DNA of 64,000 bases from Linanthus parryae (lineage: Eukaryota; Streptophyta; Magnoliopsida; Ericales; Polemoniaceae). Positions within the stretch are counted from its first letter, which is position 1; every line of letters begins with the position of its first letter. Below the pieces are notes generated by a model, which worked only from the letters and a program-made list of their open reading frames with translations, was not told the origin of the DNA and made no database searches. Below are positions 1 through 64,000 of this stretch, in pieces. A program made the translations under genes and the position numbers. The DNA is taken from the NCBI GenBank assembly GCA_023055425.1, contig JALGPY010000010.1, forward strand, positions 17,457,363 to 17,521,362, read 5' to 3'.

Positions 1-1518
1 TAAGTTTTGCAATTAAAAATAATGTCCAATATAATAAAATGTTTAAATTGTAATTCTACAAAGAATTACAATCAGGCAACATATGTCTAAAATGTTGTAA
101 GTGCATAAGGTTGTGCATCGCACGGGCTCAATGCTAGTGCATTAACAAATTAAGCAAAAATTATATTCTGTTAATTATACGTTACGGAATGAAATGTCTT
201 ATTCACTTCAAAATAGTGATGTACGGTAAGATTGTTGCAATTAGGCTTTCTTCAAACACACCTTACAACATGAGGTATGTTATACAATTAGGATTGAGTT
301 AATCTTAGTGACCATATAATCAGTCAATTTGACCTGTTTGGTACGATCAGAACATGCCATCCTCCTCTTTACGTATATACCCAATTACGCAAGCAGAAGC
401 GGGAGGCTATTGGAAATAAGCTAGAGTCAAATCTCAAGCTGTGGGCGTACCCTAGATCGAGATTAACCCTCTAACTTCATGCATATAATTTTAGATTCGT
501 ATTTACTTTAACGTAAGCAGTAGTACTCGTATTAGCTTAGATCTTGGTTTCACATTGGTTAGCACCAGTAATTAAAGTTTAGTTGTCCAATTGGTGACTA
601 ATTAATGTGTATGAATACTCATATAAAGTTTGGTCTTGCATGGGATTGTGCAGACATCATGGTCAAAACATGTGTTGTTTCTTTTTAGTACTGATATAGA
701 AAGATAATTAGGAGTAATTAATTAAGTTTAATAGACCAATTAAGTGGTCCCAAATCCCATGTTTCCCTGGCATTGTAAAGGTGAAGACAGCGCTACTTAC
801 TGTAGTAACATGGAATGATTAATCTATGCAATCCTTAAAGGAATGCAAATGGCTGCATCGTTAAGGTAGGATTATGCCTCAGTGTGACATTCTGGTCAGA
901 GCCCCATTACCCTTATATTACTATAGTACTTTTAATGTGTCAAAAAAGTTTTGGATTTGATCCATCTTTAAGCTAATTGGTGGTGAAAGATTCAAATCAA
1001 TCTCAAGGGCGTCATTTTCTATTCATTTAGATAGACAGCATGTAACTTCTTGCTTTCCTATTTCTTTTTTACTTGGATTTTCGCGTTTGGGTGCGAATTA
1101 ATATCTTAAATTGGCTGATAATTGGATTAAGCTTGCATCATTGGTTTCATATTTTGGTCTAAAAATTTACAAATTATGTAATCTTATACAGTTTACTACA
1201 AACTTCCAAGTACTCGAGAGTTTGTGCTGACACTGTCACTCAAAGTATTTTAAAGAAATATACTAATTTTGACCCAACTTCAAATGAACTCTTATCAGTT
1301 TTCAACTGAACATGTCACTTGTTGCTACTATTTTCACACGATAATTTCATTGCAGACAAGTACGAGTTAAAATACGAAAACCTCGCAAGCAATATGAGTG
1401 AAAAAGTTGTTAATTTAATCTAGCTGAAAGTATCAAAATTGTTCAGCATGATTTATAAATCTGTCGATCATCTCACATTTTTACTATCTATCTGTAAAAC
1501 AGTTATAATCTCAACGCA
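1..1518. other. AT-rich flank, nothing recognised
   Basis: No open reading frame of note, RNA gene or terminal repeat was recognised. The sequence is AT-rich and ends at the target duplication of the MULE that starts at 1528. Confidence 0.5.
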
Positions 1519-2114
1519 AAAGCAGAAGGCTTAATTACTTAACGCATACCCCCAGTATATCGAAACTAACACATTGCATTCCCCATTTCTGGAATAGTCT
1601 TATTGCATCCTCTATTTGTAATAAATCATACTAATTGCAAACTGGTAAAAAATTCAGTCCCAATAACATTCATATGTTGAGGGTAAATATGGCAATACAC
1701 AAATATCAATAAAAACAAATAATAAAAACAAAACAAATTGGTGAAGATAAGGATACGGAACAAGAAGATGAGAAGATGTATCAGTTTCTGGATAAATTCG
1801 ACTATTCGAGGTTCAAATCACTTCACAACAATAGCAGCTCCATGTGTAAGAAAAATCCCAATCTCCTAGCCAATTAGTACGACCAATCCTTAATTCATCA
1901 ATATCCACAATTCAAATCTCGAATTCGAATTTGATTTTGCAGTTTGTCATTGTCGGACTTCGGAACAGTCCCAGACGAGAGCTCTATGTCAGGGACTTTG
2001 TATTCCCTTCGCCAAAAAAACAACATCCACCCACACGGCCTTTGAACTCGCCAGACTTTTTCTCACTTTCTCCTTCTTTCTATCTATGCTCCCTCCCTTT
2101 CCCTCGACCTTCTT

Positions 2115-2563
2115 AGGGCTAGTTTAGGAATGCTGGGGCGGTGGTAGAAAGCTGCTGTGTGAAAACACTGTAGAAAGCTGCTGTGAATTCTTGATAAAAT
2201 GTTGTTTGGTAAATATTACGTAGAAGCTGCTGTGAAATATTGATATAGTAATTTTTTTGTTTGGAAAAATCAACTGTGAAGTTGCTGTGAGAGGGCAAAA
2301 TGACAAAAATATATGACACGTGTCATTTCCGAAAAGATAACTATTGATATTTTAAAAAATTGTAAGGTCAAAATCGGTTGTAGATAAATTAATCAAAAGC
2401 ACTTTCTGGAAAAGCATCTCCCCCCTTGCTTCCTGAAAACTGTTGTGGGACAGCAGAAACTGTCCGGAAAAGTAGAAATTTTATTTTTACCAAACACACT
2501 AAAACTGCTTCTGCTATCGGAAAGCAGCTGTGCTGGCAGCAGAAGCATTCCCAAACTCACCCT
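2115..2563. mobile_element. hAT-like MITE nested in the MULE
   Basis: The left end AGGGCTAGTTTAGGAATGCT (2115-2134) is the near-perfect inverted complement of the right end AGCATTCCCAAACTCACCCT (2544-2563). The interior repeats AGCTGCTGTG-type words and has no coding capacity. The terminal sequence resembles hAT-derived MITEs. No clean 8-bp duplication is visible, probably because the right flank is now a CT microsatellite. Confidence 0.65.

Positions 2564-2565
<2 letters not shown>

Positions 2566-2625
<60 letters not shown>
2566..2625. repeat. CT dinucleotide microsatellite
   Basis: About thirty uninterrupted CT units adjoin the right end of the MITE at 2563. Ser-Leu reading frames across it are artefacts of the repeat. 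Confidence 0.95.
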
Positions 2626-2628
<3 letters not shown>

Positions 2629-3286
2629 TCAGATCTGATTTTGGGGTGTCTGGGTTAGAGTTGGGGTAGGGTCGGATCGTATGGGCTATGGGTTACGGCT
2701 GGAAATCAGGAAGTGTCAATTTGGAGTGATGGGTTTCTTTGATTCAGGCTTTGGGTTTTTTCTTGGGTTCGCACAATCTGAGCAAGGGTTGGTGTTTGAA
2801 TTAGGGCTGCTTATGGTTTTTGTAATGGTGATTATGGGGATCACAGTGATGATGTTGCCGGAATCTGGGTTTTAGTCGCGGGATTGTAGCTTCAATCGCC
2901 AGAATCTGGGTTGGGTAGCATTGATTAGGCAATTTAAGTAGTGATTACAATGTTGTGTTTTGGGTATTCATACATGAAAGTGAATAGATAATTGTACCCT
3001 TTCAATAAAAGGATGTGATAATCAAAAAAAAATACCAGTTTCAGTTAGTATGATTTATGGCAAATGAGGGATGCAATAAGCCTATTATAGAAGTGGCGGA
3101 TGCAATGTGTTAGTTTCGATATACTGAAAGTATGCATCAAGTAATTAAGCCAAAGCAGAAACCAAACAATGTCAAAACTGGACACAAATATCCATCAAAC
3201 TCCTAATTGTAATCCTCTCAAAAACATGCAACAGGTAATAAGTACCTTTCCTACATGTATAAATGTTGTATATGAAAAGATGATCT

Positions 3287-4759
3287 TGTGGGGTTTGATC
3301 ATGGACACGCAGCCGAATAAACCCTAATTAATCCGATCAAGGCCCTCCAATGATCACAGGAAGAGAATTCATAACGATAGTAAAGGATTCGTAATAGTCA
3401 CCTTGTAGGTTTCCTGTGATGACTTCAAACGCAAATAGTGTCACGTCTCTACAGTTTATCCACGCGTAGTATTGAGATCTAGATCCTCCAACTCCTTATG
3501 ATAGCTAGGAATGATGGAGGAGGAAGAAGAAATCACGCAACGAATCACCAAAGAAGAGGGTTCGGGCCCTCTTGGTGGCCGACAGGAAGAGGGGGCGGTA
3601 AAAGGGGGTTCGGCCTACTTTTGTTGCTTTCTCTCTCCTTGCTTTATTCTCTCCTACTCTATGTATGTAGATGTGTAGAGAAAATAAGCTAGGAGTGTTC
3701 TTTATATAGTCCCACAACTCCTCGTCCTACTACATAAAGAACCTCTCTCCTAATCCTACTCAAGTAACGGTTAGTCCCTTTTCAAATTAGTCCTAATCAT
3801 GTCTCTACATGAATTAGTCAACCTTGGAAAATCCTAATCATGTCTATACGTGGGTAAGTCCTACTAAGTTTGCAAGTGGCTGCGTTTTGATCCTTTTAAT
3901 TAATAAATTATAATTAATTAATTCCCAAGTCTAGTTCAATCTATATGGCGTGTGACCCCATAGGTTTCTACTTAGTTGGTAATAACTATTTACTAACATG
4001 GAGCGGCCTCTGGCAAGACATCTATTCCACCCAACTAATAGAAATAGTCACCCGACAAACCTTTGTGCAAGTATTGTCTCATCCCTTTGTTTCTATATCC
4101 GGATTGGACACGAGACATACAAGTCACACTCGTATATCCAATCCATAGTTTCTCGATACTGGGAATAGTCTTATCCTTGCAGATAACATCAATATCCCAT
4201 ATCTGAGTCTGCCCAGACATTCTATAAGCACTATCCCTCGAGTGGTCGCGGATATTTGCTCCTGTTATGTGGGAGGGACATATTCTATCTACGTCACTAC
4301 CATTTCTAAGCTTGCTTCTTTATTATATCAGACTAACTCCTTTATAACTACCCAGTTACGGTGTAGCGTTTAACGATGTCAAAAAACAACATTCCGCAAC
4401 TAGAGAATCTAGTGACGTCAAGTCTAAGGATGACAATATCGTTGTCACCGCGAGAAGCGCTTGTGACTTTACATAACTAGTATGTAGCCTTCTCGGAGAT
4501 GGGTCAATCCAGTATGACATTACTCCTAATGCATACCCATGTGTTGGATCGTGATATCTCCATATCAATCCAACCCCATACTATTCTATAGTTGATTGTC
4601 TTATCAATCAATATAATTGACTAGGGATATTTAAGAATATAACACTTATATTCTAAGGACTTCATTCGTGTTAACATATATCTATATCGATAACATAATG
4701 AATTGTAAATCCATAAATTTCACAAGAAATAGATTGCCTCTAGGGTATATTTCCAACAG
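3287..4759 (-). repeat. 3' LTR of the copia element
   Basis: On the minus strand it begins TGTTGGAAATA and ends in CA. It matches 26724-28192 along its length with many substitutions and small indels. The polypurine tract, reading AAGTGGGAGAC on the minus strand, adjoins it at 4760-4771. Confidence 0.85.
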
Positions 4760-4771
4760 TCTCCCACTTAC
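4760..4771 (-). other. Copia polypurine tract
   Basis: A purine run on the minus strand (AAGTGGGAGAC) directly abuts the 3' LTR start, where plus-strand DNA synthesis would be primed. Confidence 0.75.
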
Positions 4772-7403
4772 ACTAGAGTCAATCTCCTGCATCATATGCC
4801 TATTGATCTAGCGCGGCCCTTCATGCTTACACCGCGTAGGGGCATGGTAGGCGAGACATCCGCTGGTACCTTGCAAATATTCACATCTCTTCTATGAAAA
4901 ATTTGATTGAGATTGAATATCCTGAGTAAGTGCATCTTGGGAAGTAATTCACTCAGTCCTCTATGTTAGAATCGGCAACTGAATCTTGCCTGGAACCTTT
5001 CCAGCTCACGATCCCTCCCACTTGTGTAAAACATAAAACTTGACTATAATCTGAAATCTTCTTTGTTAGATTAGAAATTCGCATCACTGTAACCCCTTAC
5101 AGTAAACTCTTCCTATCCTCCATATATCAATAATTCATCCCTTAGTTCTTCTCAAGTACTTAAGGATAATCTTGATAATTATTCAGTGCCGCTAACCCGG
5201 ATTTGACTAGTATCTTTGTGTCGTACCATATGACACATCTGGCCTAGTACATAACATAGCGTATCTCGTGAATCTCATTCATACGGTCCCATTCCCAATC
5301 TAATTGGAAAGACAATTAGTCTTCCAAAGACTAATTCCATGTGACATAGTTAGAATCCATATTCTTTACATGTTGAATCATTTCAACACCTTTGTCAATA
5401 TATGCACTTTGACTTAAGGTGAGCAATTATCCTGATCTATCCCCATAGATCATTATAGATTATTTTGCCTAAGTCTATCATTGAAGATTAATTACCTAGT
5501 CAATCTACATAAGATTTCCAAGTAGGGTCATCATTCCCAATGATTAGTATGTCTCTACATACAAGACCAGAAATATAATTGTGCTCCCACTAACCTTCTT
5601 GTAAACATAAGCTTCATCTTCAATTTTGATGGAACCAAACTACTTTGATTGCATCATCAATTCCAAGAATCCAACTCCGAGAAGCTTGACTCAATACATA
5701 GACATATTGCTTAAAGCAAGATACTAATGGATTTAAGCATCACAATTGGGGAAAATATTTCGTCATAGTCTATACAATGAACTCACAAAAACACCATTTT
5801 CCAACCTGTTGTCCCTTAAAAGTAATCATATTACCATCCATGTTGGTTTCCTCATAACCCACTTGCCCCGCATGGGTCCTACCTTTCAGGTGGTTCCACC
5901 AAAGTCCATACTTTGTTGGTATACATGGATTCCATATCGTATCTCATGGCTACAAGCCATCTCAGAGAGTATAGCCCACTCGAGGCCTCTTCATAGGTTT
6001 TAGGATCATCTCTTATTAGCAATATATCACTGGGCTATGACAAATCCATACTTCTCTAGCTCCTTGACATATCCTACCTGACCTACGAGGTCTTTATGTT
6101 ACTTGAGTATGTTGCTCCACAACACCTTGTGATCCTACTCATGTTCCATCAAAAGGATCAATGTTCTGTTGTGGTTCTTGAACTCCTTCAAGTTTTACTG
6201 TCCTCCCACTGTTTCTTTTAGAGACAATCTCTATCTAGAAACACAGCGGTTCGAGCAATAAAAAAAAAATTCTCGACTGGATAGTAGAGAAAATATCATT
6301 TCTTTCCTCAGGATATTCATATAGTACATTTATCCGACATAGGTTCAAGTTTATTTGTAAACCTTTTACATAAACTCATAACCCAAATTCTTTGTGAATG
6401 ACAAACTAGGACACTTCCTAGTCCATATCTCATATTGTATTTTCATTATTAATTTAGATGGAACAAGGTTAAGGGCGAAATTTGCTGCAATTAGAACATG
6501 ACCCTTAAGCATACTGGAAGTTCTGTTTGACACATCATGGACCGAACCGTGTCCAAAAAGGTCCGGTGTCTCTTCTCAGACATGCCATTCAATAATTGTG
6601 TTCTAGGTAGAGTGAGTTGGGATCATATCACATACTCTCTTAGATGCTCAAACTATTGGCTTAAGTATTCTCCTCCACGATTCAATCGTAGAGCCATGAT
6701 ACTTTTTCCAAGATGGCTCTCTACTCCATTCTTGAATTCCTTGAACTCTTCAAATGATTCTGATTTGTTTCTTCATAAGATACACAAATCCATATTTCTC
6801 TGATCCCATCAGTAAATATGATGAAGTACTGAAAACCATTATTAGCATTTTTGCTTAGTTGCCTACATACATCAACATGTATGATTCCCAAAGATCATAT
6901 CGTGCCCTTTAAACAATTATTACATATCTCATATGATTCAAAATCAAATGATTACAGAAATCCATCCATATGGAGTTCCAGATATGTATCTCTTATTCAT
7001 GTGGCCTAAACGACAATGCTAAAGATAAGTGAAGTTCATATCATTATATGGAAACCTCTTGGTATTAATGTTATAGATGAAATTATCATGATCAATGATA
7101 TACAATCCACTTAGACAAAAGTGCATTACAATAACGCATTTTATCAAATAAATCGAACAACATTTGTCCATTATTTTAATAAGATATCTTTCTTGTCAAA
7201 ACAAGAAAGTGTGATAATGTCCCTACTCAAATCAGTGACATAATCGAATTTTTCTAATTCATGGATAGTTACAAAAAGGTAGAAATAATTCCCTACGTCT
7301 AATTCAGCAACCCTTTGCTTTATTGCCGCACTTGTAGGTTTATTTCTTCCTTATTCAATTGTCTACATCTCTTAAGATCATCCAAATTTCTATAAACGTG
7401 AGA
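4760..7403 (-). pseudogene. Copia pol remnant: protease end, integrase, RT, RNase H
   Basis: Read on the minus strand, this interval holds ordered, broken copia polyprotein pieces. GSHVYRNLDDLK, the segment after the protease active site, is at about 7370-7403. YEIWTRKCPSL, from the integrase C-terminal half, is near 6440. MRYDMESMYTNKVWTLVEPP, the start of the RT domain, is near 5960-5890. YVLSQASRSWILGIDDAIK is near 5680-5620 and DILIIGND, at the RT catalytic region, near 5550. RNase H ends near 4850. Stops and shifts are frequent, so nothing is translatable. Plus-strand frames of up to 88 codons here are shadows. The fine lineage (Angela, Tork or similar) cannot be fixed by eye. Confidence 0.8.
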
Positions 7404-7427
7404 TCCCACTACAAAAAAAGATAGCAA

Positions 7428-7675
7428 AAACGACGGCCTTTTTAAACGACAGCCGTATTTAACGTCGTATTTGGTCCAAAAACATCAGCCGGATAGTGAC
7501 CGTCGTTTTTATTATCAAATACGACGGCCAGGTAAGGAACGCCGTATTAATATGGTCAATTACGACGGTCTTTATAACGCCGTATTAATATGGTCAATTA
7601 CGACGGTCGTATATGTGTACGCAATTACAACGGCCTACTATAGTGGCCGTAGTATTTAGGATAAACGACGTCGTT
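7428..7675. repeat. Left subterminal repeats of the CACTA element
   Basis: Repeated ACGACGGCC / ACGGTCGTAT / CGCCGTATTAATATGGTCAA words occur in both orientations over about 250 bp. The counterpart zone lies inside the other end. Confidence 0.8.
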
Positions 7676-10600
7676 TTTTGAAAGTGAAATTTCAATTTTT
7701 GCACTTTTTTGACCTTTTTTGAAATACACTATCTTTTTTTTGAGATATGAAATACACTATCTTTAAGATCTGAAATCAGAACAATTTCAAAAAAAAAAAA
7801 AAAGATCTGAAATCAGAACCATCGTGCCTTAGGTCTTCTCCTCTTCGTTTCTCTCTCCATTCTCCAAGATCGTTCCGGCCTTCCTCTCTCATGGATCTCG
7901 AGTCGCCGATCAATCACCGGTGGCCGGCACTATGCAACCGCTAGTAAACCTAGCTCCAGTAAGTTATTGAAGTTGTCCCCCTCTCTCATACACATCCTGA
8001 AGCACCATCGTGGTCTTGGTGTTCTGCTTCTTTGAGTTCCAGTAAGTACTCAATCGTCTCTTTACTCTTGTTTGCAATTGCATTATTAAGGTTTGATTTC
8101 GATTTAATTTGATCTTGGATCTAAATTCATCCTGATTCAATTTAGGGTTTCATTCAATTATTTTCTCATTTCGATGTTGGGGTCTGAATTTGACCTTATC
8201 CAGTTTGAAATCGGTCTGAGTGTGACCTAGTTCTACTTGAAATGTTCACCTGAGTTTGTCGTAGTACAATACAGTACCTAATTCAGTTTGAAATGATATC
8301 TCCAGCGAGTTTCACATATGTGTTGAGTGTTCTCTTGACCTTCTAGACCTTACTCGAAGATCAAGTGTCTTCTGAGGTATAAACTCTCTTTCTCTCCCTA
8401 GTATTTCTATTCATAGAGGCAGGTTCTCCTATCGACCACTTCCAATTGTTGAAGTTCCTTTTGTAGTGTTGCAATAGTGCATTGAGTTCTCATGTTACAG
8501 GGCTTTGATCTTTGGTATGTACATTGAAAAATAATCCATTAAACTTGGAGTTGTTCTTTTGTCTCTATGTAGTGGTATGCTCCAGTTTGTATGTGTGTGT
8601 GTGTATATAGTTACGATTAAATGTGTTTCGTTTAATTTCTAATGAATGAGGTAATTGACTGAAGCAGATGACACCATCAATGTGTAGAAGAAGGTACTGA
8701 AGCACATGATATGATCACTACTGTATATATAAGGCAACCAAGTCCCTTTAACTTAATTAAAGAATTTCCACTGAAGTTTCATAATTATTATACTGAATCA
8801 TATGAGCTCCAAGTACCGAGAAAACAAGGAGAGTCATAAAAACTGACCAACTAAACCCTCTTATTCATTTATCAAACAAACAAATTAAGTTGGATAATGT
8901 TACTATCTAGCAATATCATATATGTAAATTATCAGTAGCAAGTCAAACACTACAAAGATAAGATCTTCACTGATCTGGATTTGAAAATTTTCTCCTCCAC
9001 TTACTTGCTGATTAACAGGCCTCATTAGTTTGCTTATGCAACTCCCTGACACAAAAGAAAAAAGAACCCTTTAAGAAAGGAAGTCTCAACAATGATCCGG
9101 TTTGGTTGATCTATAAGTTAGATATGGAATTCGTTGCCAGAATATATCCCCCTTATGAAACAGAGATCAGGTTATGATCAGCCAAGCTAAATTTCTGTTC
9201 ATCCAAAATTAATAAGCTTACTCCTATTTCAATCAGGAATGGATTTTGTATTTTAAAGTTCGATTTCAGGCAAGTTTGTCTCCGATCTAGATGCTCTTTG
9301 GTTCCATGTTCTCTGAAATAGAGCAAGTACCAACGCTTATTAGTTGATCTCGTACTCTGTTTGCAATTTCAGAAACATGATTGGATCGCAGTCACTAAAG
9401 AAATCTCAGTCTCAGATCGCTTAGGCTTTTTCATGCTCTCTAGCATACTTTCTGATTGAAGAGAAGGCCATCAGTTTGTTTGGTGTTGAGAGCCTTCACA
9501 CAATTCCTGAAACTTTACACTATTCACATCAATAGAGGTATGATTTAGCATTTCTTGAGTTATAATGCTGAATAACTTCATCAGGTTGATTTCCTGCCTA
9601 TGCATAGCATTAAAACTAATACTTGCATAAGCCATATGGGGTCTTGTGTAGGCTGGATATGTGGCTTAGTAATTCCTCAAGTGAATTTAAAGTGTCACTT
9701 CGATTAAATTAGTTTCACAAGTCAGAATCAAACTGAAGTATTCAGTAGTTATTACAAAGTACTTTATTTTACTTAATCTTGCAGATTTCGGTGTGTTTAG
9801 TTTCCATATCTTGAAGGTCCAAAGTACTGAAGAGATTCAAGGCGCCCAAACTATTACCAAGATGTTTAGGTTTACGTAAGTACTACTCTATCCTCTTTAT
9901 CGTTGCTTCCCCGACTTGATATAGCTTTTGGATTTTCTTACCGTGTCTGTAGTTTCTTGCTTTTTCGTAAGAGTCTTTCATACCGAGGCTAAATCTACTA
10001 AATGTGATTTTCCTTTTCTGCTTCCTTTTTCTTCTATTTTCTCTCAAGTACTGATTATTGAAGTGTGTTCTCCTTTCATCTATGGCAGATTAAGCTGGAT
10101 GCTGTGATTTTTAATCGCGTATAAAATTCATTTAGTGAAGAATCTTTTGAGCACTTTTTGCTCCCAAGGTCAGTTGTAGTTTAAAATCGAATTTTAGTTG
10201 TTGATGTGCAGTGAGATTGTTGCATTCCTTTATCTATGTAGTAGCATAACCAATTGCGCCTATGAAATACTTTCTGACATCATCTGCACCTCTTACACAT
10301 GGAAAATGCTTGCATATTAGCATTTGGTTTGTGATACCGCAATGAAGCAAAAAAACAAGAATCTATAACCATATCTTGCTGTAATTTGTCAATTATCATT
10401 GTTTCTTATCTCACATAGGATAGGGTCATAGGACATTCAAGAGTGTCAATGATACGTGTGGAGTCTCACGAAAGCAATGGTCCAATGAAGCAAAAACATA
10501 CACCAGATCATATATCTGCAATCCATTACCCAATGCAGCAAAAGCATACACCAGATGTTTCTCTTTTCTCCTTTGTCCTTGAGTTGAATTACAACTTTCT

Positions 10601-11917
10601 CTATAGAAAGTAGAAACTCAACCTAACTGCAATGTGACCCATGAACTAATGCACTGTTCCAACCCATTGGTATCCATGTTCTTAAACAGATATTAATCAG
10701 GGGGTCGGGGATCAGCCTCTTTTCCCTATTTAACCGCAGGATAGGTATACTTAATCAGGCTTCTCTTGTCGTTTTTGTATGACGTAATAAAATGAAATGA
10801 ATTTGGAGTTACAGTATACTAAAACGTTCTAAAATTTGTGCTCGCTGCATTTGAGGAGTCCGACCTTCAGACCGTTTCATTATAGGGTAAAGACACTTTA
10901 CCCCGCTTAGGTCTGACACAAACACCTCACCCTTCCAGTTTGGGAAATAATACTTTCACCCCTTTAGTGTGCCAGACTTCAGAACTCTTGAACTGAGGCT
11001 TCCTTTTAGCAAAGATATACGAGCATGCATTCTGATCTTTTTTCCAATTTTAATAAAGTCTCTTCTCTTTGGGGGCTGAAATGCAAGTGTGTTGTTCCTT
11101 TTAGCTATCATCAAGCAGTTGCAGTTTCAGTTCCACTTACACAAATTGGAGGTCACAATGTACTCTTAAAAGAGTTAGATTTGGTGCAAAGATACAGCCA
11201 TTGTAGTCCTTGTTTCTGCATCAGGATGAAGGAAAAACAAATTGATTAAATCGACAATAAAAGCTCAAGACTGAATGACATATTAGGAATGTAGGAGGTT
11301 ACAGTACTTCTCTTGTAAATCTAAGTCTGGATATCTATTACAAAAAGCACCCAGAGTCCAAATCAAAATTGTACATTGATTTCCAGATTGCTGACTCGGG
11401 TTTAGGTACAGAGATAGGGACATAGGTCTGGGCGCAACATCAGAGGCCCCGTTCTTGATATAGTAGCTACAATAAGCAATGAAAACATTTTGTTGATATC
11501 ATATGATTCCTTGCATATTTATTTGAGTCTGGGCGCAACATTGGAGGCCCCGCTCACGATATAGTAGCTACAATAAGCAATGAAAACATTTTGCTGATAT
11601 CATATGATACCTTGCATATTTATTTGAACGTATATTTTTGACACTGCTATGTTTCCTCAGGTAATATGTATAAACCATTTTCCCTCCAAACATCTGAAGT
11701 CGGATGATCTAGCCCTTGTCCACCAAATGATAAGAAAAAAATGGGAAACAACGTCCGCTGCAGCAAGGTTGGCGATATCAATGGCAGGCGCGCTCGCACA
11801 AACCATCAATTAAATATCACAGCAAATTGTTTCAGAGTCATCTACAGCATAAACTCCCTAGGTACCATCGGATGTCAGCTACACTATGCGATCACCGCAT
11901 CGCTAACCTCACAGCTA
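7676..11917. other. CACTA interior, no gene recognised
   Basis: No coding frame longer than about 75 codons was credible. The stretch from 7830 to 8400 resembles a plant 5' leader (pyrimidine-rich, several GTAAGT words, a short ATG frame at 7891), and could be captured exon-intron sequence. I could not assign it to any gene. Confidence 0.4.
11426..11627. repeat. Tandem duplication, two 101-bp units
   Basis: Units 11426-11526 and 11527-11627 both begin GTCTGGGCGCAACAT and end CATATTTATTTGA, with only a few differences. Confidence 0.9.
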
Positions 11918-11948
11918 CCCCACGCGACGCGCGTGGGGTGAAACCTAG
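11918..11948 (+). mobile_element. Helitron 3' terminus
   Basis: A perfect 9-bp stem, CCCCACGCG (11918-11926) and CGCGTGGGG (11930-11938), is followed six bases later by CTAG (11945-11948) and then T. A GC-rich hairpin just upstream of CTRR, with T following, is the defining 3' signature of Helitrons. The matching 5' TC end was not identified, so the extent is unknown. The Helitron lies within the CACTA element. Confidence 0.75.
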
Positions 11949-12237
11949 TTTTACAAGTATATATTGACCACATATTTTTTTTGTCCAGGACCGATTTGAA
12001 TTCTTCAAAGAAAATGGGCAAGAGAAAGAGTTTTTCATTTCCCCATATGTAATAGACAAATGTTATGGAAACTACTACTTATGTTTTATTGGAGATGAAC
12101 ACATGTAATATCAACAAATATTATTATGCTTTAATGAAAAATTATATTGTATTTGTGGTCAGCTAGTTAACATTGTATTTTTTGTCCCCAATATTGGTTT
12201 ATGTATATATATATTTTTTTTAATCAGAAAAATTTAT

Positions 12238-12520
12238 TTACGACGGTATATGAACTGTCGTATAATATACAAACGACGGAGAAACATATGACCGTCGTAT
12301 ATTTTCCTTAGAAACAACGGTCAACCAACAACCGTCGCATTAGACTCTCAATAACGACACTTGCCAGCAGTCGTCGTATATGATCAGAAACGACGGACGG
12401 TGACCGTCGTACCATCTTATACGACCCCTTACGATACGACGGTCATCTGGCCGTCGTATTTATCAAATACGACGGTTTTTTATCCTTAAACGACGCTTTT
12501 TGGCCGTCGTATTTGCCCAC
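12238..12520. repeat. Right subterminal repeats of the CACTA element
   Basis: ACGACGGT, ACCGTCGTAT and GGCCGTCGTATTT words recur in both orientations, matching the left subterminal zone. Confidence 0.8.
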
Positions 12521-12536
12521 ATTTTTTGTAGTGTCC

Positions 12537-13763
12537 TCATCTAGTATCATATACTTATGATGATGAGATAGACTCATTGTTTTCTATAACAAAATCCCTA
12601 AGGTGGAATTCATAATTATTTCCTTCCAGGTACCTTGGACATTCTTTCTTCCTCTACACGACCAATGGGACTTTAAGGCAACTTGGTTTTAGCAACAAGC
12701 TTGCTTTATACCTATGGGGTCGGCGCAAAACCTTTTTGTCCTCACCCATGTTGCTAACATATTTTTCCTTAGCCCTCATTAGTGTCTTGTTCAGCGGTTC
12801 TCAATCATTGAATAAACTGCCTTTGAAAAAAATTATAATTGCATCGAATGCAATTCTTGGTCCACATTGGGTGAATAACTGTTTATTCTTTATCTATCTC
12901 ATATATAACTCCCAAAATAATCTTCCAATTTTATTGAAATAGCTTAGTTGCGTTTTACCTTTTGCTTCAGCAGTCACACACTACTGGCTAGTGTCATCCC
13001 GTCATATCTTAATGCATCAAGTCTCCCTGCTTTGGCACGCACGAGCTTGATTAATCTCGATCATGACGAGTGCTAAGCAAGAGAACGCAACGCGGAGCAA
13101 CACTCCAAACCTTTCATGTGTAGCTCGCTCTTTGAAAGAGCTTCTTTTAATGTATGATCATATCAAAGGCCTCCACGTTTCTCATCTTGCTTCCAAAGCT
13201 CAGAGTTTAGGAAAGCTAACATGAGACAAGTGACGTTCAAAGAACTATTCTTTGATGTTTCTTCCATTAGGATTTAGTGTGTTTTGGTAGTCGGTGGGAA
13301 GAGTACTATATGTCTACGTTGTACAACAATTTTCTTTTTATTTGAGAACAATTATCAATTTTATACCAGTTTAGAAAAATAGATTCCAGACATCTTGTCG
13401 TTCTCAAGAACATAGAGTCGCTTTTTGTTTGTTTAATGCCATGGGTACTCAACACAATAGAGTTATGCAAAGTCTTGTGACGTATAACTATACTCAACAA
13501 GGGCTTAATTGTCAAACATAGCTCCCACTATTTTTCGACGGATTAATAACCGTCATGATATTAATGCGGAAAATATCATTATATGTTCTAGTGGGCCAAG
13601 ATCCATATTTTACTTCCTTTTGAGCTTTCTTTGGCAAGTCACACAAAAGTTAGTTATTTAGGTAGGAACAATTCCAATTGCATCACATGCAATTCTTGGT
13701 TCAATTGGTCTAATAACTCCTTATTTATCTATCCTGTAGATAATCTCAATCGAGTTCCTCTAG
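12537..13763 (-). pseudogene. Copia gag / protease junction remnant
   Basis: On the minus strand this segment ends with a broken frame that aligns with the gag-protease linker of copia elements (a GIxxIExNLS-like stretch near 12600-12560) and stops just short of the protease catalytic Asp region, where the CACTA element inserted. Upstream gag sequence is unrecognisable. A segment around 12830-13090 is repeated at 13670-13763 plus 25403-25570, so part of gag was duplicated before the three-LTR element arrived. Confidence 0.55.
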
Positions 13764-13768
13764 GTTTT

Positions 13769-15380
13769 TGACACGATTCAACCGCAAGTGTACGGGTGTC
13801 GCGTGTAGTAATATCCAGAAATCCGGGTTTGTCGAACCCAAGGGACTTGTCGTGAATTAACTAGGATGATTAACTTCGTGTGGGCAAACAATTGGATTGT
13901 TTTAATAAACTAATAATTTAAATAACAAAATAATTATTAAAAGTGAGATTAATACGAGAGACAAGTATCAGGATTTTTCTAGGATCACTAGGTGAACACC
14001 GTTAACGAATTACGTTTTGAAACACAGATAATGTTTTAATTTGCCAAACGAGCAATAAGGCTAACCGAGTTACCAAGCTAGCTTTCTATGCCTAGTTCAA
14101 ATTACAACCGAGTTACCAAGTTCTAATTATCCCTAAAACATATAATGACGATCATCTAATTCTACTCAACGTTCATAGTCGGTGGTTGATTTCTCTAACC
14201 TGTGACTACGTGCTTAATTCAATTATCCGGACAATTCGTTGCTTTCACTAACGTATTACCTATAATCTTCCTACTGCAACGTCTCACAATAGCAAGATAG
14301 ATTAAGAGTATGAATTAAACATAGCAAACAAGAACATCATCAATTAAGTTTAAGCAATACGTGAATCAAATTCATAATTCGCCAAAACGGCTTCAAACCC
14401 TAGCTACCATAGATAAATCCCAATAATAAACTTAGCTACTGCGATACATGATCAACACGACGAAGTTTATATTGATCACGATAAAAAACAATGAAAAATA
14501 TAGAGAAGAGAGATCAAACGATGGAATCCTCGCTCTCACGACGAACTCCAAGCTCCAAGCCTTCCTCCAACTTGTTCTTCCTTGTCTCCAGCAGCCCTCT
14601 CTGCCTTTAGGTCCTAAAAATCGTCATGTATAGGGCTGGGCACGATTTTTAATGAAACTTGGCCGAATTTGCAATTCAGCCCCTCTAGTTTGCAATTCTC
14701 GGACAGATTTCATAAGCTGATCTTGCGCGGGCCTTTTCTCCCTCATCCGGACTCCGTTTTGAGCCTATCTTATATCGTTGGAAAGCCCTGGATGTCTACT
14801 TTCTAATGGAATAGGCCTTGATCCAAAATAGTATACTTAACTCCAGATACATCCAGAGGAGTGCACACTGGTCCAGTGAAACTTTACCAGCTTTTCTTCG
14901 TTTTTGTGTCAACTTCACCGGACCATATCTTTCTCGTCCGAACTTTGATTGAGCTCCGTGACCTACCGTTGGAAAGATATTTGAGTCTACTTTCATTTGG
15001 AACAGGTCTCACTATAGCAGGTTTTGTAGAACTCAATATATCATCAAAATAGTGAAGGATGGTCACTTTTGCTCCTCTAACTTTGCTTCTCTTGTGTACT
15101 CTTTGACTTCCGAAGCTCGTTTCTTCTCTCCAATTGCTCTCCTCATGCAATGTTCCTTTAAATCACAACACGAACACTACCGCGAAGATCAAATGTGACA
15201 AAATCATACAAATCATAAGTAAAACTATTCAAGAAACGCCCGGATTGTACGTTTAAGCTCTAAAACATCGTAAAACTCATTTTCTTCTCAAATAAGCCCG
15301 AAATTCGTCACTTTGCACCGAAACGCACACAAATAAAAATATAAAGTGTATATAGGATGACTCTTATTAAGGAGTTATCA
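13769..15380 (-). repeat. LTR 1 of the three-LTR element (3'-most on the element's strand)
   Basis: It starts TGACACGATTC and ends AGTTATCA on the plus strand. It carries A at 13817 where the other two LTRs carry G. Two diverged blocks around CGTTGGAAAG (about 14780 and 14965) suggest an old internal duplication of roughly 190 bp. Confidence 0.95.
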
Positions 15381-15396
15381 AATACCCCCACACTTG
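15381..15396 (-). other. Polypurine tract, unit 1
   Basis: Reads AGTGTGGGGGTATT on the minus strand, directly before the LTR start TGATAACTCC. Confidence 0.8.
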
Positions 15397-17300
15397 CCAT
15401 TTGCGCGTCCCGAGCAAAGTCTCATCTACTGCATTTATTTGTCTACTAGCCAACAAGACTCAAACGACTCTAAAATGACTCACGACTCTATAAGTGCAGC
15501 AAGATGATGCAAATGCAATTCTAGACTCAATCTTAAAACAATTATTTAAAACATCCAATTTCTCTTTTTTTTTTGGCAAGAATAGGCAATCTCCCTCTCA
15601 TCAGCTGAAAATCATCAAGCACTCACTAATCCTTTTTGAAATTCATATACACGTAGCAAGAATTTGAAATAAAAATTTGATTCAGTGCAAAAGCTCACTA
15701 AGGCGTCCCCTTTCCTCCACCAATTCAAACCAAGACACAAGTACGTCCTAAGCTTCATTGGGTCTAATTAAGCTCAAATTTCACTGTAACCTTTCTTCGC
15801 CGAATCATCTGAGGTTTTCAGACCCTCTTAGCCTTTATTGCGTTTGAATGCAAATTGTCCCAGTGAAGGGAGTCACAACTCCTGTGAAATAAGGCTTGAC
15901 TCTAGTTTTCCTCTCTAAGCTCTATTTGGATGGAATCCAAATTTTCCGTGTGACCGGAAGCACATTAGGTTGTTTCTCCTTGAAGCACAATTTTTTTTTT
16001 CTTTTTTCATATTTTCTCATTTTCTTTCCTCCTCTGTTTTTTTACAACCGTGCAGTAGAGCATAAAGAACATGGGCTTTTTCGGTTAACTCTTGTGACCA
16101 CCGTAAGGGATGGTGGTGTACGCCCCCCAACTTCACTTAGGCTGAGGCAACCGTACCACATGAAACCAACTCTACACGAAGGTCCACCCCAGATCAACAA
16201 GAGACCACAAGTTTCCACTTGAAAACAGAATATTCAGCTACAAGCAAAACTCAATCTAATTAGCACACTATAGGAAACTTAGGTATACTTTACATGTCAT
16301 TCTTTCACAACTTCCAAAAATTCCCGGGACATCCTTAGTGAAACTTCCACACAAAATATTTAAAGAATAAAAATTTCCCTACTACGGCACTTCCTACTCA
16401 AAAGGATTCATTCACTAAGCTCTCTTCAGTTTCAAGATCCTCAATTGCCTCTTTCTCAAATTTTAAATTTTTCAATTTTTATGAATTTTCTCTTTTCTCA
16501 TTTTTTTGTATTTTTTTTTCAATATCCTACCTCTATATGCAAGGGTTTGACACGAAAAAAATTTGACACAACACAACTCAACTTTTTGGTGGGTATACTC
16601 AATTATGTAAAAGTGCACACAGTATGTAAACTACTCTACACAATACGACAATATAAATAAAAACTCAACTTTTACCACAATACTGACTCACAATACGAAC
16701 TAAACACATCCTACATGTAACTGGCTATGCAAGACACTATGGCTAGCAAACAGATAAATCACCCCCACACTGAATGCTTCGTTGTCCTCAACGAATTTAG
16801 AGAGTATGCAAGAAGACTCAGCAATCAATGTGTAGGCCAGTAGATGAGATGGAGCATGACATACTTATATAAAAGAAACAAAAAATTTAGCAAGAGAAAA
16901 AGATACTCACAACCACCTCAAGGGTGGGGACGAAATCACGCCAAGCAGTCCCCAAGCACAGTAGTGGTGCCACCATGCTCCTATACAGTCAATGTGTACT
17001 CGCACACCGGGGTCGACTGCCCTCCTCTACTAAAATATGTGTCTTGGAGAATCCCCAACTCGCATGCACGAGTCCCTGTAAAGGTCATGTGTGACATGGC
17101 ACACCGGGGTAGATTCTACCATAACCTGCTCAAGTATGTCACTAGGAAACATCATTAGTCCCTCTCTCTCTCATCTCTAAAAAGACAAAATTGTATTAAA
17201 AACTCACTCCCTAACTTAAGCAAAAAATACGTTGGGTTGCCTCCCAACAAGCGTCGTGTAATTTAAGGTCGACGACCCAACCCCGTTACCTCAAAAGATG
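15397..17300 (-). other. Non-coding 3' internal region, unit 1
   Basis: About 1.9 kb lies between the gag-like ORF and the 3' LTR. It holds a second polypurine-like run on the minus strand at 16761-16771 and the GTTGGG/CCCAAC hairpin at 17231-17248. Plus-strand frames of about 100 codons show no family resemblance and are probably chance. Confidence 0.6.
17231..17248 (-). other. Conserved hairpin, unit 1
   Basis: On the minus strand GTTGGGAGGCAACCCAAC forms a 6-bp stem with loop AGGCAA. The same 18-mer follows the pol gene of the Athila element at 60667. Confidence 0.7.
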
Positions 17301-18263
17301 TTAAGGAGGTTTTTCTCTCCATTTTTTCTTCTTCCACCATCGCTTCTCTTTCTGTCTCTTCTCAAGCGAGCATGCACAAGATAATGGCACGAAGAAAGAA
17401 AAGTTTTTAGCCGCCACATGCCTCACTCTACCTTTCCTCGTCTTCTTCTTCTTCTTCTTCTTCTTCTTCTTCTTCCAGTTCTTCAAAACTCCAGTCGTTG
17501 AGGATTGGCTCTTTGAATCTAGTATCTCAAGTGGAACGACTACAACCATGCGTTCTTCCTTTCCTACTTCCTTTATTCGTTCTTGTCTTGGAATCACGGG
17601 TGGTAAATCATGGATTGCATAAAATTGGGGTCTTTTCTCTTCCTCGTGCGATTCGCCCAATTTTATGATATCCAAGAGATATGGACTAGGAAGAGGAACT
17701 TCTTGATACATGTCCTTGCAAACATCTCCATGCAGTAATTCCTTAGCTTCACGACTTTCTTCCTCAAAGAAAATATCTTCAGTGGGCCATAAGCTTGCGA
17801 TGTCCACACTCTCCCATTCGTGCCATGGATCCGGAGTTATGCGTGGCACAAGTTGTATAGGCTTCACAATATCATCCCAATCTGAGTCTGAATCTGAGTC
17901 TGAAGCAGCCCAAGAATCTATTACTTCATGATGAAAAGTATTATAGACATAGACCTCTGGGAGTTCTTCGTCTTCCTCTTCACACTCCTCAACTAAGTCA
18001 GGAATGATGCTACTTGGCCCATCGTCATTATCTGCATATGCCAATGCACTCGAAAGTTTTGCCAAGTGTTGTCCCTTCAGCTGGAGAGTTTCATCCATCC
18101 TATTAAGCCCTTCCTCCATTCTGTCCATACTAGCTATCAACTGCTTCAATACTTCTTTAATATTCTCATCTTCTTGATTGCAAGGAGGAGGGGTGTACAT
18201 ATCTCCATAGGAGTAGTACGGTTGGTAGACTGGAGAATGTCCATAGTAATTCTGCCCCCACAT
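17301..18263 (-). CDS. Gag-like protein of the non-autonomous element, copy 1
   Basis: The frame has 320 residues from the first ATG at 18263; a longer frame upstream lacks an ATG. The N-terminus is rich in Tyr, Gln and Pro. A heptad-like segment follows (residues about 35-75, with leucines and DRMEEGLNRMDETL), then a strongly acidic centre with an SDSDSDSDWDD run. A lysine run near residue 265 is encoded by a GAA/AAG microsatellite, and the tail is basic. No CCHC knuckle or enzymatic motif is visible. Position between primer site and 3' region suggests the gag slot, but homology to a known gag is not evident. It is the only sizeable frame in the element. The second copy is at 22309-23277. 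Confidence 0.6.
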   Translation of the reverse strand: MWGQNYYGHSPVYQPYYSYGDMYTPPPCNQEDENIKEVLKQLIASMDRMEEGLNRMDETLQLKGQHLAKLSSALAYADNDDGPSSIIPDLVEECEEEDEELPEVYVYNTFHHEVIDSWAASDSDSDSDWDDIVKPIQLVPRITPDPWHEWESVDIASLWPTEDIFFEEESREAKELLHGDVCKDMYQEVPLPSPYLLDIIKLGESHEEEKRPQFYAIHDLPPVIPRQERIKEVGKEERMVVVVPLEILDSKSQSSTTGVLKNWKKKKKKKKKKKTRKGRVRHVAAKNFSFFVPLSCACSLEKRQKEKRWWKKKKWREKPP

Positions 18264-18752
18264 GATCACCAAGATACCTGCACAATTATTCACTAGGAAA
18301 CAGGTGAAATCAACAAATAAATAAACCTAAGTTACCTGGAACGCGGATCGTTCCGATTCGTGGAACGGGAACGGGATCGCGGAACGCCATACCCTATGGA
18401 ATTCGGTACGCCAGGGGTAGGCTTCTTTGGATACCTTTATAGCTGTTTTACCATTTATCGCAAATCATAAAGTGTAAAACTACGCAATATATAAAATATT
18501 TAAAAGTCAATACCCTAAAAATGGATGTAACTTAGCAAAATTCCCCCTCTTACATAGATGCTTTAGGTGAAATTAGTGAAAAAAATAGGGATCGCCAAAT
18601 TAAGCGATCTGGATCGCTGGTGTTCCACGTTTCGGAACGGGTGATCCAATTCGCAATTCGTGGGGGTACGAGTGAATTGTGGTAACACTGAAATAAACAA
18701 AAGAAAAAATAAAATTCCCTAAAGTTAATAATTCTAACTAATTCAACCGAAG

Positions 18753-18770
18753 TCCCCGGCAACGGCGCCA
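18753..18770 (-). other. Primer binding site (tRNA-Asp), unit 1
   Basis: The plus strand reads TCCCCGGCAACGGCGCCA, the 3' end of plant tRNA-Asp; the minus strand is therefore the primer site TGGCGCCGTTGCCGGGGA. It lies six bases from LTR 2, as expected for an element on the minus strand. Confidence 0.88.
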
Positions 18771-18776
18771 AAAACT

Positions 18777-20388
18777 TGACACGATTCAACCGCAAGTGTA
18801 CGGGTGTCGCGTGTAGTAATATCCGGAAATCCGGGTTTGTCGAACCCAAGGGACTTGTCGTGAATTAACTAGGATGATTAACTTCGTGTGGGCAAACAAT
18901 TGGATTGTTTTAATAAACTAATAATTTAAATAACAAAATAATTATTAAAAGTGAGATTAATACGAGAGACAAGTATCAGGATTTTTCTAGGATCACTAGG
19001 TGAACACCGTTAACGAATTACGTTTTGAAACACAGATAATGTTTTAATTTGCCAAACGAGCAATAAGGCTAACCGAGTTACCAAGCTAGCTTTCTATGCC
19101 TAGTTCAAATTACAACCGAGTTACCAAGTTCTAATTATCCCTAAAACATATAATGACGATCATCTAATTCTACTCAACGTTCATAGTCGGTGGTTGATTT
19201 CTCTAACCTGTGACTACGTGCTTAATTCAATTATCCGGACAATTCGTTGCTTTCACTAACGTATTACCTATAATCTTCCTACTGCAACGTCTCACAATAG
19301 CAAGATAGATTAAGAGTATGAATTAAACATAGCAAACAAGAACATCATCAATTAAGTTTAAGCAATACGTGAATCAAATTCATAATTCGCCAAAACGGCT
19401 TCAAACCCTAGCTACCATAGATAAATCCCAATAATAAACTTAGCTACTGCGATACATGATCAACACGACGAAGTTTATATTGATCACGATAAAAAACAAT
19501 GAAAAATATAGAGAAGAGAGATCAAACGATGGAATCCTCGCTCTCACGACGAACTCCAAGCTCCAAGCCTTCCTCCAACTTGTTCTTCCTTGTCTCCAGC
19601 AGCCCTCTCTGCCTTTAGGTCCTAAAAATCGTCATGTATAGGGCTGGGCACGATTTTTAATGAAACTTGGCCGAATTTGCAATTCAGCCCCTCTAGTTTG
19701 CAATTCTCGGACAGATTTCATAAGCTGATCTTGCGCGGGCCTTTTCTCCCTCATCCGGACTCCGTTTTGAGCCTATCTTATATCGTTGGAAAGCCCTGGA
19801 TGTCTACTTTCTAATGGAATAGGCCTTGATCCAAAATAGTATACTTAACTCCAGATACATCCAGAGGAGTGCACACTGGTCCAGTGAAACTTTACCAGCT
19901 TTTCTTCGTTTTTGTGTCAACTTCACCGGACCATATCTTTCTCGTCCGAACTTTGATTGAGCTCCGTGACCTACCGTTGGAAAGATATTTGAGTCTACTT
20001 TCATTTGGAACAGGTCTCACTATAGCAGGTTTTGTAGAACTCAATATATCATCAAAATAGTGAAGGATGGTCACTTTTGCTCCTCTAACTTTGCTTCTCT
20101 TGTGTACTCTTTGACTTCCGAAGCTCGTTTCTTCTCTCCAATTGCTCTCCTCATGCAATGTTCCTTTAAATCACAACACGAACACTACCGCGAAGATCAA
20201 ATGTGACAAAATCATACAAATCATAAGTAAAACTATTCAAGAAACGCCCGGATTGTACGTTTAAGCTCTAAAACATCGTAAAACTCATTTTCTTCTCAAA
20301 TAAGCCCGAAATTCGTCACTTTGCACCGAAACGCACACAAATAAAAATATAAAGTGTATATAGGATGACTCTTATTAAGGAGTTATCA
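18777..20388 (-). repeat. LTR 2 (central, shared LTR)
   Basis: This LTR serves both as 5' LTR of the left unit and as 3' LTR of the right unit. It appears identical to LTR 3 by eye. Confidence 0.95.
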
Positions 20389-20404
20389 AATACCCCCACA
20401 CTTG
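20389..20404 (-). other. Polypurine tract, unit 2
   Basis: Same purine run as at 15381, directly abutting LTR 2. Confidence 0.8.
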
Positions 20405-22308
20405 CCATTTGCGCGTCCCGAGCAAAGTCTCATCTACTGCATTTATTTGTCTACTAGCCAACAAGACTCAAACGACTCTAAAATGACTCACGACTCTATA
20501 AGTGCAGCAAGATGATGCAAATGCAATTCTAGACTCAATCTTAAAACAATTATTTAAAACATCCAATTTCTCTTTTTTTTTTGGCAAGAATAGGCAATCT
20601 CCCTCTCATCAGCTGAAAATCATCAAGCACTCACTAATCCTTTTTGAAATTCATATACACGTAGCAAGAATTTGAAATAAAAATTTGATTCAGTGCAAAA
20701 GCTCACTAAGGCGTCCCCTTTCCTCCACCAATTCAAACCAAGACACAAGTACGTCCTAAGCTTCATTGGGTCTAATTAAGCTCAAATTTCACTGTAACCT
20801 TTCTTCGCCGAATCATCTGAGGTTTTCAGACCCTCTTAGCCTTTATTGCGTTTGAATGCAAATTGTCCCAGTGAAGGGAGTCACAACTCCTGTGAAATAA
20901 GGCTTGACTCTAGTTTTCCTCTCTAAGCTCTATTTGGATGGAATCCAAATTTTCCGTGTGACCGGAAGCACATTAGGTTGTTTCTCCTTGAAGCACAATT
21001 TTTTTTTTCTTTTTTCATATTTTCTCATTTTCTTTCCTCCTCTGTTTTTTTACAACCGTGCAGTAGAGCATAAAGAACATGGGCTTTTTCGGTTAACTCT
21101 TGTGACCACCGTAAGGGATGGTGGTGTACGCCCCCCAACTTCACTTAGGCTGAGGCAACCGTACCACATGAAACCAACTCTACACGAAGGTCCACCCCAG
21201 ATCAACAAGAGACCACAAGTTTCCACTTGAAAACAGAATATTCAGCTACAAGCAAAACTCAATCTAATTAGCACACTATAGGAAACTTAGGTATACTTTA
21301 CATGTCATTCTTTCACAACTTCCAAAAATTCCCGGGACATCCTTAGTGAAACTTCCACACAAAATATTTAAAGAATAAAAATTTCCCTACTACGGCACTT
21401 CCTACTCAAAAGGATTCATTCACTAAGCTCTCTTCAGTTTCAAGATCCTCAATTGCCTCTTTCTCAAATTTTAAATTTTTCAATTTTTATGAATTTTCTC
21501 TTTTCTCATTTTTTTGTATTTTTTTTTCAATATCCTACCTCTATATGCAAGGGTTTGACACGAAAAAAATTTGACACAACACAACTCAACTTTTTGGTGG
21601 GTATACTCAATTATGTAAAAGTGCACACAGTATGTAAACTACTCTACACAATACGACAATATAAATAAAAACTCAACTTTTACCACAATACTGACTCACA
21701 ATACGAACTAAACACATCCTACATGTAACTGGCTATGCAAGACACTATGGCTAGCAAACAGATAAATCACCCCCACACTGAATGCTTCGTTGTCCTCAAT
21801 GAATTTAGAGAGTATGCAAGAAGACTCAGCAATCAATTTGTAGGCCAGTAGATGAGATGGAGCATGACATACTTATATAAAAGAAACACAAAATTTAGCA
21901 AGAGAAAAAGATACTCACAACCACCTCAAGGGTGGGGACGAAATCACGCCAAGCAGTCCCCAAGCACAGTAGTGGTGCCACCATGCTCCTATACAGTCAA
22001 TGTGTACTCGCACACCGGGGTCGACTGCCCTCCTCTACTAAAATATGTGTCTTGGAGAATCCCCAACTCGCATGCACGAGTCCCTGTAAAGGTCATGTGT
22101 GACATGGCACACCGGGGTAGATTCTACCATAACCTGCTCAAGTATGTCACTAGGAAACATCATTAGTCCCTCTCTCTCTCATCTCTAAAAAGACAAAATT
22201 GTATTAAAAACTCACTCCCTAACTTAAGCAAAAAATACGTTGGGTTGCCTCCCAACAAGCGTCGTGTAATTTAAGGTCGACGACCCAACCCCGTTACCTC
22301 AAAAGATG
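20405..22308 (-). other. Non-coding 3' internal region, unit 2
   Basis: Duplicate of 15397-17300 with a handful of substitutions, for example near 21800, 21838 and 21890. The hairpin is at 22239-22256. Confidence 0.6.
22239..22256 (-). other. Conserved hairpin, unit 2
   Basis: Identical to the hairpin at 17231-17248: stem GTTGGG/CCCAAC, loop AGGCAA on the minus strand. Confidence 0.7.
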
Positions 22309-23277
22309 TTAAGGAGGTTTTTCTCTCCATTTTTTCTTCTTCCACCATCGCTTCTCTTTCTGTCTCTTCTCAAGCGAGCATGCACAAGATAATGGCACGA
22401 AGAAAGAAAAGTTTTTAGCCGCCACATGCCTCACTCTACCTTTCCTCGTCGTCTTCTTCTTCTTCTTCTTCTTCTTCTTCTTCTTCTTCCAGTTCTTCAA
22501 AACTCCAGTCGTTGAGGATTGGCTCTTTGAATCTAGTATCTCAAGTGGAACGACTACAACCATGCGTTCTTCCTTTCCTACTTCCTTTATTCGTTCTTGT
22601 CTTGGAATCACGGGTGGTAAATCATGGATTGCATAAAATTGGGGTCTTTTCTCTTCCTCGTGCGATTCGCCCAATTTTATGATATCCAAGAGATATGGAC
22701 TAGGAAGAGGAACTTCTTGATACATGTCCTTGCAAACATCTCCATGCAGTAATTCCTTAGCTTCACGACTTTCTTCCTCAAAGAAAATATCTTCAGTGGG
22801 CCATAAGCTTGCGATGTCCACACTCTCCCATTCGTGCCATGGATCCGGAGTTATGCGTGGCACAAGTTGTATAGGCTTCACAATATCATCCCAATCTGAG
22901 TCTGAATCTGAGTCTGAAGCAGCCCAAGAATCTATTACTTCATGATGAAAAGTATTATAGACATAGACCTCTGGGAGTTCTTCGTCTTCCTCTTCACACT
23001 CCTCAACTAAGTCAGGAATGATGCTACTTGGCCCATCGTCATTATCTGCATATGCCAATGCACTCGAAAGTTTTGCCAAGTGTTGTCCCTTCAGCTGGAG
23101 AGTTTCATCCATCCTATTAAGCCCTTCCTCCATTCTGTCCATACTAGCTATCAACTGCTTCAATACTTCTTTAATATTCTCATCTTCTTGATTGCAAGGA
23201 GGAGGGGTGTACATATCTCCATAGGAGTAGTACGGTTGGTAGACTGGAGAATGTCCATAGTAATTCTGCCCCCACAT
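22309..23277 (-). CDS. Gag-like protein of the non-autonomous element, copy 2
   Basis: This 322-residue copy is essentially identical to the one at 17301-18263. It differs only by a longer lysine run with an extra Thr, produced by a six-base expansion of the TTC/GAA microsatellite. The start ATG is at 23277. Organisation is the same: Tyr/Pro-rich N-terminus, heptad segment, acidic Ser-Asp repeat, lysine run, basic tail. Preservation of both frames shows recent duplication rather than necessarily selection. Function is inferred only from position. Confidence 0.6.
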   Translation of the reverse strand: MWGQNYYGHSPVYQPYYSYGDMYTPPPCNQEDENIKEVLKQLIASMDRMEEGLNRMDETLQLKGQHLAKLSSALAYADNDDGPSSIIPDLVEECEEEDEELPEVYVYNTFHHEVIDSWAASDSDSDSDWDDIVKPIQLVPRITPDPWHEWESVDIASLWPTEDIFFEEESREAKELLHGDVCKDMYQEVPLPSPYLLDIIKLGESHEEEKRPQFYAIHDLPPVIPRQERIKEVGKEERMVVVVPLEILDSKSQSSTTGVLKNWKKKKKKKKKKKKTTRKGRVRHVAAKNFSFFVPLSCACSLEKRQKEKRWWKKKKWREKPP

Positions 23278-23766
23278 GATCACCAAGATACCTGCACAAT
23301 TATTCACTAGGAAACAGGTGAAATCAACAAATAAATAAACCTAAGTTACCTGGAACGCGGATCGTTCCGATTCGTGGAACGGGAACGGGATCGCGGAACG
23401 CCATACCCTATGGAATTCGGTACGCCAGGGGTAGGCTTCTTTGGATACCTTTATAGCTGTTTTACCATTTATCGCAAATCATAAAGTGTAAAACTACGCA
23501 ATATATAAAATATTTAAAAGTCAATACCCTAAAAATGGATGTAACTTAGCAAAATTCCCCCTCTTACATAGATGCTTTAGGTGAAATTAGTGAAAAAAAT
23601 AGGGATCGCCAAATTAAGCGATCTGGATCGCTGGTGTTCCACGTTTCGGAACGGGTGATCCAATTCGCAATTCGTGGGGGTACGAGTGAATTGTGGTAAC
23701 ACTGAAATAAACAAAAGAAAAAATAAAATTCCCTAAAGTTAATAATTCTAACTAATTCAACCGAAG

Positions 23767-23784
23767 TCCCCGGCAACGGCGCCA
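23767..23784 (-). other. Primer binding site (tRNA-Asp), unit 2
   Basis: Identical to the site at 18753-18770, six bases from LTR 3. Confidence 0.88.
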
Positions 23785-23790
23785 AAAACT

Positions 23791-25402
23791 TGACACGATT
23801 CAACCGCAAGTGTACGGGTGTCGCGTGTAGTAATATCCGGAAATCCGGGTTTGTCGAACCCAAGGGACTTGTCGTGAATTAACTAGGATGATTAACTTCG
23901 TGTGGGCAAACAATTGGATTGTTTTAATAAACTAATAATTTAAATAACAAAATAATTATTAAAAGTGAGATTAATACGAGAGACAAGTATCAGGATTTTT
24001 CTAGGATCACTAGGTGAACACCGTTAACGAATTACGTTTTGAAACACAGATAATGTTTTAATTTGCCAAACGAGCAATAAGGCTAACCGAGTTACCAAGC
24101 TAGCTTTCTATGCCTAGTTCAAATTACAACCGAGTTACCAAGTTCTAATTATCCCTAAAACATATAATGACGATCATCTAATTCTACTCAACGTTCATAG
24201 TCGGTGGTTGATTTCTCTAACCTGTGACTACGTGCTTAATTCAATTATCCGGACAATTCGTTGCTTTCACTAACGTATTACCTATAATCTTCCTACTGCA
24301 ACGTCTCACAATAGCAAGATAGATTAAGAGTATGAATTAAACATAGCAAACAAGAACATCATCAATTAAGTTTAAGCAATACGTGAATCAAATTCATAAT
24401 TCGCCAAAACGGCTTCAAACCCTAGCTACCATAGATAAATCCCAATAATAAACTTAGCTACTGCGATACATGATCAACACGACGAAGTTTATATTGATCA
24501 CGATAAAAAACAATGAAAAATATAGAGAAGAGAGATCAAACGATGGAATCCTCGCTCTCACGACGAACTCCAAGCTCCAAGCCTTCCTCCAACTTGTTCT
24601 TCCTTGTCTCCAGCAGCCCTCTCTGCCTTTAGGTCCTAAAAATCGTCATGTATAGGGCTGGGCACGATTTTTAATGAAACTTGGCCGAATTTGCAATTCA
24701 GCCCCTCTAGTTTGCAATTCTCGGACAGATTTCATAAGCTGATCTTGCGCGGGCCTTTTCTCCCTCATCCGGACTCCGTTTTGAGCCTATCTTATATCGT
24801 TGGAAAGCCCTGGATGTCTACTTTCTAATGGAATAGGCCTTGATCCAAAATAGTATACTTAACTCCAGATACATCCAGAGGAGTGCACACTGGTCCAGTG
24901 AAACTTTACCAGCTTTTCTTCGTTTTTGTGTCAACTTCACCGGACCATATCTTTCTCGTCCGAACTTTGATTGAGCTCCGTGACCTACCGTTGGAAAGAT
25001 ATTTGAGTCTACTTTCATTTGGAACAGGTCTCACTATAGCAGGTTTTGTAGAACTCAATATATCATCAAAATAGTGAAGGATGGTCACTTTTGCTCCTCT
25101 AACTTTGCTTCTCTTGTGTACTCTTTGACTTCCGAAGCTCGTTTCTTCTCTCCAATTGCTCTCCTCATGCAATGTTCCTTTAAATCACAACACGAACACT
25201 ACCGCGAAGATCAAATGTGACAAAATCATACAAATCATAAGTAAAACTATTCAAGAAACGCCCGGATTGTACGTTTAAGCTCTAAAACATCGTAAAACTC
25301 ATTTTCTTCTCAAATAAGCCCGAAATTCGTCACTTTGCACCGAAACGCACACAAATAAAAATATAAAGTGTATATAGGATGACTCTTATTAAGGAGTTAT
25401 CA
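23791..25402 (-). repeat. LTR 3 (5'-most on the element's strand)
   Basis: 1612 bp, followed directly by the GTTTT target duplication at 25403-25407. Confidence 0.95.
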
Positions 25403-25407
25403 GTTTT

Positions 25408-26709
25408 TCATCCTTATTAAAATTACCTAGTTACGTCCAACCTCTTACTCCAACAATTTCACATTACATGTGCCATCGCACCACATAATGATGAATCAAG
25501 TCGCCTTGCTTTGGCACGCACGAACTTGATTGATCGATTTTGTGATGAGTGTTTAAGTAACAAGAAAGCAAAACGTAATATTTACTTACGAGGGATTTCA
25601 AAATTATTTTGTTGATACATATCAACTGATCTACTTATTTGAGTTTGGGAAAAACTCAAAACAAAAAATTCGGGTTGTTTAATTATCTTATTATCGAATT
25701 GCATGCATCATCCTTACACCAACAACAATAATAAGACAATATAGTAAACATCCACAAAAATAGAAATTAATGTGATATTGATATGGCCTCATAGACTAAG
25801 ATATTCCCAAGCCAATGAGAATATCTATGAACCCTAAAATAGCAAGCACATCTCCATGTGCCTCAATCTTTTGGCCCATCCTCCATAGCCTTGTGGAATG
25901 CTCCATGCTCCATGTTGTGGCTCCTTTAATTGTTTGGGCTTCTTTTCTTCAATCTTGGCTACCTATTCTATTTAGTACTAGCTAGAAACTAAACTAAATA
26001 AAGAAATCTCACAAGTTGAGAAAAAAAATACCGGCTCGCAGGCCGTAAACCCTAATTAATTATTACATCAAATTGATCAGCTCGCAGGACGTAAACAAAC
26101 CACAAGAACTAAACATTCACAACAAACCACATCTAAGGCCATATTCAATCACCATACGAATTGCACATAAACAGTTAAAAACTAATTTTAACGCGCTTAG
26201 TCAATTTTAATTGATTCTAGGATTCTAGGGTCAAAACGATCCAAGAGGCCCAATCATCACTATCGCCGAACCAACAATGGACCGCCACGTGGCCTTTGGG
26301 CCGGCCAGACCTAGACCGCTTGGTTAACCCGTGCGCGCCTAGGCCGATTTGGACCTTACAACGTGGGTGACTTGGGCGGCAAGCAAGGGAGGGGTGCTCC
26401 CCTAGGGGGGCGAACCTCCTTGTGAGTTGTTTCCAAAACAACTCGTTGTCCTTGTTGCCCAAGTTTGCATGTTTCCGATTTGAAAAACTCATTTTCCTAA
26501 TTTGTGACCAACCCTAGATTCAAGATCCTAAAATTTCTCAAACTCACTAATTCATACATCCCATGTAAAAGAATAGATCTTGTTAGGTTGAATCACATTC
26601 AACATGCATCTAATATGCTTAATTTGTCGTTTTAACGCAATATTCAACAATTATAGGTGAAAAATAATAAAATCGTAACACATAAACTATGTTATGCTCT
26701 AATACATGT
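25408..26709 (-). pseudogene. Copia leader and 5' gag remnant
   Basis: This 1.3-kb segment lies between the primer site and the insertion point of the three-LTR element. It should hold the leader and gag start. No readable gag motif survives. A GC-rich block at about 26270-26420 gives a 91-codon minus-strand frame with no recognised family. A stretch around 25455-25570 repeats 12970-13085. Confidence 0.45.
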
Positions 26710-26722
26710 GGCTCTAATACAA
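26710..26722 (-). other. Copia primer binding site (initiator tRNA-Met-like)
   Basis: On the minus strand TTGTATTAGAGCC matches the canonical TGGTATCAGAGCC at 11 of 13 positions, one base inside the 5' LTR end. Confidence 0.7.
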
Positions 26723-26723
26723 C

Positions 26724-28192
26724 TGTAGGGTTTTGGTCATGGATACGCAGCGGAATAAACAATAAACAATTCGATCAAGACCCTCCAATTATAACACGAA
26801 GAGAATTCATAACGGTAGTAAAGGCTTCGTAATAGTCACCTTATAAATTTCCTTTGATGACTTCTAATGCGAATAGTGTCACGTCTCAACGTTTGTTCCA
26901 CGCCTAGTATTGAGATATAGATCCTCAAACTCCTTATGCTATCTAGGAACGAGGGAGGAGGAAGAAGAAATCATGCAACGAATCACCAAATAAGAGGGTT
27001 CAGGCCCTCTTGGTGACCGACATGTTGAGGGGGCGGCAAAGGGGGGTTTGGCTCACTTTTGTTGCTTCATATTTCCTTGCTTTATTCTCTCCTACTCTAA
27101 GTATGTAGATGTGTAGAGAAAATAAGCTAGGAATATTCTTTATATAGTCCAACAACTCCTTGTCCTACTACATAAAGAACCCCTCTCCTAATCCTACTCA
27201 AGTAAGGGTTAGTCCCTTTGCAACTTATTCATAATCATGTCTCTACATGAATTAGTCCACATTGGCAAATCCTAATCATGTCTATACATAGATTAGTTCA
27301 CCTTGCATATTAGTCCTACTAAGTTTGCAAGTGGTTGTGTTTTGATCCTTCTGATTAATTAATTCTCAAGTCTAGTTCAATCCATATGGTGTGTGACCCC
27401 ATTGGTTTCTACTTAGTTGGTAGTAACTATTTACTAACATGGAGAGGCATCTAGCAAGACATCCATTCCACCCAACTAATAGAAATAATCATCTGACAAA
27501 CCTTTGTGCAAGAATTGTCTCATCCCTTTGTCTATATATCTGGATTGGACATGAGACACACAAGTCACACTCGTATATCCAATCCATAGTTTCTAGATCC
27601 TTGGAATAATCCTATCCATGCAGATAACATCAATATCCCATATTGATTTATGTGAGTCTGCCCAGACATTCTATAAGAACTATCCCTCCAGTGGTCGCGG
27701 ATATTTGCTCCCGTTATGTGGAGGGAAAAATTCTATCAACGTCACTACCATTTCTAAGATTACTTCTTTATTATATCCGACTAACTCCTTTATAACTAAC
27801 CACTTTTGGTGTAGCGTTTAACGATGTCAACAAAACAACATTCTAGTGACTTCAAGTCTAAGGATGACAATACCGTTGCCACCGCGAGAAGCGCTTGTGA
27901 CTTTACATAACTAGTATGTAGCCTTATCGGAAATGGGTCAGTCCAGTATGACATTACTCCTAATGCATACCCATGTGTTGGATCGTGATATCTCCATATC
28001 AATTCAATCCCATACTAGTCTATAGTTGATTGTCCTATTAATCAATATAATTGACTAGAGATTTTTAAGAATATAACACTTATATTCTAAGGACTTCATT
28101 CATGTTAATATATATCTATATCGATAACATAATGAATCGTAAATCCATAAATGTCACAAGAAATAGATTGCCTCTAGGGCTTATTTCCAACA
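26724..28192 (-). repeat. 5' LTR of the copia element
   Basis: Partner of 3287-4759, 1469 versus 1473 bp, with many differences including small deletions. It is followed by GATCC, the altered target duplication. Confidence 0.85.
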
Positions 28193-28197
28193 GATCC

Positions 28198-28829
28198 CAT
28201 CACAGAACACCCCGAAACGTCTGGGTGATATATATCTTTCCTACAAATGTCAATTTGTTTCAGGTAAACATCCGAGGCATTCTTCATTGCTCTACAGTAT
28301 GCTCTACAACGTCATGAGAACATGTCCCCTTAGGTTTTCAAAAATTTCAGGTTTAATCTAAATCTTGTGATTTTTTAACAATAAAAGAATAATAAATACA
28401 TAAATATCAGAGTTTTGTCCACATTTTTCACTAGTTCCATCAAAAATTTGTTATATAAAAGTTTAAAAATATTATTTTTATATTAAATTCAAACTTGTGA
28501 CTTTTTCTGAAAAGTTGTCTTGTTTCAAATAGTTGTAATTTTTACAATCTTTGTGTCCCTTGGTAGTTTCTTTTCTGAAAAGGTGCTTCAAGCTTCCTTT
28601 GATGTCTATAAATACAAGTGGTCATTTGTTATCAAAACAAGTTTTAGTATGATGTCTCTCTTCTCAATTATCTTCTTTCTTGTCCGGATTGGGTTATAAT
28701 TTAGGAGAAGACAAGAAGTGCAATCTTGTTTCTTCTCCACCGTGGTAGGCATTGTATCGGTGGGTAGTATTTCCGTGTAGCCCATTTTCCATCGTATAGT
28801 GGGGTAAATTACTATCCTAAAGAGAGTTT
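28198..28829. other. No gene recognised
   Basis: AT-rich sequence between the copia 5' LTR and a small LTR element. I saw no repeat boundary or convincing frame. Confidence 0.4.
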
Positions 28830-29400
28830 TGTTGGGTTTATTTTGATTCAAACTTGTGACATTGAAAATTCTGCATGGGCAAAGCAACAAAAGAACAGCC
28901 GAATTAGATTTGTGGGACAAAACAAATTGATTAATTGGTGCATGTATGCATGTGTACATGTCCAATACAGTTGGTTCAATTGTTTAGTATGGTGATAGGT
29001 GTTTGGGTCGGTAGTGGGTATTTTTTGGTCAAAGGATCTTTGTTTGGAAACACTAGACTACTTTTCACATGTTTTTCTTGGGGTAGTCTACTTTGACCAT
29101 TGATTGGTAGTGTCCTTATTGGATTATGAAACAATTATTTTGGACAGATTTATTCCTTGTCTGTCTCGGATTAATTGTGGTCGTTGTTTTGGCTTCAAGT
29201 CTTAAACTAGTACAAATAGATACTAAGGTCGTGACTTTGAGTTGTATGCTTGCAATTGGTTTGGCTTCTCATCAATAAATTTGTTTGGTTTGGCCATGGA
29301 TGTAGCTCTCAAAACTAGTGAACCACATAATTCTTGTTTTCTTGATCTTAATTTCGTTTTTTCTTGTTTCTCTTGTCTCTCGTGTTTTGGAATCCTAACA
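28830..29400 (+). repeat. 5' LTR of the small element
   Basis: 571 bp, TG...CA. Its first ~85 bases recur at about 30287-30371 with roughly ten percent differences. Confidence 0.7.
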
Positions 29401-30286
29401 AAGGGTATCAGAGCCAGTTTCGTTGAATCTGAAAAGAAGAAATGGCGAGATCGTGGTCAAGATCTGTCGGGTTTGATGTGAACATTGAGTTTCTGCTGGT
29501 TGGTCTCTGAAACAGGGGGTGCAAGCACACCAAGTCTTTGTTGGGAGGTTATCGGTTTCCTTGTTGGAGGAGCTATTTGGCTCTTGTTGTGGAGCACCGG
29601 AATTGTGGATCTAGCTTTAGTGCATCTGACACGCTTTCGGTTCCTGCAGGCGTCAATCGATATGGCATGCTCAACCCCGTGAGTGATCTGGATCTATATC
29701 TGGATATGAATGCTAGGAGGATTCAAGCCTACGGGGAGGCGACTCGAATCAACTAGCGAATTGAGGGTGGAAGGTCATTGGAAGAGGGAGTGTTCCAAGA
29801 ATCGTGCACCTGTAGATCTCGCTTCAGGTGGAGGAGGAGGGACGTTCGACGACGATCTAGGCCCCTTGAGGGCGTGGCTCCGCGCATGAAGAATGGGCGC
29901 GTGTTATTTGGCATGCAATTTGGTGGCTTGTTATTGTGCATGCTCGATTGGTGGCACGATTGGATCTTGGATTGGCACGCATCAGGTTATTGGTTTTGGG
30001 CATTGGTGCGGGTAACGGCGCAAATTTGCATGACATCGCTTGATAGACACTTTGTTGCGAAGTGTCATTGGCGCAACGTTGGGATATGCATTGTGTCATG
30101 GTGCATTAGGGGAGCGTTTATCGGGACGCATTGTCTTTTTGTTTGTTGAAGACGCATAGACGCCCGTGTTGGGACGTAATGAGAATGTGTTCAATTCCGC
30201 AAATTGGAAATACAGTCGGATTGGGTTTGTTGGATTGATGAGAAGAATTGGTTCGGTTGCTATGCGGTTTGAATCAAGGGGGAGGT
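29401..30286 (+). other. Internal region of the small LTR element
   Basis: Primer site at the left and polypurine tract at the right. Frames of up to 123 codons on either strand show no family motif. A stretch from 29820 to 30100 is rich in GGAGG and TTGGCA words. Confidence 0.55.
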
Positions 30287-30561
30287 TTTTTGAGTTTATT
30301 TTGATTCAAACTTGTGGCATTGAAAATTGGTCATGGGCAAAGAAACAAAAGGGCGGCCGAGTTAGATTTGTACTAACAAAATTATGAAATTGTTTGTTTT
30401 AGTGGATTTTCCACAATATAAATGTGTCTTACTGTTTCATTTTTCTAACTTCGCTATTGACCATAAATGTCTTGATGTATATCGAGTGTGCTCCCACAAC
30501 TGATTAATGATTATAAACTCCTGACTTGAGATGGTTTGTAAGGAGTTGAGCCCTTCGCACC

Positions 30562-30988
30562 CAGGCCCGGCCCAAGGCAATTGGGGGGCCTAAAGCTGGT
30601 AGTAAAATACAGACCCCAAAAAGAAAAATATACACACAAAATAGTTTGTTTAAAGAAAAAAATATTGACTTTCAATACTTCTATGTAACAATACATAGAT
30701 TATATTGTGTTAATTTCTGTTAGTACTAAATAGCCTTACAGTTTTTACATATTAAAACTGAAATCTTCACATACGCCTTGAAATAGATTCAAATTTGTGT
30801 CAAGTTTGTAGCAAAAAAAATGAGTTACCACCAAACTGAAGTACAATTTATGGTAAATATACATTAACATATTTAATTAACCTACATACAGTGTGATGAA
30901 CCTAGCTACCATTATAAACAAATGGGGCGATGCCGACCCATGGGCCAAAAGCGGCCGCTCCAACTGCTTTACCATAGGGCCAGCCCTG
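30562..30988. mobile_element. hAT MITE
   Basis: The ends CAGGCCCGGCCC and GGGCCAGCCCTG are imperfect inverted repeats. They are flanked by a perfect 8-bp duplication TTCGCACC (30554-30561, 30989-30996), the length used by hAT transposases. 427 bp, no coding capacity. Confidence 0.9.
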
Positions 30989-31088
30989 TTCGCACCCCTA
31001 AATCTTCACTACTTTATAATTGAATAAAGTAGTATATTAGTATCCCTTTTCGGTAGAAAAAGTAGAGCCCATAGCAAGATCTTATGTA

Positions 31089-31346
31089 CCACTCCGTCCC
31101 AGCTGAAATGCACCATTAGACTTTTTTCATCCGTAATTGGGTCACTTTGACCCGGTGATTTGGATCGCAAAATGATACAATTTTTTGATAATTTCTTTAT
31201 TGTTTTGTAGAATAAGAGTTACTCTACAATACTTCAAAAAATTTATCTTAAAATTGTAATATTTTGCTATCCAAATTATCGGGTCAAAGTGATCCGGTGA
31301 ATAGTGGTAAAAATCCAAATGGTGCAAAAGAGATGGGACGGAGTGG
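31089..31346. mobile_element. Stowaway-type MITE, copy 1
   Basis: Terminal CCACTCCGTCCCA and TGGGACGGAGTGG are flanked by TA dinucleotides. Nearly the whole element is an inverted repeat. Each arm holds GGGTCA-ctt-TGACCC followed by CGGTGATTTGGAT. Confidence 0.88.
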
Positions 31347-31672
31347 TATGCGTTCTTGAACTAGTAATTCTTTGGGCAATGATCACAAGCTCTTGCATTG
31401 TCATTTCAACAACCCGCCATGGTGACCTATTGCCACAGAGTGATCTTTCATGTACTTCTTTTGGGTGGGTTTGGTATCAACTTATTTGTGTCTTTTCATC
31501 CAAAATCATCTTTTTTGCTTTTTTGAATTAACCTAAAAGTTTGGTATCAATTTTTCTTAAGAGCTTTTTGAATTTTGGCTTTTGGCATCTACTGTAAAAT
31601 GAGGGAAAGAATAAAAGTTAAACATCATACAAATGAGAATAATGTCCTCACCAATCAATAGTAACATTACTA

Positions 31673-31932
31673 GCACTCCGTCCCCAACTCTTTTGCATCA
31701 TTTGGACTTTTACTACAATTCACCGGGTCACTTTGACCCGGTGATTTGGATACCTAAACTTTGCAAATTTTTAGATAATTCTTTAGTAGTTTTGTAGAGT
31801 AACTCTTATTCTACAAGACCATAAAAAGCTTATCGAAAAATTTTATCGTTTTGCGATCCAAATCACCCGGTCAAAGTGACCCCGTTACAGGTGAAAAAGT
31901 CAAACTAGTGCAAAAGACATGGGACGGAGTGG
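31673..31932. mobile_element. Stowaway-type MITE, copy 2
   Basis: Terminal GCACTCCGTCCCC and TGGGACGGAGTGG with TA on both sides. It has the same inner GGGTCACTTTGACCC motif as copy 1. Confidence 0.87.
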
Positions 31933-32146
31933 TAACTTTTTCCACAAAAGGGCGTATTTGTAGCTTTTACTAAACAACCAAACTATCACATCAATGACTT
32001 TTTTACAGCACTAACTTTTTTTACCAAACTCGTACACCTTTTATCTTTAGCTTTTATGTCATGGACTTTTCTCACACCATTATTTTAGACAACTTAAAAT
32101 CTAAAAAATTGATATCAAACCCACCCTTTGTTTTTTCTGCTGCTTT

Positions 32147-32340
32147 TTATAGCACTAGTGATCAGGTCAAAGTGATCCGATAATTTAATTAGTAAAACAA
32201 TGTAAGAATTTTATGATCTTTTTTATGGTATGATATAGCAACTTTGTACTAAGACACTATCAAAATATATTAACAAATTCTTGTATTGTTTTTTAATCAG
32301 ATTACCGAATTAAATTGACCTCTAAAATTCAAAGGAAGAA
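32147..32340. repeat. Possible degenerate Stowaway-type copy
   Basis: GGTCAAAGTGATCCGATAATTT near 32166 and a weak inverted counterpart near 32300 resemble the inner arms of the neighbouring MITEs. The termini are not recognisable. Confidence 0.35.
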
Positions 32341-32464
32341 GCAAGAGAAAGAACAGTGAAAGTACTTATTTGTCGGCTTTGATTTTTCATCTATTTCAGG
32401 TGAAAAAGGTTAACAAAGTCATGATGACTTGTGAATTTTGTTGAGAGACACTAAGAAAATACTA

Positions 32465-32718
32465 CCTCCGTTTCTTCTCTATCACACCGGTTTGACTTTA
32501 ACCACTATTCACTGGGTCGCTTTGACCCGGTGATTTGGATAGCAAAATGATACAATTTTTTGATAATTTTTTCATGGTGTTGTAGAGTAAAAGTTGCTCT
32601 ATAACACGGTGAAAAAATTATTACAAAATCGCGTCGTTTTGCTATACAAATCACCCGGTCAAAGTGACTCAGATACGAGTCAAAAGGTCAAACCGGTGCT
32701 ATAGAGAAGAAACGGAGG
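32465..32718. mobile_element. Stowaway-type MITE, copy 3 (second subfamily)
   Basis: Ends CCTCCGTTTCTTCTCTA and TAGAGAAGAAACGGAGG are perfect inverted complements flanked by TA. The termini differ from copies 1 and 2, but the inner GGGTCGCTTTGACCC core is shared. Confidence 0.9.
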
Positions 32719-33122
32719 TAGTACAGAGAATGTGGTTACAACTTAAAATCCCGCTAGTTGCTGTTCGGCCCATATTCCTATTACAATGTTAATGTTTTGA
32801 GCTTCTTTATCTTCCTTTTTGTCATAAAGCTCTCTGAAATGTACGCTTCACAAGTAATATTTGCATGGAAATAATTTAAACAAGATGGTGGTTCGGTACC
32901 ATCTTCGTTATTTCTTCAACTGAAAGGTACGTTAGTACATTTCAGAAAATCATTGCATCTTTAACTCAAATCACTTTGTGTTTTGTGACTGCATGCTCAT
33001 GATCGAATGACAATGGCACACCGACACGTACCTTGAATTATGCAAATTTCAATCCAACTTAAGACATCATGATTCTTAGACTTTGAATAAAAACATGAAA
33101 AGAACACAAGTGAAGCCAATTA

Positions 33123-33380
33123 CCAGTCCGTCCCAGCTCTTTCTTCCCATCTGACTTTTTTGACTCGTATCTGGGTCACTTTGACCGGGTGATTTGGATA
33201 GTAAAATAATACGATTTTTTGATAATTTTTTCACCATATTATAGAGCACCTTTTACTTTACGACACCATGAAAAAATTATCAAAAAATTATATCGGTTTG
33301 CTATTCAAATTACCGGGTCAAAGTGACTCAGTGAATAGTGACAAAAGTCAAATTGGGAAAAAAGAGCTGGGACAGAGTGG
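33123..33380. mobile_element. Stowaway-type MITE, copy 4
   Basis: Ends CCAGTCCGTCCCAGCTCTTT and AAAGAGCTGGGACAGAGTGG are flanked by TA, with the same inner inverted core. Confidence 0.87.
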
Positions 33381-33541
33381 TACACCGTGGTACTGGTAGC
33401 CTACAATGAGGCTCAGTACTTTGGCTTGTACCTTTATCCGGACTTGTCCTCTCACACTAGTGTACTCCCATATTTTCTCAAGCATGTTATGGTTGATTTG
33501 ATTTGATGCAACGTGTCACTACTTTATGACCTTAATTGGTA

Positions 33542-33800
33542 CCAGTTTGTTCCAGCTCTTTCTTCCCATATAATTTTTTTGATTCGTATTTGGGTCACTT
33601 TGATCGGGTAATTTGGATAGTAAAATAATATGATTTTTTTAATAATTTTTTCACCATATTATAGAGCACATTTTACTCTACAACACCATGAAAAAATTAT
33701 GAAAAAATTACATCGGTTTGCTATTCAAATCACCGGGTCAAAGTGACCCAGTAAATAGTGACAAAAATCAAATTGAGAAGAAATTGCTAAGACATACTGA
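33542..33800. mobile_element. Stowaway-type MITE, copy 5 (decayed)
   Basis: The left end CCAGTTTGTTCCAGCTCTTT matches copy 4 with changes. The right end is degraded, but the inner inverted arms are still clear. Confidence 0.7.
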
Positions 33801-33802
33801 TA

Positions 33803-35305
33803 TTCGTTTAGAAACAAGAAATATATGAACAAAAAATATGCTGAAAAGACACGTTTTTAAACGAACTCTTAAACACGTTGTTTAAAAAAAATTGTGTGGT
33901 ATCCATTCTGAAAACATTGCCTAAAATCAAAAAGACAATTGACAACATTACTAAATTTCAATATTAATTTCTTTTAATATTATTTTACGTACAATATTGA
34001 CATATATTTGATGTTTTATGCATTGAATCATAATTGAAAATGTCTTTAACCAAAAATATTGTGAAAAAGAACACACACAAAAAAACACGATAATTGCTGT
34101 TTTTTTTTTTAAACAGTTTTTCTCAGTATGTTTTTATTTTTACACAGTAAAAAAAAACAGCGCTGCTAGATGAGCTTAAAAATAACACCTTGTTTCTTTT
34201 TTTAATCAAAGTTGATTAAAAAATAGGAATACCAAACATGCACCATGCATTTCTTTTCCATTTCAGTGTCGCTACTTTCTTTCTTTCTATCTTCAACCAC
34301 ACTCTCTGTGTTTTCTTAGTAGTATGTCACAACAAAAAACAGATGTTATTCAGTGTTTGGAAGATGATCTGAATCTGAATTGATTAAAATCTCGAGTTTA
34401 ATAAGACCTTTTGCTTCATCTTTTTAACTTTCGATAAATATCACTCCTTGTGATGACCATTTGTAGATTATTTGTTCTCCTACGTCAGGATAATATCCCG
34501 CAATCTGAAATTTTTTGCCTCATATTTCTAAATGTTTTTTGAATTATCGGCTACATTAAAATTTCCACTAGTTTTTCTCACTCGCATTATTTCTAAGAGA
34601 CATCGTGTAGCAAATACAAATTTCTCTTACATGCACAATGGTGAAACGGCATAAGCACACATGTAAATCCTCTTGTGGAATCCATCAAAAAAGTTGAAAG
34701 TTGAGTCCTTATCTGTTTCAGACATGAGGCAATGGCATGCATGATGTACCTGTCACCGGAGACTTTGGCTTTTACAAAGACAAATTTGTTTGCAATATAC
34801 TAGCATTGCTCACGCACACGATTATGATATATTGGGCGCTCAATAATTCACGGATGACGTATTCTCTCTTCTTTTCCGAAAACAGTCATACTGGTACTAG
34901 TACTGAGTTAAACATAACATCAATATGATTGCAAACATAAACATAACAGTATTATACTGGTACTAGTACTGAATTAACATCAATATTATTCTAGGAAAGG
35001 CTAGTCCCGTGGTTTCTAACACAACGGTCTTATCCGAAAGTTGTTCAAGAACAAAAGTTTTTTGTGTCTATTTTGTGCTTAGTATATTTTATCGTTTTCA
35101 ATTTCTAAACCGCCTTAAGACTGTACTACATTTTTTGAAAGAAAAGAGAACTTCAATTAAAAAAACAACGAAAGACTACACCAGTTATCTATTGAAGGGT
35201 TCCATATCTATATATCATGCATGAAAGAACTATATCTTTTATCTATTCAGACATTATCGTTTGAAGCAACATTAAAAGAATCTACGACAACTTTTTAATT
35301 TATTA
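33803..35305. other. AT-rich spacer, no gene recognised
   Basis: A direct duplication of about 45 bp containing ATACTGGTACTAGTACTGA occurs at 34888 and 34952. A weak inverted pair (AAAAAATATGCTGAAAAG near 33827 and its counterpart near 34120) may be another eroded MITE. No credible coding frame. Confidence 0.4.
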
Positions 35306-35340
35306 TACTCCCTCCGTCCCCATAAAAATAGTAAATTATT
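35306..35340. repeat. One-sided Stowaway-like terminus
   Basis: TATACTCCCTCCGTCCCC matches Stowaway/mariner MITE ends. No partner end was found, so this is a truncated or eroded copy. Confidence 0.4.
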
Positions 35341-35605
35341 ATTTTTTTAGAGACATGCAAGTAATGCATTGCACTAGTAATTTTGGTGTGGTATTTCCAT
35401 TATTATCATTAATTTTTTTTTTTCCTAAGACTAGGTTCATTTTCCCTTAAAAAAGACTAATTTTGGCGGTTTTAGCAGTTAGTAGCTGTTTTTCCATCAT
35501 CTTTTGCGTTTCAGACGCTTCATCTTAGCCATTCTAGGCTTGTTGTCTTTTAATTTTCTTTCTCTTTGCATCAATCTTCATCCAATCCTTACCGTCATTA
35601 CCACC

Positions 35606-36594
35606 ATGTCCTCTAAACAAACAAAAACTCCGACCCTATCTTCTGAAATTTTCAAGATGATGTCCTTGTTGAACCTTACTGAAAAGGAAAAACAAGGTGT
35701 TACCCTCCCAGCAGAACCGTTGATCGAGGGACAAGCAGAATGTCGAAAGAGCATCTTTGGTAAAGTCGTTATAACCAAAAATGTCAACTTTGGCAATCTT
35801 GAATGTTATGCCCAAAGCTTGGGACGACTCGGTGGGTTTCAAGGTAATTCCATTGGGTAACCATCTATATCAGCTTGTCTTTGAGCGTGATGACCAAGTG
35901 AAGACAATTCTGGAGACGCAATCGTGGTTTTACAGGGGTGCCATGATAGTTATGGAGCAGGGTATCCTTGGAAGAAGATGCGGGACTGCTCCTATGACGG
36001 AGCTTATCTTTGGGTGCAAGTTTGGATTTTGTCCAGGATTGTTACGCTAAAAAAGTCGGTAAAGTAATTGGGTCCACCTTGGGTCGTTTTCCCATTGTTG
36101 TTGTTCCTACTCGTGGTATACTTGTTGGAAAATGTATCCGCGTGAAGGTTTGCGTTCGGATTGCCGAACCATTACTCCGTGCTTGTTCAGTCACCCTTTT
36201 GGAAGACCGTTCGGAGTGGGTGTTGTTGAAATATGAGAAGTTACCACGTTTATGCAATTTCTGCGGGCATATGGGGCACGAAATGCGTGATTGTGATGAA
36301 GTGATTGCTAAAAATATCCCGTTGGATGCAATCGCGCAAAATTATGGTCATTGGATGACAGCAACTGCCATGTCAGACTATGTGATGGGTTATAACACAG
36401 ATTCGTCTTCTGCTTTTGGCCCTTTCACTATCCCAAAATATTGCAACATCCCCCCGAGTTGTTGTTCCAATCCCAACGGAAAACAAAGACTACACTGGTG
36501 GCATCGCGGAGAAGGTGATGATGAAGAAATCGACCCTGATTCAGACGAGGGACAGTTCATGCTTCGACAATTGGAAAAGGAATCTGATCTGTAA
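35606..36594 (+). pseudogene. LINE ORF1 (DUF4283 and CCHC zinc knuckle)
   Basis: The frame opens at ATG 35606 in a good context (CCACCATGT). About 65 codons in, it shifts by one base (near 35800) into a frame carrying the rest of the DUF4283-like domain, ending with WFYRGAMIVMEQG. A second shift near 36000-36060 leads into the frame 36010-36594. That frame ends the nucleic-acid-binding region and carries CNFCGHMGHEMRDC, a C-x2-C-x4-H-x4-C knuckle. ORF1 proteins of plant L1 elements bind their own RNA. The two shifts make it non-functional. Confidence 0.75.
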
Positions 36595-36834
36595 TTACTA
36601 AATGAAGCCATAATTGATTCTTCGGTTAATGATGGTGATGATGAATACAATGGCCAAGACCTGATTCCACTGTCTGGGGGCAGTAGAACAGATATGACTA
36701 TGGAAACCATGGAAATTTTTGGAAGGCGCAATTTTATTGAAGGTTCTGAAGACGGAGTGAAGAAACACAAGGGAGATAGAGATATTTCTCTCTCCCCCCA
36801 AACGGCAGAGGCTGGTGTGAACCAGCCCTACTGG

Positions 36835-37545
36835 TCCAATGAGAACCCTCTGTTGGAACGTTCGGGGTTCGGGGAGTACCTCAACATTCCAAATTTTGAA
36901 CTATCTTGTAGGGATCGGAAACCTGAGATGTTGCTCATAATGGAAACCAAACTTCTGGTCCTAAATCAGAGTCTTTGCCTTAAAAATTGGGCTTTCAGGA
37001 AGGTTTTGATGTTCCTCAATATGGTCTTAGTGGAGTCCTAAGTCTGATGTGCACTAGAGATGTGGACCACCTGAGATTGATTCAATTCCATATTATTTTA
37101 CCGGATTTTACGGCAATCCGATAAAACATAATTGCAGTTATTCGAAACTCGTCTGGTGATTTGGTGCTGGCGATGGCCTACCCTATCCGCTTCAACAAAG
37201 ATTCATTGATGGCTGAAGCTTATGCCACCATAGCCGCCGTCAAAGGTGCTCTATCCAGAGGCTTTGTGTCGCTGGTTATCCAATCGGATAATCAAACCCT
37301 GAATGGCCACTTGTAGAGGACGCTTTGTGCGTGCCACGCAAATGAGAAACTTAGGGTTCTCAACCATTTAAAGGAGCTGTTCTCGTCTTTTAGCTCAATT
37401 AGGGTTTGTTGGTATAAAATTTCTTCTAATACACTTGCTCATAAACTAGCTATGTTGGGCTTGGGCTCTTTAGATTTTAACTATTGGGCTATTACTTGTC
37501 CCACTAGCTTGTATAAAGTTTGGGCTGCTGATAAAGTCAATATCT
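36835..37545 (+). pseudogene. LINE ORF2 remnant: endonuclease start joined to RNase H end
   Basis: The frame containing RDRKPEMLLIMETK (about 36910-36955) is the opening of the LINE endonuclease, ending at a stop near 37040. Only about 100 bases later comes a segment reading MAEAYATIAAVKGALSRGF and IQSDNQTL, the core of the RNase H-like domain that closes ORF2 in many plant L1 elements. One stop (TAG near 37315) interrupts it. Roughly the whole reverse transcriptase is missing, so a deletion of more than 2 kb joined the two ends. Confidence 0.7.
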
Positions 37546-37641
37546 AAATAAAGTACAAGCTTTTCTAAAAAACAAAATGAGTAGAATTAGAACTTAATTA
37601 CATTATTAACCTTGAAAATGAAATTGGACAACCTAATTGGG

Positions 37642-37791
37642 GAGAATTTCTTTAGTGCTCCAAAACAGCACCACGTGGTGCTCTACTTCCAAACAGAGTG
37701 CTCACTTATACAAACTACCAGTGATTGGCACATACTCATTGTTTGTAGAGCGCCACGTGGATCTAATTTTGTAGCACTAAAAAAATTCTTC
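37642..37791. mobile_element. Short MITE of unassigned family
   Basis: The two ends are inverted copies over about 45 bp: GAGAATTTCTTTAGTGCT at the left against the complement of AGCACTAAAAAAATTCTTC at the right. Both continue into a CCACGTGG-containing segment. The target duplication is unclear. Confidence 0.6.
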
Positions 37792-38729
37792 AAATATGAA
37801 TTCGTAAATAAACTCTTAAATGTAAATGTCTCAATATTTCGAAAGAAACTCTAATGACGAGCTATGCCTTGTTCCACCAGAAAAAAAGAGATCACTATTT
37901 TTAAATTAATGTGGAAAAATTATTTGGCAAAAGAAACTGAGTGCACGTTTGGTTGCAGATTTTAATCTCCAAAAGATACAGTGTCATTTGTTTCATATAT
38001 TTTTTGAGCCAACTTTTTGTTTAAGGTAGCTAATAATTGACATATTATATAGTTTCCATTTTTGGAGTTCTTTTAGGTATATCTTTCTGAAATACATACT
38101 CTACCATTTTCTTTATGCATGAAGTGTTAATTTTTGTTAACGCACAACATCTTAGACGTACAATTCATGCATTTCTTTCTCTAAATAGGGGTCCAAATTG
38201 ACATTTTTACCATTTTAGTAACATTTCTTTCTCTAAATAGGACGTCAATTCAACCTAACTTACATGTACCTTTTTACGGTTTGTTATTTTATCTAGAAGT
38301 TTAATTTATGGTTCTTATTTTACTCTTTCCTCTTTTTGGCCAAATTACGTTTTTTCAACTATTTAAGTCCTGCTTGTTGAACTGATTTCGTATGTTATGG
38401 ATTATCGAGTGTTTTCATAAAACTTAAAGAGATTTCTCTTGTAATTTTCCTACTGATTGGATATTCATGCCGCTCGATAAACGCCTCGATTTGGTTCGAC
38501 TTCATTTGGCATTAAAGTTCAGACCTCCGTGGAAAGAAGATCATCAACAACAATGGTTCTTGGACGTCCTTGCGGTCGTAGGTGATAGCTTGAAAATGGA
38601 ATTAGTGTGGGACATCTCTTTACCATCGATTCTAACCCTGTGAGAGTTGAGTTTGCCAATTTTCATCCTATTTTCCACTTGATACGAGGCAGAGACTTTG
38701 AGGACATAATTGGTAGATTTGAGTATTTT
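37792..38729. other. No gene recognised
   Basis: AT-rich sequence between the MITE and the Athila LTR. CTTTCTCTAAATAGG occurs twice (38175 and 38227). The true left end of the Athila LTR may lie inside this stretch. Confidence 0.4.
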
Positions 38730-38878
38730 CATGCATAATTGTGTTTATTGGATATGATCGCGGGTACATGTTATTGTGTGCAGGTAACAGGTGCCGAGAA
38801 ATGCATGGAATTGGCTTGGATTTGGAGGCAGCGTATCAAGTAAGCTGAGCAGAAAAAGACGCGTAAAAGTTAACTCCG

Positions 38879-39184
38879 TGCGTTCAGACGCAGGATCCCT
38901 GCGTTCAGACGCACAACACGGCAGCAGAGGAAGCAAGGAAAAAAAGGCAGAAGAAAAGCTAACTCTGTGCGTTCAGACGAACAGACCTGCATTCAAACGC
39001 AGGACTTGACTCCAGAATCGCGAAAGCCAAGGGGTGCGTCCAAACGCACTGGGTGCGTTCAGACGCACAAGTCCGAGAAGCCAGAAGGAAAGATGAGAAA
39101 ATCAGCCAAGGCCTGCGTTCAAACACAGGAGACATGCGTTCAGACGCACTGCGTTCAAACGCAGGAAAGCTGCGTTCGAACGCA
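38879..39184 (+). promoter_or_regulatory. Array of ten 14-bp palindromes in the Athila LTR
   Basis: Ten copies of TGCGTTC(A/G)(A/G)ACGCA start at 38879, 38900, 38968, 38988, 39035, 39054, 39114, 39135, 39150 and 39171. Half-sites TGCGTT and AACGCA are conserved while spacer lengths vary. It lies 86 bp upstream of a TATA box. The same motif fills 60810-61345. Confidence 0.8.
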
Positions 39185-39269
39185 CGATGGGTTTCCAGAA
39201 GCTTCTAGGACGGATTTTTTGCAGGGGTAGAACAGGGATTTCGGGCATCAGTTTTAGAGACTGTGGCAG

Positions 39270-39277
39270 TATAAAAG
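39270..39277 (+). promoter_or_regulatory. Athila LTR TATA box
   Basis: TATAAAAG lies downstream of the palindrome array, placed to start the genomic transcript about 30 bp later. Confidence 0.65.
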
Positions 39278-39601
39278 GAGGTGTCCCAGCATAGAATTAG
39301 GGTCACACATACACAATCATCATCACAGCAACCGGTATCAGAGCCGTCGGGATTGGAGCAGAGCAGGATTGGAGCAGTTTTCAGTATTCAGCCATAAACC
39401 CGTTTGATCTTTCTTTTTTCTTTTACGGAACATTGTTTTTCAATAATGTACGCTAGCTAAACCTTTTACCTAGGTTCTCGGTGAACCTAGGGTTTATGAA
39501 TTCAGCAGTATGGTCTGTTTGATTTTCAGATGCAGGACTAGTTGGAAGTCTTAATACAGAATTGGATTGTTTATTATCTTGTCTTTGATTTTATATACAT
39601 G

Positions 39602-40229
39602 TGTAGATAGTGCTTTCTGAGCTGACAGATCTTGGCCACGTGGCAACCATCCAGCACACCATATTGTGCTCCACACACACTGGATCACCAGCCGCGCTGA
39701 TCCATGTGGGGGCTGCGAGACAGAGCCCTCGCATACCACTGCACGGGACTTGTAGGGACTTAGTGGTTTGGAGGCTAGAGTAAGTCATGTCGCGTGCGAG
39801 CCAAGCCCGCGCGTGACCTTTAGTAACTGCTTTTGAGAGATTTATGGCACGAGCTCCTTAAACCCGGTCAATCCGGTCAAACCCGGTCAACCTCGTAACA
39901 GTTCCGGTATTCGCGCATAACGTGCTGTAACGGTCCCTATATAGGCGGACGAACGTGCCGTTGCGGTTAAGCTAATTAAGCCGCCATTGATGGGTGCATT
40001 AACCACACTGCAACGGTCACATTCTCCGTTATATATAGGACGTTAACCTTTCCATACAAAGGAGGACACACTAGCCATACGCGGAAGCTCTGCCAAGCCT
40101 CTGTCTCTCTCTCAGACATTACTACTGCCTTACTCTCTCCCTACACACAACCCAACTCTTCCTGTGCCATCTCTGATCCTCTACTTACGGTGTACACGGA
40201 GGTCTCCCCGCCGGAATCTCTTGTGCACA
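39602..40229 (+). repeat. Tat 5' LTR
   Basis: 628 bp, TGTAGATAG...GTGCACA. Candidate TATA boxes are CTATATAG at 39938 and TATATATA at 40030. GTAACGG/CAACGG words recur upstream of them. Confidence 0.93.
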
Positions 40230-40232
40230 TTT

Positions 40233-40250
40233 TGGTGAACCCGACGTGAA
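40233..40250 (+). other. Tat primer binding site
   Basis: TGGTGAACCCGACGTGAA begins three bases after the LTR and starts with the TGG expected to pair with a tRNA CCA end. I did not assign the tRNA species. Confidence 0.65.
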
Positions 40251-40269
40251 CTTACCAACAAAAGCAACC

Positions 40270-42882
40270 ATGTCTCAGGAGGATGATATCAGCAACAGAT
40301 CGCCTTCCACCGAAGCTGCCTCAGGAGAGGAGACTCGCCGCACTCCCACGACCACCGGTGAGGCCCCGACGCTAGAATCCTTGGACGCCACCATCCAAGG
40401 TCAGGCGAAAGCCCTCAAAGCTCAATCTGCGCAGTTAGAACGGATCATGGCTGTCTGGGGGACTCTTGCACCGAACCCTACGCAAGCCGCCGCCGTTTCT
40501 CCGGGAGGGGGAGCCCCTACCGCTCCAGGACTGGGAGTGTCAACCACACCTCCCAACCCTAATCTGCAGACTCCACCGGCGACTACGCAGCTACCTTCAA
40601 TCCAAGGGTCAACAGCTCAAATGTTGCCTCTCACTGCTCTTGCTCCTCAGCCTCCGGCTCTGGTACCTAACCTGGCTTCACAATATCCCTTGCCTCCCCC
40701 AACGGAAATCTGGGGCAATGCGAACTGCCAATATGTCCCCAATCCTCCGGCGGCATACGTGTCGCCTCCGCCTGCGGCAACCCCTCCTCCTGTTACCGAG
40801 GGAAACATTCCAGAATGTATGACGTCCCTGCAGAAGCGCATGGACACTATTCTGGCTCACCAATCGTTCGCGGATACCATCATCCCGAAGCTAGACAACG
40901 ATCCAACTATCCCGCGAGAGATCTATCTCATGCCTAACCCGGTGGGGTACAAGGCTCCAAAATGGGACAAGTTCGAAGATGTCAACGGAAAAGCTCATGA
41001 ACATGTCATGCGTTTCATCGATGTCATGGGGCCGTATGGAGCTGATCCCAAACTGCTGATGCAAGAATTCCCGAAGTCTTTGGGAAACGTGGCGTACAAG
41101 TGGTACAGGACGTTGGAAGCTGAGTCCGTCAAGACTTGGGACGACATGGTCCAAAAGTTCTACACCAAGTTCTTCCAGATGGAGGAAAAGATGACAATGA
41201 TCCACCTCTCGCGGATGTATCAGAAGCGCGAAGAGGACGGGATAAATTTCATCAAGAAGTTCAGGGCGAAGTCCTTGGAGTGCAAAGATCCGATGCTCGA
41301 AAGTCGGCTCGTAGAGATATGCCTGCAGTGCATGCAAGATGAATACAAAGGTATGCTCATCAACCTGCAAACACCTACGTTTTCAAAGCTAATCGAATGC
41401 ACGAAGAACATCGAGCCTATAGTGGAGAGGCAGAAAAAGAAAAACGCTCCGGAGCGATCTTCGAGCGGTACTACCTACAAGATTGGGAGATTCAGTTACA
41501 AGAGGGGACGCGAAGCTGAAGTCAATACAGTTTCACCCCAGAAGCAGGCGAAGATTGTGAACTTCGACGCACCACCTCTGCCATGTTCGGTGGAAGAAGC
41601 AAGCGACCTCTGCAGGCAATGGCGCAAGGACGGTGTCCTACCGCCGCTCGAGAAGGCACCCTCCAAAGAGATGGTGAGGGACCCGAAGTGGTGTGAGTAC
41701 CACGGCAAGGTCATGCATCCCACTGCGGACTGTAAGAAGCTCATGATTGTATTCAACCAAAAGATGAAAAACGGCGAGCTGATCGTCAGCGATCACAGGA
41801 AGGCTGTGCGCAATAATCCACTTCCTGCCCACGCAGAGCAAGACTCGAAAGGTAAAGAGGTCGCCATGATCTCGATTGTAGATCTGGAAGAAGTCGCAGA
41901 GGATGGTCTACCCATCATTGCCGAAGTCCATGACGATGAGGACTACAACATAGACACGGAGGATGAACGTGCCGACCAGATGAAGGGGTCGCACGGCTTC
42001 AACAGATTCTTCGACGAGATGAACTTCTCGAAGAAATGCCGGACAGAAATGACGAAAGCAATCTTGAGGATAGCGGAGGACTACGAGGAGGATCTTGTAG
42101 TCTCCAACGGGAAAGTCATCCGGGCGTCTCGCCCTACAGAAAAGATTATGACCTTTTCTACCAGCGACAAAAAGACAGATGCGAGCCACCAGAGGCCTCT
42201 GTATGTGACGGCCATCATCAATGGCGTCGGGTTCAAAAGAGCATTCGTCGATGGAAGAGCAGCGGTCAACGTCGTTTCGCTTCACACACTGAAGCTAGCA
42301 GGGATCCCCGAGTACAAGATTGTCAGGCGTCCATCTCCGCTGATGGGATTTGGAAGCGACTCCAGAATGACGATAGGATGGATCCGCCTGGGCGTCCAGA
42401 TCGGCAAAATCAAGTGCTCAGCGAAGTTCTATGTCATAGATGCGAACACTACGTATCACGTGATCATAGGCCGAGCCTGGATTCATCGCTTTGACGCGGT
42501 CCCTTCAACAGCTCACCAAGTCATGAAAGCTATCTGGAACGACAGAATAGTCGAGATACCGGCTTCAACGAATCCATTCAATATGGATGAAGCGCATCTC
42601 AGCGAGGCGGTGTGGTTCACCGAGATGGCGGACGAGCAAACACCAGGACCATTCAACCCTACTCCTTTACCCCTATGGGAAGATATCAAGGATCAGTCAC
42701 CTGCGGGAGTGATGGTGACAAGGGAGGATGCCAAGGAAAAGCCGCCCACACGGGGAGAGGCGCCGCGAATTGCTTACCAACGAAAGAACGTATATACTAT
42801 GAAGAGAATAACAAAGCATGACCCTGAAGGCAAAGAGATAGAGAGTTTCTACGCCAACGGGAAGAAATGCTATCGCATTTGA
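40270..42882 (+). CDS. Tat gag-protease polyprotein
   Basis: 870 residues from ATG 40270 (context AACCATGT); the longer frame to 40246 lacks an ATG. The first 200 residues are Pro/Ala-rich and low complexity. The retrotransposon gag (capsid) domain follows at about residues 235-390, including PKSLGNVAYKWYRTL and FYTKFFQMEEKMT. CEYHGKVMHPTADC near 480 fits a C-x2-H-x4-H-x4-C knuckle. The aspartic protease lies at about 645-760, with FVDGRAAVNV in place of the usual D-[GS]-G motif and IIGRAWIH near its end. The frame ends in TGA at 42880, and the pol frame follows in the same register. It would form the particle shell and process the polyprotein. Confidence 0.88.
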   Translation: MSQEDDISNRSPSTEAASGEETRRTPTTTGEAPTLESLDATIQGQAKALKAQSAQLERIMAVWGTLAPNPTQAAAVSPGGGAPTAPGLGVSTTPPNPNLQTPPATTQLPSIQGSTAQMLPLTALAPQPPALVPNLASQYPLPPPTEIWGNANCQYVPNPPAAYVSPPPAATPPPVTEGNIPECMTSLQKRMDTILAHQSFADTIIPKLDNDPTIPREIYLMPNPVGYKAPKWDKFEDVNGKAHEHVMRFIDVMGPYGADPKLLMQEFPKSLGNVAYKWYRTLEAESVKTWDDMVQKFYTKFFQMEEKMTMIHLSRMYQKREEDGINFIKKFRAKSLECKDPMLESRLVEICLQCMQDEYKGMLINLQTPTFSKLIECTKNIEPIVERQKKKNAPERSSSGTTYKIGRFSYKRGREAEVNTVSPQKQAKIVNFDAPPLPCSVEEASDLCRQWRKDGVLPPLEKAPSKEMVRDPKWCEYHGKVMHPTADCKKLMIVFNQKMKNGELIVSDHRKAVRNNPLPAHAEQDSKGKEVAMISIVDLEEVAEDGLPIIAEVHDDEDYNIDTEDERADQMKGSHGFNRFFDEMNFSKKCRTEMTKAILRIAEDYEEDLVVSNGKVIRASRPTEKIMTFSTSDKKTDASHQRPLYVTAIINGVGFKRAFVDGRAAVNVVSLHTLKLAGIPEYKIVRRPSPLMGFGSDSRMTIGWIRLGVQIGKIKCSAKFYVIDANTTYHVIIGRAWIHRFDAVPSTAHQVMKAIWNDRIVEIPASTNPFNMDEAHLSEAVWFTEMADEQTPGPFNPTPLPLWEDIKDQSPAGVMVTREDAKEKPPTRGEAPRIAYQRKNVYTMKRITKHDPEGKEIESFYANGKKCYRI

Positions 42883-42894
42883 AGGCGCGCGGGG

Positions 42895-45800
42895 ATGTCC
42901 TCACACGGGCATGGGGATATCCCTGGGCAAATCAACCAAATCGAGCAGATTGTGGTAACGGAAAAGCCAATGCAAAGCGCTCCAGACGAGAAGCTCAAAG
43001 AAGCACCCGAATGCATGGAAGACAGACACAGACCACAGAAGCAAGAGCTAAAAGAAGTGTTCCTAAGCCCGAACGAAGAAAAGAAGAGGCCAGTCTTCTT
43101 AAGCGCGGACCTCACAAGCGAGGAGGAGCAAGGACTACTGCAGCTCCTGAATGAGTACAAAGACGTGTTCGCATGGGAGTATGATGAGATGCCCGGACTG
43201 GACACAAGCATCACCATACACCGGTTAGATATCATCCCGGGGTCTAAGCCGGTAAAACAGGGCACAAGAAGCTTCAGGCCGGAGCTTAACGTGAAGATCA
43301 AACAGGAGATTGTCAAACTCCTGGACGCCAGGTTCATAGAACCGAATCACCATCCCACATGGCTGGCCAATATTGTGCCGGTGGTAAAGAAGAATGGACA
43401 GCTTCGCATCTGCGTGGACTTCCGAGATCTCAATCGCTTCTGCCCCAAGGACGATTTTCCGCTTCCCAACATCGATTTGTTCATCGATTCGACAGCGGTT
43501 CATCGCATGTTCAGTTTCATGGACGGCTTCAGCGGGTACAACCAGATCAAGATGGACCCTGAAGATGCACGGAAAACCGCATTCATCACCCCAGTGGGAG
43601 TGTTCAACTACACGGTGATGCCCTTTGGTCTCAAAAACGCGGGTGCAACCTACCAGCGGGCCATGATGGCCCTATTCCACGACATGATGCACAAAGAAGT
43701 GGAGTTTTATGTAGATGACCTCGTGGTTAAATCCAAGCAGGAGGCAGATCACCTGGCAGATTTGCGGAAGGTGTTCAACAGATGCAGACGCTTTCAGCTG
43801 AAGATGAACCCTATGAAATGCACATTTGGGGGAACGTCAGGGAAATTCTTGGGATGTGTGGTACATCGTCAAGGAATCGAGCCTGACCCTGCGAAAGTTT
43901 CAGCCATCATCAGCATGACTCCGCCGCATGACCAGAGTGCCTTTAAGACATTCTTGGGGAAGCTATCGTATCTGCGAAGATTCATCCCAGCGATTGCCGA
44001 GATTACTTTCTGTTTCAGTAATCTTCTCAAAAAAGATGCCGCATACAGCTGGACTCCGGAGCACGAAGCTGTGTTCGGGATGCTAAAAGAACTGCTGACG
44101 TCTTCAAAAATAATGATCGCACCTCAGTTGGGATCACCGCTTTTGCTGTATCTGACGTCCACGAGGAAATCCATAGGAGCACTTTTGGCTCAGGAGTACG
44201 AGGTTCAAGAAAGGCCCATCTACTACATCTCTCGCATATTTCAGCCCGAAAAATCAAGGTACACGGACATTGAGCGTCATTGCCTTGCCCTATTCTTCAT
44301 AATAGAGAAGTTGAGACACTACTTTGCGTCGCACAAAGTGGTGGTGGTTACAAAGAGTGATCCTATACGATATTTTCTAACTCACACTACTCCTGAAGGA
44401 AGATTGGCAAAATGGTATATGACCATTTCCCAATTTGATATCACATGCGTTCGGCCGCGGGCGATCAAGTCGCAGGCGGTTGCGGATTTGTTGGCACAGT
44501 TCCCTGACAACAGTCATGAGCCTGTGATCGAAGAAGAACTCGAGGGACCTGAAATCTATGAAGTCGACGTACCCTATTGGACACTCCACTTCGATGGCTC
44601 GTCGACAAGGAAATGCGGAGGCATTGGGATAGTCTTGACCAAACCAGATGGAGAGGTCATACAGATGTCCGCCAAGCTTGACTTCGCAGTCACTAACAAC
44701 GAAGCAGAATATGAGGCTCTCATCGCGGGACTTCGTGCAGTGAAAGCTTTGGAAGTAAACAACTTGACAGTCATGGGGGACTCCAAGATAATTGTCAAGC
44801 AAGCCTCGGGCGAGTACGGTTTGAAGGAGATTAATCTTCTGTCCTACCGGAATTTGGTACAAAAGCTGGTGCAGCAATTCTGCGACGTTAGGTACGAGCA
44901 CAAGCCCCGAGCGGACAACAGGCATGCAGACGCTTTGGCCACCTTGGGATCCAAAGTTAGTACCGACAAATGTCCCGCAAGAATCTCGATCGAAGTGCGA
45001 ACATCGTCGGCGTTAACAGAAGGCGCATGCGACGATGAACACATTGACGATGCAGACTGGAGAAAGGCGATCTTACAAGCTATCGTAGAAGGCACAAGCA
45101 GCGAGAGCTGGGCACTCACAAAGGGGTATTGCATACTTGAAAACACCCTTTACTACAAGGGCCCTGGCGGAATACTTATGCGATACGTCTCCGAGCAAGA
45201 GGGACAACTGTTGCTAGAAAAGATTCACCAACATGCTTGCGGAGAAAGCGAAGTTTCAATCTATCGAAATGCTCAGAGATATGGCATTCACTGGCCAGAC
45301 ATGTCAACAGCCGCAACACTAATACAGGGAAAGTGCGAGAGTTGCGCACTGATCAAGGATTCTTTACTCATTGCTCTAACCGATGATGATGCGGAATGGA
45401 GGAAACCACACTTCGATTTTCTCACCCAGGGAACCATACCCGAAGCGAGGAAAGAAGCTGAGAAATTGAAGAGGAAAGCATCCCGATACGTGGTAGAAGA
45501 GAACCTGGTTTGGAGAAGAGGTCATGAGGGCAACTTGCTGCGATGTTTAGACGGCAAGGAAGCACAAGAAGTCATGGACCTTTCTCATCAGGTGGAACAC
45601 CAGGGAGGTGCGAAATTATGCAGGCAACTCCTCTCAATTGGATATTTCTGGCCCACGATGGAGGCTGATTGCCGCGCCAAAGTACGATGCTGCCAGGTGT
45701 GTCAATTCAAAGGGAACCTAGTGCACGCTTCTGCTGTAGATCTACACGCATTGGGAACGCCATGGCCATTTCACACATGGGCGTTGGATTTCATTGGTCC

Positions 45801-46467
45801 CATCCGACCAACTTTGCATGGGAATCATTTTATTCACACCGCAACTGAGCTGTTCACCAAGTGGGTAGAAGCGATACCACTAAAGACAGCGAATGCGCTA
45901 GCTGTGGTCAATTTCATCCAAGAAAGCATCATATGCAGGTTCGGAATACCCAACACCATCCTTTCAGATAATGGTACTCCTTTTGTAAATCGCCAGGTGG
46001 CTGCGAAGCTAGTAGAATACAACATCAGGCAGATATGCTCCACCCCCTACTACCCGAAGGGGAACGGGCAGGCCGAAGCAACCAACAAAACGCTGTTGAG
46101 GATCTTGAGCAAGATGGTCGCAGATGACCACAAGAAGTGGGCTGATTCTCTAAGCATAGCCCTGTGGGCTTACCGGACTTCTCCAAGGACACCCACAGGG
46201 GTCTCACCGTTCCTCCTATGCTATGGGGCTGAGGCTGTGGTACCTGCGGAGGTGAAGGTTAATTCGGCAAGATTGGCCTTCCACGCATTGTACGAAAATC
46301 AACGCGATCATGACTTAGTCTTGCTGGAAGAAAAGCGAGAACAAGCTAAAAGGACACACAAGCGGTATCAAGAAAGGATCGCTCGTGCGTACAACAAAAC
46401 AGTCCAACGTAGAGATTTCGCAGTTGGAGATTTGGTCTTGCGCGCATCTGACCATTGCATGCGATAG
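42895..46467 (+). CDS. Tat pol: RT, RNase H, archaeal-type RNase H, integrase
   Basis: 1190 residues from ATG 42895, in the same frame as gag and 12 bases after its TGA. RT has LRICVDFRDLN and the catalytic YVDD near residue 272. The first RNase H follows at about 400-520. The second RNase H, with HFDGSSTRKCGG, NNEAEYEAL, GDSKIIVKQ and HADALA, spans about 560-690. Integrase has an HHCC finger (HQVEH ... CCQVC, about 897-945), DDE residues in WALDFIG, LSDNGTPF and GNGQAEATN, and a C-terminal GDLVLR segment. A TAG at 46465-46467 cuts off the last ~50 codons, which otherwise continue in frame to 46620. All catalytic residues are kept, so this copy was recently active. Confidence 0.92.
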   Translation: MSSHGHGDIPGQINQIEQIVVTEKPMQSAPDEKLKEAPECMEDRHRPQKQELKEVFLSPNEEKKRPVFLSADLTSEEEQGLLQLLNEYKDVFAWEYDEMPGLDTSITIHRLDIIPGSKPVKQGTRSFRPELNVKIKQEIVKLLDARFIEPNHHPTWLANIVPVVKKNGQLRICVDFRDLNRFCPKDDFPLPNIDLFIDSTAVHRMFSFMDGFSGYNQIKMDPEDARKTAFITPVGVFNYTVMPFGLKNAGATYQRAMMALFHDMMHKEVEFYVDDLVVKSKQEADHLADLRKVFNRCRRFQLKMNPMKCTFGGTSGKFLGCVVHRQGIEPDPAKVSAIISMTPPHDQSAFKTFLGKLSYLRRFIPAIAEITFCFSNLLKKDAAYSWTPEHEAVFGMLKELLTSSKIMIAPQLGSPLLLYLTSTRKSIGALLAQEYEVQERPIYYISRIFQPEKSRYTDIERHCLALFFIIEKLRHYFASHKVVVVTKSDPIRYFLTHTTPEGRLAKWYMTISQFDITCVRPRAIKSQAVADLLAQFPDNSHEPVIEEELEGPEIYEVDVPYWTLHFDGSSTRKCGGIGIVLTKPDGEVIQMSAKLDFAVTNNEAEYEALIAGLRAVKALEVNNLTVMGDSKIIVKQASGEYGLKEINLLSYRNLVQKLVQQFCDVRYEHKPRADNRHADALATLGSKVSTDKCPARISIEVRTSSALTEGACDDEHIDDADWRKAILQAIVEGTSSESWALTKGYCILENTLYYKGPGGILMRYVSEQEGQLLLEKIHQHACGESEVSIYRNAQRYGIHWPDMSTAATLIQGKCESCALIKDSLLIALTDDDAEWRKPHFDFLTQGTIPEARKEAEKLKRKASRYVVEENLVWRRGHEGNLLRCLDGKEAQEVMDLSHQVEHQGGAKLCRQLLSIGYFWPTMEADCRAKVRCCQVCQFKGNLVHASAVDLHALGTPWPFHTWALDFIGPIRPTLHGNHFIHTATELFTKWVEAIPLKTANALAVVNFIQESIICRFGIPNTILSDNGTPFVNRQVAAKLVEYNIRQICSTPYYPKGNGQAEATNKTLLRILSKMVADDHKKWADSLSIALWAYRTSPRTPTGVSPFLLCYGAEAVVPAEVKVNSARLAFHALYENQRDHDLVLLEEKREQAKRTHKRYQERIARAYNKTVQRRDFAVGDLVLRASDHCMR

Positions 46468-46620
46468 GCGGCTCACCCAAAGTTCGCAGCCAATTGGGAG
46501 GGACCCTTTGAAGTCACAAAAGTCTTTGACAGTGGCTACTGCAGCATACGGAGGTTGCACGGAACGACCTCAACCCCAAGCTCAGTCAACATGCGCTGGA
46601 TTAAGAAGTACTATCCTTGA
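46468..46620 (+). pseudogene. Integrase C-terminal tail beyond a stop
   Basis: After TAG 46465-46467 the same frame reads KFAANWEGPFEVTKVF and NMRWIKKYYP before TGA at 46618. This is the usual end of Tat integrase, so the TAG is a late nonsense change or is read through. Confidence 0.75.
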
Positions 46621-46828
46621 CTTCTCTCATTTTATGCGTTTTATTACAACGTTGCTTTATGCTTTGTATAGCTATGATTCGCACAATCTTCTCTCCCATA
46701 TGAGAAAATTGTAATCTCATCTCTCCCATATGAGAGTACTATAATAAAAGACTTCTCCCAAATGAGAAGAACTTTATGCTTCTAGCCGTTTATATTGCTT
46801 CATTTGGTTTGTTATTACTGTTAGCAAA
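46621..46828 (+). other. Tat 3' non-coding spacer
   Basis: CTCTCCCATATGAGA-type short repeats (46690-46770) precede the 54-bp repeat array. Confidence 0.5.
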
Positions 46829-47345
46829 AGCCTATCCGCCGCGATAGCAACCTACTCAAACGCGATCTTAATTGATCTTCTAAGCCTATCTGTCACGATA
46901 GCAGCCTATGCAAATGCGATCTTAATTGATCTTCTAAGCCTATCTGTCACGATAGCAGCCTATGCAAAAACGATCTTAAGTGATCTTTCAAGCCTATCTT
47001 CTACGATAGCAGCTTATGCGAACATGATCTTAATTGATCTCTTAAGCCTATCTGCCACGATAGCAGCACATGCGAAAATGATCTAAATCCATCTTTTAAG
47101 CCTATCTGTTACGATAGCAGCCCATGCGAACATGATGCGATAGCAGCGTTATACAAGTGCGATTTAAAATTCGTTGCTAAGTCTATCTATTGTGATAGCA
47201 ACATTATGCAAAATGATCTTAAGTGATCTACAAAGGTCTATCTAATGAGATGGCACCTGCACTTTAATCTGGAGTAAATCTCAAGCCTATCTGCCAAGAT
47301 AGCAAAGCTGCGTGAACATGATCTCGAACGATCTAAGAACATATC
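46829..47345 (+). repeat. 54-bp tandem repeat array in the Tat 3' region
   Basis: About nine diverging units of ~54 bp begin AGCCTATCTG(T/C)CACGATAGC and include GATCTTAATTGATCT. The first two or three are nearly identical, and later ones drift and change length. Tandem repeats in this position are known in Tat-lineage elements. Confidence 0.85.
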
Positions 47346-48694
47346 TGCGAATCTATGCGACAGATAGCAAATACAAAGTGTGTATATAGCACCACAGAAG
47401 GCGAAATCTGCCAACACGGGTGCGAAATTGTAATTTGTTGTAACAAAACAGCAAATCATACAAAGCAATTTATCATTATGAGTCAAAAGGACTTACAATG
47501 TATCTGTCTAGATAGCAGCTTACAAGCGAAAAGCTCAAAACTAACTGTGCAGCCAACATGGCTTAAAATGCATTCAAAAAAGTAACTTACAAGCGAGAAG
47601 TTACACATCGAGGGAATCCTAACTAAAAAGGGATGAACCTAACGGTCCTAACACCCGCTATGCGATACACAGATCTGCGGCCAAAGATCTGTCGTAAGTA
47701 GGGTCTTTCTATAAAATGAACGTCCTACAAGAGCCACAAGAAGCCATACGTTCAAGATCCCAGTATTTGACAAGGCCCTTATCTGATCAGTACCCCATGA
47801 GATGCGCCTGGGGAACCACCGGTTCCGGCGTACAACATGCAAACAGAAACTCCGAATGACAGGGGGTCCTTGTCCGTGGGAACGAGCACAACGGCTCGCC
47901 ACCCTGAGCTCACGAACGTGGGGGCAGTAAGTTCTCCTCCAGGGATGCTGGAGGAGAATCCCACCGTTCATTACGAGTCGGTAGCAAAGTCAGTACGACG
48001 CTGCACCTCGCCGGGAGGCGGCCGGAAACATGACCTGCAAACATAATAGACGAAGAAAATTCTTCGAATAAACATGAGGTATTATCTCTGTCTTCTTTAT
48101 AAAGGTTACAAAGACCAATAAGCCTTATAAAGCGGATCTTGGAAACTATTTCTATAGCACAAAGCGCAAACTCAGGTCTCATGACTTGAAGTTGCCATGA
48201 ATCAACGGAAAATAAGCGTTGAAGCCAGCAGTCGTAAGGACTCACGGCAAAGCACATTTTTCGGGATGAAGAACCCAAATAACAATAAGCAGGGGTTTAT
48301 ATAGACCTTGTGGAGACTCTTCAGTTGCCAAGATGAGTCAGCAGAATTTGAAAAGAGGGTAAGGTCAATCACTTACGCCTTGAAAAGCGGTAACAATCAA
48401 TTACCCTACTAAAGGCTACGACGATTCAGTTGCATATCCTAATTAATGACGGATGGTCATGATTCGGATGGACTTCCCAAGGAAAGCGTGCTTATCTAAT
48501 GAGCAATTAGCGCGAAAATCAAGGCAGAGTATCAATTGCTGACGTCATAAATTGATGTGCACAGAGACATTCTAGCAAATCCCGGAAAGGGCAAAACGGG
48601 CACTTTGCTTCTTTTGAAAAAAAAAGGGGGAGAAACCCTAGCAACATTACATTAATGTCTCAGCTATTTATTTGTTACTTTTCAAATTCAAAAA
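47346..48694. other. Tat 3' region between repeats and antisense gene
   Basis: No credible frame on either strand. AATAAA on the minus strand (48667-48672) lies 22 bases past the antisense stop codon and could end that transcript. Confidence 0.5.
48667..48672 (-). terminator. Poly(A) signal for the antisense gene
   Basis: AATAAA on the minus strand, 22 bases downstream of the TGA of the antisense gene. Confidence 0.55.
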
Positions 48695-51600
48695 TCAAAG
48701 TAAACACTTGATCAAGGAGTCATGAGGGGTGAACTGACGGCTCAGATTCTCCACCTGCTCCACTTCCTGCTTCAATTGCTCGCACTTGGCATTCATCTCA
48801 TGATAGAGCTTCATAGCCTCTTCAACCTTTTGCTTTTGTTGCTCTACCTTCTGCTTCTCAGCTGCGAGGTTTTGGTGGCCGAGTTTCAAAGTTACGGCTG
48901 CGCGAATCAGGGTAACTCTCTTCATAAGAAACTTGAAACCCAGCCTGCCTTGAACTTTGGCGAGAATATTTTGGCACATGCCAAAAAGCAATTCGGCACT
49001 CTGAGGAGAAATGGTCGCAGGCGTGGCCCCAGACAGCTGCTCCAAAATCCAAATGGCCTCGGTAAGATGCAGCCTCCTGTCAAAGGGCCCTATCTCCAGA
49101 GACCTCCCAAATGACTGGGGGTAGGCGAGGCCCATCCGAAATAGCCAATCCACGTCGGCTTGCTTCAAACCTGAAGCAATAGCAAAGCCAAGTCAACTAT
49201 CAAATTCGCAAATGAAGAATACGAAATGCAAACAGCAAAACACGACTTACCAGTTCCTTCAAGGATCTCATGAAGAGAAGGAATGCGCATTGCTGGGGTG
49301 GTCGAAGACTGTCCTCGCTCCATTGCCTTTTTATCAGCCGCGAGCTCTAACTCCTCATAGTCAGGAGGAAGAGTATAAGCCGCACCAGTTGCGATTGCTG
49401 TCCCGACCTGCGAGCCCCAAAAGCTCCACGCAGGAAGAGGTGCCGCCGACTCAGTCATCGCTGGAAGCGTAGTAGCAGCCGAAGCTGCTTGGCGAGGGAC
49501 ACTCTCAGATGCGGTAGCATCAACAGCACTTGTTCTCATTTCCTCAACACTAACATGGATATCTTCCTCCATTAGCACAGTGTCAGCCTCGACATCATCG
49601 GAAAGTTCGATGATGTCCTCAAAAGGCTCTCCTGCATATTCAGCAGCTGCGACGGGCTTCTCGGTATGAGAACTCGGAGCCGGGACATAGGACGCAGAAG
49701 GTCGACTCCTTTTCTCCAGCACGGGTTCATCAGCATTGCCTGCGAATCAAAATGCGATAGTAAGAGGTAACTTGTATCGTATGATATTTTATTATCTTTG
49801 CTAAGCTAAGAGAAAGCACCTCCATGCGAAGTTGGGATTTCCATATCCTCGTCATACGCTAAGGACGTGGAACCTCGCTCTATTAATGTGCCTTCATTAA
49901 GCATGTCCTTAAGATGAGCGTGAACTGGGGCGTGAAGAAACCGGTCATGATTATGTTTCGAGTTGCTAAGTCTAGTTCATGCATATCGTTCAAGTGATTA
50001 CCTGAGGGTTCACCGCACTTGCCTACTAGCCAACGGCAAATGTCAACTTTTGACACACCATGCTTTAATGCACTGACAATAACATCTCGATAAGTTACTG
50101 CGAGATTAAAAATCTCACCTTCATTGCCGCCTGCGATTTCTTCAAAATCCGCTTGGGCTTGCTCCAAAGCTGCTGCATCCTCTTCTGGAGCCACATCCTC
50201 CTCCTCAGCTCGAGGAACCACCTCTTCGGGAAGCAGATCTTCCTCATCGGTTGGACGCACTAAGTCGTCAACATGCTGTTCTTCGAGGCTCCTCTGCCTC
50301 ACACGCTCGAGCTCCTCCTCTTCTCGCTTTCTTCTCCTTTCAGCAGCTTCCGCAGCTGCCTTCCTAGACTCGGCGAGAACGTCCTCGCTTATGGGTTCGT
50401 CAGAAATACCAGAATGAGCACCCCTCTTCTGTCTCTTGGCCAAAAGGCCACTGATGGTCTCTTCATCATCATCATCTGCGAAGAAATGACTCGTTCAAAA
50501 TCAAGTTGAAAAAGAGTTACGATAATGAGAGGGGAAACGAGATGGAGATACCTCCTGATTCTTCCTCATGTATCACATTTGCTCTTTCTTCTTCTTCTTC
50601 ATCTCCTTCTCTTGGCTCCCGCCTCTCCTCTTCTTCCTCATGGCCGAATGGAACGAAGGTCTCTACTGCGAGCTCCTTTCGCGTTTTACTGGGCATGCGA
50701 CCTTTGCCTTTGTCCTTGGCAGAAAGGGACCTCACCGGGGGAGAAGTTGGAGCGCTTCTAGGGGAAGAAATTGTAATGCCCCTTTGCCTGGGTCTCTTCG
50801 CTCTTTGCGCGGCAGTCGCTGGAGGAGACGAATTATCTCCAGGAGGAGACAAGGCCGGAGCATTGTCTATTAGCGAGTCAGCAAAAGCATTCATGACCTC
50901 GCGAATCCTGGTTTCGACCTCAGGGTCCATCCTCGATGCTAGCAGGGACGTCTTTCCTTGTCTTCTTGTGGTAACAATGGTGTTAACTAGCGACTTGGAA
51001 CGGTCGACAGATGCAAACCTCCGCACATGGCACTACAGCAAGCAGTGTAGAATGAAGATGTCAATATGTGAAAAAAAAAAGAAAGCTTAGCGCATGCAAA
51101 AGAAGTTGCTTACCTTGGCAAAAGTCTTGCTATATCTGATGACATGCGAGTCACCTTTCTTAACTGCGGCGATCTTTTCGTCCAGAATGATGGCAGGGCA
51201 CAAATGGTTCTCATGATCCAACAATGAGTAGCAACCATATTCAAACTCGTCCGGACTGCAATTGGGACGAAACGGAAAAGAGTTTCTTTTAATCAAAGGA
51301 GCTCTGCTTGGCTGGGGGGCCGACTGCATCTCAAACCTTGTCTGCTGGGCGTGCCAGTATGCGAGCCAGTTCTTAGAACAACCACCTTCACGGTTACCCG
51401 CAGGTTGCTCAAAGGGAAGGTTGCTCATGAAGACTGTTTTGCACTCCTTTGTCAACAAGCGCTTATAGCAGCCTCTGATAATGGACTGTGGCCAGATTGA
51501 GGGTGCCACTGCATCAAAGCCGAACTGGGGAGAAACTCGAGTGGGGTCAACATCCACAGTAATTCTTTCGTACCTTGGCGCGAGCTCACGAATATGCTCT

Positions 51601-52994
51601 GCGAGAGCAGGTAGGGAACCTCGCAGGCACCAGCAAAAGAATTCACGATAGCGCTCGTGGAAATGCTCTCCACCTTCGAAGAGAAGCTCTTCTGAAAACA
51701 CAACACCCTTAGAAGGGTACAGCTTTGGAAACCTTCGCACGTTTTCAACACGCATGGCATAGGGCCTGGCTATGAACTCTCGCCGATTGTCGCATATCAG
51801 ACTCCAAACGCACTTGGTATTGTTCGTTCCGAACCACCTTGCAGCTCTGCCGCTGTTACGCTCCTTTACCGCGCCTGGGGGACACCACTTGTTGGGCTTA
51901 GAAGCAGTTGGGGCATAGGAAGGCCATCGCTCAAAGACCCACATCGTCAAGAAGGCAATGTTGACGAAAGTCAGTATGTCGAGGCGGCCGCGCGATTCTT
52001 TCATATCCATAACTAGCTGATCCAGTCTGTAGTACAGCGTACCCAAGACCAAGGGTCCGAGTGCGACTTTCTGGCCAAGGGCCAGTTTCACAGCAAGCGG
52101 CAAAACGTGATAGAAAACCCCACCGTGTGGGTGACCATCGATTAAGTACCTCGACAACCAGGCACAGAGGAAAGCACAAAGGGTCAAGTGATAACCCTTA
52201 CCCTCCACATAATTCTTGGTCTCTGGGTCTTGACTCAGAAGCTTCTTGGTAATGCTGCTGTTCGCGTAATAACGGAAGAAATACTGCACCCATTTATTCC
52301 AAGTATTCTTCGCAGACGTGTCAACCAACTGCCAGTCAGGAAGGGCTTTTGTAGTGGTCCACCGGGTGGAGATTTTCTTTACCTCTGACAAGCATTCCTC
52401 CATCTGCGTGTACAAAGCAATCTCCGCATCCGTCCTCAAGGGACTCAAAGGGTCCACCTCGCCCATGGGAGACAGATCGTACAGCATGTGCACGTCCTCG
52501 AGCGTGAGAGCAGCCTCAAACTCAGCAAAGTGAAAAGTATGAGTCGCAGGCGAGTACCGGGAAAGAAGGTTTAGAAGCATGGATTGGTCCAGCTTCACGG
52601 CAGCACCCTTCATAGCACGAACGGCGAAGTATACGCTGACCTCGTTGAGAGTCACAGCATGATTGGTCAACACATGGTCAATCCATTCATCCATGTAGTC
52701 CAATTTCTGAACAAAAGCTTGGGTGGAAATCGCGGCATACGGGAAGTACCCATTTTCGATTCCCAATCGAACCACGTCCTCGGAGCCAATCAAATCAAGC
52801 AAGGCTGAGTTAACTGGAGGGGTTAATGTTAACAATCCCTCATTGGGGACAGAAGCAGGCAGTTTCTTTGCCTTAACCCTCGCATGGTAGAAGTCCTTGC
52901 CACCAAGGTAGGGGGCTTTTCCCCATAGAGCTTGTGGAAGATCAGGTATTTCTTCGTCCTCCTTGGTGGGTCTAGTTCCTTTTCTCTTTGCCAT
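48695..52994 (-). CDS. Antisense plant mobile domain protein, six coding exons
   Basis: Exons on the minus strand: 52994-51114, 51032-50552, 50475-50002, 49924-49820, 49739-49251, 49170-48695. All five introns (81, 76, 77, 80 and 80 bp) are GT...AG. The exons sum to 3906 bases, giving one uninterrupted 1301-residue frame, with phases 0,1,1,1,1 agreeing at every join. Exon 1 carries a plant mobile domain (about residues 20-560), seen in HTFHFAEFEAALTLEDVHML and later conserved Trp/Arg blocks. Exons 2 and 3 are acidic and disordered with a charged helix (AAAEAAERRRKREEEELERV). Exon 6 ends in a coiled coil (KQKVEQQKQKVEEAMKLYHE). The start ATG lies two bases after a strong 3' splice site (TTCTTGCTCTTCCGCAG), implying an upstream non-coding exon. 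Host PMD proteins such as MAIN act in gene regulation and TE silencing; the role here is unknown. Confidence 0.85.
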
Positions 52995-52996
52995 TC

Positions 52997-53312
52997 CTGC
53001 GGAAGAGCAAGAAAAAAGGGGGGAGAAATATGCACACACTTCAGTTTGAATTCTGAGATTCAAGATCTATGGGAAGAAAGACGAACAGTTTCTGGTACCA
53101 ATTTCAAAAATTAAGGTTGGAAATTGTTTGCATTATCAGGGATTTCAAAACCCTACATCCAAGGTCCTTATCATTGAAGGATTAAATCAAAATTGGGTTC
53201 AAAGATTGGAGCTTCTTCACAAGTTTCCAACAGATAATATGTCATGGGTTTGCAGATCCAACACAGTTCAAAGCATACATCGGGATGTTAAACAAAATTA
53301 AACAAGACCAAC
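52997..53312 (-). other. Possible 5'-UTR intron of the antisense gene
   Basis: The acceptor (pyrimidine run then GCAG at 53000-52997) is strong. A candidate donor AACAAG/GTTGG ends its exon at 53313. The donor choice is a guess. Confidence 0.45.
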
Positions 53313-53726
53313 CTTGTTTTGGTAAAGCTTGCTTGGATGCGCACAGTTCAAGAAGACGATTGACAAGAGCGAACTGGTGATTGATTATTTGAATCTGCTC
53401 TCGAAGACTTCCGGGTATCATTCACTTTAAGAGAAAGAAGTGATGCTTTGCAACAATGGAGAGTACAGAGTACTTATCCAAAAACAATGAAGGGTTGCGT
53501 CCTTTCAGTAGTCGAATCGCAACCGTCACCGTCGAATCGCGCAATCACAGGACAAGCTGACGTCACGCCTAAAACCCTAAAGGCCATACGGCACGACTCC
53601 AGGGGTTTTAGGTCATAATGGCACGCACGGGGGCTGAATTTACTCGTATTTGAATTGGTGCGTGGCGGCGACGCGTATGTTGGTTTCCGCGCATGGAAGT
53701 CTATGCAGCTCTGAGTCTTCACGCGC
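53313..53726 (-). promoter_or_regulatory. Putative promoter region of the antisense gene
   Basis: The region contains TGACGTCA (53558-53565), a perfect bZIP palindrome, and AAACCCTAA (53572-53580), a telobox, six bases apart. No clear TATA box was seen. The assignment rests on position upstream of the antisense gene. Confidence 0.4.
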
Positions 53727-53736
53727 AAAAAGGGGG
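53727..53736 (+). other. Tat polypurine tract
   Basis: AAAAAGGGGG lies four bases before the 3' LTR. Confidence 0.85.
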
Positions 53737-53740
53737 CTAA

Positions 53741-54361
53741 TGTAGATAGTGCTTTCTGAGCTGACAGATCTTGGCCACGTGGCAACCATCCAGCACACCA
53801 TATTGTGCTCCACACACACTGGATCACCAGCCGCGCTGATCCATGTGGGGGCTGCGAGACAGAGCCCTCGCATACCACTGCACGGGACTTGTAGGGACTT
53901 AGTGGTTTGGAGGCTAGAGTAAGTCCTGTCGCGTGCGAGCCAAGCCCGCGCGCGACCTTTAGTAACTGCTTTTGAGAGATTTATGGCACGAGCTCCATAA
54001 ACCCGGTCAATCCGGTCAAACCCGGTCAACCTCGTAACGGTTCCGGTATTCGCGCATAACGTGCTGTAACGGTCCCTATATAGGCGGACGAACGTGCCGT
54101 TGCGGTTAAGTTAATTAAGACGCCATTGATGGGCGCATTAACCACACTGCAACGGTTCCGTTATATACAGGACGTTAACCTTTCCATACAAAGGAGGACA
54201 CACTAGCCATACGCGGAAGCTCTGCCAAGCCTCTATCTCTCTCTCAGACATTACTACTGCCTTACTCTCTCCCTACACACAACCCAACTCTTCCTGTGCC
54301 ATCTCTGATCCTCTACTTACGGTGTACACGGAGGTCTCCCCACCGGAATCTCTTGTGCACA
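53741..54361 (+). repeat. Tat 3' LTR
   Basis: 621 bp. It differs from the 5' LTR by about ten substitutions and a 7-bp deletion near 54157. The second TATA-like motif is changed to TATACA. Confidence 0.93.
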
Positions 54362-54366
54362 ACATG

Positions 54367-55061
54367 CATGAATGGCTTGATCACCCAGGAGTGTTATAGA
54401 CAGGATCTGGTGCGCGAGAGTGGCCAGTGAGAGTTAGGAAGAAAAGACGAGATTTGATACCCTATCTTGATGGACCGAGAGGTGAATGGAATCAGGATAT
54501 TAGCCCAGAAGTATTAGACTAACTGCTAGATGTTTAGGGGGAGACCGAGAGGAGAACCTGTAACCCTAGCAGACTTAGAACAAACCTGCAGATTTAGGTG
54601 GACCGAGAGGACCCAAAATTTGTAGGAGAGTGACAAGTGCCTGAAAAAATTTGTAGGAGAGTGACAAGTGCATGAGACCGAGAGGAGATTGTATCAATGG
54701 TATGCTGGCATAAACAAGACTGCTGTGTGTTTCTGAAATCAATTGAACCAGGCAAGCTGAAAAGTAACCCTAGCGGATCCTGGGACCTAGATTGTTAATT
54801 CATCAACTTTTACAACTACAAAAACTCCCAGAAAATTACTCCAAATAAAATAAGATTTTCTAAGTATTGCTTTATTTACTGCAAACTAGTTTATTACAAT
54901 TACACCTCAACTTTCCTCCTTTTTATAGCTTTGTATTTATTTCTAATTTTTATAAGTAAAACTTAAACTGTTCTCGTGGGTTCGACAATCAGAGACATAA
55001 ATACATACTCTATATTACTTGATCGTACACTTGCGAAAAAGCAGATAGATTTACGCTGTCA
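54367..55061 (+). repeat. Athila 5' LTR, right part
   Basis: Sequence resumes after the Tat insertion with repeated GACCGAGAGGA words (54455-54700), which are usual in Athila LTRs, and ends CTGTCA at 55061 before the primer site. Confidence 0.7.
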
Positions 55062-55067
55062 AGTTTT

Positions 55068-55085
55068 TTGCGTCGTTGCCGGGGA
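55068..55085 (+). other. Athila primer binding site (tRNA-Asp-like)
   Basis: TTGCGTCGTTGCCGGGGA differs at two positions from TGGCGCCGTTGCCGGGGA, the tRNA-Asp site used by the three-LTR element. Confidence 0.75.
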
Positions 55086-55206
55086 ACGGTCACAGTTTTT
55101 CTTAAAAGAAATTAGAATAACTTTCAAAGTTTTTTCTTTTATTTTTACGTTTATTTTTCCCTTAACTTATTGCTCTTGAACTCTGATTTTCAGGCCATTC
55201 TAGTAT

Positions 55207-56510
55207 ATGCCCAGATTGCTGCGCGAACTGGTGCCACCACTTGAAAACCCTGAAAAACTTTTCAGAGAGCAAAATCGCAGACACCGAGTCACGATGTCTG
55301 AGCACGAAGAAAACACGCTAACAGAAGCAAGAACACCCACAGGACAGGAGCAACGCACTCCAGCACAGATGGCTCTTTACATTGAGGAGCAGATAGCAGC
55401 AGGCTTTGCTGCCAGGAACAATCAGAGGACTTACAACAGGTCTGTGAGGGCGATAGTAGAAAACTTCGAAGTTCCTACCAGAGGACATCAACCAGCTATC
55501 GTAGTGCCACCAATCACAGCAGAGCACTTCGATCAGAAATCATCTACTATCCAAACCGCCCAGACTCATTGTCCTTTCAATGGGAAAGCAGATGAAGATC
55601 CAAACGACTTCCTCGGAAAGTTCGAAGACTACTGCAACAAGATTAAGTATAGAGGAGTTGAAGCGGATACGCTGAAATTAATTCTATTCCCATACTGCTT
55701 ATTCGGGACAGCAAAAGACTGGCTAGAAGCAAGACCACTAAGGTCCATCACAACCTGGGATGGGTGTGTTACTGATTTTTTGGCAAAATTCTACCCCGCA
55801 TCTCGTGTTATCAAGCTGCAGAGTGAGATCTTATCCTTCAAACAGAAGATGGGAGAGACGGTGGTAGATGCATGGGACAGGTTGATGAGACTCGTTAAAA
55901 GATGCCCCAATCACGGCTTCGGGGACGCGAAAATTCTGCAAGTATTCTACCATGCTCTTGACAGGGAGAATGCTGACAGGATTGACAGGGAAGCTGGGGG
56001 TAATTTTCTGTACCATGTGGATGAAGATGGAGCCTACGAGCTGATGAAACAATTAGCCAAACAGGACACTCGTCTGTTTGATGACCGCAGGCTCACAACA
56101 CTAGCAGAACCATTGGCTGATGATAGAATTGATAATCTCACAAAAGTAGTACAAGACTTAGTCAAAAAGGTGTATACAGAAAAGAAAACCGTGGCAGCAG
56201 TGGACGAGCCTGACCTTGATGCAGCGATTCAGGAGCTTCAGGCCGAAGATGCCAATTATGTTCAGCAGCAGTGGGATCCAAGCCGCTACAGACCAGGCAC
56301 ACGTGACCATCCAGGGTTCTGCTACGGAAACCCCAATGCATCAGTTTATGCACCAGGGTTCCAGCACAGGCCACAGGCACAAGAGACAGCACCAGCAAAA
56401 CAAGCACCAGCAGCACAACCACAGCTAAATTTATCACAACAACATTTTGATTCCTATATGGAGAAATTTAATAAGCATTGGGAAGCTAGATTTTTCGCAG
56501 ATGGAATCAT
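55207..56510 (+). pseudogene. Athila gag
   Basis: From ATG 55207 the frame carries an N-terminal arm (about 120 residues) and a capsid-type domain. The domain includes FNGKADEDPNDFLGKFEDYC, FGTAKDWLEARP, FLAKFYPASRVIKLQSEILSF and FYHALDRENADRIDREAGG, up to about residue 300. A Gln/Ala/Pro-rich tail follows. Near 56490-56510 a frameshift moves the continuing gag-protease sequence into the next frame, which opens at 56447. The original frame then runs as nonsense to 56730. Gag would build the particle. The break separates it from the downstream enzymes in this copy. Confidence 0.82.
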
Positions 56511-59500
56511 TAACTGCTGTAAGCCAAATGAAAATTGCTATCCGCAACCTGGAAGTACAGAATGGTCAGCTTGCACAGAACCATGCAGAACGAGCCCCAG
56601 GGAATTTACCATCAAATACAGTGAACAATCCACGCGCTCAAATCAATGCTATCACAACTCAGAGTGGAATCGCACTGCAGGATCCGCCGTATTCCAGTCA
56701 TGCACGTGCAGAAAAGTCAAAGAACATTGAACACGAAGTGTTTGACAGGGAAGACAGCTCAACCGCTAACCCTCAACAAAGGGGTTCGGTCGAACAGGAA
56801 GCAGGGCAGACTAATGAGGGTAACCCAGAAACAGTGCCAAGCTCTAAAGAGGTGCCTTACCCTCTGAAGACACGTAAGAGAGATGACAGCAAAGACTACG
56901 CCAGATTTATGGAGGTATTCAAGCAATTACAGATAAACATACCTTTCGCCGAAGCACTAGCCAAAATGCCTACTTATGCAAAATTTCTCAAAGACATATT
57001 GTATGGAAGAAGGCGGATGAGCGACTTCGAAACAGTAAATCTGACGGCAGAAGCGAGCAGCTGTGTGAAAAACGGTCTACCACTGAAGAAAAAAGACCCT
57101 GGCCGTTTTGTTATTCCAGTAACTCTGGGCAGTGCATACACAGGAAAAGCCTTATGCGACTTGGATGCCAGCATTAACCTGATGCCACTAACCATCTTCA
57201 AAAGTCTGGGAGTCGGAGAACCGAGGCCAACAAGAATTATGCTTCAAATGACTGACAGATCCTTAAAACCTGCATATGGAGTCATTGAAGATATCTTGGT
57301 AAAAGTTGGAGATCTTATTTTTCCAGCAGATTTTGTGATACTGGATATGGAGGCAGGAGAGGTCCCACTAATTTTAGGTAGACCTTTCCTAGCAACTGGT
57401 GAAGCCATTATCAACTGCAAAAGTGGAGAGCTGTCCATGCAAATCAACGAAGAAAAAGTGAAATTGAACGTCTTCAAATCTCTCAAACTCCCTGATCATT
57501 ACGGTCATGAACACTGTTTTGCAGTGTAAGTAATTGATGATCTGGAAAGTGAGGAGATGGAAAATTTATGGGGAGAATTTGAGGACATATACCCAGAGGA
57601 TACAGAGGAGCACCAAGCTGAGCATATCATGAGAACAGAAAGCTGGGTCACCCTATATAAGGATGAAGGAGGCGAACAGAAAATGACATTGGTCCCATCA
57701 CTTCAGGAACCACCAATCCTGGAGTTGAAACAGTTACCAGACCACCTCAAGTACGCATTTATTGGTGAAAATAATACTCAGCCAGTAATTGTTTCATCTC
57801 TTCTATCTCAGGAACAGGAACAAAAGCTGCTGGATGTACTTCGAGAGCATAAAGAAGCTATCGGATGGACAATTGCTGAACTGAAGGGAATCAGTCCTGA
57901 TTACTGCATGCACAAAATAAGAATTGAAGAAGGAAAGAAGCCAGTCATCCAACCTCAACGGAGATTAAACCCAATCATGAAAGATGTGGTACGTAAGGAG
58001 GTCATGAAGTGGCTAGAAGTAGGGATTATATACTCCATATCAGACAACACCTGGGTTAGTCCTGTCCAGTGTGTACCAAAGAAAGGGGGTATTACCGTAG
58101 CACAGAACGCTAATCAGGAACAGATCGCCCAGCGCACTGTCACTGGCTGGCGAATCTTTATGGATTATCGGAAGCTGAACGACGCGACACTGAAAGACCA
58201 CTTTCCGCTGCCATTCATGGACCAGATGTTGGACAGATTGGCTCACCATGCTTATTATTGCTTTCTCGACGGGTACTCCGGATACAACCAGATCTATATA
58301 AATCCGGAAGATCAAGAAAAGACGACGTTCACCTGCCCATACGGAACGTTTGCTTTTAGACGAATGTCATTTGGATTATGTAACGCTCCGGCGACATTCC
58401 AAAGATGTATGATGGCCATATTCTCTGACATGATAGAGAAAAATCTGGAAGTTTTCATGGACGATTTTTCGTTATTTGGGGACAGTTTTGATGATTGTTT
58501 ATACCATCTGGCCAGAGTTCTGATTCGATGCAGAAAGACTAACCTGGTACTCAACTGGGAGAAATGCCATTTCATGGTTACTGAAGAAATAGTGCTGGGA
58601 CACAGGATTTCCAGCAAAGGCCTAGAAGTAGACAGAGCAAAAATAGAGGTGATTAAGCAGCTACCATATCCGACCATAGTGAAGGCAATCAAGAGTTTTT
58701 AGGGCCATGTAGGGTTTTACAGAAGGTTTATCAAAGATTTTTCCAAAATTACAAAGCAATTATGTAATTTGTTGGGAAAAGATGTGCCATTCATATTTGA
58801 CGAAGCCTGCAAAGAAGCCTTTGACGTACTCAAAGACAGGCTGACAACTGCACCCATTATCACAACGCTAGATTGGACCCTCCCGTTCGAGCTAATGTGC
58901 GACGCCAGTGATTACGCAGTGGGCGCAGTGTTGGGACAGGGAAAGGATAAAGTATGCGGTGTAATTTTTTATGCCAGCATGGTCCTGAATGAAGCACAGG
59001 TTAATTATGGTATTACAGAAAAGGAGCTGCTGGAAGTCGTTTTTGCTCTGGATAAGTTCAGATCCTATCTGGTAGGTTCAAAAGTCATTATCTTCACGGA
59101 TCATAGTGCGTTGAAATATTTACTGGAGAAAAAGGATGCAAAGCCAAGGCTGCTGCGTTGGATACTGCTGATGCAGGAATTCGATGTCGAAATCAAGGAT
59201 AAAAAGGGAGTAGAAAATGTGGTAGCTGATCATCTTTCTCGCATGGAAAACCCAACAGAAGAATTGTTACCAATTCAAGAAAATTTCCCAGATGAGCATA
59301 TCATGAAGATCAAGACCAACAGACGACCCTGGTATTACGCAATAGCCAATTATTTGGTCAATGGAGCACTCCTTGAAGACATCACCCCTTGGTAGAAAAA
59401 GAAGTTTATTTCAGAATGCAGAAACTATTTCTGGGACAATCCTTACCTGTTTAAACAAGGGGCAGATAATATTCTTCGACGTTGCATCCCATGTCATGAG

Positions 59501-60615
59501 ATTTTAGAGGTAATTCAGCACTGCCACTCAGCACAGTGTGGGGGACACTTCAGCGGTCTGAGAACAGCTCACAAAGTGCTGCAGTCAGGATTTTTCTGGC
59601 CAACAGTTTTCAAGGATTGCCATGACTATGCACAAAGTTGTGATCGCTGCCAGCGTACAGGAAATATCTCCCAGCGAAATGAGATGCCCATGACACTTTG
59701 GCAGGAGGTTGAGCCTTTTGACGTTTGGGGTATTGATTTTATCGGTCCATTTCCTTCTTCTCTGGGAAATCTCTACATCTTACTGGTAGCAGACTACGTG
59801 TCAAAATGGGTGGAAGCTATGGCCTGTCAGAAGAATGATGCAGCAGTTGTGGAACGATTCCTCAAACGCAATATTTTTACCAGATTCGGAACACCAAGAG
59901 TCATGGTCAGTGATGAAGGCTCTCATTTTATCAATAAAGTCTTTGCCAAGGTTCTAAAGCAGTATGGGGTGTCTATCCATAAGGTGTCACTGCCTTACCA
60001 CCCTCAGGCAAATGGGCAAGCAGAGGTTTCAAACAGGGAGATAAAAAGCATACTGGAAAAAACTGTGAATCCTGGACGGAAGGACTGGTCATTAAAGCTG
60101 GATGATGCGCTCTGGGCATACAGAACTGCTTATAAAACCCCGCTGGGAATGTCCCCATACCAGCTGGTTTTTGGTAAAGCATGTCACTTACCAGTAGAAT
60201 TGGAGCACATAGCATACTGGGCAATCAAGCAGCTTAATATGGATCACGGCTTATCTGGAAACAAAAGGAAGATGGCACTCCTCGAACTATAGGAATTTCG
60301 TAAAACAGCTTATGAGAGTGCCAAAATCTATAAAGAAAAAACGAAGAAGTGGCATGACAATAGCATTCTACCAAAGAAGATAGAAATTGGGCAGAAGGTT
60401 CTCCTTTACAACTCAAGGATGAAATTCTATCCAGGGAAGCTGCGCTCAAGATGGTCTGGACCATTCATTGTGAAAGGCATTACATCATGGGGAGTGGTGG
60501 AGCTGGAAAACCCAAGGGATAATACAGTTTCAAGGTGAATGGAAACAGAGTCAAGCCATACAGGGATCCTCAGGAGATCCTAGAGGTAGAAGCGATCTAC
60601 CTCGACCTTCCCTGA
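56447..60615 (+). pseudogene. Athila protease-RT-RNase H-integrase, interrupted
   Basis: One register carries the rest of gag, protease (CDLDASINLMP near 57160; the family usually has DLGAS), RT (RRMSFGLCNAPATFQRCMM and the catalytic FMDD near 58456-58467), RNase H ([17 protein letters not shown], 58890), and integrase (HHCC finger near 59520-59660; DDE in [25 protein letters not shown]). In-frame stops lie at 57527 (TAA), 58700, 59393 and 60290 (all TAG). A one-base shift near 60530 precedes the final segment ending at 60615. The FMDD catalytic aspartates and integrase triad are kept, so decay is recent or mild, but the copy cannot make a full polyprotein. Confidence 0.85.
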
Positions 60616-60809
60616 CCATAAAAGAGGTAACAAAGTCGGGCTGTCGACTGTAAATCACAAGCGCTGGTTGGGAGGCAACCCAACGTAGAATAGTTGTTTT
60701 TATAGTTAGTTATTTAATATAAAATGTTCATAATATGAGTGAAAAGTGAGGAAGAGGGGTTTAATGTTGAATTTAGTGTTTCAGGAAACATTCGGAAGTT
60801 TGAAAGGCA
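60616..60809 (+). other. Athila post-pol spacer with conserved hairpin
   Basis: GTTGGGAGGCAACCCAAC at 60667-60684 folds with a 6-bp stem and loop AGGCAA. An alternative pairing GGTT/AACC is also possible. The same 18-mer is in both internal regions of the three-LTR element. Confidence 0.65.
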
Positions 60810-61345
60810 TCCGTTCAAACGCATACCTGCGTTCAAACGCAGAAAGCGCGTTCAAACGCAGAAGGACCACCCACTGCAGAAACTCAGAAAAAATGGCTAA
60901 CAATTATCCGTTCAAACGCAGACGATGTGCGTTCAAACGCATACCAAAAGAAGCAGATTTCCAGCTAACACATGTGCGTTCAAACACACGGGGTGCGTTC
61001 AAACGCAACAGATAAAAACTGAAAAATCCCAAGGAAGTGCGTTTAAACGCAGCAGGTGTGTCTGAACGCAGAAAACAATCAACAGAAGTTTCTAGAGAGA
61101 CGACATGCGTCCAAACGCACGGGGTGCGTTCAAACGCAACTCATCCGAAGATTGCAGACACAAGGGGTGCGTTCAGACGCAGTGCATCTGCGTTCAAACG
61201 CATATCATCAAACCCAGAAATTCAAAAAACTATAAGTTATGCGTTTAAACGCACGGGGTGCGTTCAAACGCAGTTCAAGATAATTCACAATTTTTCCAGA
61301 AACATAAAGCACTGCGTTTAAACGCAGAAGGTGCGTTCAAACGCA
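60810..61345 (+). promoter_or_regulatory. Array of seventeen 14-bp palindromes upstream of the env-like ORF
   Basis: Seventeen copies of TGCGTTCAAACGCA or close variants (centre CA, TA, TG or CG) occur in 536 bp. Several are paired as palindrome-CGGGG-palindrome. Substitutions fall mainly in the centre while half-sites are kept. The last copy ends 75 bp before a TATA box. The same motif forms the LTR array at 38879-39184. Confidence 0.85.
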
Positions 61346-61419
61346 CAATCGAGCGGGATCAGAAAATTTTGAAAAATTTTGAATTTTAGGGGCCATTCTG
61401 CAATTTCTGAAAGTTTGCC

Positions 61420-61427
61420 TATATATA
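61420..61427 (+). promoter_or_regulatory. TATA box upstream of the env-like ORF
   Basis: TATATATA is followed by a CT-rich leader (61470-61500) and the ATG at 61734, as for an independent transcript. Confidence 0.55.
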
Positions 61428-61733
61428 CTGTACGGGTGAAAGTGACCCATTTCACTTCAGTCAACCAGTTTTCAACTCTCTCTCTAGAAACTCTCTCTGC
61501 CCTAGCAGCCGCCAGGAGCAGTCAGCCGCCAGCAATCTCCGACTACCACCGCAGGGACACCAGACTGCCAGAAACAGTGTGGAAGTGATCACACTCATCC
61601 GATCCAAACGCATCCAGATCCGCTTCAGAGAGCAGTTTCCGGATCTGTACCCGTAAGATTCACTCCGGGTAGCCAGGTTCTGTTTTCTCTCTCTCTCTTT
61701 GCAGATTTCCATTTTTCTACTTGATTTTTTGAG
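61428..61733 (+). other. Leader of the env-like ORF
   Basis: Pyrimidine-rich, with CTCTCTCTCTAGAAACTCTC near 61476 and TCTCTCTCTCTT near 61688. No frame; consistent with a 5' UTR of about 280 bases. Confidence 0.45.
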
Positions 61734-63418
61734 ATGGATGAGGACAGACCATATATGAGGCTAGATAGGGAAATCGCACCCTTGAACATCATTGATTGCA
61801 GACTGCTTAGGGTCGACCATTTCTCTGACCATAGGTTTGTCAATATGGAAGCCCACCGTTTCTTTCTGCAAGACAAAAAGATTAGGTATGACATACTTGC
61901 TGAGAGAACTTTTCCTTGTGATATTGTGTCTATGGGGGAAGACCTGTTCAACTCTACTGGGCAGGATCATTTTGGGGACTTGTTTACCGGCTTTACCAAT
62001 CTACAGGTCAGTTCTGTGCTGGCTAAGGAGATTTTCAGTAATCTCCAGCAGTGCATGAACAGTGAAGCCCAGTCAATTGACTGGATTTACTGCAGAAAGA
62101 CCTAGATTAGGATCACTCTAGAGAGTATTCGAGAGAGTTTGGTCCTGGAATTGGTGTTGGACGATTGTCAGTTTCAGGAACTGCGGGGTCATCCCTCTGA
62201 ACAACTTAGTGAACAGATCCTTCACACACTGTGTGCGGGTGTACCAGGCGCTTCTTGGTATTACCCCCACCGGAGCCCGTCCTATCGAAAACTCCCTGCC
62301 ACATATCTGATTCGAGAGGCGAGATGGTGGACTGAGTTGGTCAACTACCGAGTTGTGGGCATTAAGCACATGACCCGGATAGAATATAATGTTGCATTTC
62401 TGGTGTACTGCTTGATGACCCGTGAGCCTGTGAGCCTCCCGGAGATTATTTGTGAGTTTTTCAGGGAGAGACGTGAGTCCCACAGTAAGAAGGGTTTGGT
62501 TCTTTTGGGGATGTTGACTAAAATGGCACAGGACTATCACGTGCCAATTCCTGGTGAGCTGAGAGATATCCGACCGGTTCAGGTACGCAAGTACCGGAAG
62601 ATTCGATGTGCTTTACACGAGGCTCTTCATGGGCCTCCAGAATATGTCCAAGTGGATGATGATGATGATGATGATGAGGGTGACGCTCTGCCTCATGGTG
62701 GGGGTGGTGGCATGCCACCACCGCCTCCACCCGGTGATGGGGGTTTTCCAGCCTTACCAGGTCCCCTTAGATTGCCCCGATCTGCTAGTTCCAGTGAAAC
62801 CAGGCAGACCGAGCCTGATCTAGGGCAGTCCAGCAGAGGGGCCAGGCGCAGTTCTTTTGGGCGCCTGGAGAGGACTGAGCATGAGGAGTGGGTCAAAAGA
62901 AAATTAAGGCCCAAGAAAAAATGCATAACTACCTGGTGAGGACGGTCAAGAAAATAGCCAGGGGTCTTGGAAAGTTGTTCAAGACCCAGCAGCAGATTTA
63001 CCATGCCAACACAACTGCACTGCGAGCTCATGAGGCTGCCTTCACTGAGGTTCAGAGCAATATGCGTGGTAAGAAATTTAACTTCCTGGACCACTATTCT
63101 AGTGATAACTTTCCCAGTTGGACAATGGAGGATAGTAGGCCCTATGACAGCTTCTCTGGCCATGACCCTACCCCGAGTCCGGAACACGCAGACAGTGTTG
63201 GTGACCCCGGCAGACCCGGTACCCAGTACCCACCCAGGCAGCATGTAGAACCAGGAGCCTGCAGTGTCCATCCCGGTGCCAGCCACGCTGGTACCGCTGC
63301 CGCAGCACGACAGGCTGCGAGGAAAAGACCCAAAGGGCGAACCCCTGAACCATCTCCCGAGCCGACTGACCAGTCTACTCCGGAGAACACAGATTCGAGT
63401 TACAGTCCAGATCAGTAG
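61734..63418 (+). pseudogene. Athila env-like (ORF3) protein, broken twice
   Basis: The frame opens at ATG 61734, is interrupted by TAG at 62103-62105, and continues in the same register to about 62920. There a shift in an A-rich run moves it to the frame ending at 63418; the original frame stops at 62939. The segment with RVVGIKHMTRIEYNVAFLVY and MTKMAQDYHVPIPGE (about residues 205-280) resembles the putative plant transposon protein domain found after pol in Athila elements. Then come an eight-Asp run, Gly5-Met-Pro6, a basic region, and a Pro/Ser-rich tail. No signal peptide or clear membrane segment is visible, so envelope function is not supported by this sequence. Confidence 0.65.
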
Positions 63419-64000
63419 AGTCGCGAGAACGCGCCACCTCTAGTGTGGGGGTGGGGAATTGTGTCCTCCTGCATAGCCATGTCAGCATATTTTTGTTCAG
63501 TTTTCTTTTTAATTTTGTTTTAATTTTTGAGTCAGCACGTTTTATTCTTTTGAGTCTACCTACATATTTTTATGACCTTATATAATAGTAAAAAAAAAAT
63601 CAGAAAAATCTGAAAATCTTTTGAGAAAGGGAAATTGATGGGACTTTAAACTGTAAATAATTCAGTAAGTAAAACTCCAACAGGGAAGAAAACTGACATC
63701 GAGGTGTAGGAGTTTTATTTTTCTTTGGATGGATAGATCCAGTGCAACCCAGAATTCTCCGGTAGGTTATAGCCTGAGTTAGGAATCCGACTAGTTACCA
63801 CACCACCGTCACATAGGTAGTCGAAAACCTGCCTACGGGCGTCAGCACGGTCACTGCATTTTTCAGTGAAGTGTTTGGCTTATAACGGACCTCACGTCAT
63901 GTTTCTCAGCCTTAGGTCCAAATAGTTAGCCCATTTGCAGCCATTTACCCCTTTATTCACAGCCACTGCAGCCTAGGAAGCCTTCCTTGTGACTTGCATA
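63419..64000 (+). other. Athila 3' non-coding region
   Basis: A purine tract GTGTGGGGGTGGGG (63443-63456) resembles the polypurine runs of the three-LTR element. T-rich sequence follows, then a 9-bp inverted repeat TAAAACTCC / GGAGTTTTA (63670-63678, 63709-63717). It is unclear whether the 3' LTR starts at about 63460 or beyond the window: the left LTR part shows no matching start. Confidence 0.5.

Follow-up and report, generated by a model that had tools for sequence, protein, structure and literature searches.

How a gene with five introns can persist inside an element that multiplies by way of RNA is the question raised by the 64,000-nucleotide stretch of the Linanthus parryae genome analysed here (hereafter the window). 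LTR retrotransposons are expected to be intronless because they pass through RNA. The window contains such an element, and downstream of its pol, ahead of the 3' LTR, a six-exon gene sits in antisense orientation.

The host element is a complete LTR retrotransposon of the Tat lineage on the forward strand (39602..54361). Its LTRs (39602-40229 at the 5' end, 53741-54361 at the 3' end) are 97% alike, the target-site duplication ACATG that marks a complete LTR element is present on both sides, and a polypurine tract lies before 53741, where the 3' LTR starts. The two LTRs differ by 7 transitions and 3 transversions over 621 sites (K2P 0.0163), which at substitution rates of 1.3e-8 to 7e-9 per site and year corresponds to an insertion about 0.6-1.2 million years ago. 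A gag ORF and an ORF for RT, RNase H, a second RNase H and integrase share one frame on the plus strand (40270..46467), split by a TGA at 42880. As this TGA is present in 149 of the 150 best-scored rows of 13,544 first-look candidates, it is a trait of the family. Pfam domains in the pol ORF are RT_RNaseH (414-514), RVT_3/RNase_H (563-683) and the integrase core (958-1054); no Pfam match to a protease was found in the sense ORFs of the element. The mark of the Tat lineage is a second RNase H, placed between RNase H and integrase in the angiosperm clades described in PMC6317226. It is found at this place in the window, and the order gag-RT-RNase H-second RNase H-integrase, being that of angiosperm Tat elements, assigns the element to this lineage.

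On the minus strand, exon 1 (51114..52994; 627 codons, including a plant mobile domain, PMD) is followed by intron 1 (51033..51113; 81 bp), exon 2 (50552..51032), intron 2 (50476..50551; 76 bp), exon 3 (50002..50475), intron 3 (49925..50001; 77 bp), exon 4 (49820..49924), intron 4 (49740..49819; 80 bp), exon 5 (49251..49739), intron 5 (49171..49250; 80 bp) and exon 6 (48695..49170), which ends in a TGA stop. All five introns are GT-AG, with phases 0, 1, 1, 1 and 1 in order from the first. The joined exons amount to 3906 nt, or 1301 codons plus stop, with zero internal stops. This confirms the reading of an earlier note on this DNA, which had proposed a six-exon minus-strand gene (exons from 52994 to 48695) with five GT-AG introns and a single 1301-codon frame; the Tat lineage, the antisense orientation and the plant mobile domain that it named are all supported as well. 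The same note judged such a set of exons and introns unlikely to arise by chance, and we concur: frame and splice sites are conserved among copies, and the minus strand stays open for as long as 659 codons; when the region was resampled 1000 times under a first-order Markov model, no open stretch exceeded 282 codons.

A search of the 1.51 Gb genome for sibling copies with exon 1 gave 17,390 first-look candidates, a number that is not a copy count, of which the best 70 were scored. All 70 matches, the window among them, span the 627 residues at 94-100%, and exon 1 is stop-free in 45 of these 70 copies, selected as they were by exon-1 similarity. For alignment we fetched the next 20 by rank (about 6.2 kb each), a similarity-ranked and not a random sample. 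Exon 1 adjoins the 3' LTR side in the window and in 20/20 siblings, and for 12 of the 20 the alignment, which covers the gene and the 3' LTR, is a single block of about 6.0 kb. All five introns are in place in the window and in 19/20 siblings, the remaining one (L049) being truncated after intron 1; the supposition that the introns survive retrotransposition is thus borne out. In the 20 copies other than L049, 195 of the 200 dinucleotides at splice sites are canonical. Five depart from this, one as GC, and every departure is private to a single copy. Shared variants fall on 0 of 18 splice positions, as compared with 87 of 344 positions in the intron interiors (the intron-2 acceptor was excluded on account of a repeat). 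At that acceptor the alignment gave TG or CA in some siblings, an artefact of a GAT repeat; the letters themselves read AG in the window and 19 siblings. An intact spliced frame with all checked sites is present in only five of the 21 copies (the window and four siblings, L049 being unscored and counted as broken), as would be expected if copies decay once inserted. Decay of the kind that the earlier note took to speak against a gene does occur and leaves 16 of 21 copies broken: some siblings have acquired stops or frameshifts, and five splice sites are gone. The splice-site losses, however, are private.

Variants shared by at least two copies stem mostly from the replication of the family, and private ones mostly from the time after insertion. 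The two classes were compared in exons 2-6, which had no part in choosing the copies, for 17 of the 21 copies (L032, L035, L042 and L049 were dropped beforehand because of gaps or truncation). The 283 shared variants comprise 123 nonsynonymous changes, 159 synonymous changes and 1 stop (pN/pS 0.27), and the 647 private variants 413, 209 and 25, respectively (pN/pS 0.73). Read in the two wrong frames, the same exons yield 1.34 and 1.15 for shared and 0.95 and 1.21 for private variants. Exon 1 of the siblings gave 0.06 (shared) and 0.27 (private), values that we set aside as biased because the copies had been chosen by exon-1 protein similarity. Across the 21 rows, exons 2 and 3 diverge by 6.5-8.7% at codon positions 1 and 2 and by 11-14% at position 3, and the introns by 10-16%. 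The contrast is smaller in exons 4-6 (8.7-13% versus 13-19%), which are weakly constrained between near copies (dN/dS 0.38-0.69; private pN/pS 0.81). Indel runs divisible by three make up 28 of 53 in exons, 26 of 75 in introns and 15 of 143 in flanking non-coding DNA of 19 siblings; the other 25 of the 53 exon indels are not divisible by three.

Three older copies (L051-L053), which a nucleotide search with exons 5-6 recovered independently of exon-1 similarity, extend the comparison. With codons containing gaps or stops skipped, dN/dS between the window and these copies is 0.114, 0.089 and 0.086 in exon 1 (at dS 0.51, 1.43 and 0.98; wrong frame 1.2-1.5), 0.16-0.22 in exons 2-3 and 0.24-0.31 in exons 4-6 (wrong frame 0.93-1.13). 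The C-terminal exons are only moderately constrained. The earlier note had proposed dN/dS below 1 across copies as a mark of a real gene; the shared variants of exons 2-6 (0.27) and exon 1 of the diverged copies (0.086-0.114) both show it. Introns 1-4 are at the same places in all three, and every donor there is GT. In L052 and L053 the alignment shows CA at the intron-2 acceptor, the same reading that was an artefact in the siblings. Since intron structure and constraint are shared with diverged copies, both predate the present family. We also looked for spliced retrocopies with exon 5 joined to exon 6, scoring the 40 best of 4087 candidates. Intron 5 is present in 37 of them. The other three match without a break and are old decayed copies in which imprecise deletions leave 13, 25 and 31 bp at the intron-5 site. 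Precise loss of intron 5 was found in none of the 40, and spliced retrocopies were dropped as a genomic proof of splicing.

These comparisons also bear on the origin of the gene and on the source of the constraint. The multi-exon structure might suggest a host gene, or another transposon, inserted into the window copy alone, and PMDs are indeed reported from host genes and DNA transposons (PMC5418596). However, the alignment of the 20 siblings takes in both the gene and the 3' LTR, and the diverged copies have the gene too, so that it is part of the family; insertion into a single copy is refuted and retains hardly any probability, and an ancient capture from a host is possible. A sense-strand protein encoded in the same stretch deserves, if anything, even less credence as the cause of the constraint. 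One sense frame does have a dN/dS of 0.15-0.20, but it contains 24 stops across exon 1, the other two frames containing 12 and 24. Stops in every sense frame over exon 1 refute such a protein, and the low ratio arises because this frame mirrors the antisense third positions. It is also conceivable that the antisense transcript acts as RNA, pairing with the genomic RNA to yield dsRNA and siRNA that tune or silence the element, with the frame being incidental. The sense and antisense units overlap, an effect of this kind is raised in the review PMC7264820, and in tea 175 phasiRNA loci are reported as assigned to plant mobile domain genes (PMC10673657). Yet what is constrained is the protein, with free variation at third codon positions and not at first and second ones, a pattern that RNA pairing alone would not produce. 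We consider this explanation improbable, although an RNA effect and the protein could act together.

A further alternative concerns what the protein does. In line with an idea of the earlier note, it might weaken host silencing by serving as a decoy for, or competing with, host PMD proteins (MAIN, MAIL) or their PP7-type phosphatase partners. The protein has a PMD match, and host MAIN and MAIL1 are described as silencing transposons and binding PP7L (PMC7156037; PMC5418596). On the other hand, in the trees published in PMC5418596 the PMDs of elements form separate clades (PMD-A), so that partners in common with host PMDs are not a given, and we regard a decoy as rather unlikely. As to what this gene is, the conserved frame and splice sites, the low shared pN/pS and the low dN/dS in diverged copies show that it is under selection and no chance frame. 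Frame, introns and constraint recur throughout the family. We consider it highly probable that the retrotransposon family owns it as an antisense accessory gene, one that very probably is spliced and that selection has kept while the family replicates.

For such an accessory gene, a promoter within the 3' LTR or next to it would drive an antisense pre-mRNA, from which the host spliceosome would remove the five short coding introns and probably one more in the 5'UTR; the product would be a 1301-aa, probably nuclear protein with its PMD in exon 1. The genomic RNA carries the introns as reverse complement only and is therefore unable to lose them by splicing, so that the whole gene passes to each new copy. 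Antisense placement is probably a way for an RNA-copied element to keep introns. Of the roles that the protein might have, the one we favour, and hold to be quite possible, is that it regulates expression or silencing of its own element in the nucleus, through contacts similar to those of host PMD proteins. A precedent is gene23 of maize Grande, with antisense transcription from its own promoter and a nuclear product, as reviewed in PMC7264820. More speculatively, antisense placement may be a general route to an intron-bearing gene, with the introns themselves selected because splicing gives the mRNA the export, expression and self-like marks of a host gene and a shield from RNA-dependent silencing. 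If so, such benefits would be out of reach for a retrotransposon gene in sense orientation, and many of the multi-exon 'PMD genes' in plant genome annotations would belong to elements of this kind.

The protein offers some hints of its own. The PMD (PF10536) match covers residues 127-500, wholly within exon 1, with 93.6 bits against a curated cut-off of 34.9 (E=1.8e-26); four further weak domain matches are all under their cut-offs. Residues 701-900 are rich in Asp/Glu, forming an acidic middle of low hydrophobicity, and several short basic runs occur; these features suggest that the protein is probably nuclear. Exon 1 has zero matches to solved structures up to E=1, and its single-sequence structure model has a mean pLDDT of 36.8, too low for use.

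Antisense accessory ORFs and PMDs are already known in such elements. Additional antisense ORFs in the interval that separates pol from the 3' LTR (aORF-3R) are described for maize Grande (gene23), rice RIRE2, Silene Retand and PvRetro13 (PMC7264820; PMC11963269). The gene in the window resembles them in position and orientation, and also in antisense transcription as in Grande and in a nuclear role if these presumptions hold; in contrast to the single ORFs of those accounts, it has five conserved introns and a PMD. In Retand, the antisense ORF is reported to carry Transposase_28 in 97% of clusters (PMC11963269), whereas our search for this domain (PF04195) in the 1301-aa protein gave no match up to E=1. 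A PMD in an extra ORF is reported for 57% of Ogre elements (PMC6317226), and PMD-A1 and A2 as encoded by gypsy elements only (PMC5418596). Like these Ogre elements, the one in the window belongs to the Tat lineage and has a PMD in an additional ORF, but the gag and RT ORFs of Ogre are about 270 bp apart (an intron where tested), and here they lie in one frame with a single TGA. The introns of Ogre and EVADE, noted as exceptions to the intronless rule (PMC12786077), are likewise spliceosomal introns inside plant LTR retrotransposons; being sense introns, they must escape splicing in the genomic RNA, whereas those of the antisense gene are unspliceable from it. The best mechanistic parallel on paper is HBZ of HTLV-1, described as antisense, spliced, TATA-less and overlapping the sense unit near the 3' LTR (PMC9822710), the splicing of our gene being deduced from the genome sequence. 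The two are unrelated: the domain search gave no bZIP match in the 1301-aa protein, five coding introns stand against one alternative splice, and a plant retrotransposon against a retrovirus.

Within the limits of our literature search, what is new is that an LTR element has an antisense gene with several conserved introns. We found no such gene in the literature searched, which does not prove its absence, and none is described in the portions of PMC7264820, PMC11963269, PMC6317226, PMC5418596, PMC7156037, PMC9289625, PMC12786077, PMC10673657 and PMC11152179 that bear on it. A large family that keeps a six-exon gene backwards shows how the intron limit can be avoided, and it lets selection on antisense accessory genes be tested cleanly from genome sequence. 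It also calls for caution: a PMD gene cannot safely be assigned to the host on the strength of having several exons.

The flanks of the gene are uneven in their conservation. Of the two signals to which the earlier note had pointed, the strong acceptor before the ATG stands, with AG in 21/21 copies, while the AATAAA after the stop is present in the window yet in only 13 of 21 copies. This acceptor would close a presumed 5'UTR intron (53002..53312, minus strand) with an uncertain donor, 53312 and 53425 being the two best-scoring of several GTs kept in 20/20 copies. The 330 bp beside the 3' LTR are as uniform as the LTR itself (1.4-5.6% versus 1.2-6.4% in 50-bp bins); divergence climbs to 7.7-12% over 53411 to 53112 and drops again near the ATG. 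From this uniformity we infer an antisense promoter in the conserved stretch between gene and 3' LTR (53412..53740, minus strand), although polypurine-tract and LTR needs could be part of the cause. A TATA box was sought on the minus strand, but none turned up from the 3' LTR to the gene; the 3' LTR itself contains two TATA-like sites. The motif TGACGTCA is present at 53565-53558 in 20/20 copies, and occurs at two other places in the window.

The gag and RT ORFs of the complete Tat-lineage LTR retrotransposon (window 39602-54361, plus strand) share one frame (window 40270-46467), in which they are separated by a TGA codon at window 42880-42882. This TGA recurs between the two ORFs in 149 of the 150 rows scored from the L. 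parryae assembly itself, ordered by similarity to the window, so it is probably not a lesion but a programmed stop, dealt with by readthrough or recoding of another type. This element also has a tandem array of 5.6 copies of a 54-bp unit (window 46828-47127), located between its pol region and its antisense gene, a six-exon minus-strand gene encoding a plant mobile domain (PMD, PF10536; window 52994-48695).

In tea, one study assigns 175 phasiRNA loci to PMD genes with little expression (PMC10673657). These may be antisense genes of retrotransposons, like that of the Tat element, rather than host genes.

Other repeats occupy the same window. At window 13768-25402, three near-identical blocks of ~1.6 kb, spaced 5.0 kb apart, are separated by two like internal parts (identity 99.8-99.9%), an arrangement that looks like the LTR-internal-LTR-internal-LTR structure of a non-autonomous element. 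Its minus-strand ORFs of 330-332 aa gave no above-cut-off match in Pfam. Downstream of the Tat element, window 55207-62939 holds a second Ty3 element with gag, RT, RNase H and integrase, and an ORF (window 62139-62939) that weakly matches Transposase_32 (41.3 bits, below the cut-off of 45). Finally, repeats 85-260 bp long, some direct and some inverted, cluster at window 31087-33802, grouped around a GGGTCACTTTGACCCGGTGATTTGGAT-like core.
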